Source: Atriophallophorus winterbourni (Eukaryota > Platyhelminthes > Trematoda > Plagiorchiida > Microphallidae). Taken from it: a stretch of 64,000 bases of DNA. Location of the stretch: assembly GCA_013407085.1 (NCBI GenBank), contig JACCGJ010001501.1, forward strand, positions 59,353-123,352, in the 5' to 3' direction. The notes under the pieces are model-generated. The model saw only the letters and a list, made by a program, of their open reading frames with translations, ran no database searches and was not told where the DNA came from. Below, piece after piece: positions 1-64,000 of the stretch (positions are counted from its first letter, which is position 1; every line of letters begins with the position of its first letter). The translations under genes and the position numbers were made by a program.

Positions 1-99
1 ATTTTACGTGGATCAAGGCTTGCAGTTTTGAACAATCATAAGTAATTCAAAATCAGAGTGTAGCAATATTATTGCCAATTTATCTCGATAGGTATCACA

Positions 100-1100
100 A
101 TATATTCGGGCTTTTCGTTGTGAAAACTTTGTTTTACGGAGCTTTGTATGTAAACGCTTAAAAACAATATCAAATTGATAGAATTCGAATTGCGTTTCCG
201 ATGGAAACCTTTAATAACTTTTGACCCAGATCCAAAGTTGACCGCATTTGTCGCTCGGTATCCGGTCAAGACGTGTATTACAATTGCTTACCAATTGATT
301 TCGTCATTCTTGTACTTCAAAGATCAATAATTAACGGCTCGCCTAGCGTTTTTTATGCCAACAATAATAGCTTACACAAGCATACTGGACATGGGATGGT
401 ACCGCGAATCCGCATTTTCATTGTAGTTGTCGAGTGATTTTCCGCCAAGCGATTTGACAAAAATTTCTGCACATCAGACAAACAGTGCGGAATGATATAT
501 ATGTCGTTGCATATCTTATATCTTTGTGTTAGATTTTTAAGCCACAATCTCATTCCAACCATTTTTAGTACTTGGCATCCGTTTCGTAGTCACATTTGAC
601 GCAGCTACGTGTTGCTAATATTGATGTCTGTAAACGGATGTCGGGGTTCCCTTTACGAGCTGTTGCTAACGTGCTTGTGATGGTTATGATACTATTTTGA
701 AATGTATTTTCGCCACTTCGATTCCGCAGAATATGTTAAATGATATGACTTACGGCTTACGCACTGAGATGGAATATCTCTCCCAGGCGCTAGGCGTATT
801 CGGGAATGTTTGTTTGCTCATGTGTGGCTGGAGTCCTTTCTTGATATGGCTAGAACGTAAAATCATTGGCGCAAATATAGCATATTTGGCGCCGGAACTA
901 TCTGCACTGATCATTGCCTGGTAAAATCTCAGAATTCTTCATTTGTTTATTTGCGTACTGTACACTAACCTTCTCCCTTCAATTGAGTCTTCTCGAAGAT
1001 TACCAGGCTGCAGACTATAAGAGTTCTGCACTTTATCTGGATCAGACTGCCGGTTGCTTTTTGTTTCTCTATTTTCCATTCACGCTTACTTAATTTACTT
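100..1100. other. Unassigned stretch inside unit copy 1
   Basis: No recognised gene. A 75-codon plus-strand frame (697-924) has a hydrophobic middle and no family I recognise. A minus-strand GTAAGC donor near 275-280 has no exon in a consistent phase. Confidence 0.3.
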
Positions 1101-2730
1101 TTGTGCGGCTGGCTCCATGAGTTGATTAGCCGGATTCATTGATGTCTCGGATCACAACAGCCCACGCACGTCGATCGGAGGCGAGATCGTTGCAGATCGT
1201 GATCCAGTCTCGTTCCTACCTGCGAACTCCGTAGACGGTACGCAGACCCAGGGTGTCTACATCCTCTTTCACAGTTGACAGCCACGTTTTCACTTGACCA
1301 CCTTGCCGCCGACGCCAGGTGCGAGCGGGTTTGGGGTCGAGGACGAGTTTTGGTAGTGCTGTGTCTGTCTTTCGGAGGACGTGGCCAAACCATTACAGCC
1401 TTCGCCGTTGTATGTGAGCGGAAAGTGGAGATAGTCCGCTGCAACGCTCTCGTACGGCTGCGTTAGATACTCGGTCAGTATATCGGATGCCCAAGATTAC
1501 CCTAAGGCACCAATGGTCGAACACTTCTAATGTGAGTACATCCTGTGACCTTAAAGGCCATGTCTCGCATCCATAAAGCAGTACAGGGCGGATCGCTGCT
1601 TGATAAACACGCGTCTTAGTTTTTAGGCTGATCCCGGGCTTGCGCCAAAGGGTGCCTTTCAACTGCAAAAAACGCATTACGAGCACGATCGACCCTTAAC
1701 TTCACTTCATCTTCCGCCTGACCATTGGGCAATATACTTGAGCCGAGGTATTTAAAGACTGGAACGTATTCGATCGGACAACCCTGGACGCGAAGTGGCT
1801 GGATGCCTGGTGTGTCGGAATAAAAAAGCCTTGGTCTTAGCCGCGTTTATCTCAAGACCGACTTTCGCGGCAGTGGCACTAATGCGGTCTAAAACGGTTT
1901 GCAGCATTTCGGTATTGTCGCCCAGAACGACTATATCGTCAGCGTAGTCAAGGTCGGAAATCCATAGATCCGTTGAAATTTGCACCCCTTGATACCCTGT
2001 TAACGCCTGGTTCATTATCCAGTCTATGACATAGTTAAACATAACCGGCGATAACGGACAACCTTGCCTGACTCCTGTGTGCAAGTTAAAATCACGCGAT
2101 TCTTCACCGTAGACACGAACCCGTGCCCTTGTAGAGCTGTAATAGGCTCTGATTAGGTTGACGAGCTTTAATGGAACCCCATCCGCTAGCATGATGTCCC
2201 ATAAACAACCACGGTCTACGGAGTCGAAGGCGGCGCGGAAGTCAATAAAGCAAGCTATCGTTTGCTGTTGATACCGTGCACGGTGCTCGAGGATCCTGTG
2301 CAAAGTAAATATTTGATCTACGCAACCCATCCCATGGCGAAATCCGCCTTGGTTAACTCTGGTGCGCAGATTTCTTTCGGCGGATAACCGAATAAGCAAG
2401 AGTGTTGCAAACACTTCAGCAGCGGTGTCGATTAGAATTATTCAGCGGTAATTGAAGCACACAGATTTATCTCCACGTTTCAGCAGTGGTAGAGTGATAG
2501 ACATCCTTAGTCTGATGGGAAAACTTCCGTCTCCCAGATCGAACAAAACAGCCGATGTAGCGGAGATAATAATACGTCGGCACAGGCTTTAATAACTTCG
2601 ACGGAAATCCCGTCCTCACCTGGCGATTTACCATTCTGCATTCGCCGTAAAACACTTGATATCTCGTATTCTGATGGTGCCTCGCAGTTGACCGGGTATT
2701 CACAGCTATTTATCGGGGAAGTGAATACTG
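1100..2730 (-). mobile_element. RTE-like non-LTR retrotransposon, 5'-truncated and broken
   Basis: The minus strand encodes reverse transcriptase pieces in order: GGFRHGMGCVDQIF, ACFIDFRAAFDSVD (first catalytic Asp present), VRQGCPLSPVMF, and LDYADDIVVLGD with the YADD active site, within 2414-1752; then the thumb and C-terminal part, YGCETWPLR and LRVILGI (1686-1393). Sequence from 2703-2467 corresponds to the upstream RT region in another frame. The style matches RTE-type polymerases common in trematodes and tapeworms. No endonuclease is seen, and frameshifts separate the pieces, so it is dead as it stands. It interrupts copy 1 of the duplicated unit. Confidence 0.85.
1752..2414 (-). pseudogene. 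Reverse transcriptase core fragment (YADD)
   Basis: A 220-codon open stretch carrying RT motifs from the fingers to the palm: the FxDxxxAFD block near residue 58-66, the RQGCPLSP turn near 116, and YADD near 157. Would polymerise cDNA on a nicked target as part of a full-length LINE. Upstream and downstream parts are in other frames. Length is far below the roughly 1000 residues of a complete RTE protein. Confidence 0.85.
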
Positions 2731-3266
2731 CATTGATAGATGACGGGCGGTTCAGTATTAACTATTTAAGAATGATTCACAATTATTTGATAATATATAC
2801 CAACGTCAACCAATCTCGTTCGTGGTTACCGAAAGCTACCGAGAAAAACAACGATTTCTAATCTTTTTGGTCTTTGCGACCATAAATTATTGAATTTCGA
2901 ATCATGAAAACATTTGCAAATATAGTAATTATTTTTCCGAAATATGCAACCATATTTGATTTTTTATATGTTCGTGTGATTTTCGAAAACAGAAATAAAA
3001 CCGTATACCGATGAAATATCATGAATTTTTCCAGCAATTTGTCGTATGCAATTTCACTCAATTTTAACTTTTCGTTTTTATTTCAAATCTTTTTCATTAC
3101 AAAACTACCATTGTGCATAGATCGGCGTCCCAAATCGTAATCATTTACACGCAGAGAATACAATAAAATATTCTAACATAAACAGACAGACCATTGGAAT
3201 TAAATTTACTCGCATTCATTAACATGAGGTAATATATTTTCTATTTGTAAGCATTATGCTGTTTAC

Positions 3267-3311
3267 CTTCAGTGCCAGTTTCTTCAGGAGTCGAGACTGC
3301 CGCCTTCGTGT
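3267..3311 (-). CDS. 45-nt exon of gene 1, duplicate of the 48-nt exon
   Basis: Bounded by AG (plus 3312-3313) after a pyrimidine-rich tract and by the donor GTAAAC. Two bases, fourteen codons and a G; split codon Asp, then TKAAVSTPEETGTE. It is one codon shorter than the 5741-5788 exon, and both remain phase 1. It lies in the older or RTE-interrupted copy of the unit, so it may be an extra exon of the same gene or part of a partial gene copy. Confidence 0.52.
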
Positions 3312-6300
3312 CTAATTGAAATGAAGGTTGGGAAAAGTAACTTCGATTACCGCTTCAATATAAATAGTAAATTTTGTTTTGACATATATTTTTTGAGTGC
3401 ATTTCTTCTATTTTTAATTAGGCTTCAATTATAAATGCGTTTCATATCATTCCCGATTTTAATACAATGCTATCTGATAATTAGGATAACCCGTAGTTCA
3501 ATGAGCCAGATTCAACTGAGAGACAATTGACAAGAGAGAACAGTATTTGCTCTTCCGCAGTTTAAAGATCATGTTTTACATAATACGTTTAACTAAGCGC
3601 TGCAGCGTTAGTTCGCAAATCGCAAGGTTGTTATTTATAAATTTTGTGTATTCAATACGAAAGTGTATGTACCCTAAGTGAAGTTCTTTTCAGTTCTAAT
3701 CCTAATGCGCTGCGTTTGATTATCACCGCAATCGTTATTTATAATTACTTTCTATGCGGATCATAAGACAAAAAGGTAAGTCTAATTTTCTGGGTTATTT
3801 CTCTTATACATTACGCTTCACCGTTTACATTTTTAGTTTTTTTGCTCGTATTAGTTTTATCACGTCGTTGGAAAAACATGACCCATTAATATAGATTTAT
3901 AAGTCTGCATATGTTTTGATACTTGCAACTTGCCGTTCTCCGTACTATCAATGGCATACAATTGCAAAACGGTGGAATCAAAAACCCGTATTTGAATGCC
4001 TTTTCATTCTGGAAACTTCATGATGGGTTTCGTACTGTTTTCACTCCTCTCAAAAGCATAATACGATCAGAATCGCATGCCAGAAGATCGGGATAATATT
4101 TAGCAAGTTGCGCTTGTGTGCACTGATGGGTAATGATGTTATCACCAACCTGTTCAATCTCATGCCCAAATGCACACAGAATGGGATTAAACACAAGATT
4201 ATGAACGAAAATCCAAATTTGCGTGCAATACCATCACACACACACAATCCACGACCGTTTTCGTGCACTTGGCGCTCGTCTGGTATGAACAGTACAATCA
4301 AGATACCAGCGTCAAGTTTACCCTTATTCCAATGTTTCAGTATTTAGGCCCACGTGCAGTCTATGACTGTGCGGCACTTTGACTAATCAGGCTGGTGCTT
4401 TTATACATACTTACAAACTGTTTCAGGGCATGCTTATCCTTATCGTACTTATCCGTACCTGATAGAAAAAACTCGTCATGTGCCGTGTGTGATGTAATTG
4501 CAGGCAAATAGGAATCTTTGTTTTACGCCACATCTAAATGTGTGTAGGCACATGTGACTGAACGGGGAGTTTGTTTCTACTTTAAAAACGGTGTCTTATG
4601 AGAGCAATTTGTCTACATTTGTTCACATATAACGCATTGCTTTTTGTTTTTCGCGATTGCTTAGATGAGTTACTCTCTTGTCAAGAATATCCAGTCATAC
4701 AGCATGCATGTGCTCACTTGCCTATGTCAATGCCGATTACACATTCACGATACGTGAACTAAGATACTGTCAGATACTGCAAGATCTAGAAAGATATCAG
4801 AAAAATTTAATGTTAGTTAGATTTCAGCTTGCTGTCGCAAGAAGCTCAGCAATGATGGCGATGAATATGAACGGAAAATCTGTGCAGAGCTGTTGTTTAA
4901 GCTTTATGCATCACAGGACTGGAACAAATGCGCCACACTAGAAAAGCGTTATTGGTTAGAACTTGACAGTGTTCAGCCTTCAATTTTGCGGTATTTTACG
5001 TGAATCACGGCTTGTAGTTTTAAACAATTATAAGTGATTCCGAATCTGAGTGTGGCAATATTATTGCCATTGAAATTCGATAGGTATGCTGCAACAAATT
5101 ATCAAAACCACTATCTTCTGTAACGTTGTCCACAATCATAAAAACCTACTTAATTGTAACCATGGAGCATAAATTATATTGTGCGTCTTACTATTTGAGA
5201 AGGATTTAGAATTGTTTGATAAAATATATACAACGTCAACCGATCTCGTTCGTGGTTACTGAAAGCTATCGTACAAATTACGATTTCTAATCTTTGTGGT
5301 CTTCGTGACCATAAATTATTGAATCTGGAATCCTGAAAAAATTTTCAAATATGGTAATTATTTTTCCCTAGTATTCAACTATATTTGAATTTTTTATGTT
5401 TATGTGATTTACGAACGCAGAAATAAAATAGTTTACTGATTTACTTTAATTTCCAGCAATATTATTTCACATAATCACTAAATATTAACTTTCAGTTTTA
5501 TAATTTCAAATCTGATTCATTATAAAACAATCATTTTGTTTAGGTCAGTGTCTCAAGTAATAATAGTTTACACGCAGAGAAGACAATATTATATTTTATT
5601 ATAAACAAGCACACCATTGGAATTTTACTACCTATGTTATTTGTAATTCGCATAGAATTCTGTGGTTTTTGTAAAGCTATATGCTATTTAGACCATTACA
5701 TTGAATTGAATTGAATTGAATTGTCAGCGTCACTACTTACCTTCAGCGCCAGTATCTTTAGGAGTCGAGACTGCTGCCTTCGTTTCATCTTATTAACATA
5801 AATGATGGAAAAAGAAAGTTCCATTAGCGTTCCAATATATAGAAGATAAAAAGTAAATTTTCTTTTCACGTTAATTTTTTCAACCGCAAAATTGCAAATT
5901 AGCATTTTTATTCTATTTTGTATTTAGCTTCGATTCTAAATGCTTTTAATAATATTCCAGGTTTTCATGCATTGCGGTGTGGTAATTAGTATAACCCGTA
6001 GTACAAAAAGCCAGATTCAACTAAGGGACAATTGACATGTGAGAAGAGTATTTGCTCTTCCACAGTTTGGAGATCACGTTTAACATAATACGTTCAAACT
6101 TAGCGCTGCAGCGCTAGTTCGCAAATCACAAGGTTCTTATTTATAAATTTTCTGTAGAATTGTATTGTAGAATGCATACATACCCGTCTCATCGGCATCT
6201 ATGTGTTTACAAATATGGTAATTATTACAATCATTTTATAACGGTCACACTAAAGTTTATATAATAAATGATATGTTAAACTCATTGTTAATCTCTTCAT

Positions 6301-7866
6301 TCATATTACATCATTACGTGATTATTTTTACGGAAGGGAAATAACTATTTATTCGATCATTGCTTTTCATAAAATGTTCTTCCTTTGTGGTTATTTATTT
6401 CTTTTTAGATTAAAAACATTCAAGCGTTTTAAAATGACGGATGTATGGAGCTTGATACCAAATTATTATCTAGAATGTTAACATGTGCAAATTTTATAAT
6501 ATTGCACCAAGTAAATACTACAAAATATTGTCTATCACGTTTGTATCTAATACTGCAACCTATGAGATAATGTCTGCTTGTTCTACGGCCAGTTACCAAT
6601 GGCTATGAGAGATGGCAAAATAGTTCGATTAAATATACACAATAACAACGTAGAATGGATAAAAGATACTTTTTTCGCTGAATCATACATTTATACACCG
6701 ATGTCAATTATTAAAAGCATACCGTGTGTTCCCGTGTCAACCGCCACTTCATCCGCAGCTACATAACATCAAGACAATTCATAAATCGAGTGTAGGCTCA
6801 AAATTATTGAAACAATTGCGTGCTAATTTCAATGGGTGGAAAATCATGTCCCAAAACATTTACACTAATGCATATTTGCGATTTATTATTAAATCTAATT
6901 GTGCTCCTCCAGCGAGCTGCATCCACGTTTGGTCTTCCAGCTGCCGTCTTGAATGCAGCAATGAAAGCAGCCAACCAGCAAAATAAAATTGTACAAGGAA
7001 TAGGAATGTAGGCAGTAACAAATATTTTAACGCATTAGTTTCTGAGACTATGCACCTAGATGAATGCTGATGCAGCCCATGATACAAAAATGTTTAAGTA
7101 GAAAACATTCTTGAGATTCTACCCTGAAACAAATATGTCGCTCGTCGATCTTGAAGTATTGTTGAAATTTTTCTCAATATAATATCCTATTCAACAAAAT
7201 TCACAGTTTTAAAAATATAGTTTTAGGCCTAAAATTTAGAATTCTTGTCTATCACGACTGATGAGAATACAGGGTTATAGACGATTTTTGCAAAGCATCG
7301 GTTTCATACATATGGAAAATTTTTTTTAAATATTCTAATAAAATGTCAATAATCGCAAACGTGTAACCGCAATTTCAATTTTGTCTAGAAATGAGATGTG
7401 AATTTACACAAACCTGGTTCGATCAACCTACTTAATGTGTTGGACTAAGTCGGAGTGAAACCATTAATGAAACTTAACTTATTTATTCACACATAATGAT
7501 GACGATTAGGCACATTTACGGGGTTTATCCCTATAATAATATTTCAAAACGGTGGTTTATTGCATGAATCTTATTAAACTGTGAATTATCAGAGATTTCC
7601 GGATACCTAAACGTAATCTGATGCATAATTTTAACCGAATGTTTTTCGATTAAGGGAAATAGGCGGAAAGCGGTAGAGAAATCTAACAACAATCTGCATA
7701 GATAAAATCGACATATAGCCAGATTAACAATAAATAATCCCATCGTATTTACGAAATAAAAATAACTCATTGAATGTAATCACGAATTGCAGCAGTGATA
7801 TCGCTTACCGGTAATCGATAAGAGGACAGCAAGTCCCAAAATTACGATCAAATTATGCGACTTCAT
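3267..7866 (-). CDS. Micro-exon-type secreted peptide gene 1 (spliced, 3' end not found)
   Basis: Five proposed exons on the minus strand: 7809-7866, 6723-6758, 6184-6198, 5741-5788, 3267-3311 (58, 36, 15, 48, 45 nt). The first encodes a signal peptide; the others encode short acidic and Ala/Thr/Asp/Glu/Gly-rich segments. Every internal exon is a multiple of three, begins with two bases that complete a codon opened by a G at the previous donor, and ends in a single G, so all junctions are phase 1 and any exon can be skipped without a frame change. Known family: flatworm micro-exon genes have a leader exon and tandem symmetric micro-exons and make variable secreted peptides. That the product is secreted is inferred from the leader. 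No terminal exon or stop was found; some exons were recognised using the phase rule, so the internal set is less certain than the leader. Not homologous at sequence level to any MEG I can name. Confidence 0.62.
4040..4340 (-). repeat. Hammerhead-associated repeat, degraded copy
   Basis: Shares with the 233-bp monomers the paired GCATGC motifs, the stem-II-like GTGC..GCAC region and the GAAAACGGTCGTGG junction (on the minus strand around 4240-4275). The CTGATGA box is altered to CAGACGA. Confidence 0.6.
4370..4640 (+). repeat. Hammerhead-associated repeat, degraded copy
   Basis: Begins with the family start (GTTTCA..GCATGC near 4420) and contains a drifted core CTGATAG..CTCGTCATGTG near 4460-4490. 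Faces the 4040-4340 copy, making an inverted pair. Confidence 0.5.
4990..6140. repeat. Duplicated unit, copy 2
   Basis: Direct repeat of the unit at 1-3670. The clearest shared stretch begins with the motif around 5220-5280 (2790-2850 in copy 1) and runs through the micro-exon to the sequence before 6140 (3660). Copy 2 lacks the retrotransposon. Confidence 0.75.
5741..5788 (-). CDS. 48-nt exon of gene 1, paralogous to 3267-3311
   Basis: Followed by a strong donor GTAAGTAG and preceded by AG after a T-rich tract. Two bases, fifteen codons and a G; split codon Asp, then ETKAAVSTPKDTGAE. The same exon recurs at 3267-3311 in the other copy of the 1.1 kb unit, with amino-acid changes that keep the frame and the donor. 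A chain of TTGAA pentamers lies just beyond the donor (5700-5722). The plus-strand reading is also open briefly but ends quickly and has no splice signals. Confidence 0.6.
6184..6198 (-). CDS. 15-nt micro-exon of gene 1
   Basis: Bounded by AG (plus 6199-6200, after an AT-rich tract) and the donor GTATGT. Two bases, four codons and a G; the split codon is Asp, followed by Ala-Asp-Glu-Thr. The Ala-Asp-Glu and Thr-Gly pieces echo the 36-nt exon and the 48-nt exon, as if micro-exons arose from each other. At 15 nt, chance cannot be excluded without a transcript. Confidence 0.45.
6723..6758 (-). CDS. 36-nt micro-exon of gene 1
   Basis: Preceded by AG (plus 6759-6760) and followed by GTATGC. It has two bases, eleven codons and a terminal G. 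With the leader's final G the split codon is Ala, then ADEVAVDTGTH. Open in the required frame; acidic and without cysteine. The donor is GTATGC rather than GTAAGT, which is weaker. Exactly 36 nt is a classic micro-exon size. Confidence 0.6.
6770..7800. other. Intron 1 region of micro-exon gene 1
   Basis: No further exon in consistent phase was found. A GC-richer island at 6896-6985 is open on both strands (plus 6820-7011, minus 7087-6860); it stands out in base composition but carries no recognisable domain. Confidence 0.3.
7809..7866 (-). CDS. Leader (signal-peptide) exon of micro-exon gene 1
   Basis: Reads MKSHNLIVILGLAVLLSIT then a single G before the donor GTAAGC (plus 7803-7808). A Lys at residue 2-3 is followed by a hydrophobic core of about 13 residues, a typical eukaryotic signal peptide. 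The ATG is chosen because it opens the hydrophobic run and because the related exon at 37990-38044 starts with the same Met-Lys-Ser. An AT-rich TATA-like stretch lies about 36-45 bp upstream (plus 7902-7910). The exon ends in Thr-(G), exactly as in the paralogue. Confidence 0.75.
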
Positions 7867-7899
7867 TGCAAATGCAATCTACTTTTCTAATGTGAGTGC

Positions 7900-10200
7900 T
7901 GAATTTATTATTTTTGGCCAAATTTTAATGATTATGTGCATCAATCAATTATTGGTTTTTATTGAACTATTTCCCAAAATTTGGTTGGTTAATACAGCCT
8001 TTTGGGTCAATCATTTGAGGTCATTAGACCGGATTTAGCTCAACGACAAGAGCAGTTTTGTGACACTTGATACATTGATAATCCGTAGAAATCTTAGAAA
8101 CAGCTCACTTTTGCTGATATTGAGCTATTTTATTAAGATCGTATTCAAAGAATTACAGGTTGGGTTTTGTTTATTCATTAATTCCAAAGAGAGGCGATTA
8201 CCAAAAATGATTAGATTGAAGGAACAAGAAATTATGAGAAAATATAAAACTGTCGAGTTTTAGAACATTTAATCACCCAGTATGTAGATTCAGATAACCA
8301 GAGAAATTCTACAGCACGTGTAAGCCGATTGTGTGCAAAACTCTCTATCTCTCACCATATCATTCCGAAAATATTAAGAGTTCGAAACTGTAGGAACAAT
8401 CCTCGTATAGCTGTATCAGTGTTTTGCAGTACTAGGCGGATCGGCAGTTGCACGTTTTCTCCTTGATTTACAATCAGCTTCTGAGGGCATTTTACCTCGC
8501 AGCAAGTTTTCAAATGATGCTTGACACATATTTTCACCGAGATCAGCTTTGCAATTCTTGTTTCTATTAAACATTTCCGGTTTCCTGAATTTAACTCATT
8601 ATAACATAGATTTTAATGCATCAACTTCGCAGAATCCAACGCAAGCGTAGGTTAATTATTTTTGGTAGACCATCTACGGAAAACATGTAAATAATTCAAG
8701 ATTCAAACAAATAGGTTTGTTGCATTATACATCCACAATATATCTGAGATATGATAGATAATTAGTAAATGAACAATATCTAATACATTTATGTGCATTT
8801 CATCCATTTAGCTCAAACACACTAAGTTATTTAGTACGGACCCGCTCTAAACCTATTTTTGGTCTTCAAGGCTTATTTAGGTTTGATTCAGATACGACAT
8901 ATTTACAAAACAAGATGACAGTTTCACTGTCTAACTGAGTTGTTGGAAGGCAGAATGCATTTTATCAGTCTTGATCAGTAGTAGATTCAATCGCTCGCAA
9001 TATATAGTTGCTAAATATAATGACCATGATCTGATGTATCCTGGTAGATGATAACGAATATTTGCGATAACACACCAAGCATGTCTCGGTTAAAATCCGA
9101 CTAGCAGTTCACATCGACTTTAGATCAGCTGTCGCCTTTGGTATGAAGACGAAATCAACAATGCAGGAATAAAACTTGTGCGAATGAAAACTCAATGGAG
9201 CAAGTTAATTCCAAAGTGACCTATATGGATTTCGATTGCAGTCATCGCTTACCCCAAAGTTAAGGTCTTCATGCCACGGAGAAATCAACATGATGTGCGA
9301 TATGGACAAACGACACAATATTCGTGGTATATTTTTTTCATTCGCGTTATCAAACCGAAACATTTATGTATCTGTAACACATGTAATCAGCCTAGTCAAG
9401 ACTGAATGGATGCTTCAGAACACACTTGAAATTCGTAAATTCAAAGTGAGATGTAATACAATTTCGCATTTGGAATTAATTTTATTCAGAAGCCTACATA
9501 TACATATCAAGATATTCCGATTTTACCTGCATGATATTATGTTTGTGAAGAAGGTTATTTGCTAGAAATGCAAAGTAAAATTATCTCTATTTAGCAAAAG
9601 GTAATGGTCAAACGACATTGCTTGCTATTCTGCACATTTACGTTTCAAGTATTATGAACAAAAGTTAAAAGAGATACCACGTCCTAATTACATCAATCAG
9701 AGAAAATGTGTCATATCATTACACAAATGTGATGTATTCTTCTCAATAGTAAGGGAATATATAAAGTATAAAATGAAAAATATGTTCAGATGTGCTTTTG
9801 GTATAAGTGATAGTTACCATGAATATTTTGAGCACACCTGATTCATAATATGGTTTGATTGTCATTCAACAGTTTGGTCGTATCAATTTTATCCTACCAC
9901 AACAAAAAAGGATAAACATTGTCACCGATTGTTCTTGTGTTTTACAGCATATGAATACTGATTGTGTTGTAGCTACCTGATCTGACCGAACGATATAATT
10001 ATCGTCGTGTAATGTGTGAGTGTGATGAAAATACATTGAAATAGGAATTCTTATTTCATTAGATCTGTTTCATTTTTGAATAGGAATTCAGATTTCAGAT
10101 ACTAATAGATAGCGAATGCGATGACAACGCATTACCGCTTGAGGGAATCGATTAATCTTTTTAGTTTAGTGTTTAATAAAACACATGTATTGTCGTGTCT
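7900..10200. other. Unassigned AT-rich region
   Basis: No recognisable gene or repeat core. Open frames here are short and without domain signals; 8352-8537 (minus) is cysteine-containing but not recognised, and 9236-9565 (plus) shows no motif. Confidence 0.3.
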
Positions 10201-10830
10201 AGGAAACGGCATGTTAACAACAAAGTCAAAGATAATGGTATACAGCGCGTGCGTATCAAATGCTTTACTGAAAGGCAGTGACACTTATAAAATCCACTCA
10301 AAACAGGAACGAGAGCCGAACGCTTTCCATCTAGGAAGTATCTGTCGTATCTTTCTAGTCTGGTCTACAAATCATATTTTACCTCCTAAAGCGGCGTTGC
10401 ATACGTAGCTGGGGCACGCATAGATAACGGAAAGTAATCGTATTCCAAAACATCTAGTTTTGGTGATTTGAAACCAGAATTCGATCATTGACAATACCAC
10501 ATATGTTGCACAAATACGTTTGTAAAAGAGTTATGAAAGAATTTAAAAATGAAACTGCCAGTTCGATAGAACTTGCTCTTGACAGTACAATTATAAAAAA
10601 ACTTTGAATTAAGCGTCGTCTGCAGGCTGGTGTGGAGCAAATACATTTCTTGCCTGCCAAACGCAGGTCATGCCCTTGGCATGCAACTGACGCTGATGAA
10701 CCGAGGACGGCCTATCGCTCCAGATGCTACTTGAGAGATTGTCGCTGCTTTTAAGTCATTCTTAATCCTGTGGAGCATGAGAATATAATGCAAATGTGAT
10801 GTACATCCACTTTGGAAATCGAATGAAGTA
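10200..10830 (+). mobile_element. Family A (RTE-like) 3' fragment
   Basis: The peptide MVYSACVSNALLKGS..ERE.NAFHLGSI matches the C-terminal part of the family A polymerase at 31588-31700. It continues with drifted sequence to the family 3' end, recognisable by GTGATGTACATCCA near 10797. Confidence 0.7.
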
Positions 10831-10849
10831 GGCCTAAAACAAAAGTCAA

Positions 10850-11340
10850 TATAAGCTTATTCCAAAACATTTTTATTTATCTGGATTTTATGATTTCTTA
10901 CGTTAACATATAAAAACAAATTTCTTTTTATTTTATACTGATTTTGTATAAACCTCCCGGAATGAAAAAACATCTACATGTGTGAGGCAAGTGATTGAAT
11001 GTATTGGTCACACTTGAATTTTCCATCAGTAGCTTGCAAGTTGAAACCTTGTCATTATTTTTCATTATCACAAAATGAGAATCAGATTTTCACAAAACTG
11101 TTCTATGTGAAATAAAAGTTTTAGATTTATCTAACCGTCATTCAAATCGCTAAACATGCTGGATGCACTTTGATATCCTTAAATCGACCTGTGTGTTCTT
11201 GGATTTCAAGTTTCTGTCTAACGAAGTTTTCTGAACGCAAAGCGCTAATTTTCAGTGCAGTGTGATTCACCTTTTTAAATTATGCATTATGTTATATAAT
11301 AAAAAGTAAAAAAATTAAAATAAAGCAGAAATGTAATACA
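10850..11340. repeat. Dispersed repeat R1, copy 1
   Basis: Matches 12910-13380 and 44560-45060 over most of its length (for example the shared run about a cytosolic TTGATATCCTTAAAT stretch near 11170, 13246 and 44898). Always follows a family A 3' end, so it may be the element's 3' flank carried with it or a separate repeat. Confidence 0.65.
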
Positions 11341-12090
11341 CAATGAAAACGCTAAATTCCATGGAGCATGTTATTTTTAACGAATACGAAATTCTGCTTA
11401 AATATATAGTGAGTTTTCCATGTAATGGTAAAAATGGGGTTTTTACAAAACCACAATTTTCAAATACATAATCACAAACCAATTACTGGCTAATCGCTAG
11501 ACCTCCTTAAAAATGACCCATTAGTTTCGGTGTTCACATCTACCTCTCTAACACTAAACAACTGGTTTTAATCCGTGTCCTATCATCAGGTTGAGAATGT
11601 AAGATCCGTTTAAATGATCCACATAACAGCGGTGAAGTAGTAAACAAACATATATTTTTTGTTACTGAATAATGAACGAATTACGAACGACCATGATATT
11701 CAGAATCACAAAGTGTTTCCTTGCCAAATTTGTTCAATCTTTTAATTGTTCAAATTCAAATCCTGACAACTTTGTTTCATTGCCAATTTTTGCGATTCCG
11801 TATGATTGATTAACTCTAGTTTTGTTATTATATGTAATCGGTAACTGTTAAATTCGTTTTCCGATAACCATCTTATTAATTTGTGGTACGATTAGAATTT
11901 ATCTGTTTAAAAGTTTTGCAAGCATCAACCCAGTATAATTCAAATAACTCCAATATAAAACAAAGTCATATATGTATGGCGCATTTATATAGGATTCTCA
12001 CAAAGAACCATCATGTTTAATTACGAAATCTCATAGCGTTTAATGGCAAAGCGCTGGTGGTGCTCATGAAAGACTAAGTTATTGTGATAC
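11340..12090. other. Unassigned AT-rich region
   Basis: Nothing recognised on either strand apart from short frames. Confidence 0.3.
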
Positions 12091-12260
12091 TCTGTTAAGA
12101 ACGCCGTGTAATAGTGCCACACAAATATAGCTTTGTTAACCGATTCACCACTGATTCAAGACTCACTGAACCTGATAATACTGTTTCCACCAGATGACGG
12201 CAAACATTCAGAACGCTATAGTGCTGTGTAAGGGATGATGATGTGAGCAACAAAATAAAG
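12090..12260 (+). repeat. Hammerhead-like repeat, second subfamily
   Basis: Contains a CAGATGACGGCAAACA..GAACGC core in place of CTGATGAGTGCAAACAGCACGAAAC. Related copies are at about 21410-21490 and 56985-57075, where the core keeps CGGCAAACAGCAAGAAAC. Confidence 0.45.
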
Positions 12261-12690
12261 CGTATATGAATTATTACATGAAATTGGCATGCAAGTTTCA
12301 TTAAGATCCCTATTTTTCTACTGCGAAAGTTTCCCGAACACCATCAGTGATCGATGGTAATCATTTCTCAAAAACGTAATTTAGTTTGAATGCAAATGTA
12401 TTTGAGTACTTCGATGAATCAAACATGCTATCGATCATGCTCGCTGCAAAAGAAGCAAGAAGTTATTCGATCACGAGAAACAAAAGAATGATGACAAAAC
12501 CGCATTTAAAACTATTCGAAATTCCAGATGCGATTAATGTTGATGCAAACCAAATCACTTGAATACAATTGAGTAATATATATTCAAAACCATAATTCTT
12601 ATATAAAAAATTCCTGTTGAAAGGAAATCTTGATACAATTTCGATAAAATAGTAACAGAAAATCTCAATCAATATGATGTACATTGATCT
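12260..12690. repeat. Dispersed repeat R2, copy 1
   Basis: Matches 16430-16870 and 51890-52270, including the run of GTAATTTAGTTTGAATGCAA and the following 250 bp. Confidence 0.7.
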
Positions 12691-12749
12691 TTAAATAAGA
12701 TCGTCGCATAATTGACGAGAGAGAGGTAAATTTATTAGGATAACGCCGA

Positions 12750-12910
12750 TGGACCGAGTTCGGCCAATCATGCTGTCGCTGCACGAGAGATAGTTCTCGT
12801 GGAATCAAAGGGTTGGCTCTTTCATAGATCTGTGTTGCATGACAAAGTCATGCGAATAAAATGTACATCCGTGCACGACTTCGAACTACGGAGGGCAAAT
12901 AAACAATCAT
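12750..12910 (+). mobile_element. Family A 3' end fragment
   Basis: Ends with ATGTACATCC..CGACTTCGAAC..CGGAGG, the 3' end shared with 32200-32245. Confidence 0.6.
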
Positions 12911-13639
12911 TTCAAGCTAAATTTTAAAACGATATATGAATTTTGTATTTTATACTTTAAGTATCAACGATTTCCTAATATCAAAATATAAAAACAATTT
13001 TCATTATATTTTATACTGATTTTTTGAACATCACTGAATGAACAACATCTACATGTGTGAACACTTTTTATTTAAGGTGTTGGTCATGCTTCAATTTTCA
13101 ATCCGTAGCTTGCAAGTTACAAACCTTGTATTGATTAATCATTTTCGCCAAATCAAAGCACATTTTCACAAAACAGTTTAAGTGAAATGAAGGTTTTAAT
13201 TTTATCTTAACATCGCGCAAACCGTTACACATGGTGGATGCACTTTGATATCCTTAAATTGACCTGTGTGTTCTTAGATTTGAAGTTTCTGTCTAACGAC
13301 GTTTTCTGACCGCTACGTGCTAATTTTCAGTTCAGTGCCATTAATATTTCTAAAGTATACGTTGTGTCATAGAATGGCAATTAAATCAAAATCAAATATA
13401 TATATATATATCGCAATTGATTTCTGCGAAGCACCAGAATACAAAGCTGTTATATAAACGTGTGAAAGATAGCTCTAAAAACTTTGTCGGTCTTCACTGA
13501 ATACACTCATCAGACTGATAACTCTTTGCCGACTGTAATGCTGGTGTTTTGCAGAAAGATTCATAAGCCTAATCAGGAACCAATCATCCGACTTGACCGT
13601 CCGTCCTCGATCAAACTGTTGATTACATCGATTGCGCTT

Positions 13640-14700
13640 ACTGGCACTTAGGAAAATTAAAAGTGAAGAAATGTCCAGGACCAGAAAATATATCTCCAAA
13701 AGCTGCCTATATCATGTTGTACTTGTTGTGTTGACTGGAAAATAGGACCAAAATTACCCATTTAAAAGTGCTGTTGCCGGTCTAAATTTAAAAATTACAG
13801 GCCAGTGACATTGCTGTATTCATTTATCGAACGTGTTTGTGTGAATAACAACCGAAAAAATAGTGCGACATCTGCAGACGAACCAAATTTTGGCAGTTGC
13901 CTTGCAGGGACTTCACAGAAATCGCTGTTGTTTAACAAAACGCTGAGTTTATGTGAAAGGCATATTATAGGATAAAATCGAGGTCACTAGCACTGTTTCA
14001 GAAGGATCAGTGCTACGACAAATACTGTTCTCAGTCATACTCGAAGATATACTAATAACAAATGAGAGTACGGTGGTTTTGTTTGCATATTATATAAAAG
14101 TATGGATTTGAATTAGTAATGCTGATGATTGTATTTTGCTGCAAAACGATTTGGATTCTTTGTACAACGGGCAATCGGAAATTAAACTGCATTTTATTGT
14201 GCAAAAGTCGCAGATGATTCATATCTGTAGTGAACTTTGATTTTATTATCTATACAAGCTCGGCGAGAAAATCTTGGAGTACACCGAAGAATAATGACAT
14301 AGTTGTCCTGATTTGCAGTAGGTTAAAAAATGGTATACATTGCGAAGCCATTCAGAGTATTGCGTCTTGGCAGCTCAGCATTTTACAGCGTATGTTTTAC
14401 GTTTTTCGCTGAGGTGTTTTCCTTTCCTGACGAGAACATACATACATCCGTTTTAGGATATACCGCTGAATCCTGATAACCGTGGCTCAAAAAAATATCA
14501 CTTCTGGATCGCATATATCAGTAAGCTTCTATGCTTAACATTGGATTCGAAAGTATGTCATTCGCTTGATGACTCAGCCAATTGGATCTGAGGACACTTG
14601 CATAACGGAAAATGCGAGGCTATCTAATTCTCGCATACAAAACACTTACTACTTTCTTCCACCCATTGGACTTATTATTTTAACATTGTTCTTCTAGCAA
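13640..14700 (+). mobile_element. CR1-like LINE fragment, degraded
   Basis: Matches 45090-46200 and retains traces of the RT block around the catalytic DD and the following thumb region, with many stops. The 13399-13411 TA run just before it has a counterpart at 45061. Confidence 0.6.
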
Positions 14701-14769
14701 AAGCGATGGCCATGATCGCGAGTTCAAAATACAACACTCCAAGCAGAAGTGCTTCAGGTGTTTTATTCG

Positions 14770-15110
14770 GTATTGACCAATGTTCAGGATCACTCTATTT
14801 TCCTCCGAAACTGAAGTGGCTTTTGCATTTTCGAGAACGTCGAGCTAAATAACACTTCATGATGTGGTTCATCCTCAACAAGAATTGGGTAAACATTTTG
14901 ACTCTCAATCACAGCAGTTTCAAAGTTGTTGCAATGTTGCTGGTGAGCCGGATAATAGGCAGCTGCATTGGAAAGTGTCGTCTGTAACCCATAGATATCT
15001 ATGCAATATAAATGTTACAAATCTTCTGAAAATGTCGTTTTAATTTAAACTGTTAACTTTATTTTGTCGATGTCGACCACGTGCAACATTTTTAAAAATA
15101 TTTCACTGTT
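14770..15110. other. Duplicated non-coding segment
   Basis: Matches 50180-50490; no gene recognised. Confidence 0.4.
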
Positions 15111-15360
15111 TCAAGTGGTTGCCTACCATGATCCTAACGTTTATACCTGTTGATTGCACACAGCAAGATGCCGGTCGTGCGTTGTGTGTGATGGAAATAA
15201 ACTTTTCAATGTCTTGGTCTCATCAGCGGACAGTCATTTATTTGGTAAGAAGCACAGTGTCCGAGTTATAGTCAATGTTGAGCAATATTTCTTCTTTTCG
15301 TCAACATATGCTGATATATTTCGTCACACTTTTGCATGGCGCTAACTATACAGCATTCTC
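15110..15360 (+). repeat. Hammerhead-associated repeat
   Basis: Drifted core near 15147-15182: CTGTTGATTGCACACAGCAA followed by GATGCCGGTCGTGCG, so stem II (TTGC/GCAA) and the GGTC cleavage-site box survive while the first box has one change. Counterpart at 50510-50760. Confidence 0.6.
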
Positions 15361-15779
15361 GATAAAATATAAAATTATAAAAAGTTGAATTTGAATATTT
15401 ATATAATCTAAGTTTAAAATTGTCCGAGGTTTAGATAGCTCACAATCAGTTTTGGTAAAGGCACTTACCAGAAAACTTGGTCCGATAGTGCCGGACAAAA
15501 TTTCCTTAACCCATCAATCTATTCCCCGAGCATAATTGTTTAAACCCTATTTAGAAGCTTTAAAATGTTGTTCAATTCAACTGTAAATTAGAATTATTTA
15601 TCGTCATCTTCATGAGATGAAACAGTACCCAGAATCTATCAACAGTGCGATAGCAATGTGTTAAAAACTTGCGTTTTTCATTCCACTTTATTTCACTGCT
15701 TTATTCTACTTAAACCTGTGGCAATTTGTCTATTGAATTTCAACATCCTACATTTCTGACCGTTTTTATTTATTCAATT

Positions 15780-16300
15780 TCCAGATGTAACCCCAACCTA
15801 CACGTTTGAATGTAAATCACAAAGAATTCTGGCCCCTCAGATCAAACCCACGGAGCATCTTGTATCCATCTTTTGCCTTTTTGATTGCAACAACATTGGT
15901 CATTATTGCAGATTTACAATATTGCACAAACAACCCTTCTAAACAGATCTTGGAATATAACTTCACGCCGGGCTCAGCAAATTGGTGAACAAGAGGTACA
16001 TCTGCAGGGGTCTATGATTTTGATTTGTCCTAACATGACTATATTTACCCAGACCGATGAGGAAATGTGTTTAATCAGATGTTATAACTCAGGAATAGCG
16101 ACATATGTTGGTACAATTGAAGTTGATAAAAAAGGGGAATTAGAAGATCTGCAGCTTCAATTTTAAGAGTTTGATGGCGATACGCCGTGTTGTCTGAGAT
16201 TAATTCAAATTAGTCTGTATTGGAAACAGTTTGAACAGCAATAAACAACGATGGCCGGGAGACAAAGAAAGTAGATATCCGCGTGACAACCGCCATTGTT
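15780..16300. repeat. Duplicated segment with unrecognised open frames
   Basis: Plus-strand frames at 15806-15988 and 15885-16166 overlap. The counterpart at 51220-51760 breaks both, so neither looks like a conserved gene. I recognise no domain. Confidence 0.4.
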
Positions 16301-16429
16301 TGGGATAACAAATAGAGCAAAAGATAAAAAAATGAATTGGTAGAATATTACCGTCGTGCTTAGAAGTTAATACCCAAGCAACTAGAAGATAATTACTCAT
16401 TTTCCTAATATTTTATCATTTTGCATATG

Positions 16430-16870
16430 CGCAGTACAAGTTTAATTAGCCTCCCATTTCGTTCTACTGCGAACGGTAAACGAAACCCATTATATATATG
16501 ATATATCAAAAGGGTAATTTAGTTTGAATGCAAATGTATTTGTGTACTTCGATGAATCGATCAAGCTGTCGATCCTGCTAGCTGCAAACGAAGCCAAAAG
16601 TTATTCGATGACAAAAAAACAAAAGAATAATGACAAAACGGCATTTGAATCTATTCGAAATGCGATGAATGTTGATACAAACCATTTTTCTTAGAATTAC
16701 ACTTCCACTATATCCACCGAAATCTTACACATCATATAAGCGTGATATTTTCAACCATAATTGTTATAAGAGAAATTCCTTATTAAAAAAATCTTGTTGC
16801 AAATCGATATTAAAAAGTTAGTATGATGAGAAAATCTCAAGCAATATGATGTACATTGATCTTTTTACTG
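16430..16870. repeat. Dispersed repeat R2, copy 2
   Basis: Second copy of the repeat at 12260-12690. Confidence 0.7.
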
Positions 16871-18080
16871 AAGAAAAACTTTCAGAATATCATCGCACAA
16901 TTTTTGAGATGTGTCATTGGAGAGATTCATTGTTAAGATGAATATAATGATTATTTCTAGAATGTCCTTATTGGGAACAGAGAATCGGGTGATACGATTC
17001 TAATGGGACCATAGAGCAACAAACATTTCATATCACAGATGAACCGCGTGGGAAGAATAGATTCGACATAAATTATTTGAGAAATTGGAAAGATGTGTTA
17101 AATTACATTATTTGAAATAATGAATCCTATAGGCTGGGCATGTTTCTCCCTAATGAGTTCTGCGGACTGAAATCTAGACAAACTATGACTACATTATTAT
17201 ACTTCGTGTTTTTCACCCAAAAAAATAGTTGATAAGTTTCAAACACAGAACCGGATGCGAAAACGTTTTTTGTTTTTGACTATAGCGTCAAATGGTGTAT
17301 ATTTTAAGTACCACAATGAACATTGTACAACCAATAGCTACGCTGGGTCCCTTTTGATAATAAATGTGGAAGCGAAGCTACGTTTACTTGAAAACCGCTT
17401 CATGACTTCACCAATTTCAACATCCCAAACACGTGAAAAAAGGTGAATTACTTTACAAGTATTTAACAATTTAGGAGCCAGATTTCCCAATCCATGGAGT
17501 CAAAATCAGCCAGCTTGTTATTTAATTTACCGCAATTGTGTTCTCCCCTTTGGTCAACGTCCAAATTTTAACACACCATAGAGAAGCTATTTTGTAATAT
17601 GACCGGCTTCCATTATGTTGTCATGACCCAGCTATCGTAGTAAGCTGGACATGCACTGAATGAGATTAATCTTTAATTGTTTCAAACCTATCTGAAAGAG
17701 GTTAATTGGTTAAAATATCAACAAATGTGAAATCGATCGCAGCGATATTGAAACGTTTCCGGAAATTGGTGGTCTGATACGCGATAGGTAAAACTGTGCA
17801 TACCTGTAATCCTGAAGGCGTGAACATTTATTTGATAACTTTCAATTATAATTGTTCGCACTTAAAAATCCTTAGTCAGGCATTTTTATCAATACCTGAC
17901 TGATATATTTAAACCAAATTGACAGAAAGTTCAATTTGAAATAATTCATTGAAATGCTGCATACAACAAATGTAAGGAATTGTATTGTATAATGATCTTT
18001 CAGTCAATAAAATGCAATAACTAAGTTTGTTCGATAGAAAGTACGATTTTATTTATGAAAAAACACATTTCAATGTATTT
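16870..18080. other. Duplicated non-coding segment
   Basis: Collinear with 52270-53620; no gene recognised. The 17255-17446 frame is not conserved in the other copy. Confidence 0.4.
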
Positions 18081-18084
18081 CAAT

Positions 18085-18280
18085 GACACGCCTTACGCCA
18101 GGTATCTTGTTGTTTGCACTCATCTTGTAGTGACAGTATGATCAGGATACGCATGCGCAAGAAACAGTACAAGATTTGTAAACCAGTTGCGTTTGTAAAC
18201 CACCGTTGGATGAGGTTGGCACGACCCACCAGCTCGAACACATGTGTGCACACGCAGGCACATGGAAATTATTATTAGTC
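18085..18280 (-). repeat. Hammerhead-associated repeat
   Basis: Minus strand carries ..CTACAAGATGAGTGCAAACAA then CAAGATACCTGGCGTAAGG: box 1 (CTGATGA) reads AAGATGA, and the stem II/GGC half is altered. Precedes two plus-oriented copies. Confidence 0.55.
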
Positions 18281-18282
18281 CT

Positions 18283-18720
18283 TTGTTTCTAGCGCATGCA
18301 CATCCAACTCGCAATAGTCCTACCAGAAGCTTGCAAACAGCAAGTTACACACGTGTGTTGTGAGATGGAAATTCATGCAAATGTGCACTTTGGTTCATCG
18401 TTATAGGATCAACACTATTATACATTTGTTTCGACACATGTGATTGAACCGGTCGGTCGTACCAGCCCCAAGGAACAGTGGCATACAAGCGCTAAATTGT
18501 TCACCATTCGACCATTGTTTCATGCATATGCGGATCCTGATCATACTGTCCCTACCTAATGCCAGCAATCATCTCTAAATCCACGTGGGAATGTGTTGTG
18601 GAAATGCAAACAATTGTGTATTTCTGTTCAAGAGTATAGACTTAAAACCATTATACTTCTGATTAAAAGCATGTAGTTGAACAGATTGGTCGTAACAACC
18701 AAATCAACGGTGTTATAGAA
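18283..18720 (+). repeat. Two hammerhead-associated repeat copies in tandem
   Basis: Family starts at 18283 (GTTTCTAGCGCATGC) and 18518 (GTTTCATGCATATGCGG), a spacing of about 235 bp, close to the 233-bp monomer at the window end. The cores are degraded. Confidence 0.6.
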
Positions 18721-18864
18721 TCGCAACTCGTTAACCATTTCATGTTATTTAGCCATATATTACAAATTAGTTGACTCAGTTTGGTTAAATAATACAGACC
18801 GTTATTTTCCTAAATTTATTAAACACGGATTGCGTAATTTAGTGTGGAGTTAACTTTAACTCAC

Positions 18865-18991
18865 CTCATTTCCGCTGCATGTTCGCTGAAGGTTTCACAA
18901 CATTTTTTCTGTTTTTTCCTATGCCGCGTTTTCGTTTTTTGCTCCAATTCGTCTGTCTCATCGCATGTTTGAAAGTTTTATCCCACCTGAT
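18865..18991 (-). pseudogene. Basic exon-like segment, block 1 (decayed)
   Basis: 127 nt ending at a GTGAGT donor. Same frame as the three other blocks but starting ATC instead of ATG, and with TGA as its final codon. Lys/Arg-rich. Keeps FKH..NWSKK where block 3 has FKP..KWSSK. Likely a dead copy. Confidence 0.5.
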
Positions 18992-19500
18992 TGTTGAACT
19001 GAAAATTGTTTAGTAATATCATGTTACTCTAAATTCTTTTCCGCGTCGTACAACTACCAAATTTCCAATCATCAGTCCTAATGTTCCCTGCTGAAATAAG
19101 GAAAACATTTTGTATATTATTGGGTCAATTCTTTGTTACCATTTTCCGTAGGAACATCAGAGTCTTTCCATTGTTTACATACATTCTCCCCGCAAACGGA
19201 ATCAATTAGCAAAGAATTAGGATTTGTGATTTAATTGCGTAGCGTTTTCTCATAAACCCCACGCATTACTGGTGAAATCTTCGCTGTTCTAACACAGACA
19301 AACATGATCAATCTGGCCTTGTCTGATGAGTTTTAACAACACGAATGCGGTCCCACAGCATCTAAAATAAATATTTCCATTTCTAAGCTCACGCAACCTA
19401 CTAGGATACATCAATAATTGACATATACAAGAAATCCATCAATTGGATATTATTTTGAAACATACCTCAATATTATGACAACAAACAATTTCATTAAATG

Positions 19501-19788
19501 TTATCGCTGTGTGTCAGATACATCTTCTTTGAATTGCATTTGCTCGATGTTCATAATATTTGTAACTATATTCTCAATCGGGCGGCGTTTACTAAGAAAG
19601 GCCTCCAACGTTTGTGGCGTTATATACAATGTGTCGGGGTGGCTGATCAATAAGCTCGTAAGCCAATCTGAGCAATCGTAGCTACGACCACAATGCTCAA
19701 TCACAGGTGCCCAATCAAAATTGGCGGCTAAGACCTTTTCTAATATATAGAGTTTCTCATTTAAAAACAATTTTTTTATGCACGCCAT
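19501..19788 (-). CDS. Hypothetical 95-codon frame, conserved region of block 1
   Basis: Starts MACIKKLFLNEKLYILEK and includes WAPVIEHCGRSYDCSDWL. Function not recognised. The region is present in all four blocks. In block 3 the frame is open for about 60 codons with one small shift (MACIKKC..WAPMIEHFGGSYESSHC), while blocks 2 and 4 have several stops. This suggests an old coding exon, now intact only in block 1, or an open frame by chance. Cys and acidic residues around the shared EHxGxSY motif are the most conserved part. No splice signals were confirmed at its ends; it could be a single exon or a retained fragment of a transposon gene. Confidence 0.35.
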   Translation of the reverse strand: MACIKKLFLNEKLYILEKVLAANFDWAPVIEHCGRSYDCSDWLTSLLISHPDTLYITPQTLEAFLSKRRPIENIVTNIMNIEQMQFKEDVSDTQR

Positions 19789-20186
19789 TGAGGATATTTG
19801 TATAGAAATTTAACTAACAATGACCGATATAAAATTATTATCACTATTTCACAATTTCAATGTCCGAAATCAATCCATTATTTGCGCGACCGAATTGCTG
19901 ATCATCGTCGAATATTCATCGTTTTACTGGTTGTCGTATTCCAATATCATTACTCCAATGATTCGAACTAAGATAACAGTTGGGGTAAACTCACAGCGTA
20001 TTTGTATCTGTGATGAAAATCATCCCAGGACAAATGATTTGAATTATAAAGAGTTATAAATGTATTAGGACATGAATAGTGAAGTAGTATTTATCATTAG
20101 TTTGGTTGTGGTGCAATGTCGCATTACAATGTGCTAATTTGACTTCTAAAGTTTATTAAGTAAACCTGACTTAGCAAACATTCGTA

Positions 20187-20378
20187 ATGAAAGTTCATCT
20201 GGAAGATATTATTCACAAGGACGAATTTTCAGGGGATAAGCAAACATTTGACACATTTATATTCCGTAATAAAACTAGCCAATATATTATAAATGTTAAA
20301 CATTTATGGCAATATTTGTTAGAATTAGATAAAAATATGTACGTAATTTATAACTTTAGATGCGAACATAATCAATAA
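20187..20378 (+). other. Block 1 plus-strand frame, not conserved
   Basis: Opens MKVHLEDIIHKDEFS, and this first part is similar in all four blocks (29470, 56270, 62980), but blocks 2 to 4 then reach a stop or frameshift after about 18 codons. No function recognised. Confidence 0.25.
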
Positions 20379-21099
20379 TGCTGCATTGTTTCCATTAATC
20401 AACACGAAACTGTTAGCTGCTGTGATTAATATGAGTGGTGATCGATGGGATGGAATTACAGCTCGGTCCCATTAGTCTACGCGTTGTATACACGAGTATT
20501 GGGGCGAAATTAGGTAATTACAGTCGAGTCTCTTCGCATATTATTCTATTTCGTTTGATTACTACAAATCTTATTAGTCAAGGTATCATTGCCCGCAATC
20601 ATTGCCACAAATGTCTCGTTATACTCCATAAATTAGATCCATATATTAGATCACCAATGAAAAGCTGAGTATTATAAAGTTGCCATTAGAGAAGTATTCT
20701 GAATTGAATTGTTCATTCTTAGCAATTCAACAGCATTTTGCTTTCCACACACGATACAATTATCCTCGGTAATAGGACTCAAATTTGGTTTTATATATAT
20801 TTCAAATCGAATAAACAAAACGTAAGTCAAAGGTTTACTCAACTTTCCACTATTGCATTGTTTTCGAGAGATGAACTATTAAAAGATGTTTGCTTATTTT
20901 GCCACTTACAAAGTGGTATGTTGTCAAATGCAAAAAAGCGAAAAGTAATTCTAATGAAATATTAACGAACGTGATAAAAATTTGGAAAGCGGCTAACTGT
21001 TCCATGTTAAATAACCTAGTGACTCTTTAGTTCCCGATATCGAACCTGAAATATGTTTCAATTGTTTTATAAAAGAAGCGAAAACGTATCAATTTGCTT

Positions 21100-21760
21100 A
21101 TTTAAACGCCACATAAATTTCCGTTAAAATGAATCACATTCACCCAGGGCGACCCGATTGTAACAATGTTATTAATTCGACGAATTAGATTAAAACAAGT
21201 ACGTAATTTTTATGGCTTTAGGTATACATAATGAATGATGCTGCATAATTATTTTCATAAGTGAACACAAAACACTTTATCTGTCGTGATAATTATTAGT
21301 GGAGATCGTTTGGGTGCATTTACTTCGACGTCCATCAAATCTACGCATTCTATACATGAGAATAGTGTCGAAATGAGGTAATTATACTTCGGTTCAAGTT
21401 TTGTTGAAACTTATCTTACTGTATTCACCCGGCGACGGCAAACAGCAAGAAACTGATAGTGGTGTGTATGGGATGGGGATGTGAGAAACACAATACATTT
21501 GATTCTGTCTCTTTGCACATTATTTTATCTCGTTCAAGTAAAACAAATCTTTCCAGTCGTTGTATCATTGCCAGCATTTATTGCCACAAATGTCTCGTGA
21601 TAGACTTTCACCCGATTTTGTTGCAGTGACTGAAACTTGATTTCAGCCCTGCATAACTGATGCTGAGCTTTCGGTTCATAAAATTCCGTCGCGATCGCCA
21701 TTGAAGATCTGATGGTGGAGTTGCAGTCTACTAGCAAGAAGGTTTAGCGCAGTGTAATGT
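21100..21760. repeat. Extra copy of the block tail
   Basis: Matches 20330-20700 and 23840-24080 (shared run about TTTCCGTTAAAATGAA near 21119 and 23860). Includes a second-subfamily hammerhead-like core near 21420-21480. Confidence 0.55.
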
Positions 21761-22029
21761 CATCGATCATCCTAAATTCAGTGTTCCTGATACGATGTGG
21801 TGTTCAGTAAAGCTAGTCAATGGAGATGAATGTACCATCGGCATCATTTACGGCTCGCAATCATCCGAAAGCTAATCGAATACTTGCATCGCATCACTAG
21901 CAGCTAGACTACGCAATTGCTGATCATTGTCGATTTCAATATCTCGCCTCTGTTTTCAAGAGGTGAACATTTGTTTAACGGCCCTGGCGGTGTTTTCTGG
22001 TGACAGCGTTCTAGCGTAGGCTGTGCATT

Positions 22030-23830
22030 CGAACCTCACTGCATTAGTTCCAACATAAATTCAAGGGAGTTACAGATATTGCTTCACTGCAAAACCATGT
22101 TAGCTAGGTAACTATAAGGCCGGGTGTTGACTTAACTTTAACCGTTGACCTTGTCTTAACGCCTGAGGCAACCGCCACAGAGGATATACCGCTGGGAAAA
22201 GAGCGATCATGCGTTGCTTTGGTTTGATTATGTATGTAGTTCAGAATCATTGAGCGAACAGACAAAAATCTTGAGGTAAATACAATTTAAATCGTTAAAT
22301 ATCAACCTCCAGTATGTACACACTCATGATTTTGATTCAATGAATTCTGGCTCATAATAAGTTTCTGAATTATCTGAATTCGGAGATTGACGAAAATTCG
22401 ATTTTGGTACCACACAAATGCAACTATAACAAACAGTTTGTTGTTTGTATTGTGACTGTGCGCATGAAAGAACATTTTGAAAACCGGAAATATTTTGACG
22501 GCAGCACATCGCGGCTTTCGAAGAGATCGTTGCAGTTTATCTAACCTTCGTTCAACTTTCGAGGATTGGACAAAGGCACTAGACGAAGGTAAGGCTGTAC
22601 ATGCTTGATACATCGATATTTCCAAAGATTTTGAAAGAGTCAACCATGTCATCTCAATTCAAAAGCTCGAAGCTTATGGAATAAAGGGAATATTGCTAGA
22701 TTTGTTAAGGGACTATCTTACTGATAGACACGTCCATGTTTGCGTTGGCAGCACCTAATCTAGAAAAATAGACATTACGAATGGAGTTCGGTAAGGATCG
22801 GTGCCTGGCTTTTTTCTATTTTTGGTGTATATGAATGACATAGTAGCGTATATTGGATGCAACTAGATACTTTTTGCCGATGTTATTGAAATATGGAAAC
22901 TCATCTGGTCTGTTGATTACTGTACGGCATTACAACGGGATCTGTGTAACTTATTTCGTTGGTCACAGTCATATGAGCTATCAATTAATACTGCGAAATG
23001 TGAAATGCTGGGTGTGGTTTAACATTAAAACTGGACTTATTGCCGGATAGTGTACAATAAAGCTTGACGTGTCTTGAGTATTCTAAAGAGAATATTCAGG
23101 TCTTTTAAGCCCGAAACCCTAACCCGCGTTGTTAATACGTATATACGTCCGGTAATGGAATATTCCATCCAAGCCTGTGGAACATGGCTAAGGAGGGAAA
23201 TCGAACTACTCAAAATGATTAATCATGGTGCCACAAAGTTTTTGAAATTGAACCAACACGATTTTAGCCAACGACAGATACGTAGTGACCACACGTTGAC
23301 ATTCAAAATGCTGCATACTGAAAAAAATGCCCTTAAACACACGCTGAAGCCCTTATTCGAACACGAATACATTCAAAGGCTTTAAGCATTCCGCATTCTC
23401 GATAGGTTATTTGTCGTAATTTCTTCTCGGTAATAATTTGGCCTGGTGTATTAAAGCAACATGAACCCAGAAAAATATTAACAATGTGATTTTGATTAAA
23501 TTTTTATTTTTGATACAGTTGTCATCCAATAGTACGTGTAGAGCATAAGCTTTTTATCACCATAAAATCGTGATTCTTGATTCTTGATTCACTTAAATTT
23601 ATTTGCCTCAAGAAATCACACGCTCGGAATCTATTAAGATTTTCGCTTCCGAACTCGATGAGAATATAACAAACCATGAGGAATGTGACTGTCCCTATTG
23701 ATGTTCGATATATTTTAAACATAATTTTTTCCATTCCATATACTTGTCATTTTATGGTTATTCTTATGCTTAATGCTTTTTCTACCATGAAAGTTTCTGT
23801 GTTCTGAGTATTAAGTTCTGAACGTAGCGT
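22030..23830 (+). mobile_element. CR1-like LINE, internally deleted
   Basis: Same element as 46940-49400. It starts at almost the same point, in the end of the endonuclease-like region (..LGKE/GKSD..). About 690 bp equivalent to 47360-48050 are missing, so the early RT motifs are gone. The RT part after 22470 (ENRKYFDGSTSRLS..) and the thumb piece 23074-23385 (MSILKRIFRSFKPETL..) are recognisable. Ends at the CR1 3' tail near 23740-23830. Confidence 0.8.
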
Positions 23831-24099
23831 GTAGTTTTTCAAACGACACATTAATTTCCGTTAAAATGAACCAGATTCACTCAAGGCGACCCGTTTGTAA
23901 CACTGTTATCAATCCTGCGAATTAGATAAAAATATGTACGTCATTTATATTGCTATAGGCGAAAATAATCAATAATGTTGCATTATTTTTTTCATTAGTC
24001 AACACAAAACTCTTGAGCTGCTACGTTTATTATTAGTGGTGATCGTTGTGGTGCAATTACTTAGCCGTACCCTTTTAGGCCTACTTCGGTCGATGTCAT

Positions 24100-26870
24100 C
24101 CATTGGTGTAGATCACAATTGCATTAATATTCATGTTCTACCGCTTTTTGAGTGACGATGCAGTCCAATTTGTGAAGAACAATCTGTCCCGCTGCGCTTG
24201 CAGCCTTAGTCTGAACCTGTTTGTATTGCGTTAGTTGCACCCTGGCGGCGTGGTCTAAGTTCTGCATCTAGAGCTGTATTTGCTCCTCTCCAGTTTGCAG
24301 ACAACGCATCACACATTGCTTTCAAAATGAGCGGTCAAGAGCAAGTTCTTGCCAGCTCACGGGTGAATGCCAAGAAATATCATATCTCTTTTGCAAACGT
24401 CTTCGTACCGCAAGTATAGTCTCTCCAATGGTCCATTTCACAAACGCATCACATCTTTGAGTAGATTTGGCATACGACCCTTCTTTCAAATATTTAGGCA
24501 TTACCACGCCACCGCAGGCGGCGCTGACTTACAAGCGTGAACATGTTCTGTAGACCAGCTTTTGAATGCACTTCAGCATTACTTAATCTCTCCATCCGTG
24601 ATATGTTCAAGATACGACGGATGCTCCTTATATGCGAAGTAATCAGCTTCCGTTCATGTGGTCCAGGTTTTACTTCCGTACATTAAAGCATTCAGTACTC
24701 ACGCGCTGTATACCAACATCTCTGTGTTTACAGTCAGCCCCAAACACGAGAGTTCAATCGGAACAGAATGACAGCAGCCCTGCCAATCTGGTTATTAATC
24801 TGCATGTCTAGCGAGAGATTATCCACAATGGTTGAAGCGAGGTGTGTAAAATTTTGTAATGATCTAAGCTCACAGTTCTAAACAGTTATGATAAGATGCC
24901 ATAAAGTCCCTTGACCATGCACTTTGGTCTTGTTCATGCTGATTGATTACCCTTAGCCTTTTCATGCAGATGAACAACAGTCCATTAGCGAATACAGGTG
25001 CTCTTTGGAGCAAGAAATAATGGGTTCATCGTCGGCCAACAGCAGGTCACAGATTACAACATATTGTGCCTTGGTTTGTGCTTTAAACCGGTTCACTTTG
25101 AAAAGCTAGTCATCACTTCGCGTGCGTAGGTAAATGCATTTTGTCTTTGTTCTGAAAGCGTGCTTCACAAGCAAAGCAAAGAAAATGCCAAACAGCGTGT
25201 AAGCAAGAAAACACCCATTTTTTGACGCCTCGTCAAATTTTCAAGGCTTCTGTGCTAAAACCGTTAGAATGTACTGAGCTATCAATGCTAGAGTGGAACG
25301 AAATTACAATCTTGAGCAGTATAGAAGGAAGGCTTATTAAATCAATCATTTTGAAAAGACCCTTCCTGCTGACGTAGTCGAATGCCTTCGTAAAATAGAT
25401 AAAAACAGCATATAATGGCATGCGCTGTTTCTGGCACTTTTTTGAAGTTGTCTCGGAAGAAGATCAGTTTTACGGTTGAGGTTTCCTTGCGAAATGCCAC
25501 ATTGAGTTTCGGAGTAAATTCTATCAGCTAAAACATGCAGCAGGTTCTGCATAAATTTAGCAAACAATTTACCTACAACATTCGGATTGAATATGATTTT
25601 GTAATTGTTGCAGTCGCCTCTATCTTCGTTACTATTAAATAGCGTGATGATATTTGTGTCTCTCATCTCTCGTGGGACACACACCTACTGGCAGAACTGA
25701 AGATGCAAGTGATGAAGACGTTGTAATAATACTGATCTACAGCATTTGATAAACTGCGGTGGAATTCTGTCGTCTGCAGGGACCTTTCCCTTAGCTGAGC
25801 GGTTGATTGCCATATTGAGCTCCTTAAGAAAAGGGGGAGTATCTAGATATTCAAAATTCGGCATCCGCTTGATAATTTTATGTACGTCGGGTAAAACCTT
25901 ACTGCCCCAAGAGTAAAGGGAGGAGAAGTGCTGCACATATCTTTTCACCTGCTGAGTTATGTCCACAATTGCACCTTAATCTAGTCCTAATGAGCGCCGT
26001 TTCAAGTTTGTTTGAACCAATGGCTCTCTTGATCCAAACATACATACCACGAAAATTTACAGTATCCGCAGCTTTTTCGACACTAAGGCTGATCTCTGTC
26101 CAATAGTCATTAGCACATCGTCTTGCAGTCTGTTGGACCTTATTTCTAACTGCTCTTAAACGTCTTATGTTTTCATCTGTTGGCATACCTTTGAACCTCA
26201 AGAAGGCTGAACGTTTCTCATCCAACACAGCAGTCATCTCAGATGCTTTTGCTTCAAACCAGTCGCTTGTTCGAGATTTTTTCGGACCAAAAGTAAGAAG
26301 TGCGACTCGGAATATGCAGGTTTTTATCAATTTCCAGTTGCATGAGGACGATTCGAGTGAAGTTGTCTTGCTGACCTCGGCTGTGAAGGCTTTTGCAAAT
26401 CGCGCAGCTTCATTAGGTCCGCACATGAGAGTGACCTCTATACTAGACTTAGCAGACAATTAACTGCTGTAAAATCTAGTGTGGAAACGCTTCAGTTTTG
26501 CACAGACGATTAAATGATTAGTGTCGCAGCCTGCACTTTGATATGATCTGGTTAGGAGCACGATTCCTATATTAGTGCGACTAACAAGAATAAGATCATT
26601 TGGATATCAATGCTGAGAGATAGAATGTTCCCAAGATAACTTATCCTGTTATATTTGTTTAAAAGAATGTGTTGCTGACAAAACGACTAAACTGTGTACA
26701 TAAATCTAAAAGACGTTGTCCATTTTCCTTGGTTTAACGTACACCGAACCTCCCGATACAGTTTTTCTAAGACTCGTAAACTGCACCAACTCTAGCATTG
26801 AATTCACCCAATGGATTTACACCGTAATGAAATATTCATATATATTTTGCTAAGGTCTTACTACATCAAA
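24100..26870 (-). mobile_element. Family A RTE-like retrotransposon, degraded
   Basis: Minus strand, from the 3' side: zinc-finger end and thumb at 24.3-24.7 kb, then palm (about 25.0-25.45 kb), fingers (25233-25966) and linker (25899-26459), with the end of an APE-type endonuclease to about 26870 (ENGQRLLDLCTQFSRF and a drifted SAGCDTNHLIV in place of SADCDTDHSLV). Many frameshifts. The first catalytic Asp of RT is changed, see the finding at 25380. Confidence 0.85.
25899..26459 (-). pseudogene. Family A linker and RT N-terminal part
   Basis: 186 codons equivalent to residues 15-190 of the frame at 30191. Contains FGPKKSRTSDWFEAKASEM and DEKRSAFLRFKGMPTDENI, the family signature between endonuclease and reverse transcriptase. 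Open, but frameshifts before and after it. Confidence 0.8.
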
Positions 26871-27075
26871 TGTGATCTGAGAAATGTTCGACTTTTTAAT
26901 TTCAACTCCCCATAGATAACTGTGTATGGAATACGAACATTTCATATTCTGCAGACGTGACCGAGCCACCGTAGCCGGCGCTGCATTAGTACGGTGAACA
27001 TGCTCTCTGTGCAAGCTTTGGAAATAATTCCAAATTCATCAATTTGTACATCTATCATATGCTTCATTTACGACG
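26870..27075 (-). mobile_element. Family A C-terminal fragment
   Basis: The plus strand around 26935-27000 shares TTTCATATTCTGCAGACGTGACC with 58275 and 32515, the same part of the element. Directly follows the upstream copy, so two insertions abut or one has been rearranged. Confidence 0.6.
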
Positions 27076-27119
27076 GAAGCGTTTCAAATAGAAATTATTT
27101 AGCTTTTGTGTGTGTAATT

Positions 27120-27680
27120 ACAAGATTTGTAAACAAGTTGCGTTTGTATACCATTGTTGGTTAAGGTTGGTAAGACCCACCAGCTCTATCAGATGTGTGC
27201 ACACAGAGGCACATGGATATTATAATTCGTCCTATATTTCAAGCGCATGCCATCCTGCTGGTTCTGTTCCTACATGATGCGTGCAATTAGCACGAAACCC
27301 TCGTTGCGTGAGTGTGTGTAATGGAAATGCATGTAAATGTGCAACTTGGTTCATCATTACGGGTTTAACCCTATTATACATTTGTTTGGACACATGTTTC
27401 AACTGGTTTGTCGTACCAGCCTTAACTAACTGTGGAATACAAAATTGTTCACCATTCTTCTTCCGTTTCAAGCGCATGTATATCCTGAACATACTGAACC
27501 CTACCTGATGCCAGCAATGCTCCCTAAACCCCTGTGGGTATTTGTTGTATAAATGCATACAAGTTATTGTTCACAATTATGGGTTTTCACCAATTCTACA
27601 TAAGTTTGAACACAAGTGGTTGAACTGTTTGGTTATAACAACCAGAACAACAGTGGCTTAGAATCGCAACTCGTTAAACA
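27120..27680. repeat. Hammerhead-associated repeats: one minus, two plus
   Basis: Minus-oriented piece to about 27230, then plus-oriented starts at 27236 and 27466 (GTTTCAAGCGCATG), spaced about 230 bp. The first plus core reads CATGATGCGTGCAATTAGCACGAAACC, so stem II (GTGC/GCAC) and GAAAC survive. Confidence 0.65.
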
Positions 27681-27807
27681 TTGTATTTAATTTGGTCAAA
27701 AATTTCAAATTAGTTGATTTATCTTGGTTAAATAATTCAGACCGTTATTTTTCTATATTTATCAAACACGAATTGCGTGATTTAGTTGGGAGTCAACTTT
27801 CACTCAC

Positions 27808-27940
27808 CATCTTCCTCTTGCATTTCCGCTGGAGCTATCATATCAATTGTTTCCTGTTTCTTTTCCATCGGTTGTTCAATTAATAGTTCATTACTCTTTT
27901 TCATGGTTTTCATAGGTTGGAAATTTCGCTCGCGCCTCAT
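27808..27940 (-). CDS. Basic/acidic exon, block 2
   Basis: 133 nt: ATG, 44 codons, one G, then the donor GTGAGTG. Open throughout; starts MRRERNFQPMKTMKKSNELL and ends with an acidic EMQEED. It is two codons longer than the other blocks, which keeps the frame. Whether the ATG starts translation or the exon is internal (a weak acceptor lies just upstream in other blocks) is not settled. No domain recognised; rich in Lys and Glu. Phase 1 at the donor, like the micro-exon genes. Confidence 0.45.
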
Positions 27941-28759
27941 TGTTGTAATGAAAAGTAATTAGTATCATCATATTACAATGAATTCTATTTCGCATCGTAC
28001 AACAACCAAAATTCAAATAATCAGTCCTAATGTTCCCTGTTCCAACAAGGAACAATTTGTTTTAAATTACTGGGTTGAATCTGTGTTTCCATTTTACCTA
28101 GCATCAGGAGAATCATTCAATTATATACATACATTCTCGCCGCAAAAGAAATCAATTAAAAAATAATTAATTTTTGTGCTTCAATTTCGTATCACTTTCT
28201 CATGAACCACTCTCATTAATGGTGAAACCTTTGCTGCTCTAACTCAGACGAAACCGGATTAATCTGTCCTTGTCTGATGAGTTTTAACATCACGAATATT
28301 TAGTTATTTTGTTTTTTGATCAATATTTTTACATTGTGTTTTTAGGTAGCTTATATTTATTTCTTTACAACCTGATGTTGTTATTGGCTTCCTTTGATGT
28401 ATGTCGAGCATGCCAGTGAATCTTGTCATCCGCAGCTTTCAGAATGACTAAACACTCCAGATTTAGAAGCAACAACCTCGCTCCCTTTGCTTACAGCCTA
28501 TAATATACTCCGTTTTGCATCTGTTAGGCGTGGCTAAATGACGCACTTCAGATCATAACTTTGTTCGTTTATTATATTCAATGTCATGCAAACGAAGTCC
28601 TACATTATTATGCTTTTTGGCATAATCTAAAATCTAATTATTCCCATTTCTAAGCTCACGCATCATACTTGGATACAACAATAATGAGAATATACAATAA
28701 AACTATAGATTTTATATTATTTTGAAATATACCTCGAAATTGTGCCAATTTCCCGTTGC

Positions 28760-29070
28760 CAGAATTTTATTAAGTGATATCAACGTGTGTCAGATATATC
28801 TTCGACAAATTGCATCCACTCGAATTTCCTGTTATTTGAATCTCTTTACGCAATCGGAGCAGCGTTCACTAAGAAAGGACACCCAAATGCTGATGCAGCA
28901 AATATAATTTTTGAGTATGTGATAGCGGATCGGCTCGAATGACAATGTGAACTCTCGTAGCTACCACCACAATGCATAATCACATGTCTCACACAAATTT
29001 AGGCTTGCTTAAACCCATTCTAATTAATAGAGTTTTACATAGCAAAATCTTTTTTATGATAAATGCCACT
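28760..29070 (-). pseudogene. Block 2 copy of the 19501 frame, broken
   Basis: Similar to 19501-19788 across its length, with stops in every frame. Confidence 0.45.
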
Positions 29071-30190
29071 GAGGATATTTCTATAGTTATATAACGAATA
29101 ATGACCGATATAAAATTAGTATCACAATTTCATATTTTGCATGACCAAAATCAATCATTTACATGCCTACGCGACCGAATTTCTGAGAGTAGTCTAATTT
29201 TCATCTTTTTTTACTGGTTGTCGTATTCCAATATCAATACTCCAATGATTCGAACTAAGATAGCAGTTGGGGTAAACTCACAGCGTATTTGGAACTGTGA
29301 TGAAAATCATCCCAGGACAAATGATTTGAATTATAAAGAGTTAAAAATGTATTAGGAAGAATAAAAGAGTTGTATTTATCATTAATTTGGTTGTGGTGCA
29401 ATGTCACAATATAATTTGCCATTTCGGATTTTCAGTTTATCAAGTGAAGTAGACTTTGCAAGCATTCGCAATGAAAGTACATCCGGAAGATATTATTCTC
29501 AGAGACGAATTCTCAGTGAATACGTAAAACTTTGACATTTATTTTCCGTAATAAAACTAGCCAATATGTTATAAATGATAAACATTTCTGGAAATATTTG
29601 TTGAAATTAGATCAAAATATTTACGTAATTTAAATCGTGAGATGTGAAAATAATCAATAATGCTGCATGTTTCACATTAGTAGACACGAAACTCATAGCT
29701 GCTGTGAATATTATTAGTGGTGATCGATGGGATGCAATTACAGCTCGGTCCCATTAGTCTACGAATTGTATACATGAGTATTGGGCGAAATGAGGTACTT
29801 ATAGTTAAATCTCTTCGCACATTATTCTAGTTCGTTTGATTACTACAAATCTTACCAATCGAGGTATCATTGCCCGCAATCATTGCCATAATTATCTCGT
29901 TATACTCCATACAATTCACGTATATCTTTGTTCTCCAAACTATTAAGTTTACAGTTTGCTTGCGTCTTGGAAAATAAGTATAAGTTATCCCCTCATGTGC
30001 TTTCGGTTTAGAATAGAAATACTTAGTGCATTTGAGTTTCAGACAATTTGATGCGGTGAATTCTCGTGTGGGGGAGCTTCAGTTTTGCACATACCAGTGA
30101 ATGATCAGTGTCGCAGTCTGCGCTTTGATATGATCTGCTGAGGAGCATGCTTCCTATATTAGTACGCTCAACAAGAATAAGATCAAGCTG

Positions 30191-31057
30191 ATGCCAATGC
30201 TTAGAGCGAGGATGCTTCCAAGAGACTTTATGCCTAGGATAGACGTCACTCGCATGTGTGAACCTAACCTAACTGCGAGATTCGCAAAAGCCTTCACGTG
30301 CGAGTTCAACAAGACAACACCACTTGAATCTGCTTCAGGAAACTGGAAATTGATAAAAAGCTGCATATGCCGAGTCGCACTTTCCACTTTCGGTCCGAAG
30401 AAAGCTCGCACGAGCGACTGGTTCGAAGCAAACGCTTCAGAGATGACTGCTGTGCTAGATGAAAAACGCTCAGCATTCTTGAGGTTCAAAGGCATGCCAA
30501 CAGATGAAAACTTACGTCTTCTAAGAGCAGCTAGAAATAATGTCCTACAGACTGCAAGGCGCTGTGCGAACGACTATTGGACTGAAGTTAGCCTCAATAT
30601 CCAAAAAGCTGCGGATACCGGTAATTTTCACGGTATGTATGATGGGATCAAAAGAGCCATTGGCCCAAACAAACTTAAATCGGCTCCCATTAAGTCTTTA
30701 TCTGGTAAGCCGATTGTCGACAAAAATCGACAGATGGAAAGATGTGTAGAGCACTTCTCCTCCCTCTACTATAAAGACAGTACGGTTCTACCGCATGCAC
30801 TTGAAAACGTCAAACGGTTGCCGACCATTAAATATCTAGATAACGCTCCTACTATTGATGAGCTCAATAAGGCATTCGACCGCTTAGCGAATGGAAAGGC
30901 CCCTGGTGACGACGGAATTCCACCTGAGATCATCAAATGCGGTAGGGCAGCATTATTACAGCCTCTTCAACATTTGCTTCTTCAGTGTTGGCAGGAGGGG
31001 TTGCACGACAAGAGATGCGAGACACAAAAATCATCACGCTATTTAAGAAGCATTTGA
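30191..31057 (+). pseudogene. Family A linker and RT N-terminal frame
   Basis: 288 codons. The first 13 or so are antisense endonuclease read through the inversion; family sequence starts at about PRIDVTRMCEPN. Contains DWFEANASEM, the conserved FLRFKGMPTDEN, CANDYWTE, and the RT entry GKAPGDDGIPPEIIKC. Breaks at the internal deletion after IITLFKK. Role in a full element: RNA-binding linker and start of RT. Not functional alone. Confidence 0.85.
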
Positions 31058-31079
31058 AATTCGCCGAAGCGTCAAACAA

Positions 31080-32179
31080 GGGTGTGTTCTTGCTCCTACG
31101 CTGTTCGGCATTTTCTTTGCTCTGCTTCTGAAGCACGCTTTTAAGATGAGAACGGAAGGCATTTACATACGCACGCGAAGTGATGGCAAGCTTTTCAACC
31201 TGAACCGGTTGAGAGCACAAACCAAAGTACGAGATGTGATAATCCGTGACCTGTTGTTTGCCGACGATGCAGCCCTTATTGCTCACTCCAAGAGAACCTA
31301 CAGTCGCTAATGGACTGTTTTTCGTCGGCATGCAAAGACTTTGGTCTAACAATCAGCATGAGCAAGACCGAAGTCCTTGGTCAAGGGACTGTATCGCCAC
31401 CAATCATTACTGTTGGAAACTGTCAGCTCGAACCGGTACATCATTTCACATATCTTGGTTCAACCATTGCGTATAACCTCTCGCTAAACACGAAGATTGA
31501 TAAGCGGATTAGCAGAGCAGCTGTCATTTTGTCTCGATTGAACTCTCGTGTTTGGGGTAACCGCAAGCTGACTGTGAAGACAAAGATGATAGTATACAGC
31601 GCGTGCGTACTAAATGCCTTACTATACGGCAGTGAAACCTGGACCACCCATGCAAGACAGGAACGGAAGCTGAATGCTTTCCATCTACGAAGCATCCGTC
31701 GTATCTTGAACATATCGTGGATGGACAGATTGACTAACGCTGATGTGCTTTCAAAAGCTGGTAAACAGAACATGTTCACCCTATTACGTCAGCGCCGCCT
31801 GCGGTGACTTGGTCATGTCTATAGAATGGAAAATGGTCGTATTCCGAAAGATCTACTCTACGCTGAGTTGCAATTGGGAAGTCGACCATTGGGCAGACCG
31901 CACTTGCGGTACAAAGATGTTTGCAAAAGAGATATGAAAGCTCTTGACATTGACCCCGCAAGCTGGGAAGAACTTGCTCTTGACCGCTCACTTTGGAGGC
32001 ATTGTGTAAAGCGTCGACTGCAAGCCAAAGAAGAGCAAATACAGCTCCTGTCTGCTGAATGCAGATCGCGCCGCCAGCGTGCAACTGATGCAATACAACA
32101 GAGTTCTGACTATCGTTGCAAGCGATGCGGGAGAGATTGTTCCTCCCGAATCGGACTGTTTAGTCATTCAAAAAGTTGA
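31080..32179 (+). pseudogene. Family A RT palm to C-terminal zinc finger, shifted frames
   Basis: Resumes in another frame at RRSVKQGCVLAPTLF (about 31067). FADD catalytic box at 31249; then frames at 31310-31807 and 31826-32179. The C-terminal CxxC..H finger (CKRCGRDCSSRIGLFSHS) is family-typical and would bind nucleic acid. A stop at 31804-31806 and a frameshift at about 31300 separate the parts. Confidence 0.8.
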
Positions 32180-32244
32180 AAAACATGAAATTCATGTGAT
32201 GTGATGTACATCCATGGTCGACTTCGACCAACGGAGGCCAACAA

Positions 32245-32360
32245 CAACAACGGTTTCAAGCGCATGCGGATCCTGATCTAACTGTCCCAACCTGATGAGT
32301 GCAAACAGCACGACCTGGTCGTGGGCTGTATGTGATGAAAAAGCATGCAAATGATTATTA
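32245..32360 (+). repeat. Hammerhead-associated repeat, partial
   Basis: Starts GTTTCAAGCGCATGCGGATCC just after the family A tail. Core near 32293-32327: CTGATGAGTGCAAACAGCAC intact, then GACCTGGTCGTGGG where GAAACC..GGTC is expected, so two A's of the GAAA box are lost. Stem I CCCAAC/GTGGG still pairs. Confidence 0.7.
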
Positions 32361-32369
32361 TATTTTTAT

Positions 32370-34560
32370 CTAATCTATCTGACCGCGAAATCTACGATTA
32401 CCTGACAGAGCACTCTACACAGTGCGCAAGGTTTGAATCGTTTGCCAATTTTCGAATCCAAAGCATCTTCGGTTTTGTTCACCATTGAGTAGATTCGGAA
32501 TAAGACCATTTTCCATTCTGTAGACATGACCAAGTCACCGCAGGAGGCGCTGACTTACTAGGGTGAAAATACTGTTTAGACCAGCTTTTAAAAGCACTTC
32601 CGCATTAGTAATTCTGTCCACCCACGATATGTTCAAGATACGACGGATGATTCGCACATGGAAAGCATTCAACTTCCTTTCTTGTTTTGCGTGTGTGGAC
32701 AGGGTTTAACTGACATACAGTATAGCCTATAGTACACAGAGGCTATATAACATAATCTCTGATCTTACTGTCAGCTAGTGGTTACTCCTGGGACGAGACT
32801 TTGATCAGCACAAAACGAGAGTTGCTGTGCCACTGCGCTTATTGATCTCCATGTCTAGTAAGAGGTATCCACAATGACTGAACCAAGATATGTGAAATGA
32901 TGTACTGGACTAATCTGACAATTTTCTAATGATGATTGGAGGCGATAAAGTCCCTTGAGCAAGGTCTTCAGTCTTGCTCATGCTGATCGTTAGCCCAAAA
33001 CTTTGCATGCCGACAAAAAACAGTCTATTAACGACTGGAAAATCTGTTGGGAGTCAGCAATAATGGGTGCATCGTCGGCAAATAGCAGGTCACGGATTAG
33101 CACGACCCTGCCATGGTTTTTGCTCTCAACCGGTTCAGGTTGAAAAGCCTGCCATCGTTTCGATTGCGTAGGTAAATGACTTATGGCCTTTACCTAAAAG
33201 CGTGATTCAGAGGTCGAACAAAGAAAATGCCGGAGAGCGTCGGAGCATGAACACACTCATGTTTGACGGATAGGCACATTTCAAAGTCTTCTGAACGAAA
33301 TCCGTAAAAATGAACTTAAACCTTCTTACACGAATTTGTGGAGGCTTGGGTAGTAGCCTATCAGATAAAGCATTTTAAAAAGACCCTCTCAGCTGACGTA
33401 GTCAAATAACTTTATTAAATTAATAAAAACAGCGGAATCTGGCATACGCTTTTCCCGACGCTTTCCTTGAGGTTGTCTCCGGCAGAAGATCATGTCACCC
33501 GTTGAGTTATCCTTGTCGAAGCCACATTGAGATTACGAGTAAATTATATTAGCTGAAACTTGTATCCGGATCAGTAGACTTCAGCAAACAATTAACCCAA
33601 AACTTTCGGAAGAGAGATTCCTGTGAAATTGATGCAGTCGCTTTTATCCCCCATATTCCTAAATAGTATGATGATATTTGTGTCACGCATCTCTTGTGGG
33701 ACACACTTCTCCTGCCAGCACTGAAAAAGCAAATGATCAAGAGTTTGTAATAACGCTGATCTACAGCATTCAATGAGATCAGATAAAATTCTGTCGTCAC
33801 CAGGGGCATTTCAATTCGCTAAGCGGTTGATTGCCCAAATTGAACTTATTAAAAGTAGGTGGAGTATTCAGATATGCAATAATCGGCAAACGCACGACAT
33901 TTTAAAGTACGTGCGGTAAAGCCATACTGTCACTAGAGTACAGAGAGGAGAAATGTTCTACCCATCTTTCCGACCGCTGAGTTTTGTCCACAATCAGGTC
34001 TTCATCGGGTCCTAATAGGCGCTGTTTTAAGTTTGTTTGAATCAATGGCTTCCTTGATCCCATTATACATACTGCGAAATTTTCAGTATCCGCCGCGGTA
34101 TCTTGCAGTCGGTAGGACCTTATTGTTAGCTTCTCTTAAACGTCGTACGTTTTCATCTGTTGGCATACCTTGGTACCCGAAGCATGATGAAGGTTTCTCG
34201 CTCAACACATCAGTCATGATACAAGCTTTTGCTTCGAACCAGTCGCTCGTTCGAGCTTTTTTCGGACCAAAAGTAAAAAGGCCTTTGCAAATCGCGCACT
34301 CGCGTACATGCGAGTGACGTCTATCCTAGGTTTCACAGAAAATTGATTTCTGTGGAATTTCGTGTCAAGGAAGCTTTTGTTTTGCACGTACCAGAGAATG
34401 ATCAGTGTCACAGTCTGCGCTTAGATATGATCTGGTGAGAAGTACGTTTCCTATATTAGTGCACCTTACAAGAATAAGATCACGCTGATGCCAATCATGG
34501 CTGACTTTCTCACGTCTAGGAAATTCGATACACCGTTTTGAAATCACTGAGTAAGGAGTA
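32370..34560 (-). mobile_element. Family A RTE-like element, minus-strand degraded copy
   Basis: The minus strand gives FADD (around 33070), thumb and finger traces near 32510-32700, the linker signature (34033-34317 on the plus-strand shadow), and the endonuclease end WHQRDLILVRCTNIGNVLLTRSY followed by SADCDTDHSLV at 34365-34547. In this copy endonuclease and linker are in the normal order, which proves the inversion in the 30 kb copy. Many stops. Confidence 0.82.
34365..34547 (-). pseudogene. APE-type endonuclease C-terminal fragment
   Basis: Contains the terminal SDH-type motif of LINE apurinic endonucleases, here CDTDHSLV. Such enzymes nick the target DNA to prime reverse transcription. 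Only the last sixty residues are open. Confidence 0.75.
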
Positions 34561-35140
34561 AACGATCCAGGTTCCCAGTTTCCTGGTTGATCTTTGTTGT
34601 TTGGTATTTGGTTTCGCTGTCAGATTGTTAGATGTTTCCTAATAACCCATTGAGTTTGAAGGACAGTAGCGAGAAGCCTCTCAATTGATAAGGTGGTGTG
34701 CAGCTTGAAGCAAGCGATTGTTATCCATTGAGACATGAGGATACTTCCCAACAGTTGAACAACTAGCAAACACCGAGTTCCACGTTAGTTCAAACATAGC
34801 TGTAAACGTTTCTTTTCCGATTTACTATCTGTAGAATCGTGATGCAGCGTCATCTCCATTGTTCCTCTGAAACGTACGTCAAAGCAGTTCTTCAAAAAGA
34901 TTTACCTGTTGATAATGCAGCAAGTGCTCCGTCTTCACCACATAACTGTAAAGATCTATGCTGATGCGTTTGGACAACAAACAACTAAGCTGATGCGTCT
35001 GGAAAACGATGATGTCACAGCAATCATCAGGACAAAGTTGAATTCAACTGCGAACTGCGTAATGGGACGTCACCTCCGGATTTTTCATCGAGGTTGTACC
35101 CTCAAGCCTTTTGTATGATTCGATGTTGTCAGTGGGCAAC
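34560..35140 (-). mobile_element. Probable further 5' part of the same family A copy
   Basis: Base composition and position suit the endonuclease domain, and a family A EN-like text can be followed in part on the minus strand. I could not confirm catalytic motifs. Confidence 0.35.
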
Positions 35141-35489
35141 TGAGATTTTAGATAGAGTTATGTTATTCCACTAGATAGGCAGCCTTCATGAACGTACGAT
35201 TTATGCTTGCAAACTGACTTCTGGCGCCGGTCTAGAACCCCAATTCGTTTATATGTAATTATAAGTGGTTCCACCGGGTTACACTGTACCAAGCGTGCAT
35301 GTCGGGACCTGGAATTGGTTGTCAAAGGCTATAAGAGACCCGCGACATTACACGATTTCTGGAATTAGGAGCTTATCCCAAAAACCGCTCCGTCTGACAA
35401 ACGTGGAACCTAATGATGGATTTTCGTACTTGAACAATAGTTCCGGCGCTAGAAACCAATAATTAAAATTTGACACGTATAACACGCTT

Positions 35490-35545
35490 TTGCAATATTT
35501 ATAGAGAGAGAGGGAGAGATGTATATATAGAGAGAGAGTTCAAGC
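35490..35545. repeat. GA-rich and TA-rich microsatellite
   Basis: Imperfect GA repeats interrupted by a TATATA run. Confidence 0.8.
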
Positions 35546-35603
35546 GATATTACTCCCTACATATGAATAAAAAATAACAAATGAACATATGTATTATGCA
35601 TAC

Positions 35604-35639
35604 TTGGTGTGTTTGATGCAGACATCGTGTCACCTTCGC
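35604..35639 (-). CDS. Candidate 36-nt (or 6-nt) micro-exon of gene 2
   Basis: A strong acceptor (T-rich, ending TCATAG) precedes it. With the donor GTATGC the exon is 36 nt, phase 1, reading Gly then EGDTMSASNTP. Alternatively an internal donor AAG/GTGACA makes a 6-nt exon (35634-35639), also phase 1. The donor context is weaker than in the better exons. Confidence 0.33.
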
Positions 35640-38044
35640 CTATGAAAATCAAGAAAATATTATATGTTAATTTATTGTTTCGAAAATTTTATAAAGATTG
35701 CAACCTTCGATTTTTTGAGCCGGAGATAATGCACTAGATCCTAGATACGCTGTTTCCGGATTATATTTGATAGAATTGTTTCATCTTTGCTAGAATGTTT
35801 GTTATTTTGTATGTTATTTTTATGATGGATTGCGGTTAGAAATTTTTAATTATTTTGAGATTAACACAAGATGTTGAGGTTTGATGAAATCATATTGTGT
35901 TCATACGTAAACACTTGAAGATGACAAAGTTATTTTGTTAAGCCTACCCGTTGTACTGCGAGTTTAATGAAGGAGGTAACTCGTGTGAAATTAAATGGTG
36001 AAGACTTGAGTGTATACAAATCTTGCAAACAAACACTTATATATTTTGGTGCTCACATCCTCATTAGTAACAAACACTACTTGTTTAAGGCTGATTACCT
36101 TCATCTGGTTGAGACAGTAAGATCATTCACAATGAGCCCTGAAACACAGATCTAGCTAGCAATGCTAGTGATGTGTAGGAGATAGGAAAGCGAGGACCGA
36201 TATATATTGGCTGATAAGAACCGTCCTGAGTACTTAACCAAGAATTACTTTGTGATTTTTTATTTGAACATGGTGGATTTTTCGAGAAACATATTTGGAA
36301 GTACATTTTGTTTAAACTTAAAATGTATATCGCATAAAAAATTGTACAGCTATTTGCTCTCAACCAAATCCTTGAATCTATAGTTTTTAATCTTGAAAAC
36401 TGAAATACCATACCCGTATATAAAACCAGGGTCTCCGAAAGTTAAATTAAGTTGTAATTTGAGCAGCACAATTCTTTTATGAAAAAACTTATATAGGCTG
36501 AATATTTACTTTAAATAATGCCTAAATTATAATTGCCTATGTAACACTGTACGAAATAATACATCAGTCGGCTAAATGTTTGTGGTTCCACGAGATCGGA
36601 TTCAGTTATACTTATTTATAGTAAAATAAAATCATTCGAATTTTCCTGACATCAATTTTGCGGACATTTTTCCAACCTCATCTACATATCACAGTGATAT
36701 AATATAAATATAATTGTATTCACACAAACAAATTATCAATGAACTTTTAAATTTTGTAATCTTCACCCTTTCACATTGCAAAATTAATATTGTAATAAGT
36801 ACACAATCTTTATGTCAATATCACCAGATATAAACTTATTATATGAAATTGCTGCATTGAAACCTACTTAATATTGATTTTAAAAAAAATGTCTGATGCA
36901 AAATACAATATGCGTACCGGTTGAAGCTGCTTCAAGAGTTCTATTAACTGCAACTGTAAAAATGGCGCTTTTTAATTATCATAAACACATCCTCTAAATT
37001 ATGCGTGATTAGTTTTATCGATTTACCATTTACAGTAGGACAAGTATCATGTTATTTTCTCTTGATTACTCATATTAACACGGTGTTAAAATTCTAGAAT
37101 TAAACGTCAGAGGAAAAGACCGGGTGTTTGGATATTTTGCAGTTTGAAAAATTGTCTATAATGCATATCATTTATCTACTGCGCAACTCAGCTTAATCTT
37201 TTGGCATTTTATCTCGATTGTTCCCTCTAATGAAGGACTCGTAAAGACACCCAGTTTTAAGCAATATACTGAAGCTTACACATTTTGGATCTAAAATGCA
37301 ATCTCGCATTTGTAACGTCTATATCATCGAAAATCGAAATTTTCCGCTGGTTTCCTAAGTATGGCATACGCGCATCAACTTAGATAACAGCAACTAAGAA
37401 TACTTATAGAAAGGAGAACGCGAGACAAACTTGAGCTTGAACATTAACTACTCTTTACTGCTTCTTTCATTGGGATAACTTATTTCAACTCTGAAATGAC
37501 GGCCGAATCCGCGGATAGCGTTGCATATTGGGTATCCTAACCGTAAAATGAACTATGGCAATTTCTTTCATCCGGTACGTGTATGGTTTGTTTGGAATTT
37601 TAAGTTTTACGATTTCATGAACTGAACTATTTTAGCTATGGCAAAAACGAACTTCACTATTACGTGACAGCTAATGCTGCCTTCGCCTCCACCTGTTGAC
37701 AAAGCATTTCAGTCAATCATTCGGACGATCCATATATTTGTTCCATTGTTTCTAACCCGTGGTTATTGTTAACTGTAATGCTTTTTTAAACCATGGAGCT
37801 TGAATCTTGAATCTCCAAACATATATAGACGATTAAACAGTGTTATGTATTATTATTATATCAAGGATTTTAACATTGTGTGTTGGTACCATGACAGAGA
37901 ACCATTGTCGTTTTGATGTAGACAAGTAAAGCTTAGTTCTGGGCGGTTAGTCAGTAAAATGCGTAATTCACAAAAAAATAATTACTTACCGGTGAACGAA
38001 AATTGCACAAGACCGATAACTATTAACAGGGTGAGCGATTTCAT
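35604..38044 (-). CDS. Micro-exon-type secreted peptide gene 2 (spliced, 3' end not found)
   Basis: A second minus-strand gene of the same design: leader exon 37990-38044 (55 nt), a 36-nt micro-exon 36918-36953, and two weaker candidates, a 6-nt exon at 36099-36104 and a 36-nt exon at 35604-35639. Leader and first micro-exon join in phase 1, like gene 1. The micro-exon contains an Asn-Arg-Thr N-glycosylation sequon, consistent with a secreted product. The gene is separated from gene 1 by 30 kb of duplicated and transposon-rich DNA; the homologous leaders say the two are paralogues. A CR1 3' fragment sits in the first intron (about 37,640-37,810, plus). The 3' end and stop were not identified. 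Confidence 0.6.
36099..36104 (-). CDS. Candidate 6-nt micro-exon of gene 2
   Basis: Six bases (ATGAAG) between a pyrimidine-rich acceptor ending CCAG and the donor GTAATC. In phase 1 it would add Asp-Glu. Six-base exons are known in schistosome micro-exon genes, but a match this short is easily accidental. Confidence 0.25.
36130..36900. other. Intron region of micro-exon gene 2
   Basis: AT-rich; the 94-codon minus frame at 36127-36411 shows no domain and is not supported as coding. No other exon in phase was found. Confidence 0.3.
36918..36953 (-). CDS. 36-nt micro-exon of gene 2
   Basis: Preceded by a good acceptor (T-rich tract ending ACAG; plus 36954-36957) and followed by the donor GTACGC. 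Two bases, eleven codons and a G; the split codon with the leader G is Val, then AVNRTLEAAST. Ends in Thr-(G) like both leaders. Same size and phase as the 36-nt exon of gene 1. Confidence 0.6.
37640..37810 (+). mobile_element. CR1-like 3' end fragment
   Basis: Reads ..AAFAST.. then the 3' tail shared with 49210-49400 (GTGGTTATTGTTAA..TGCTTTTT). Lies in intron 1 of gene 2. Confidence 0.6.
37990..38044 (-). CDS. Leader (signal-peptide) exon of micro-exon gene 2
   Basis: Reads MKSLTLLIVIGLVQFSFT then G, followed by the consensus donor GTAAGTA. The hydrophobic core is Leu/Ile/Val-rich. Shared with the gene 1 leader: Met-Lys-Ser, an Ile-Val-Ile-like core, Gly-Leu, and a terminal Thr-(G) before the donor, although the nucleotides have diverged. 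A TATAAAT motif lies at plus 38076-38082, about 32-38 bp upstream of the ATG, which would leave almost no 5' untranslated region; if it is the promoter, transcription starts next to the ATG. Confidence 0.78.
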
Positions 38045-38075
38045 TGTATGTATGACGTATCAAAATGTATGATGC

Positions 38076-38082
38076 ATTTATA
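38076..38082 (-). promoter_or_regulatory. TATA-like element upstream of gene 2 leader
   Basis: TATAAAT on the minus strand, 32-38 bp upstream of the leader ATG. A looser AT-rich counterpart stands at a similar distance before the gene 1 leader (7902-7910). Position is suggestive only; the region is AT-rich. Confidence 0.35.
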
Positions 38083-38112
38083 GAATTCAATCATCAAATG
38101 AGTCGCTTTGCC

Positions 38113-38262
38113 ATTGGTGTGAACTAATCGATTTTTTTTATCTCGCTAAACTATAGACCGTGTTGATTGTGTTACCGTAGTGCGTATATTGGTGTGAACT
38201 AATCGATTTTTTTTTATCTCGCTAAACTATAGACCGTGTTGATTGTGTTACCGTAGTGCGTA
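38113..38262. repeat. 75-bp tandem duplication (two units)
   Basis: 38113-38187 and 38188-38262 are identical except for a one-base T-run difference, so the duplication is recent. Confidence 0.93.
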
Positions 38263-38265
38263 TAT

Positions 38266-38278
38266 TCAATATATATAA

Positions 38279-38316
<38 letters not shown>

Positions 38317-38355
38317 CATATATATATATATAGCATACAACAACAACATATATAT
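38266..38355. repeat. TA microsatellite
   Basis: Long (TA)n with interruptions; another lies at 38990-39022, on the far side of the CR1 fragment. Confidence 0.95.
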
Positions 38356-38359
38356 ACAA

Positions 38360-38989
38360 CAGAACATTGGCGTTGAGACTTCAAATTACTGCTAATCGAT
38401 ACACCCAGGTCTTTCTCTTCCGTAACCCATGAAAGTTGCTATGATCCCAGAGAGTATGTGAATTCGAATGATTTACCCAAGTTTAACATTTTACATTTCT
38501 GAATGTTGAATGGCAGGCAGTTGCGCGAGGATCACGTAGGAAGTGCTTCGAGGTCTTTTTGTTGAATTTGACAATCTTCTATGGTGCGTTCATTACTCCA
38601 GACTTTGATATCATCCGCAAATAAAATGATATTACTGAGTACAATTTCAGGTATATCGTTAGCCTACACCAGGAAGAATATTGACTTCAAGACTGAGCCT
38701 CGAGGTTCAGCACTTGTAACTCCTACTGCGCTGGATAGTCCCCATCAACTCTAACCGTGATAACTCTACCATTCAATTAATCTTGTATCCAGGCCAATAA
38801 TCTGCTGCACACCCTGAGGTGCTCCAATTTTTTTAGGAGTATACTGTGGTTAACACGGTCAAAAGCTTTAGAAATATCCAAATAACAAGCATGGATAGGG
38901 TATCCATGGTCCACGGCTCGAGTCCAATTATCAAGAGTTATGAGAATATTGTTGAGATAGAAGTGCCTTGTACTAAACCGTGATTTGCG

Positions 38990-38990
<1 letters not shown>
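38360..38990 (-). mobile_element. CR1-like LINE fragment
   Basis: The minus strand reads, in order, HGLVQG.S (about 38975), a FDRVNH block with the aligned palm, the strand turn, and EKDLGVSIS at about 38400. Different from the 46.9 kb element in sequence, so a third CR1-like lineage. Frameshifts and stops throughout. Both ends abut TA microsatellites. Confidence 0.7.
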
Positions 38991-39020
<30 letters not shown>

Positions 39021-39136
39021 GGACATGTGCTTAATTGAAAATTTAGTAGTACGAAGTTGGTATATATTATATGCTGTGTAAATAATTAAAGTCCGTTATT
39101 ACCGTTTAATAAATCTAGGCTTGATTTTCTAACTTA

Positions 39137-40800
39137 GAAAATGATTAGGTTCGATTGCATGCAACTCGCGAAATTACCAATTCACCGCTTTGGAAAAAAC
39201 GACAAACAATTCGCACGTGCAAATCCAGATCAGAGTGCTAGGCTCAGTAGTTTGGCAACTAAATCATCATTAAATATCTTAAAAATATGCACCTGCAGAA
39301 AAGGTTGGTTTTCGCATTTGCAATCTCTTTCATTGACCATTAGAGACCTAAATAATTTATCGATGGATTTAATAATCGTGTATCTAGTTGCTACTCAAAA
39401 CAGCTCTAAGTTTAACCCATTTCACTGATGTATTCTGTAAACTGTTCGACTTTTGTTGGTTGTATAATGCCGACAACAATTATTAGAATATGAACGTCTA
39501 TAGAAACACCATCCTAAGTAGTGTAATTTGTAAAGCGAACATTGAGGAGAAATCTGTGTAATTATCTAGATTCAACCACGGAATAATTCATTATGCATGT
39601 GAACTAGTTTTGGGTTGTAGCTCAACTCTCAATTCCTCGGCTGAATTCACTCACAGATCAACAAGTTGCGCCTGTATGCCAGTGTTGGATAATATTGGTC
39701 CGAACAGCCTGTTCAAGCAGAATGAGCCCACACTGAGACAGCGTTTGAATAATTGATCATGAAATTTTTATGCATCTCCATCGCTTACACTGCCAATCAT
39801 GCAAACGAGCTTTTGTATTCATAGCATTGGGTTCAAAAGCTGTTCAGATGAGTGTGGGCTCGTGTGCTTGAAAAGGTTGGTCGTACAAACCCTATCCAAC
39901 AATGGCACATAGGCGAAATTCGTTTGCAATTCTTCAAATGTTTCAAGTGTATGTTAATCCCGACACGACTACACTTACCTGATGAACACAAACAGCATTA
40001 ACCTGATATATGTTTGTCTGATGGAAATACATGCAAATAAGCTAGTGTTCACTGACAGATCGTTTCAGAAAATTTGTAATCGGTTTCTACTAAAATGAGA
40101 ACAAATTACTCGCATTTTTGGGTATAATTAACGATACTTTGTCACAAAATTCGTGGAAACAGGAAAATAATTTTTTGCAAATTGCAGCATATAAGGGGTG
40201 CTTCATGTCGCTGCTTCAGTTATTCAGCATGTTTTTTCAGCTGTTTCTGAATATGAACGTAATTGATCAATCTTAAATACGACAGCCATCAAAATTGCGA
40301 ATTTTACCGCCTCAAAATGAATCCACGAGAAGAATACAATCAAAAACATTCAAATTTATTTCAACATCATGTCAGCCATTAAGCAGTTTTAACGTAGCTT
40401 AATAAAATTTAAATGAACTTCAAGTTTCTCTAAAACAAGTGAACTTATAAAAAACAAATCTGGTCGTGACCCATGAAATCGGTGTTTTCAATGCAGTGAC
40501 TCTTTACACAAGCGCTTTATTTTGTGCACCGTAACACATTAGGTGCGATACGACCCACCAATCTCTTTGTGCTGCAAATCGACCCACTGTTTGGTCGCTT
40601 AGAAAATATTAGAGAATATTCAAAAACAACATAAAAATTACTCTTAGTGTTATTTGCTCTGCAGACGATGTCGATAATTTGATATAAACGGTAGAAAATA
40701 TAGAAAATGGCATTTTCCGCCATCGCATTCAACGTGTTAAAGAAATTATTATTGATTGTGACTCAAAACCTGGTCATCAAAATTATACGCATCTGGAAAT
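39137..40800. repeat. 1.6-kb direct duplication, copy 1
   Basis: Matches 42167-43750 in order, offset about 3030 bp, starting at AATGATTAGGTTCGATTG. Includes two drifted hammerhead-associated repeats (39640-40040). The 95-codon frame at 39141-39428 is broken in copy 2 and is not supported as a gene. Confidence 0.8.
39640..40040 (+). repeat. Hammerhead-associated repeats
   Basis: Core near 39978-40002 reads CTGATGAACACAAACAGCATTAACCTG: the first box is intact, the GAAA box is lost. Counterpart at 42750-43160. Confidence 0.55.
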
Positions 40801-41009
40801 AGACGGTGCTAGGAAATTGCAGCATTTTAAACCTCGATGTTTTCATTCACCATAGGTTTATTATATTAATCAAAATAACAAGTAATTTCACTGGTAAATT
40901 TCACTGGCGTAGTAACTACTGGTTTCTAGTCAACTGTTAGGATTCACATAATTTTGTGTGTTAGAATAAGTCACATATGGTGCATAAAAGTTCCATCTTA
41001 CTTGATGTT

Positions 41010-42160
41010 AGACAACCCGCGTTATTCCGTCTAGTCCCGGTGGTATGCTAACATGTAACCTGCGTAGATCCTTTGGTACTGCCGTCGGTTTCACTTCAAC
41101 ATCACTTACCCTTCCACCCCTATAAAACCTTAAACTGATGTTGACAGTATCAGATTCTTTGTCGAAACACTTGTTTCAGCTGTAGCCCTGACATTATCTG
41201 TCAAACCGTCCCCAGTCTAAACAAGAAAAATCCTGGTTTAACCTTTTTCGCGTTGTTTACGTTCGTGTAAGTGTTTTAAGATGTCGTTCCTTCTCGTATC
41301 TCAGCATCCAGTTATCATATTACTTGTCATTTCGAAATAAAGACGTCACCCTGTTTATACCGAATTTTGCATAAGTATCGAAGTTTGAGTGCGCCTGAGG
41401 AGTTTGAAACAAAATGTTCTAGCTTTTGTTATCGGAGCATGGGCTGAGCTTTTGTCTATTTTTATACCGATTTATCCCAAAGGGCTGGAACACTGAGTTT
41501 CTGCATTCATAAAATCTTGATGACTCTCATTTATCATCTTGAGCGAATCGTAAAGTTCAAAGTAATCGATAGATGCCCTCCTGGCAATGCACACGAATTC
41601 GAAGAACAACACGCGGTGTCTTATCAGGCACCTCGCAGGCCATAAAATTATTTCTCAGTCTCAACATGAACTTAGAAAAAAACACGCTCATGCTTGTGCT
41701 CACGACTTAGACGAATTTTGTTCCGTGCGGGCCTAGTACTCAGATACATCTGAAGCTTTTGATCTAGTAGATCAATTCTTCAGAAGTTTCAGGATGTGAG
41801 CGTCCTAAAAATCTACTATCATGTTTCTTATTAATGATCAACCGAAACTTGTGCAATGTAAAATTATTGCACGTTTCGCCGACGATGGAATAATTTGGAC
41901 AAAATTCAATTTTTTTTAGGGTTGCCTCGTTTTATATTTAGACATAATTAATTTGCATCGGGGTCAATTAAATACAAGCTCCCCTTCAACTTTCGCATGT
42001 GTCATGTTTTGCAATTTGGAAAACCCTTCTCTTTCTCATACATTCTATGCAGTCAAACGACGGGTGAAGTACATCGGAGAAAGTTATCGGTATTCATGTG
42101 TGCGGAAATTTGAAAATAATCTGTAGTGCGGGCCCTAATACAAGTATGAATGTAGCGCAC
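41010..42160 (+). mobile_element. Old CR1/jockey-like LINE with apparent 5' inversion
   Basis: Plus strand: RKKHAHA (41690), SDTSEAFDLVDQ (41738) and RFADDGIIW (41873), RT motifs in order with many stops. Upstream, 41010-41140 encodes PTAVPKDLRRLHVSIPPGLDGIT on the minus strand, the segment that should precede them on the plus strand. Confidence 0.6.
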
Positions 42161-42166
42161 TTGGTT

Positions 42167-43750
42167 AAAGAAAATGATTAGGTTCGATTGTATCCAACTT
42201 GCAAAAGTATCAATCTACGTGTTTGGAAACAAAACGACAATCAAATCACAAGTGCAAATCCAGATCGTGGTGGTATGCGCTTTAGATTGTCAACTAAAGC
42301 AACATTGAATAGCTAGAAAAATTGCGCATAGCAGATAAGTTTTTTTCGCATTTGTAATGTCCCTCTTTAAAAATTAAAACCTAAACACGTGGTCAATTGT
42401 TCAACAAAATAAACATGTATCTAGTTGCTGATAATCAGCTAAGGATAAGCACCTCAAAAGAGATCTATGTGTATCCCATTTGCCTGAATTCCATTGAAAA
42501 CGGTTCGTCGTTGGATGTAGGTATATCCTTAGAAGTGTAATACGTAATACTATTCACACATAGATATATGAAAAATATGGTTTTGACGTGATAACAGCCA
42601 GTGACGTTTGTGAAGCGAAAGTTGAGGAGAATTCTGTGTAGCCATTTTCATTCAACCACGTAATAATTCATTATGCATGTGAACTAGTATGCGGCTGTAG
42701 CTCATCTCTTAACTCCTCGGCTGTATTCACTGACAGATCAACAAGTTGCCTCTGTATTTTGATAATCTTGGTCCGAACAACCTGTTCAAGCAGAATGAGC
42801 CCACAGTAAAGTAGACAGGTTTTGAACAATTGGTCATGAACTGTTTATGCATTTCCATCGCTCACACTGCCCAATCATGCAAATGTGCTTTGGTGTTCAT
42901 GGTTATGTTTTCAAAAGCTGTTTTCATGAGTGTGGGCTCATGTGCTTGAAAAGGTTGATCGTACTAACCTTACACAACAATTACACCCAGGCGCAATTTG
43001 TTTAACATTCTTTCAGTGTTTCAAGAGCATGTGTATCCTGATCCCACTGCCCTTACCTGATGAGTGAAGGCAACACGAATCTGGTGGTGGGGTGTGTATG
43101 TCTCTGTGACGAAAATGCATGCAAATGAGCTTTTGTTTACTGGCAGATCGTTTCAGAAATTCACTCGAATGAAAACAAATGACAACCATGTTTTGGAAAT
43201 AATTAGCGAGTTTATGGCACAAACTTCGTGCTAATATTAAAACGATTTTGTGCAAATTAATGTATCAAATCGCTGCATTAAATATTCAATTGAGTGACCA
43301 CAGCAAGTGTGTTCAGCAATTGTCTGAAGATGAACGTAATTGATCAATTTTAAATAGGATAACAATCAAAATGCCGATTTTGACTGCCTCGAATTTAATC
43401 CACGAGAAGAATATATACAAAAACAGTCAAATTTATTTTAACTTCGTGTCAGCCATTAAACAGTTTTTACGTAGCTTATTAAACTTCTCAAAAACCAGTG
43501 AACTTATGAAAAACGAATGTGGTCGTGACCCATGAAATCAGTGTTTTCAATGCAGTGACTCTTTGCACAAGCGCTTTATTTCGTGCACCTTGCAGAAATT
43601 ATTATTGATTTTTCACGACCTTAAAACTTTCGTTCACTGTGGGTGTATTATATTGAAAATAACAAATATATTCACCGTTAAATTACGCGATGAACTACGA
43701 AATCGTATTTGTGATTTGTTCAAATTAGTTACAATATATACTTGACCATA
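42167..43750. repeat. 1.6-kb direct duplication, copy 2
   Basis: See copy 1 at 39137. Insertions and deletions distinguish them. The hammerhead core at 43056-43092 reads CTGATGAGTGAAGGCAACACGAATCTGGTGGTGGGG. Confidence 0.8.
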
Positions 43751-44300
43751 TACAACCCACATTAATTATGAAATTGGCAACACATTTTGTCTTTTTATAG
43801 TAATATATCTTGGCTTTAAAATTTATTTAGAAAGAATGATACAAAATGCGACATATATCCCAGCTGACAGATGGACTAGCAATAGAAACAAGTGGCTTGC
43901 TGGAGCGGACGACTGGCGAATTAAATTCAGTTGATCTCGCGTAGATTGATTAAAAAATTATCAAGCATGGAAAAATGATTATAAAACTTCGATGCCCTAT
44001 AACTAAATTCATTTGCTTGGAAGATACGTGTTTAGTAAAATTATTGGAGCGATTGTAATGCGTATTTTTATTCTATGTTTCAGGAATCTTCATCTTACCT
44101 ACTGCACAAACTTCTCATGCTGGATGTTGTTTTAATGAGTCGATGCTTCAATTAAGTTCTCATATGCTTCTTTCGCAGATGAATTTACTCACATGTAACC
44201 AGTGATCCCGTTGCTTTTTGTAACGGTCTATATTGTGTCGGGATAATTCTTAACCAAATGTGGAAACCAGCGCCTTCTAGACTAAATAGGCATCAGCCAA
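43750..44300. other. Unassigned AT-rich region
   Basis: No gene recognised. A minus-strand donor-like GTAAGA at about 44096 is noted among the rejected items. Confidence 0.3.
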
Positions 44301-44550
44301 ATTTCAGACACTTTGGTCAATCGAAACGCTGTAAAACATGAGAATTTACGCGATTATGATGTACATCCATTGTCGACAACAAAAGACAAAGATCAACGAC
44401 AATAAATCATAAATTGTGACATATGTTGGTGCAAAAGAGATTGTTTTTGCGGTATCAAACCATTAAGTTATTCATAAAGCTGTTGCGCATGAAACATTCA
44501 TCAGAATAAAAAGTACAAACATGCTCGACATCGAACGAAGGAGACCAACT
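44300..44550 (+). mobile_element. Two family A 3' end fragments
   Basis: Family 3' ends (GATGTACATCC..GTCGAC..) near 44360 and a second, more drifted, ending near 44550, as at 12830-12900. Confidence 0.55.
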
Positions 44551-45060
44551 GAACAATCATTTTAAGGACATTTTAGAACGTTATATGAATCTGGATTTTA
44601 TACTATATGTAACAATGATTTACTAAGATCAAAATATTAAAAAAACAATTTTCTTCATTTTTTATACTAATTTTGCTTCAACATCAAAGAATGAACAACA
44701 TCTACACGTGTGAACACATGTGATTTAACGTGTTGGTCATACTTAAATTTTCCATCAGTAGCTTGAAAGTTGAAACCTTGTAATGATTAATCATTTTCGC
44801 CAAATCAAAGCACATTTTCACAAAATTGTTGCAAGTGAAATGAAGGTTTTAATTTTATCTAAACATCGCGTTAACCGTTAAACATAGTGGATGCACTTTC
44901 ATATCCTTAAATCGACCTGTGTGTTCTTAGATTTCAAGTTTCAATATAACGACGTTTTCTGACCGTTACGCGCTATTTTTCGTTTCAGTGATATTCACCT
45001 TTTTACATTATACGTTATGTCATTGAATGGAAATTATACAAATCAAAATGAAGCAGAAAT

Positions 45061-45090
45061 ATAATATATATATATATATATATATTATTT
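45061..45090. repeat. TA microsatellite
   Basis: TA run at the same place in the duplication as 13395-13411, but longer. Confidence 0.9.
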
Positions 45091-45094
45091 ATAT

Positions 45095-46200
45095 GAGTGA
45101 ATTACAACCGCAGAAATATTGCGACATATGGAAACGAACAAAATTTTGTCAGTTGCCTTGCAGGGATTTCGCAGAAATCGCTGCTGTTTATCAAATTTCG
45201 CTGATAAGCTTAAACGATCGGGTGAGGTTTGTAGTCGCGGAGTTTTGTATCAATGCGTACTACCTGGATATTTCTAAAGCTTTCGAAATATTCGATCATA
45301 ATTTACTTATGAACAAGTTAATGAAACATGATATTTTCTGGAATAATTGTTAAATTGATAAGTGATTACCTCAGCATCAGACACATTAGAGTTCGGGTGG
45401 GAGGCGTATTAGATAAGAAAATCGATGTCACTAGCAGTGTTCCAGAAAAATCAGTGCTTGGACCAATACTGTTTCTAGTCAAAATTGGAGATATATCAAT
45501 AACAAATGATAGTAAGGTGGTATTAATTGCTGAAGATATAAAAGTATGGATTTGAATCAGTAATGCTGATCATTGTATTTTGCTGCAAAAGAATTTGGAT
45601 TATTTGTACAACTGGTCATCGGAAATTAAACTGACGTTAAATGTGCAAAAGTCGCAGATGATTCATATAGGTAGTGAACTTGGATTTTACTATCCATAGA
45701 AGCTCGGCTACAAAATCTTGGAGTACACCGAAGAAAAATGAACTGTTTGTCTTGATTTGCGGTACGTTGAAAAATGGTCTACATTGCGAAGCCATTCAGA
45801 GAATTGCGTCTTGGCAGCTCGGCATATTACGGCATATGTTTTGACGTTTTTCTCCGAGGTGTTTTCCTTTCATTGCGAAAACATATATACATCCGGTTTT
45901 GGACTATACCGCTTAATCCTGGAAACCATGGCTCCAAAAGAATCTTACTTCTGGATCGCATATATCAGAGAGCTTCTAAGCTTGTCATTGGACTCGAAAA
46001 TACATCATTCGCTTGGTTACTCAGCAGACTGGATCTGAGGACACTTGCGATCTAATTCTCGCATACAAAATACTTACTGCATTCTCCCACCTATTGGACT
46101 CATTATTTTAACGTTGATATCCAGCAAAGGCGGTGACCATGATCGCAAGTTTGAAATACTACACTCCAAGCGGAACTGCAGCAGGTGTTTTCATTCGTAA
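45095..46200 (+). mobile_element. CR1-like LINE fragment (lineage 2)
   Basis: YYLDISKAFEIFDHNLLMNKL (45260) carries the first RT Asp block (an intact Asp-Ile-Ser-Lys-Ala-Phe run). Then VLGPILFLVKIGDI, VVLIAEDIKVWI (AEDI where ADDI is usual), and a thumb region with several stops to about 46100. Counterpart 13640-14700. Confidence 0.72.
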
Positions 46201-46209
46201 CGTTTGTGT

Positions 46210-46930
46210 TTCGTTTGGAATATTTTACCTGCCCATTTGGTAATCTCCAACAGTTCAGTTATATTCATTTGGTAACTTAACGATAATATGAGAGATAATC
46301 CAAATTCGTTCACAAACTAATAATAAACTATAATCGTCACATTGAATTTTTGTTTTTATTTATACAAATATACATTTGTACCTATAGTTCGACTCTGTGG
46401 TTATTGTAAGTTTAATTGCTTTTTTTATTCATAAATCATGAATATTGAAACTAAACTCGAAATCTAACGTTCAAAGCATCCTTAGGATTGATTTAATACT
46501 ACGATGCGAAATAATGCATACTCAATATCATCATTTGAATCATTTTATAATACAGTGTGTAACATCATACAAGCAGACATTCAGAGATTCTACCAATTAA
46601 CAATTTCAGTATTATATGACGCCAGTATTTTTATTATGTACAGGTCAGTTTTTTATAAAATGCCCTATTCGAAACTAATTCACAGCCCTATCGTCCAAAC
46701 TTTGATTTGGTAATCGGACAGGTATTTTTGTACAACGATTTGACGGCATGGCAAGTAATCAATTCAACTATACGTGACATTACATGATTGTGTTATTTCT
46801 TTTTTCAGAACGACTGTTGACAATTCTATAATAATTGTGACGCCATGTGATTTTTGAAACCAGTATGTTCGTAAATTTTGAATTCAACTGATATTATTTT
46901 TTTTCTGATCAATTTATTTCTTTTTTTTAT
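46210..46930. other. Insert region, CR1 tail and unassigned DNA
   Basis: 46370-46460 resembles the CR1 3' tail. The 69-codon frame 46504-46713 shows no domain. Confidence 0.4.
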
Positions 46931-46939
46931 TCGGCTTAT

Positions 46940-49400
46940 TCAGGTTCCCTGCAATCGTTCAAACATAAATTCAAGGAGGTTATAGAATTTGCTTCACTAC
47001 ACAATCACATTAACAGCCAACTCGCTGGCGGGGTCTTGACCATCCTTCAATCCTTGACCTTGTCTTAACGCCTGAGGCAACCGCCGTAGAGGGCATACAA
47101 TACCTGGCACCACTGGGGAAGAGTGATCTTGTTGTGCTTTTGTTGGATTATGAATGTAGTGCCGAACGTTTGTGTGAACAGACGAAAGTCACAAGTAAAA
47201 TACAATTTGAATCTTTAAATATCAGTCTCCGGGATGCACACACTCATGAGATTTATACAATGGATCCTGGCTCATATTACAATCCGTTTCTAAATTATCT
47301 CAATTCGAAGATTTACGAAAACTCGATTTTTGTACCACACAAATGCAGCTACAACAACCAGTTTGTTATTCGGATTAGAACGAAGAAATGGTTAGCTGTT
47401 AAGCGAGAGTCTTGGGTAACTCATAAGAAGTTTGGTACGGAAGAAACTTGGAAACGATTCTGTAAGATACGGGATCAAGTCACTACTCTTGTAAGAGAAG
47501 ATCGCATGCAATTCCAATGGAACTTGCATAAGAAAATGGAAAAGAATCCTAAGCTTCTCTACAAGATAGTAAATGAACGATCAAAGATCAAACCAGGTGT
47601 ATTCTCTGTACTAACACCTAATGGATTGGCCCACACTGCCCCAGATACCGCTGACGCTTTAGCAACGTTTTACTCATTTGTCTTCAATCCCAAGCGTTGT
47701 ATACCATATCAACTTTCATCAAGTTCGCCACATTTCAAATTAATAAGTGAAATGAAAATCAACGAATACATGGTTGGGCGGGAACTTTGTCGACTAAACG
47801 AGAAGAAGTCCCCTTGCGCAGACAAAATTACCCACGCCGTACTTCGCTGGTGTCGCGTTGCTTTGACTGCTCCTCTCACTCGCATATTCAGTTTCAGCCT
47901 AAATGAAGTAAAAATACCACCGCAATGGAAAGCAGGGATGATAACTCCTATTTATAAAGGCGGTAGCCGTTCAGACACAGCAAACTATAGACCGGTAACG
48001 TTACTTCCGGTGATCTCCAAATTAATGGAACGCATTGTGACTGCGAGCATAAGAGAACATTTTGAAAACCAAAATATTTTGACCGCAGCACAACACGGTT
48101 TTCGAAGAGGTCGTTGCTGTTCATCTAACCTTCTTACAACGTTCGGGGATTGGACCAAGGCACTAGACGAACGTGAGGCTGTACATGCTTGCTACATCGA
48201 TATTTCCAGAGCTTCCGATAGAGTCAACCATGACATCTTAATTAAAAAGCTCGAATCCTCAGTAATAACGGGAATATTGATGAATTGGATAAGGGACTAT
48301 CTTACTGATAGACACGTCCAAGTTCGCGTTGACAGCACCTAATCTAGAAAAATAGACGTCACGAGTGGAGTTCTGCAAGGCTCGGTGCTTGTACCTCTTC
48401 TATTCTTGGTGTATATGAACGATATAGTAGAGGATATTGGATGCAACTTGATACTAATTGCCGATGATATTAAAATTTGGAAACGTGTCAGGTCTGTTAA
48501 TGACTGTATGGCATTACAACGGGATCTGCGCATTTTATTTCGTTGGTCTTAGTTGAATGAGTAACCATTTAACCCTGCGAAGTGTGAGATGATGCAGCTT
48601 AAGAAATCTCTGCACCACACGTATCAGCTTGGCATGCAAGATCTCGTCTGGACCACAGCAGAAAAAGATCTGGGTATCTGGGTTTCGTTTAACCTTAAGC
48701 CTGGACAGCATTGCCGAATGGTGTACAATAAAGCTTGCCGTATCTTGAGTCTTCTAAAAAGAATATTCCGGATTTTTACGCCCGAAACCCTACCCCGGGT
48801 AATTAACACGTATAAACGTCCTGTTATGGAATATTCCATCCAAACCTGGGCACCATGGCTGAGGAAGGACATCGAACTATTTGACAGGATTTATCATCGT
48901 GCTACAAAGTTGGTCTCCCGGTACAGAAATTTGACTCTCACAGAGCGAATGTTAAAACTGAACCTACAAGATTTTACCCGACGGCGGATACGTAGTGACC
49001 TCATGTTGACCTTCAAAATCCTGCCTTCTGTAAACCATCCCCTTAAACACTTGCTAAAGCCCAAAGACCTTACTAGAACACGAACACATTCAAAGGCTTT
49101 AAGCATTCCGCATTCTCGATTGGATATACGTCGTAATTTTTTCTCCGTAATAATTTGTTTCACTTGGAAATATTTGCCTGAAGAAATCACACGATCAGAA
49201 TCTGTTGAGGTTTTCGCCTCCAAACTCGATGAGTTTAAGACGAACCATGCGGTATACGAAAGTCCCTTTTGATTTTTGAGATATTTTATATTTTTTATAT
49301 ATTTTTATTTGTTCCATATACATTGTAATCCTATGGTTATTGTTAAGCTCAATGCTTTTTCTACCATACAATTTTCGGAGTTCTTAGTTCTTAGTTCTGA
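46940..49400 (+). mobile_element. CR1-like LINE, 5'-truncated, best preserved in window
   Basis: Begins in the end of the endonuclease region (..VEGIQYLAPLGKSD..), runs through the linker and RT as one frame to 49272, and ends with a 3' tail near 49400. In that frame there are only three stops, so it is comparatively young. It interrupts copy 2 of the large duplication and has no counterpart at 14.7 kb. Confidence 0.9.
47134..49272 (+). pseudogene. CR1-like reverse transcriptase, one frame with three stops
   Basis: RT motifs in order: SPCADKITHAVLRW (RT 0), MITPIYKGGSRSDTANYRPV, AAQHGFRRGRCCSSNLL, CYIDISRASDRVNHD (first catalytic Asp; Ser-Asp where Phe-Asp is usual), stop at 48340, then DVTSGVLQGSVL, LIADDIKIWK (catalytic ADD), stops near 48550-48562, then AEKDLGIWVS and the thumb ending near 49272. 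About 710 residues, against a typical 650-700 for a CR1 RT plus thumb. With stops it cannot make a full product. The 5' endonuclease is almost entirely missing. Confidence 0.9.
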
Positions 49401-49409
49401 ATACTAAAA

Positions 49410-49640
49410 TATGTATCAATTCCAGTTTTTGTTTGAAATATTATAAATACTCTGATGCCGACAACAATGGTACATTTTATTCATTTTTACGAACATAAAG
49501 ACCTAAAGACAGCAGCTAACTATCGGTTGATTAAATATTTACAATCTCTGCGTAAGCATTCTGCACCATGATAGACATGATCGAAAATCGATATTTCATG
49601 ACTTATTACAGAATTCTGTTTAGCATTGCTACTTAATAAA
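49410..49640. other. Unassigned
   Basis: Nothing recognised between the CR1 3' tail and the next repeat. Confidence 0.3.
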
Positions 49641-49649
49641 AATCAGTAG

Positions 49650-49860
49650 CAAATTGAAAAAAATTTCTGTCTATACACGAATCCAATGATTTGTATTTCC
49701 ATCGCACGCACCCTACGAACGTCTTCATCGTGTTCGAAATCACCAGCTAGGAACTGTACGGTCAGGATCCACACGACTTGAAACAATGGATACCGCGCCA
49801 TTGTTTCTTGAATTACAACCAACCTGTTCATTCACCTGTTTCAAAACAGATCTTGATTGG
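49650..49860 (-). repeat. Hammerhead-associated repeat, degraded
   Basis: Minus strand reads TTTCAAGTCGTGTGGATCC, then a drifted core CTGGTGATTTCGAACACGAT and GTTCGTAGGG. The 62-codon minus frame over it is only the repeat. Confidence 0.55.
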
Positions 49861-50509
49861 ATTAAACCAATGGTCATGCATATAAATACTCATTCAAGTT
49901 TATTGTTATCACACAGACACATACACGATTGCTTATTTTGCGATATTAGCATTCCTTATGTAGTGGATTTAGATTTTGTTTCACGTGCATTGTATCAATG
50001 AACGAATGGTAAAGAACTTGTGCTGGTGATGGATGAGTACAAATGCAGCATGTAACGAGAGACCATTAACAGTATTTATGGACGAGAAAAGTAAGAAAAC
50101 TAGCGCTATTTTCAGATTCTTGATGCATATTGCGTTTTTTGATGTAAAGTTTGGCTCGGCACTTATTCACCAAAGTTAAAGATCACTCTGTTTTCCTCCG
50201 AAACACATAAGGCTCCCGCATTTACAAGAACATCGAGCTAAATAACATTTCCTGATGCGGCTTATTTTCAAGAAGAATTAGTTTAACATTTTGACTCTGA
50301 ATTACATCAGTTTCAAACTTGTTACAATGTTTCTGGTGAGCCAAATAATAGGCATATTCATCGGAAAAGGTCGTCCATAACGATGGAAAACTATGCAATA
50401 TCAAAGTTACATATCTTCTGAAAATGTCGTTTTAATTCAAACTGTTCAGATCTGTTATTAAATTCATTCGGTCGATGTCGACCATGAGTATATATACGCA
50501 ATCACTTTA

Positions 50510-50760
50510 CAATTTCAAACGCATGCGTATCCCAATCCTAGCGCTTATACCGGATAAGTGCACACAGCAAGATACCGGTCGTGCGTTGTGCGCGTGATGG
50601 AAATGTATGCAAATAAACTTTTGAATGTCTGTGTTTCATAAGCTCACAGTCTTTCATTTTCTGCAAAGCTCAAGGTGTCAGAGTTCGAGTTAATGTTACG
50701 CAATATTTCTTTTGCACGTCAACATATGCTGATACACTGGGTCACACAGCTGGATGCCGA
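50510..50760 (+). repeat. Hammerhead-associated repeat
   Basis: Core near 50548-50585: CGGATAAGTGCACACAGCAA then GATACCGGTCGTGCG. The GGTC/GTGC side is intact. Counterpart of 15110-15360. Confidence 0.6.
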
Positions 50761-51889
50761 GAATTATGCAACTTCTCGATAAAAAAGAAAAATATAACAT
50801 TTCTATTTGAGTATTTATATAATCAAAGTTCAAAAGTGTATGAGATATACATCGCTCCCAATCTGTTTTGGAAAAGGCACTTACAAAAAATCTTTGTCAT
50901 ATACTGCCAGACAAACTTCCTTCAATTCGTCAATCTATTCCCCGAACATATTTCTTTAAACCCAAGTTAGTAACGTTAATAGGTTTTTTAATTCAACTGT
51001 AAATTAGAATTATTTATCGTCATCTTTATGATTTGAAACCGCTGTCAGAATTTATTACCAGTTCGATAGCAATGTGTGAAAACTTGCGTTTTTAGACAAA
51101 TTAATGTACAAAAATTTCGTATCTCCTTTCTTCTAGTTTCTTCTATTCAAACCAGTGGCAATTTGTCTATTGAATATCGACATCCTATGTTTTCAGAACA
51201 AGAATATTCATTCAATTTCCAGATGTAACCCCAATCTACCAATTTTTATGTAAATCTCAAAGGCTTCTGGCCCGTCAGATCAAAGTCACAGAGCATATTG
51301 TCTTCATTTTTTGTCTTTTTGATTGCAACAACATATGTCGTCATCACAAAATTATAATATTCCACAAACAGCCCTTCTACACAGGTCTAGGAATATAACT
51401 TAATGCCGGGCTTAGCAAATTGATGAACAAGAGGTACATCCGTAGGGGGCCATGATTTTGATTTGTCCACACATGATGATATTGACCCCGGCCGATGTGA
51501 ATATGATGCATATTGAGGTGTTATAACTCAGGAATAGCGATATATGTTAGTACAATTGAAGCTGAGAACATAGGGTGAGAAGAAGATCGGCAGCGTTTAT
51601 TTGTAGCGCCATCTGGCGATACGCCGAGTTGTCGGAGATTAATTCAAATTAGTTTGAAAGGGATACAGTTTGAACAGCAATCAGCAACGATGTCCGTGAG
51701 AAGTAGGAAGTAGATATTGGCGTAACAAACGCCGAAGATTTGGATAACATATATAGCGAAATATAAAGGGAATGAAATGCTAGAAGCTAATACGCAACAA
51801 ACTAGAAGATAATTGGTCATGTTCCTAATATATTATAATGTTACATGAAACTAACTCAGGCATACATTAGTGCAGTAATAGTTTCATTA

Positions 51890-52270
51890 GGATCCCATTT
51901 TTTCTACTGCTAAAGTTTCCCGAACCCGATGACTCGTCGATGGTAATCATTTATCAAAAACGTAATTTAGTTTGAATGCAAATGTATTTGAGTATTTCGA
52001 TGAATCGATCATGCGAACTATCATGCTCGCTGCAAAAGAAACAATAAGTTATTCGATGAAGAAAAACAAAAAAATGATGACAAAACCTCATTTAAAACTA
52101 TTCAAAATTTTAGCATGCGAGTAATTTTGATGCAAACAAATTCACTTAAATACACTGGAATTATATATACTGAAAACCATAATCGTTATATAAGACATCT
52201 CTTTTGAGACGAAATCTTGATGCAAATAATAAAAGTCAGTTTGAAGATAAAATCTCAAGCAATGTGATGT
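51890..52270. repeat. Dispersed repeat R2, copy 3
   Basis: Third copy of 12260-12690. Confidence 0.7.
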
Positions 52271-53620
52271 ACATTTATCTTTTTATTAAATCTATCTTTC
52301 AGAAAATCGTCACATAATTTTTGAGATGTGTCATTGTAGAAAATTATTGTTAAGATGATTATAATGTTCTTTCAAGATTATTTCTAGAATGTCCTTTTAG
52401 GCAACAGAGATTTCGCGTGAAACGATTCTGATGCGACCATAGAGAAACAAAAATTTCAGATCACACATGAACCGCGAAGGAAGAATTCATTCGCCCTAAA
52501 TTAATTGAGCAATTGAAATGACGTGAAAAATTACGTTTTTTTGAAATAATGCTTTCGATATGATCGATCACTTTCTCTTTAATACGTTGTGCAAACGGAA
52601 ATCTAGAAAAACTTAGAATACAGTAAAATTCTTCGTGTTTTACAATTCGAAATTAGTAGATAATTTTTAAACACAGAACCGGATGTGAAATCGTTTTTTT
52701 AACTATAGCGTCGAATGCTGTATATTTTAAGTACTACAATGAACACTGTACAACCAATAGCTACGTCGTGTCCCTTTTGATAATAAATGTGGTAGCAGAG
52801 CTACGTTTGCTTAAAAACCGCTTCGTCAAACAAATCCTCATCAAAGAGAAGTTGAGAGGAATGTATTATACTGATTTCAACGTATTGCTTTTATTCCGAA
52901 AAAAGACCAATTAGACAATTAGATTATTGTGAGCATTATTGCATCTTTAGATCAGATAAATGATTTGAAAAGTTTCGACATCTCAAGCACGTGAAAAAGA
53001 AGAAATACTTCTCTTGTAGTTTACAATTTGAGAGCATCTTTTCCCAATTCATGGAGTCAAAATCAGCAACAATGTTATTTCATTTTACCGCAATTGTTGT
53101 CTGACCTTTGTTCAACGTCCAGATTTCAACACAATACCGATAAGATCATTTGGAATATGACCGGTTACCATTTTGTTGTCATGAACCAGGTATGGTAGTA
53201 AGGTGACTTAAATTATTTTAAATCTATCTGAAAGAGGTGGGTTTAATAAAATATGAACAAATGTACAATCGATATTGAAACCTTTCCAGAAAATGGTGGT
53301 CAGGTACACGATACGTAAAAATGCACATACCGATAATCCTGAAATCGCGTAAAAGTTTATTTAATAACTTTGGATTAAACTTTTTCGCACTTAAAATGCT
53401 TTAGTCAGGCATTTTATTATTACCTGAACAACATATTTAAACCAAAATTAGCAGAAAGAATATTTTGAAATAATTCATTGGATTGCTCTATGCAACAAAT
53501 GTAAGGCTGTATGAATTCAATTGTGAAATGTTTTCTAGTGAATAAAAACAAAAGCATTCGCAATAGCGATCTGCATTCGATAGAATGTACGATTGTATTT
53601 ATGAATAAAAAAGCACCTTT
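52270..53620. other. Duplicated non-coding segment
   Basis: Collinear with 16870-18080; no gene recognised. Confidence 0.4.
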
Positions 53621-53629
53621 TTATGTTTT

Positions 53630-54280
53630 TCAATGACCCACCCTACGACAGGTATCTTGCTGTTTGCACTCATCTAGTAGTGACAGTAGGATCAGGATAC
53701 GCATGCACATGAATCACTGCAAGATTTGTACAACCGTTGCGTTTGTATCCCACGGTTAAATAAGGTTGACAAGACCCACCTGCTCAATCACATGGGTAAA
53801 CGCACAGGACATGGAGATTATGATGAGTCCTTTGTTTCTAGCGCATGCAGATCCTGCTCGTACTGGTCCTACATGATGTGCGCAATAAGCACGAAACACA
53901 CATGAGATGTGTTATGGATATGCATGCAAATGAGCACTTAGGTTCATGGATATGGGTTTAACCCTATTATACATTTGTTTGGACACATGTGATTGAACAG
54001 GTTTGTCGTACCACACTCAAGTAACAGTGGCATACAAGCGCCTAATTGTTCACCATTCCTCCACTGTTTCAAGCGCATGCGGATCCTGATCATACCGTCC
54101 ATACCTAATGCGAACAATCGTTACTAAACCTAAGTGGGTAAGTGTTGAGAAATGCAAACAAATATGTATCTTGTGCAAGAGCATAGGTTTTAAACCAATC
54201 AACATATGATTGGACGCATGAAGTTGAACAGGTTGGTGGTACCAACAAAATCAACAGTGGATTAGAATCGCAACTCGTTC
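53630..54280. repeat. Hammerhead-associated repeats: one minus, two plus
   Basis: Same arrangement as 18085-18720 and 27120-27680. Plus-oriented starts near 53840 and 54065, about 225 bp apart. Confidence 0.6.
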
Positions 54281-54349
54281 ACCATTGTATTTAATTTGGC
54301 AAACATTTCGCATAAGTTTACTTATTTTGTTTAAATCATACAGAACGAT

Positions 54350-54619
54350 TAGTATTGTTTGGAATATTTGTAGTTCGAGTCGTTGTTGTGGCTTACTTGA
54401 ATTTGTTCTCTGAGCTTGTTGAGCTTGCATCGGACGTTTTGTTGCCAGACTAGGCAACATCTTCAGCGATTGTTGGCAAATTGACTGCTCGAAGTGGCAC
54501 TGACGATGGTATTTCGCCGGTATTTGCCAACAATCGCTAAAGATGCTGCCTAGTCTGGCAACGAAACTTCCGATACAAACTCAACAAGCTCGGAGAACAA
54601 ATTCAAGTAAGCTACAACA
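54350..54619. mobile_element. Fold-back insertion with 13-bp target duplication
   Basis: Arms 54384-54481 and 54522-54619 are about 98 bp, mostly complementary, around a 40-bp spacer. The 13-bp CATACAGAACGAT stands on both sides (54337-54349 and 54618-54630). The other three blocks have a single version of that site and no hairpin, so this is an insertion. No open frame of note inside. Confidence 0.85.
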
Positions 54620-54691
54620 TACAGAACGATATTTTTATTTATTTATCAAACACGGTTTGCGTAATTTAGTGGAGCTTTAACCTTCACTCAC

Positions 54692-54818
54692 CATTTTTCC
54701 TTTGTTTTTTCGATTTATTTTTCACTTTTTCATTCTTCAGGTTCGATTTTTCAGTTTTTGGTTTAGAGCTCCATTTCGTCGGTTTCACCTTAGGTTTGAA
54801 ACCTTTAGCTCCCCTCAT
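54692..54818 (-). CDS. Basic exon, block 3
   Basis: 127 nt: ATG, 42 codons, one G, then GTGAGTG. Open throughout; starts MRGAKGFKPKVKPTKWSSK and is about 40 percent Lys/Arg, like a nuclear or nucleic-acid-binding tail. The upstream sequence offers a possible acceptor (TTTTCAG, 7 bases before ATG) that would put the exon start in a different phase, so ATG as a start is my preferred reading. The equivalents in blocks 2 and 4 share KP..W and the donor. Confidence 0.45.
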
Positions 54819-55639
54819 TTTTGAACTGAAAATTGATTAATATTATCATATTACACTGAATTCTATTCAACTACAACCACATTTCCAATCATCAGACCTA
54901 ATAATCCTTGCTTCAATAAGTAACAAATTTCGTAAAATGAATGGGTCAGTTTTGTGTTTGCATTTTCCCTAACATCTTCGGAATCATTCCGTTTTATAAA
55001 TACAATCTCGCCGCAAACAAAATCAATTATCAAAGAATTAATAGTTGTGTTTTAATTGCATATCGTTTTCTGATGAACCAATGGTGAGAGCTTCGCTGTT
55101 CTAACGCAAACAAAACCCGATCAATCTGGCATTGTCTGATGAGTTTTAACAACATAAATGCGGTCGTACAGCGTGCGTGATGACATGCATGCAAATGAGG
55201 ATTTATATATATATTGTTTTATTATCAATTTTTAAAATAATGTTTTTAGGTTTGGATCTATTTATTTTATCACAAACTGATGTTGTCATTGGCATTCTTG
55301 GTTGGATATATAACATGCAGGTAAATCTTGTTACCCGCAGCTTTTAGAATGTATAAACAGACCGATTCAGAAGCAACAACCCCGCTTGCGGTGCACACAG
55401 ACTATAATATACACAGTTTTACTTCAGTAAGACGTGGCTGAATGTCACACGTATGATAATCACTTTGTTCAATAATTCAATTCAACGTCATGCAAACGAT
55501 TCGTACTTCATTATACATTTTGCCATAAATTGTGATAACAAGTACATTTTCCATTTCCAGATTCCGTGATATCGCCGTATGTAAGATATAACTTCTTTAA
55601 CTTGCATCCACATATTACACATCCACACTCCGCATATTT

Positions 55640-55880
55640 GTACATCTTTTCTTAGTAGGGGCAGTGTTCACTAAGAAAGGCCTACCAAATGCTGTTGCAT
55701 CAAATACAATTTTCTAGAGTGTGCTGGTAGTTTGTGTCGTTAGACAATGTGAGCTCTCGTAACTACCACCAAAGTGCTCAATCATAGGTGCCCAAACAAA
55801 TTTTGGCGGATTAAACACACTCCGATAAATAAAGTTTCTTATTTGCAAACATTTTTTGATGCATGCCATTGAGGATATTT
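55640..55880 (-). pseudogene. Block 3 copy of the 19501 frame
   Basis: MACIKKCLQIRNFIYRS..WAPMIEHFGGSYESSHC is open for about 60 codons, then stops. Similar to block 1 in the EHxGxSY part. Confidence 0.45.
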
Positions 55881-56424
55881 GGACCGTAATTTAACGAATA
55901 ATGAGGGATATAAAATTAGTATTACATTTCGCTTTTTCAATGACCGAAATCAATCATTTAGATGTGCGACCGAATTGCTGATTGTCCTCTAATTTTTTAT
56001 CTTGTTTACCGGTTGTCGAATTTTGATATCAATATTTAAATAATTCGAAATAAGATAAATGTTAAGGTGAACTCACCGCATTTTTAAAGCTGGGATCAAA
56101 ATTTCACCGAGACAAAATGTTTGAAATTATAAATAGTTATAAATGTATTAAGAAATGAATAGAAGCGTTGTATTTGTCATTAATTTGGTTGTGATACAAT
56201 GCCGCAATACTTTGTGCTAATTCGAATTGTTAAGTTTATCAAGTAAAGCTGACTTAGCATGCATTCGTAATGAAAGTAAATCTGGACGATATTATTCTGA
56301 GAGACGAATTTTCAGTGGATACTTAAAATTTTGACATTTATTTTCAGGAATAAAACTAGTCAATATGTTATAAATGTTCAACATTTCTAGAAATATTTGA
56401 TAAATTAGATAAAAATATAATAAT

Positions 56425-56720
56425 CATTTGCATGCTTTTCCATCACATACAGCCCACGCCTGGTTTCGTGTTGTTTGCACTCATCAAGTTGGGACAGTTA
56501 GATCAGGATCCGCATGCGCTTGAAACAGTGGAGGAATGGTAAACAAGGAGCGCTTGTATGCCACTGTTGGATTAGGCTGGAACGACCAACCTGTTTAATC
56601 ACATGTCCAAACACATGTTTAATGTGTTAAAACCCATAACCATGATACAAAATAATCATTTGCATGCTTTTCCATCACATAAACCCCGCGACAGGTTTCG
56701 TGCTGTTAATGTGTCAAAAT
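56425..56720 (-). repeat. Hammerhead-associated repeats, two partial copies
   Basis: First copy, minus: TTGATGAGTGCAAACAACACGAAACC then AGGCGTGGGC. Stem II and the GAAA box are intact, but box 1 begins T instead of C and the cleavage side reads GGC. The second partial copy (56640-56720) retains GCACGAAACCTGTCGCGGGG. Inserted in the block 3 sequence, splitting the region that corresponds to 20260-20330. Confidence 0.7.
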
Positions 56721-57409
56721 AAAACTAGCCAATATGTTATAAATGTTAAACGTTTCTGGAAATATTTGATAAATTAGATAAAAATATGTACGTCATTCTT
56801 TTTCGTTAAAGGCGACCATAATCAATAATGCTGCTTTTTTATTTGTCAAAACAAAACTATCAGCTGCTGTGATTATTATTTGCGGTGATCGATGGGGTGC
56901 AATTATTGCTCGTTCCTTTATTCTACGCATTGTACACATAAGTATTGGACGAAATGAGGTCATTATAGTTCAGCTCAAGGCTCACTGAACCTGATCTTAC
57001 GGTCTGCAACTAATTTGCAAACATCCATAAACCAGTAGTGGTGTGTATGGGATGAGGATGCGAGCACAACAATACATATAGTTCAGTATCTTCACACATT
57101 ATTCTATTTCGTTTAAGAAATACAAATCTTATCAGTCGATGTATCATGGCCGCAACCATCGACATAAATGTCTCGTTGTTATGCTACAGTCTATTCAGTT
57201 TATAATTTTTCTGCGACTGGGTAAATAACTTAAAAGTATTCCTTTAGGTAATTTCGGTTTGGAATAAGAATGTTTAGTGCATTTCCTCCATTTTTGCATT
57301 GATGAATATTTATAGTCCTCGATATCGATAGGTGATATACAAGCGTTTCGAATGAATAAACAGTTCAATTTGGTTAAATCAATAATTCCTGCATCGCTCA
57401 AAGCAAAAG

Positions 57410-60400
57410 GTATTACTCGATCGATCAGGGTAACGGCGTGGTCTACGATTAGCTTACAGACAACTCTACACAGCGCGCACAATTGAATGAAGTTACGTGC
57501 AGAGCTAAATTGTCATTTGATGTGCATTGATAGTTGCCATCAACTAGTTTTAAAGCTCAAATCTAATGGCCTCCAAATGTAAAATAAAAACATTATAACA
57601 ACAATTTGAATAATATTCCAGTTGATAAAATGTCTAATAAAATTGTTGACAAATTCGTTTCGGTAAAACTTCAATATTACCATGGATATCATGAGAAATT
57701 ACTAATTTCCAGCTCCGTTATCCGTTGAAATGAAGTTAAATAACTAAGCATTTCAATAGGCAATAAAAAATTATATTTTGGTTCCACAACATATTTTTCA
57801 TTCAATTATGAAAATATGATCTCTTGAAACCCACAAAGTTTAATTTAAATTATTCCAATGGAATTTCCCAAAAGTAGAATATAAGTGTACGGATTAACAC
57901 CGTAGTTAAATATTCGGTTTTGTGATATCTGCCCTAGCGCTGAACAAAAATTAACTTTTTTAGTTGTACGTCAAATACGAACAAAAGTATCGAAATCTAC
58001 CTAGTGGAAAATCGCAAATAACTAGTCTTTTTAGTCGACCGGCGTCCATTGCACCCCGGGGAGGTGATCTGTGTTCAGCATCCAGCTTGCAGACGACGAT
58101 TTACTCAGTGCCTCATAAATTAGCAGTGAAGAGCTATTTTTTCCACCTCGTATGGTCAATGCCAATAGCTTCCATATATAATTTGCCAAGGTCTTTGTAC
58201 AGCAAATGCGATTTAAGAATTGTAAGACTTTTATTTTCAACTCAATATAGATAGGAGTGTATGGAATACGAGAATTTCATATTCTGCAGAAGTGACCAAG
58301 ACAATATAGACAGCGCTGCATTAGTAGTGTGAACATGCTCTCTGTGCAAGCTTTTGAAGCAATCCTGCATTAGTTCATTTTGTACATCTATGATATGTAT
58401 TTTACGACGGACGCGTCTTAAAGAAAAACGATTCAGCATTCGTTCGTATCTTGATTCAGTAATTCAATTATCACTGCTGCAAGCTTTAGTATTTAGTACG
58501 CCAAGATTCATACTTCATATTTGTATTTCCAGTCAACTTGTGGTTACCCAAAACACGAGAGTTTGATCGGGGCAAAATAGCAGCTGATCTGTTATTACGC
58601 TTGTCAATCTAGCGAGAGGTTATCTGCAATTGGTTTACCAAGATACGTGAAATTGTGTACTGGTTCAAGATGACAGTTTTCAATAGTGATCGTTGGAGGC
58701 CATACAATCCCCTGACCGAGGAATTTGGTTTTTCTCATTGCTAACCCAGTGTATAGGCATGCCTACGAGAAATAGTTCAATAGCGAGTGTGAATGTTCAT
58801 CGAGTGAGGTTTAATGACTACATAGTCAGCAAGCAGTCTGTCACGGAGTAGCACATCCCTTGCTTTCGTTTGTGCTCTTAAACGCTTCAGAATAAAAATC
58901 TTGAAATCACATCGCGTGCATAGGTAAAAACCTTCTGATCTTCTAAATGAAGCATGCTTTATCCTTGTTTCAAGTCTCGGCGAATTTAAAATAATTTTAA
59001 ACTGAAACCATTAAAATAGACTAAGTCGATCATTTTTGAAAGGAAAGTAATAACCGGTTTTATCAATCATTTAGGGCAGACCATACGATCAAGAATTTTG
59101 GAAACCCTCTCTCAGTTGTAGAACGATTCCTATAAATCAATAAAAACAGCGCACAATGGCATAAGTTTTCACGACAATGTTCTTGAAGTTATCCTAGGGA
59201 GAAGATCATGTCAATGTTTGGTCTTACATTACGAAAGCTAAATTGAGATTTGAAGTAAATGAAATAGGAAATGGTAAATAGGCTGTGAAAAAGCTGTTAT
59301 ACAGAATTCAATAAGCACAGATGTAATTCTGTCGTCAACACGGGTCTTTCCATTGCCCTATTAAGGTTACCAAGAGTGAAGTGGGTTTGTAGTGATTTTC
59401 AATGGTTGAAAACGCTCAATATTTTGAAGTGCATGCGGTAAAACGTTCATCACCGTAGAATACAGAAAGGTCAACTGTACTATTCCTCCTTCAACCTGCT
59501 AAGTTTTCTTGACAATCGGGTTAGAAGATACAGATTTAATTACACCAATTGCACTCTTGATCCCGTTACATATAGAGTGGAAATATCAATTATCCACACT
59601 TTTGATTAATTATCCCAATTTCAGTCCAATAAACGTTTGCACGTCACCTTATTTCTAGCTGCCCTTAGAAGTTTGAAGTACTCAAGTTTTGGTAAATATT
59701 TCATCTACAAGAAGTCTGACCGTTTCTCAGAAGCACTTGTTTCGCAACAGTCGCTAGTTCGAGCTTTCTTTGGACCGTTAGTGGAAAGTGCCACCTGGTT
59801 TATGCAGATTTTGAGCGAGTCCTAGTGTTTAGAATCCAAATATGATTGAGTTGTTTTGTTGAACGCAGTTTTGAAATTATTTGCATGTCCCAAGGCTAGA
59901 TGAGGTTAGAAATTATGAGTCACATCTATCCTTGGCTTAGTAAGTAATTTGGTTGAAAATAATCAAATGTGTGGGGAATACAGTTAATTGCAAACCAGTA
60001 AATGATCGGTGTCAACATCCGCGCTTTGATTAGATCTTCTAAGTATTACGCTATACAAGGTAGGAAGCGTAACACGAATAAGATCAAGCTGATGCAAGAG
60101 AATCTACTGAATTTCTTTTTCCAAAAGAAATAATCCTTGAAAGAAGTTGTTACTAACAAAAAGATTACACTTTGTGCACAGTTTAAAAGTACAATGTTAT
60201 TTCTGAGATCGAACCTTTTTCGAGATTTCTGAGACAGATATGCCTAAACTTGAAATCTGCACCAAATCTGGCTTCGAGTTCACCGAATAACCATACTCAA
60301 TCTTTTATATGAGCCTTTCTGGGTACTTATGTGAGCTTATAATAAAAAGCGTTTTTTCAGCAATATGCCACCGAGATAGCCGGTACACAAACAATGACGA

Positions 60401-60500
60401 ATTCAAGGGTATCATTAATGCTCTCCAGATTTAGAATCCAAATCCGTTTGCTCACACTGCTGTTGAGTTCTGCTGTTTTTGTTAGGCTAGTTCGCAAGGG
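57410..60500 (-). mobile_element. Family A RTE-like element, badly degraded
   Basis: Family sections can be followed from about 57410 (3' part, shared with 32370-32450), 58270 (shared with 32515 and 26940), 59637-59825 (linker SQQSLVRAFFGP shadow) to 60200 (EN part shared with 26640). No open RT remains. Confidence 0.65.
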
Positions 60501-60623
60501 AAACCCAACTGGATTCTCATAAAAAACTCCATCTTCTCGAAAAATGCGTGATATCATTCTGTTCAGGTCAATTGCAACAAGTATTCAGTAGGCAGAGGAG
60601 ATTTGAAATAAGAGATATTCATT

Positions 60624-60626
<3 letters not shown>

Positions 60627-60656
<30 letters not shown>
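60627..60656. repeat. TA microsatellite
   Basis: Pure (AT)n of about 15 units. Confidence 0.97.
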
Positions 60657-60661
<5 letters not shown>

Positions 60662-61200
60662 CATTGTTGGTTAAGGTTGGTACGATCAACCAGTTCAATC
60701 ACATGTTCGCATAAACAGGCACACAGAGTTAATGATTCGTCCTTTGTTTCAAGTGCATGCGATGCTGCTGGTAGTGTTCCTACTTAACGCGTGCAATTTG
60801 CACGAAACACACGTTGGGTGATTGTGTGATGGAAATGCATGCAAATGTGAGCTTTTGTTAATCCTTACGGGTTTGACCCTATTTGGACACATGTTTGAAC
60901 AGGTTGGTCGTAAAAGCCGTAACCAACAGTGGAATACAAGCGCAAAATGTTTCACTCGAAGAAGAAGATGAAGAAGAAGAAATTGACTTTATTCGTACAC
61001 ACGAACGCATGCGGATCATGATTATACTGAGCCCTGCCTGATGTGAGCAATCATCAATAAACCCTCGTGGGTATGAGTGGTGCAAATTCATCAAAGTTAT
61101 TGTTCGTAATCATGGATTTTAACGCAATCTACAAAAGTTTGAACACAAGTAGTTGAACTGGTTGGTGGTACCAGGCAAATCAACAGTAGATTAGGATCGC
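60657..61200. repeat. Hammerhead-associated repeats: one minus, two plus
   Basis: The same minus/plus/plus triplet seen in the three other blocks. Core near 60775-60812: CTTAACGCGTGCAATTTGCACGAAACACACG, stem II and GAAAC preserved. A GAA run at 60956-60981 is inserted in the second plus copy. Confidence 0.6.
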
Positions 61201-61340
61201 AATTCGTTAACCATTGTATTTAATTACGCCAAATAATTCAAATTAGTTGACATAGTTTGGTTAAATTATTAGGACCGTTATTTTTCTATATTTTTCCAAC
61301 ACGAATTGCGTAATTTACTGGGGAGTTAAGTTTCACTCAC

Positions 61341-61467
61341 CTTCTTTCCCCAGAGCCTTCGCTGTAGTCTTCACATCACTTGTTCTCTGGTTATTTATTC
61401 TCTTTATTTGAATTTTGCTCCATGCCTTCGGTTTCATCGTAGGTTTGGAACTTTTAGACCCGCTTAT
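61341..61467 (-). pseudogene. Basic exon-like segment, block 4
   Basis: 127 nt, open for 42 codons with the GTGAGTG donor, but ATG is ATA. Reads SKSSKPTMKPKAWSKIQIK; basic. Coding only if used as an internal exon. Confidence 0.4.
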
Positions 61468-62279
61468 TCTTGAAATGAAAATTGATTAATATTATAATAT
61501 TACACTGAATTCTATTCAACAACAACCAAATTTCCAATCACCACTCCTAATATTCCCTGCTCAAATAAGAAACAAATATGGTAAAATATTGGATCAATTC
61601 ATTGTTCTCATTTTCTTTTAAATCATCAGAATCATTCCGTTGTATAAATACAATCAATTAGCAAGGAATTAATAGTTGTGCTTTAATTGAGCATCTTTTT
61701 CTCATGATACACTCACATTTCAGGCGAAACCTCAGCTGTTTTTACTCAGACGAAACGCGATCAATCTGACCTTATCTGATGAGTATTAACAACACGAGCA
61801 TTTCGTTATTTTGTTTTGTGATCAATATTTTTTCGTTTTAATTCTAAATGTCTTATAATTACTTTATCACACGTTGATGTTGTTATAGGCTTCCTTTGGT
61901 GAATGTCAATCAAGCAAGTTAATCTTGTTATCCTCTGCTTTTGTAATGACTAAACACTCCGACTTAGAAACAACAACCTCGCTCGCGGTACTCACAAACT
62001 ATAATATACCTAATTTCGCTTCGGTTAGATGTGGCCAGATGTCACACGTCAGATAATTACTTTGTTCGTTAATTTTATTTAATGTCATGCAAACGATTTC
62101 CTACTTTGTTATACTTTTTGCCATAATTCTGAAATAAATATTTCCATTTCTAAGATCACGCATCATACTTGGATACATCAATAATTAAAATTTACAATAA
62201 ATCTATCCATTGTTATTTATTTTGAAATATACTTAAAAAACTGTGACGAAAAGAAAATTTCTTGTAGTCAGATTCGATG

Positions 62280-62580
62280 ATATCACCGTATGTATGATAT
62301 ATTTTCTACAAATTCTATCCATTCGACGTTCCTAATATTTGTGAATCTATTCTCAATCGGGACAGCGTTCACTAAGAAAGGCCTCCCAAATTCAGATGCA
62401 TTAAATAAAATTTGTCAGGTTGGCTGATGTAGAAGCTCGTAATCCAATGTGAGCTATCGTAACTATTACGACAATGCTCAATCACAGGTGCCGAAACAAA
62501 TTTTGGCTGCTTAAATCTACTCTGATAAATAGAGTTTTTTTATTTGAAAACATTTTATGTAATGCATGCCATTTAGGATA
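62280..62580 (-). pseudogene. Block 4 copy of the 19501 frame, broken
   Basis: Clear nucleotide similarity, several stops. Confidence 0.4.
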
Positions 62581-63373
62581 TTTATATAATAATTCAAGGA
62601 ATGATAACCGATATAAAATTAGTATCACAAATGCTCTTTTTCAATGACCGAAATTAATCCTTCAGATGCCTACGCCAACGAATTGTTGAGTGTCATCTAA
62701 TTTTCATCTTTATTACTGGTTGTCGAATTCATAAATCAGAACTCTAATTATTCGAACTAAGATAACATTTGGGGTAAACTCACGGCTTTTTTTTATCTGT
62801 GATCAAAATTTCCCCGAGACAAATGTTTGAAATTATAAAGAGTTATAAATGTATTGATACTTGAATAGAAGAGATGTATTTATCATTAATTTGGTTGTGG
62901 TCCAATGTCGCAACACATTGTGCCAATTCGAATTTTTAAGTTTATCAATTAAAGCAGACTTAGCAAGCATTCGTAATGGAAGTACATCTGGACGATATTA
63001 CGCTCAGAGACGAATTTTCCGTGAATACGTATAAATTTTGACACATTTTGTTTTCGGAATAAAATTAGCCAATACGTTTTAAATTTTGAACATTTCTGTA
63101 TATATTGGATGAATTTATATCGATATAAGCGCGCCTAACCAATTACGGTGCTTAATTAGTTTCATCATTCAACACAAAACACTTCAGGTTCTGTGATTAT
63201 TATTAGTGGTGATCAATGGGACGCAATTAATTCACCGTTTATTCACTCTGCGTTTGGTATGCATGATTATTGTGGCGAAATGAGGTAATTATATTTAGTT
63301 CTCCTTGCACATTATTCTATTTCGTTTAAGTTCCACAAATCTTACCAGTCTTGGCAACATTGCCTGCACTTAT

Positions 63374-63471
63374 GCCATAAATGTCTCTTTGTTCTACTCC
63401 AGGCTATCCAGTTTATAATTTTGCCGTAAATGTCTCTTTGTTCTACTCCAGGCTATTCAGTTTGTAATTTA
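63374..63471. repeat. 49-bp tandem duplication
   Basis: Units 63374-63422 and 63423-63471 differ at a few bases only. Confidence 0.9.
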
Positions 63472-63530
63472 TCTGTGTCTGGAAAAATAACTATAACATT
63501 CATATGATTCCGGTTCGGAATGTCGACTGA

Positions 63531-64000
63531 GGTATCGTGCTGTTTGCACTCATCAGATAGGGACAGTAAGATCAGGATCTGCATGCGGTTGGAACAGTGG
63601 AAGAATGGTAAACAAGGAGCGCTTGTATGCCACTGTTGGATAAGGCTGGTACGACCAACCTGTTCAAAGCATGTGTCCAAACACATGTTAAATGGGGTTA
63701 AACCCATAACCATGAAACAAAATATTCATTTGCATGCTTTTCCGTCATTCACACCCCACGACCGGTATCGTGCTGTTTGCACTCATCAGGTAGGGACAGT
63801 AAGATCAGGATCAGCATGCGCTTGAAACAGTGGAAGAATGGTAAACAAGGAGCGCTTGTATGCCACTGTTGGATAAGGCTGGTACGACCAACCTGTTCAA
63901 AGCATGTGTCCAAACACATGTTAAATGGGGTTAACCCCATAACCATGAAACAACATATTCATTTGCATGCTTTTCCGTCATTCACACCCCACGACCGGTT
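63531..64000 (-). repeat. 233-bp tandem monomers, hammerhead satellite
   Basis: Monomers 63531-63763 and 63764-63996 are nearly identical, and a third begins at 63997. The period is fixed by GGTATCG at 63531 and 63764 and by ACCGGT at 63761 and 63994. Continues out of the window. Confidence 0.95.
63754..63795 (-). ncRNA. Hammerhead ribozyme core at monomer junction
   Basis: Minus strand, in order: CCCTAC (stem I), CTGATGA, GTGC-AAACA-GCAC (stem II and loop), GAT (GAA expected; A14 changed to T), ACC/GGT stem III without a loop, C17, then GTGGGG pairing back to CCCTAC. Predicted cut between 63760 and 63759. GCATGC repeats outside can extend stem I. With no stem III loop a single unit cannot fold properly, so a dimeric form in a multimeric transcript is expected, as for other small stem III hammerheads. 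The next junction, cut off by the window end, has A at position 14 and so may be the active version. Confidence 0.72.

Follow-up and report, generated by a model that had tools for sequence, protein, structure and literature searches.

Micro-exon genes as the closest described systems

Micro-exon genes (MEGs) form a class defined by architecture, the hallmarks being alternative splicing, a secreted product and small symmetric exons set between long introns (PMC4350168; PMC10526429). Their exact role is described in a review as still unknown (PMC10526429). For schistosome MEG products, evolution is reported to be faster in the mature regions than in the signal peptides (PMC4350168), and retroelements have been reported near MEGs (PMC10526429; PMC4350168). 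MEGs are reported from tapeworms too, and a rule in the same paper calls for at least seven exons, half of which are micro-exons of <70 nt, with four consecutive and with lengths divisible by three (PMC7653826).

The window analysed here, a stretch of DNA of 64 kb, is predicted to carry two tandem MEG-type genes on its minus strand, each with a phase-1 signal-peptide exon followed by short symmetric phase-1 exons, a reading to which we give a probability of roughly 0.7. As described for schistosome MEGs, the two models have a signal-peptide exon, short symmetric exons divisible by three and long introns, a predicted secreted product without known domains, clustering, duplication and nearby retroelements (PMC10526429; PMC4350168). 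They differ from schistosome MEGs in that their peptides matched none of these in the searches made and in that exon skipping is predicted only. An earlier note on this DNA had proposed one gene, with the architecture of schistosome micro-exon genes; the architectural part of that proposal is supported and gains a second model, absent from that note, that ends in a stop codon on the same strand, and the specifically schistosome part is neither supported nor excluded.

Predicted exons of gene 1

Five exons of gene 1 are in view, and four of them are consecutive micro-exons (all predicted). Scores are from generic splice-site matrices of our own, with no training on the species, and the hydropathy and helical-moment scales were likewise our own.

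7809..7866, minus strand: leader exon, 58 nt, MKSHNLIVILGLAVLLSIT plus one base (phase 1); donor 9.8, peak 10-residue hydropathy 3.4
6723..6758, minus strand: micro-exon, 36 nt, AADEVAVDTGTH, phase 1-1; acceptor 2.8, donor 7.6
6184..6198, minus strand: micro-exon, 15 nt, DADET, phase 1-1; acceptor 0.3, donor 9.8
5741..5788, minus strand: micro-exon, 48 nt, DETKAAVSTPKDTGAE, phase 1-1; acceptor -1.2 (weak), donor 12.0; in the upper copy of a duplication
3267..3311, minus strand: micro-exon, 45 nt, DTKAAVSTPEETGTE, phase 1-1; acceptor 2.2, donor 6.8; copy of the 48-nt exon in the lower unit

The leader and four micro-exons had been claimed at these coordinates, with canonical AG and GT flanks, micro-exon lengths that are multiples of three and phase 1 throughout, and this is borne out on the sequence, as is the placing of the leader donor GT, which starts at 7808. 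The exon coordinates, as predicted, leave introns of 1050, 524, 395 and 2429 nt. All 16 exon-skip combinations are open; the leader and all four micro-exons end in G, so that the junction codons are GNN and never a stop. A further micro-exon at 4411..4458 (minus strand; 48 nt, GTDKYDKDKHALKQFV) was considered and not accepted, as it (acceptor 2.5, donor 5.6) falls below the cut applied to the others and is at the level of scan noise. A terminal exon resembling that of gene 2 was sought within the window and none was found; the end of gene 1, with further exons, is presumably located below position 1, outside the window.

The mature part in view is Thr- and Ala-rich, with 14 acidic, 3 basic and 12 Thr or Ser residues among its 48; it is likely disordered and may be O-glycosylated.

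A tandem duplication that carries two of the micro-exons

The 48- and 45-nt exons of gene 1 lie in duplicated DNA, just outside of which the 15-nt exon (6184..6198) is placed.

1..6156, minus strand: tandem duplication in two units, spaced about 2.5 kb, carrying the 48- and 45-nt exons; the match of the lower copy runs off the window

Positions 2761-3650 match 5190-6156 at 73%, and positions 1-95 match 4993-5087 at 84%. In the upper copy, some 100 nt (5088-5189) have no counterpart in the lower copy, within which the match is interrupted from about 96 to 2760 by a gap that contains a retroelement, recognized by a reverse transcriptase ORF at 1752-2414 on the minus strand (RVT_1, E 5e-27). The simplest reading is that these would be tandem units about 2.5 kb apart, with the lower one split by the retroelement.

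Aligned with each other, the 48- and 45-nt exons differ by one in-frame gap of 3 nt and by five substitutions in 45 aligned positions, two synonymous and three nonsynonymous, numbers that are too small for selection to be judged. Frame, AG, GT and openness are retained in both. The identity of the duplicated exon is 89% (40/45) vs 82% and 78% for its flanks, but an extra conservation of the exon was rejected, with 106 of the 835 45-column windows of the duplication being equally conserved.

Repeats and retroelements are also found elsewhere in the window. The regions 10186-34500 and 44300-63520 have many blocks in common (~60-84% identity, longest alignment ~4.5 kb) that are partly reverse transcriptase-like. 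At 47134-49272 on the plus strand there is a reverse transcriptase element with two ORFs, first one of 402 residues that contains RVT_1 (E 2.4e-13) and then one of 227 residues with no Pfam match. Two head-to-tail copies of ~236 bases, 97% identical and 233 bases apart, occupy 63531-64000 and so reach the window end, and this repeat resembles short repeats at ~3965-4304, 18058, 53828 and 56413.

A second predicted gene, with its stop codon in view

On the same strand and 30 kb from gene 1, a second leader opens an apparently complete model of four exons that ends in a stop codon.

37990..38044, minus strand: leader exon, 55 nt, MKSLTLLIVIGLVQFSFT plus one base (phase 1); donor 11.3, hydropathy 3.15
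36918..36953, minus strand: micro-exon, 36 nt, VAVNRTLEAAST, phase 1-1; acceptor 1.3, donor 7.8
35604..35639, minus strand: micro-exon, 36 nt, GEGDTMSASNTP, phase 1-1; acceptor 4.2, donor 6.2
35348..35448, minus strand: terminal coding exon, 101 nt, PELLFKYENPSLGSTFVRRSGFWDKLLIPEIV after a split codon; acceptor 2.4; phase 1, open to TAA

The predicted product has 75 residues, 33 of which are encoded by the terminal exon, upstream of the stop TAA at 35350-35348. The three junctions are all phase 1, the introns are 1036, 1278 and 155 nt long, and all four skip combinations are open. In the exon that begins at 36953, an inner AG 6 nt in (acceptor 2.7) would allow a 30-nt form. Neither AATAAA nor ATTAAA occurs within 1 kb 3' of the stop; ATATAAA is present at 35254 and AGTAAA at 34826. 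A strong amphipathic helix was sought in the tail of the product, and just a modest moment was obtained (0.47 over 11 residues).

A 76-base unit is present in two head-to-tail copies on the minus strand (starts at 38265 and 38189, within 38265-38110), immediately upstream of where the gene 2 leader begins, and is adjoined by a long AT dinucleotide run. An apparent remnant of another reverse transcriptase-like element, recognized by eye from its motifs, also lies just upstream of gene 2, at 38980-38380 on the minus strand.

Likeness between the two genes

In global alignment the two leaders score 13, and the next best score is 3.5 among 938 open ATG frames, a set that includes both leaders. Judged by this alignment, the two leaders are related to each other. 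The mature parts show slight likeness only, with seven of the eight exon-peptide comparisons at chance level or weak. The best pair is the second micro-exon of gene 2 and the 45-nt exon of gene 1, which have DT..A..TP in common and were equalled by 27 of 2000 shuffles; as the best of eight comparisons, this match may be taken as only a hint of relatedness. For the same gene 2 exon and the 48-nt exon, 65 of 2000 shuffles were as good, and for the other six comparisons 301-1575 of 2000. A recognizably conserved leader, with mature parts that are nearly not so, would be in line with the faster evolution reported for schistosome MEG mature regions.

Chance occurrence of leaders and micro-exons

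Dinucleotide shuffles contained a mean of 0.78 comparable micro-exons, with at least three in 47 and at least four in 9 of 1000. The scan used for the shuffles scored the gene 1 region at 3 because an edge limit excluded the donor at 3267; the region has 4 once this donor is included. In the real sequence, at least four phase-1 candidates were present in 3 of 54 windows, the gene 1 region's own windows being among those counted. In a wider count, at least four micro-exon candidates were obtained in 12 of 207 control windows, which overlap and come from both strands, those on the minus strand avoiding the two genes. The cuts in that count (donor 6.7, acceptor -1.25) were placed just low enough to retain the weakest sites of gene 1 (6.8 and -1.2) and so favour the region; the donor of the gene 2 exon at 35604..35639 (6.2) falls under the same cut. 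The row of micro-exons was rejected as self-sufficient proof, as the 12 control windows equal or exceed its count. The gene 1 region also has four candidates in phase 0, three of which are the same segments as phase-1 micro-exons, so that the phase-1 reading depends on the leader.

Leader-type exons, with a start codon, a strong hydrophobic core and a strong donor, give stronger evidence. The 64 kb contain two, each of them on the minus strand, vs four in 60 shuffled strands (0.07 per strand), of which three were phase 1. An Asp/Glu-Thr-Gly theme that had been pointed out in the gene 1 peptides recurs in 4/4 of the gene 1 micro-exons and in 0/24 control candidates. The comparison is partly circular, because the theme takes its name from the very exons tested, and the four include a pair of copies. 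As duplicates, the 48- and 45-nt exons count as one observation, not two. The leader of gene 1, the related leader of gene 2 and the shared peptide theme raise the case for the predicted genes above chance, and the row of exons alone is not decisive.

Homology searches

The peptides had been said to belong to no named family, which holds in the protein, Pfam and PDB searches made. Neither model matched a protein at E <=10 among 5.8 billion sequences, in an exact-word search of a kind ill suited to short, fast-evolving peptides. That search gave only one short-word candidate for gene 2 and two for gene 1; its set includes some Schistosoma and Trichobilharzia proteins and may or may not contain the MEG proteins. 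Gene 2 has no Pfam and no PDB match. Gene 1 has no PDB match and no significant Pfam match; the sole Pfam line, New_glue, was not accepted (E 0.032, 14.4 bits vs a cut-off of 31). Rfam and tRNA scans of the 64-kb window gave nothing useful.

For the reverse transcriptase of one retroelement, 60 of 352 candidates were matches at E <=0.001, the best of them unnamed environmental proteins (70%, 65% and 61%). Identities are 53% over 89% of the query to Octopus vulgaris, 46-56% over about half the query to the cuttlefish Acanthosepion and 42-43% to Artemia; among tapeworms 52% to Spirometra and 53% (80% of the query) and 51% to Schistocephalus solidus; and among blood flukes 55% (60% of the query) to Trichobilharzia regenti and 47% (73%) to Schistosoma haematobium. 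This distribution is loosely compatible with a flatworm source, although no proof of one, and does not point to a schistosome.

Comparison with described micro-exon genes

A first coding exon with the features of a signal peptide is present in both genes, as judged by hydropathy and a donor scan. Set against the rule in PMC7653826, gene 1 has a run of four micro-exons, as predicted exons, and five exons in view vs the seven required; gene 2, with two micro-exons and four exons, lies outside the rule and is MEG-like only. A post-leader motif described for MEGs (FL, two hydrophobic residues, F, six residues, W, a polar and a basic residue; PMC10526429) was not seen in gene 1 on comparison by eye, and in gene 2 just the second half of it is present (FVRRSGFWDK), positioned at the C-terminal side.

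The tapeworm MEGs of Hymenolepis microstoma are alike in architecture and in forming a tandem family with conserved sequence that starts at Met, but their consensus has, by eye, no resemblance to the leaders of gene 1 and gene 2 (PMC7653826). In MEG-8 and MEG-9 of blood flukes, as in gene 2, the terminal exon encodes a hydrophobic C-terminal part, but that exon is described as phase 2 in those genes and is phase 1 in gene 2 (PMC5825161). MEG-26 is likewise a short secreted peptide, for which an amphipathic helix is predicted (PMC5825161), in contrast to the tail of gene 2, with a moment of <=0.47 over 11 residues.

Alternative explanations

Points against the MEG-type reading, besides the limits given above for the exon count, the phase, the conservation of the duplicated exon, the generic matrices and the peptide theme, are the weak acceptor of the 48-nt exon, the failure to find a homologue in the searches made, the lack of a terminal exon for gene 1 in view and the presence of only two micro-exons in gene 2. 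Three other explanations were considered. Only the two leaders and gene 2 might be real, with some or all gene 1 micro-exons being chance AG...GT segments, in which case gene 1 would be a dead copy or would draw on other exons, most of them past the start of the window. Such a possibility is consistent with the equal candidate count in 12 of the 207 control windows, the opening of three segments in phase 0 also, the weakness of the acceptor at 5788, a conservation of the duplicated exon that is not above that of its flanks and the retroelement within the lower unit. The peptide theme (4/4 vs 0/24 controls), the donors of 9.8 and 12.0 and the fact that the sole indel in the duplicated exon is of 3 nt and in frame all argue against it, and we consider this explanation unlikely, though the foremost of the three.

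It is more doubtful still that these are two ordinary genes for short secreted peptides or prohormones that have phase-1 exons without regulation by exon skipping, their likeness to MEGs being convergent. In gene 1, phase-1 introns of 395-2429 nt, four in succession, lie between exons of 15-48 nt; this is the published MEG build and argues against convergence. In favour are the mere two internal micro-exons of gene 2, the incomplete agreement of either gene with the published post-leader motif and the lack of a homologue in the protein searches. That the entire pattern arose by chance in repeat-rich, non-coding DNA is very improbable, given that the two leaders are related and that one of the models ends in a stop; the repeat-rich nature of the window and the lack of a significant match in the protein sets searched are the points in its favour.

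Proposed products and implications

The reading of gene 1 and gene 2 as MEG-type genes is retained, and they are most likely additions to a known architectural class, with predicted peptides that match nothing named in the searches made. If so, both genes would be transcribed, with exons skipped to differing degrees, and the leader would route the product into the secretory path. Each gene 1 micro-exon would add 5-16 residues with the frame kept, and for the part in view skipping could then generate as many as 16 variants. The products might be secreted and mostly disordered and, like known MEG products, face a host or the outside. By analogy with these, we propose that they act at the host interface as secreted peptides that are variable, acidic and perhaps O-glycosylated.

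More tentatively, and with the odds somewhat against it, the locus may represent a MEG family that is unrelated to any named one, from a lineage of flatworms other than the well-studied blood flukes, and that is caught growing. A micro-exon would have been copied by the 2.5-kb tandem duplication, the copy would have diverged to a different peptide, and gene 2 would be a near-minimal relative with two micro-exons.

If the species is a well-annotated schistosome, the genes may already be annotated under another name. Gene finders easily overlook MEGs, the origin of which is unclear. If the species is parasitic, the products are candidate secreted host-interface proteins. The combination of a short relative and an exon array that grows via segment duplication would, if true, give a concrete case of how such an array originates.
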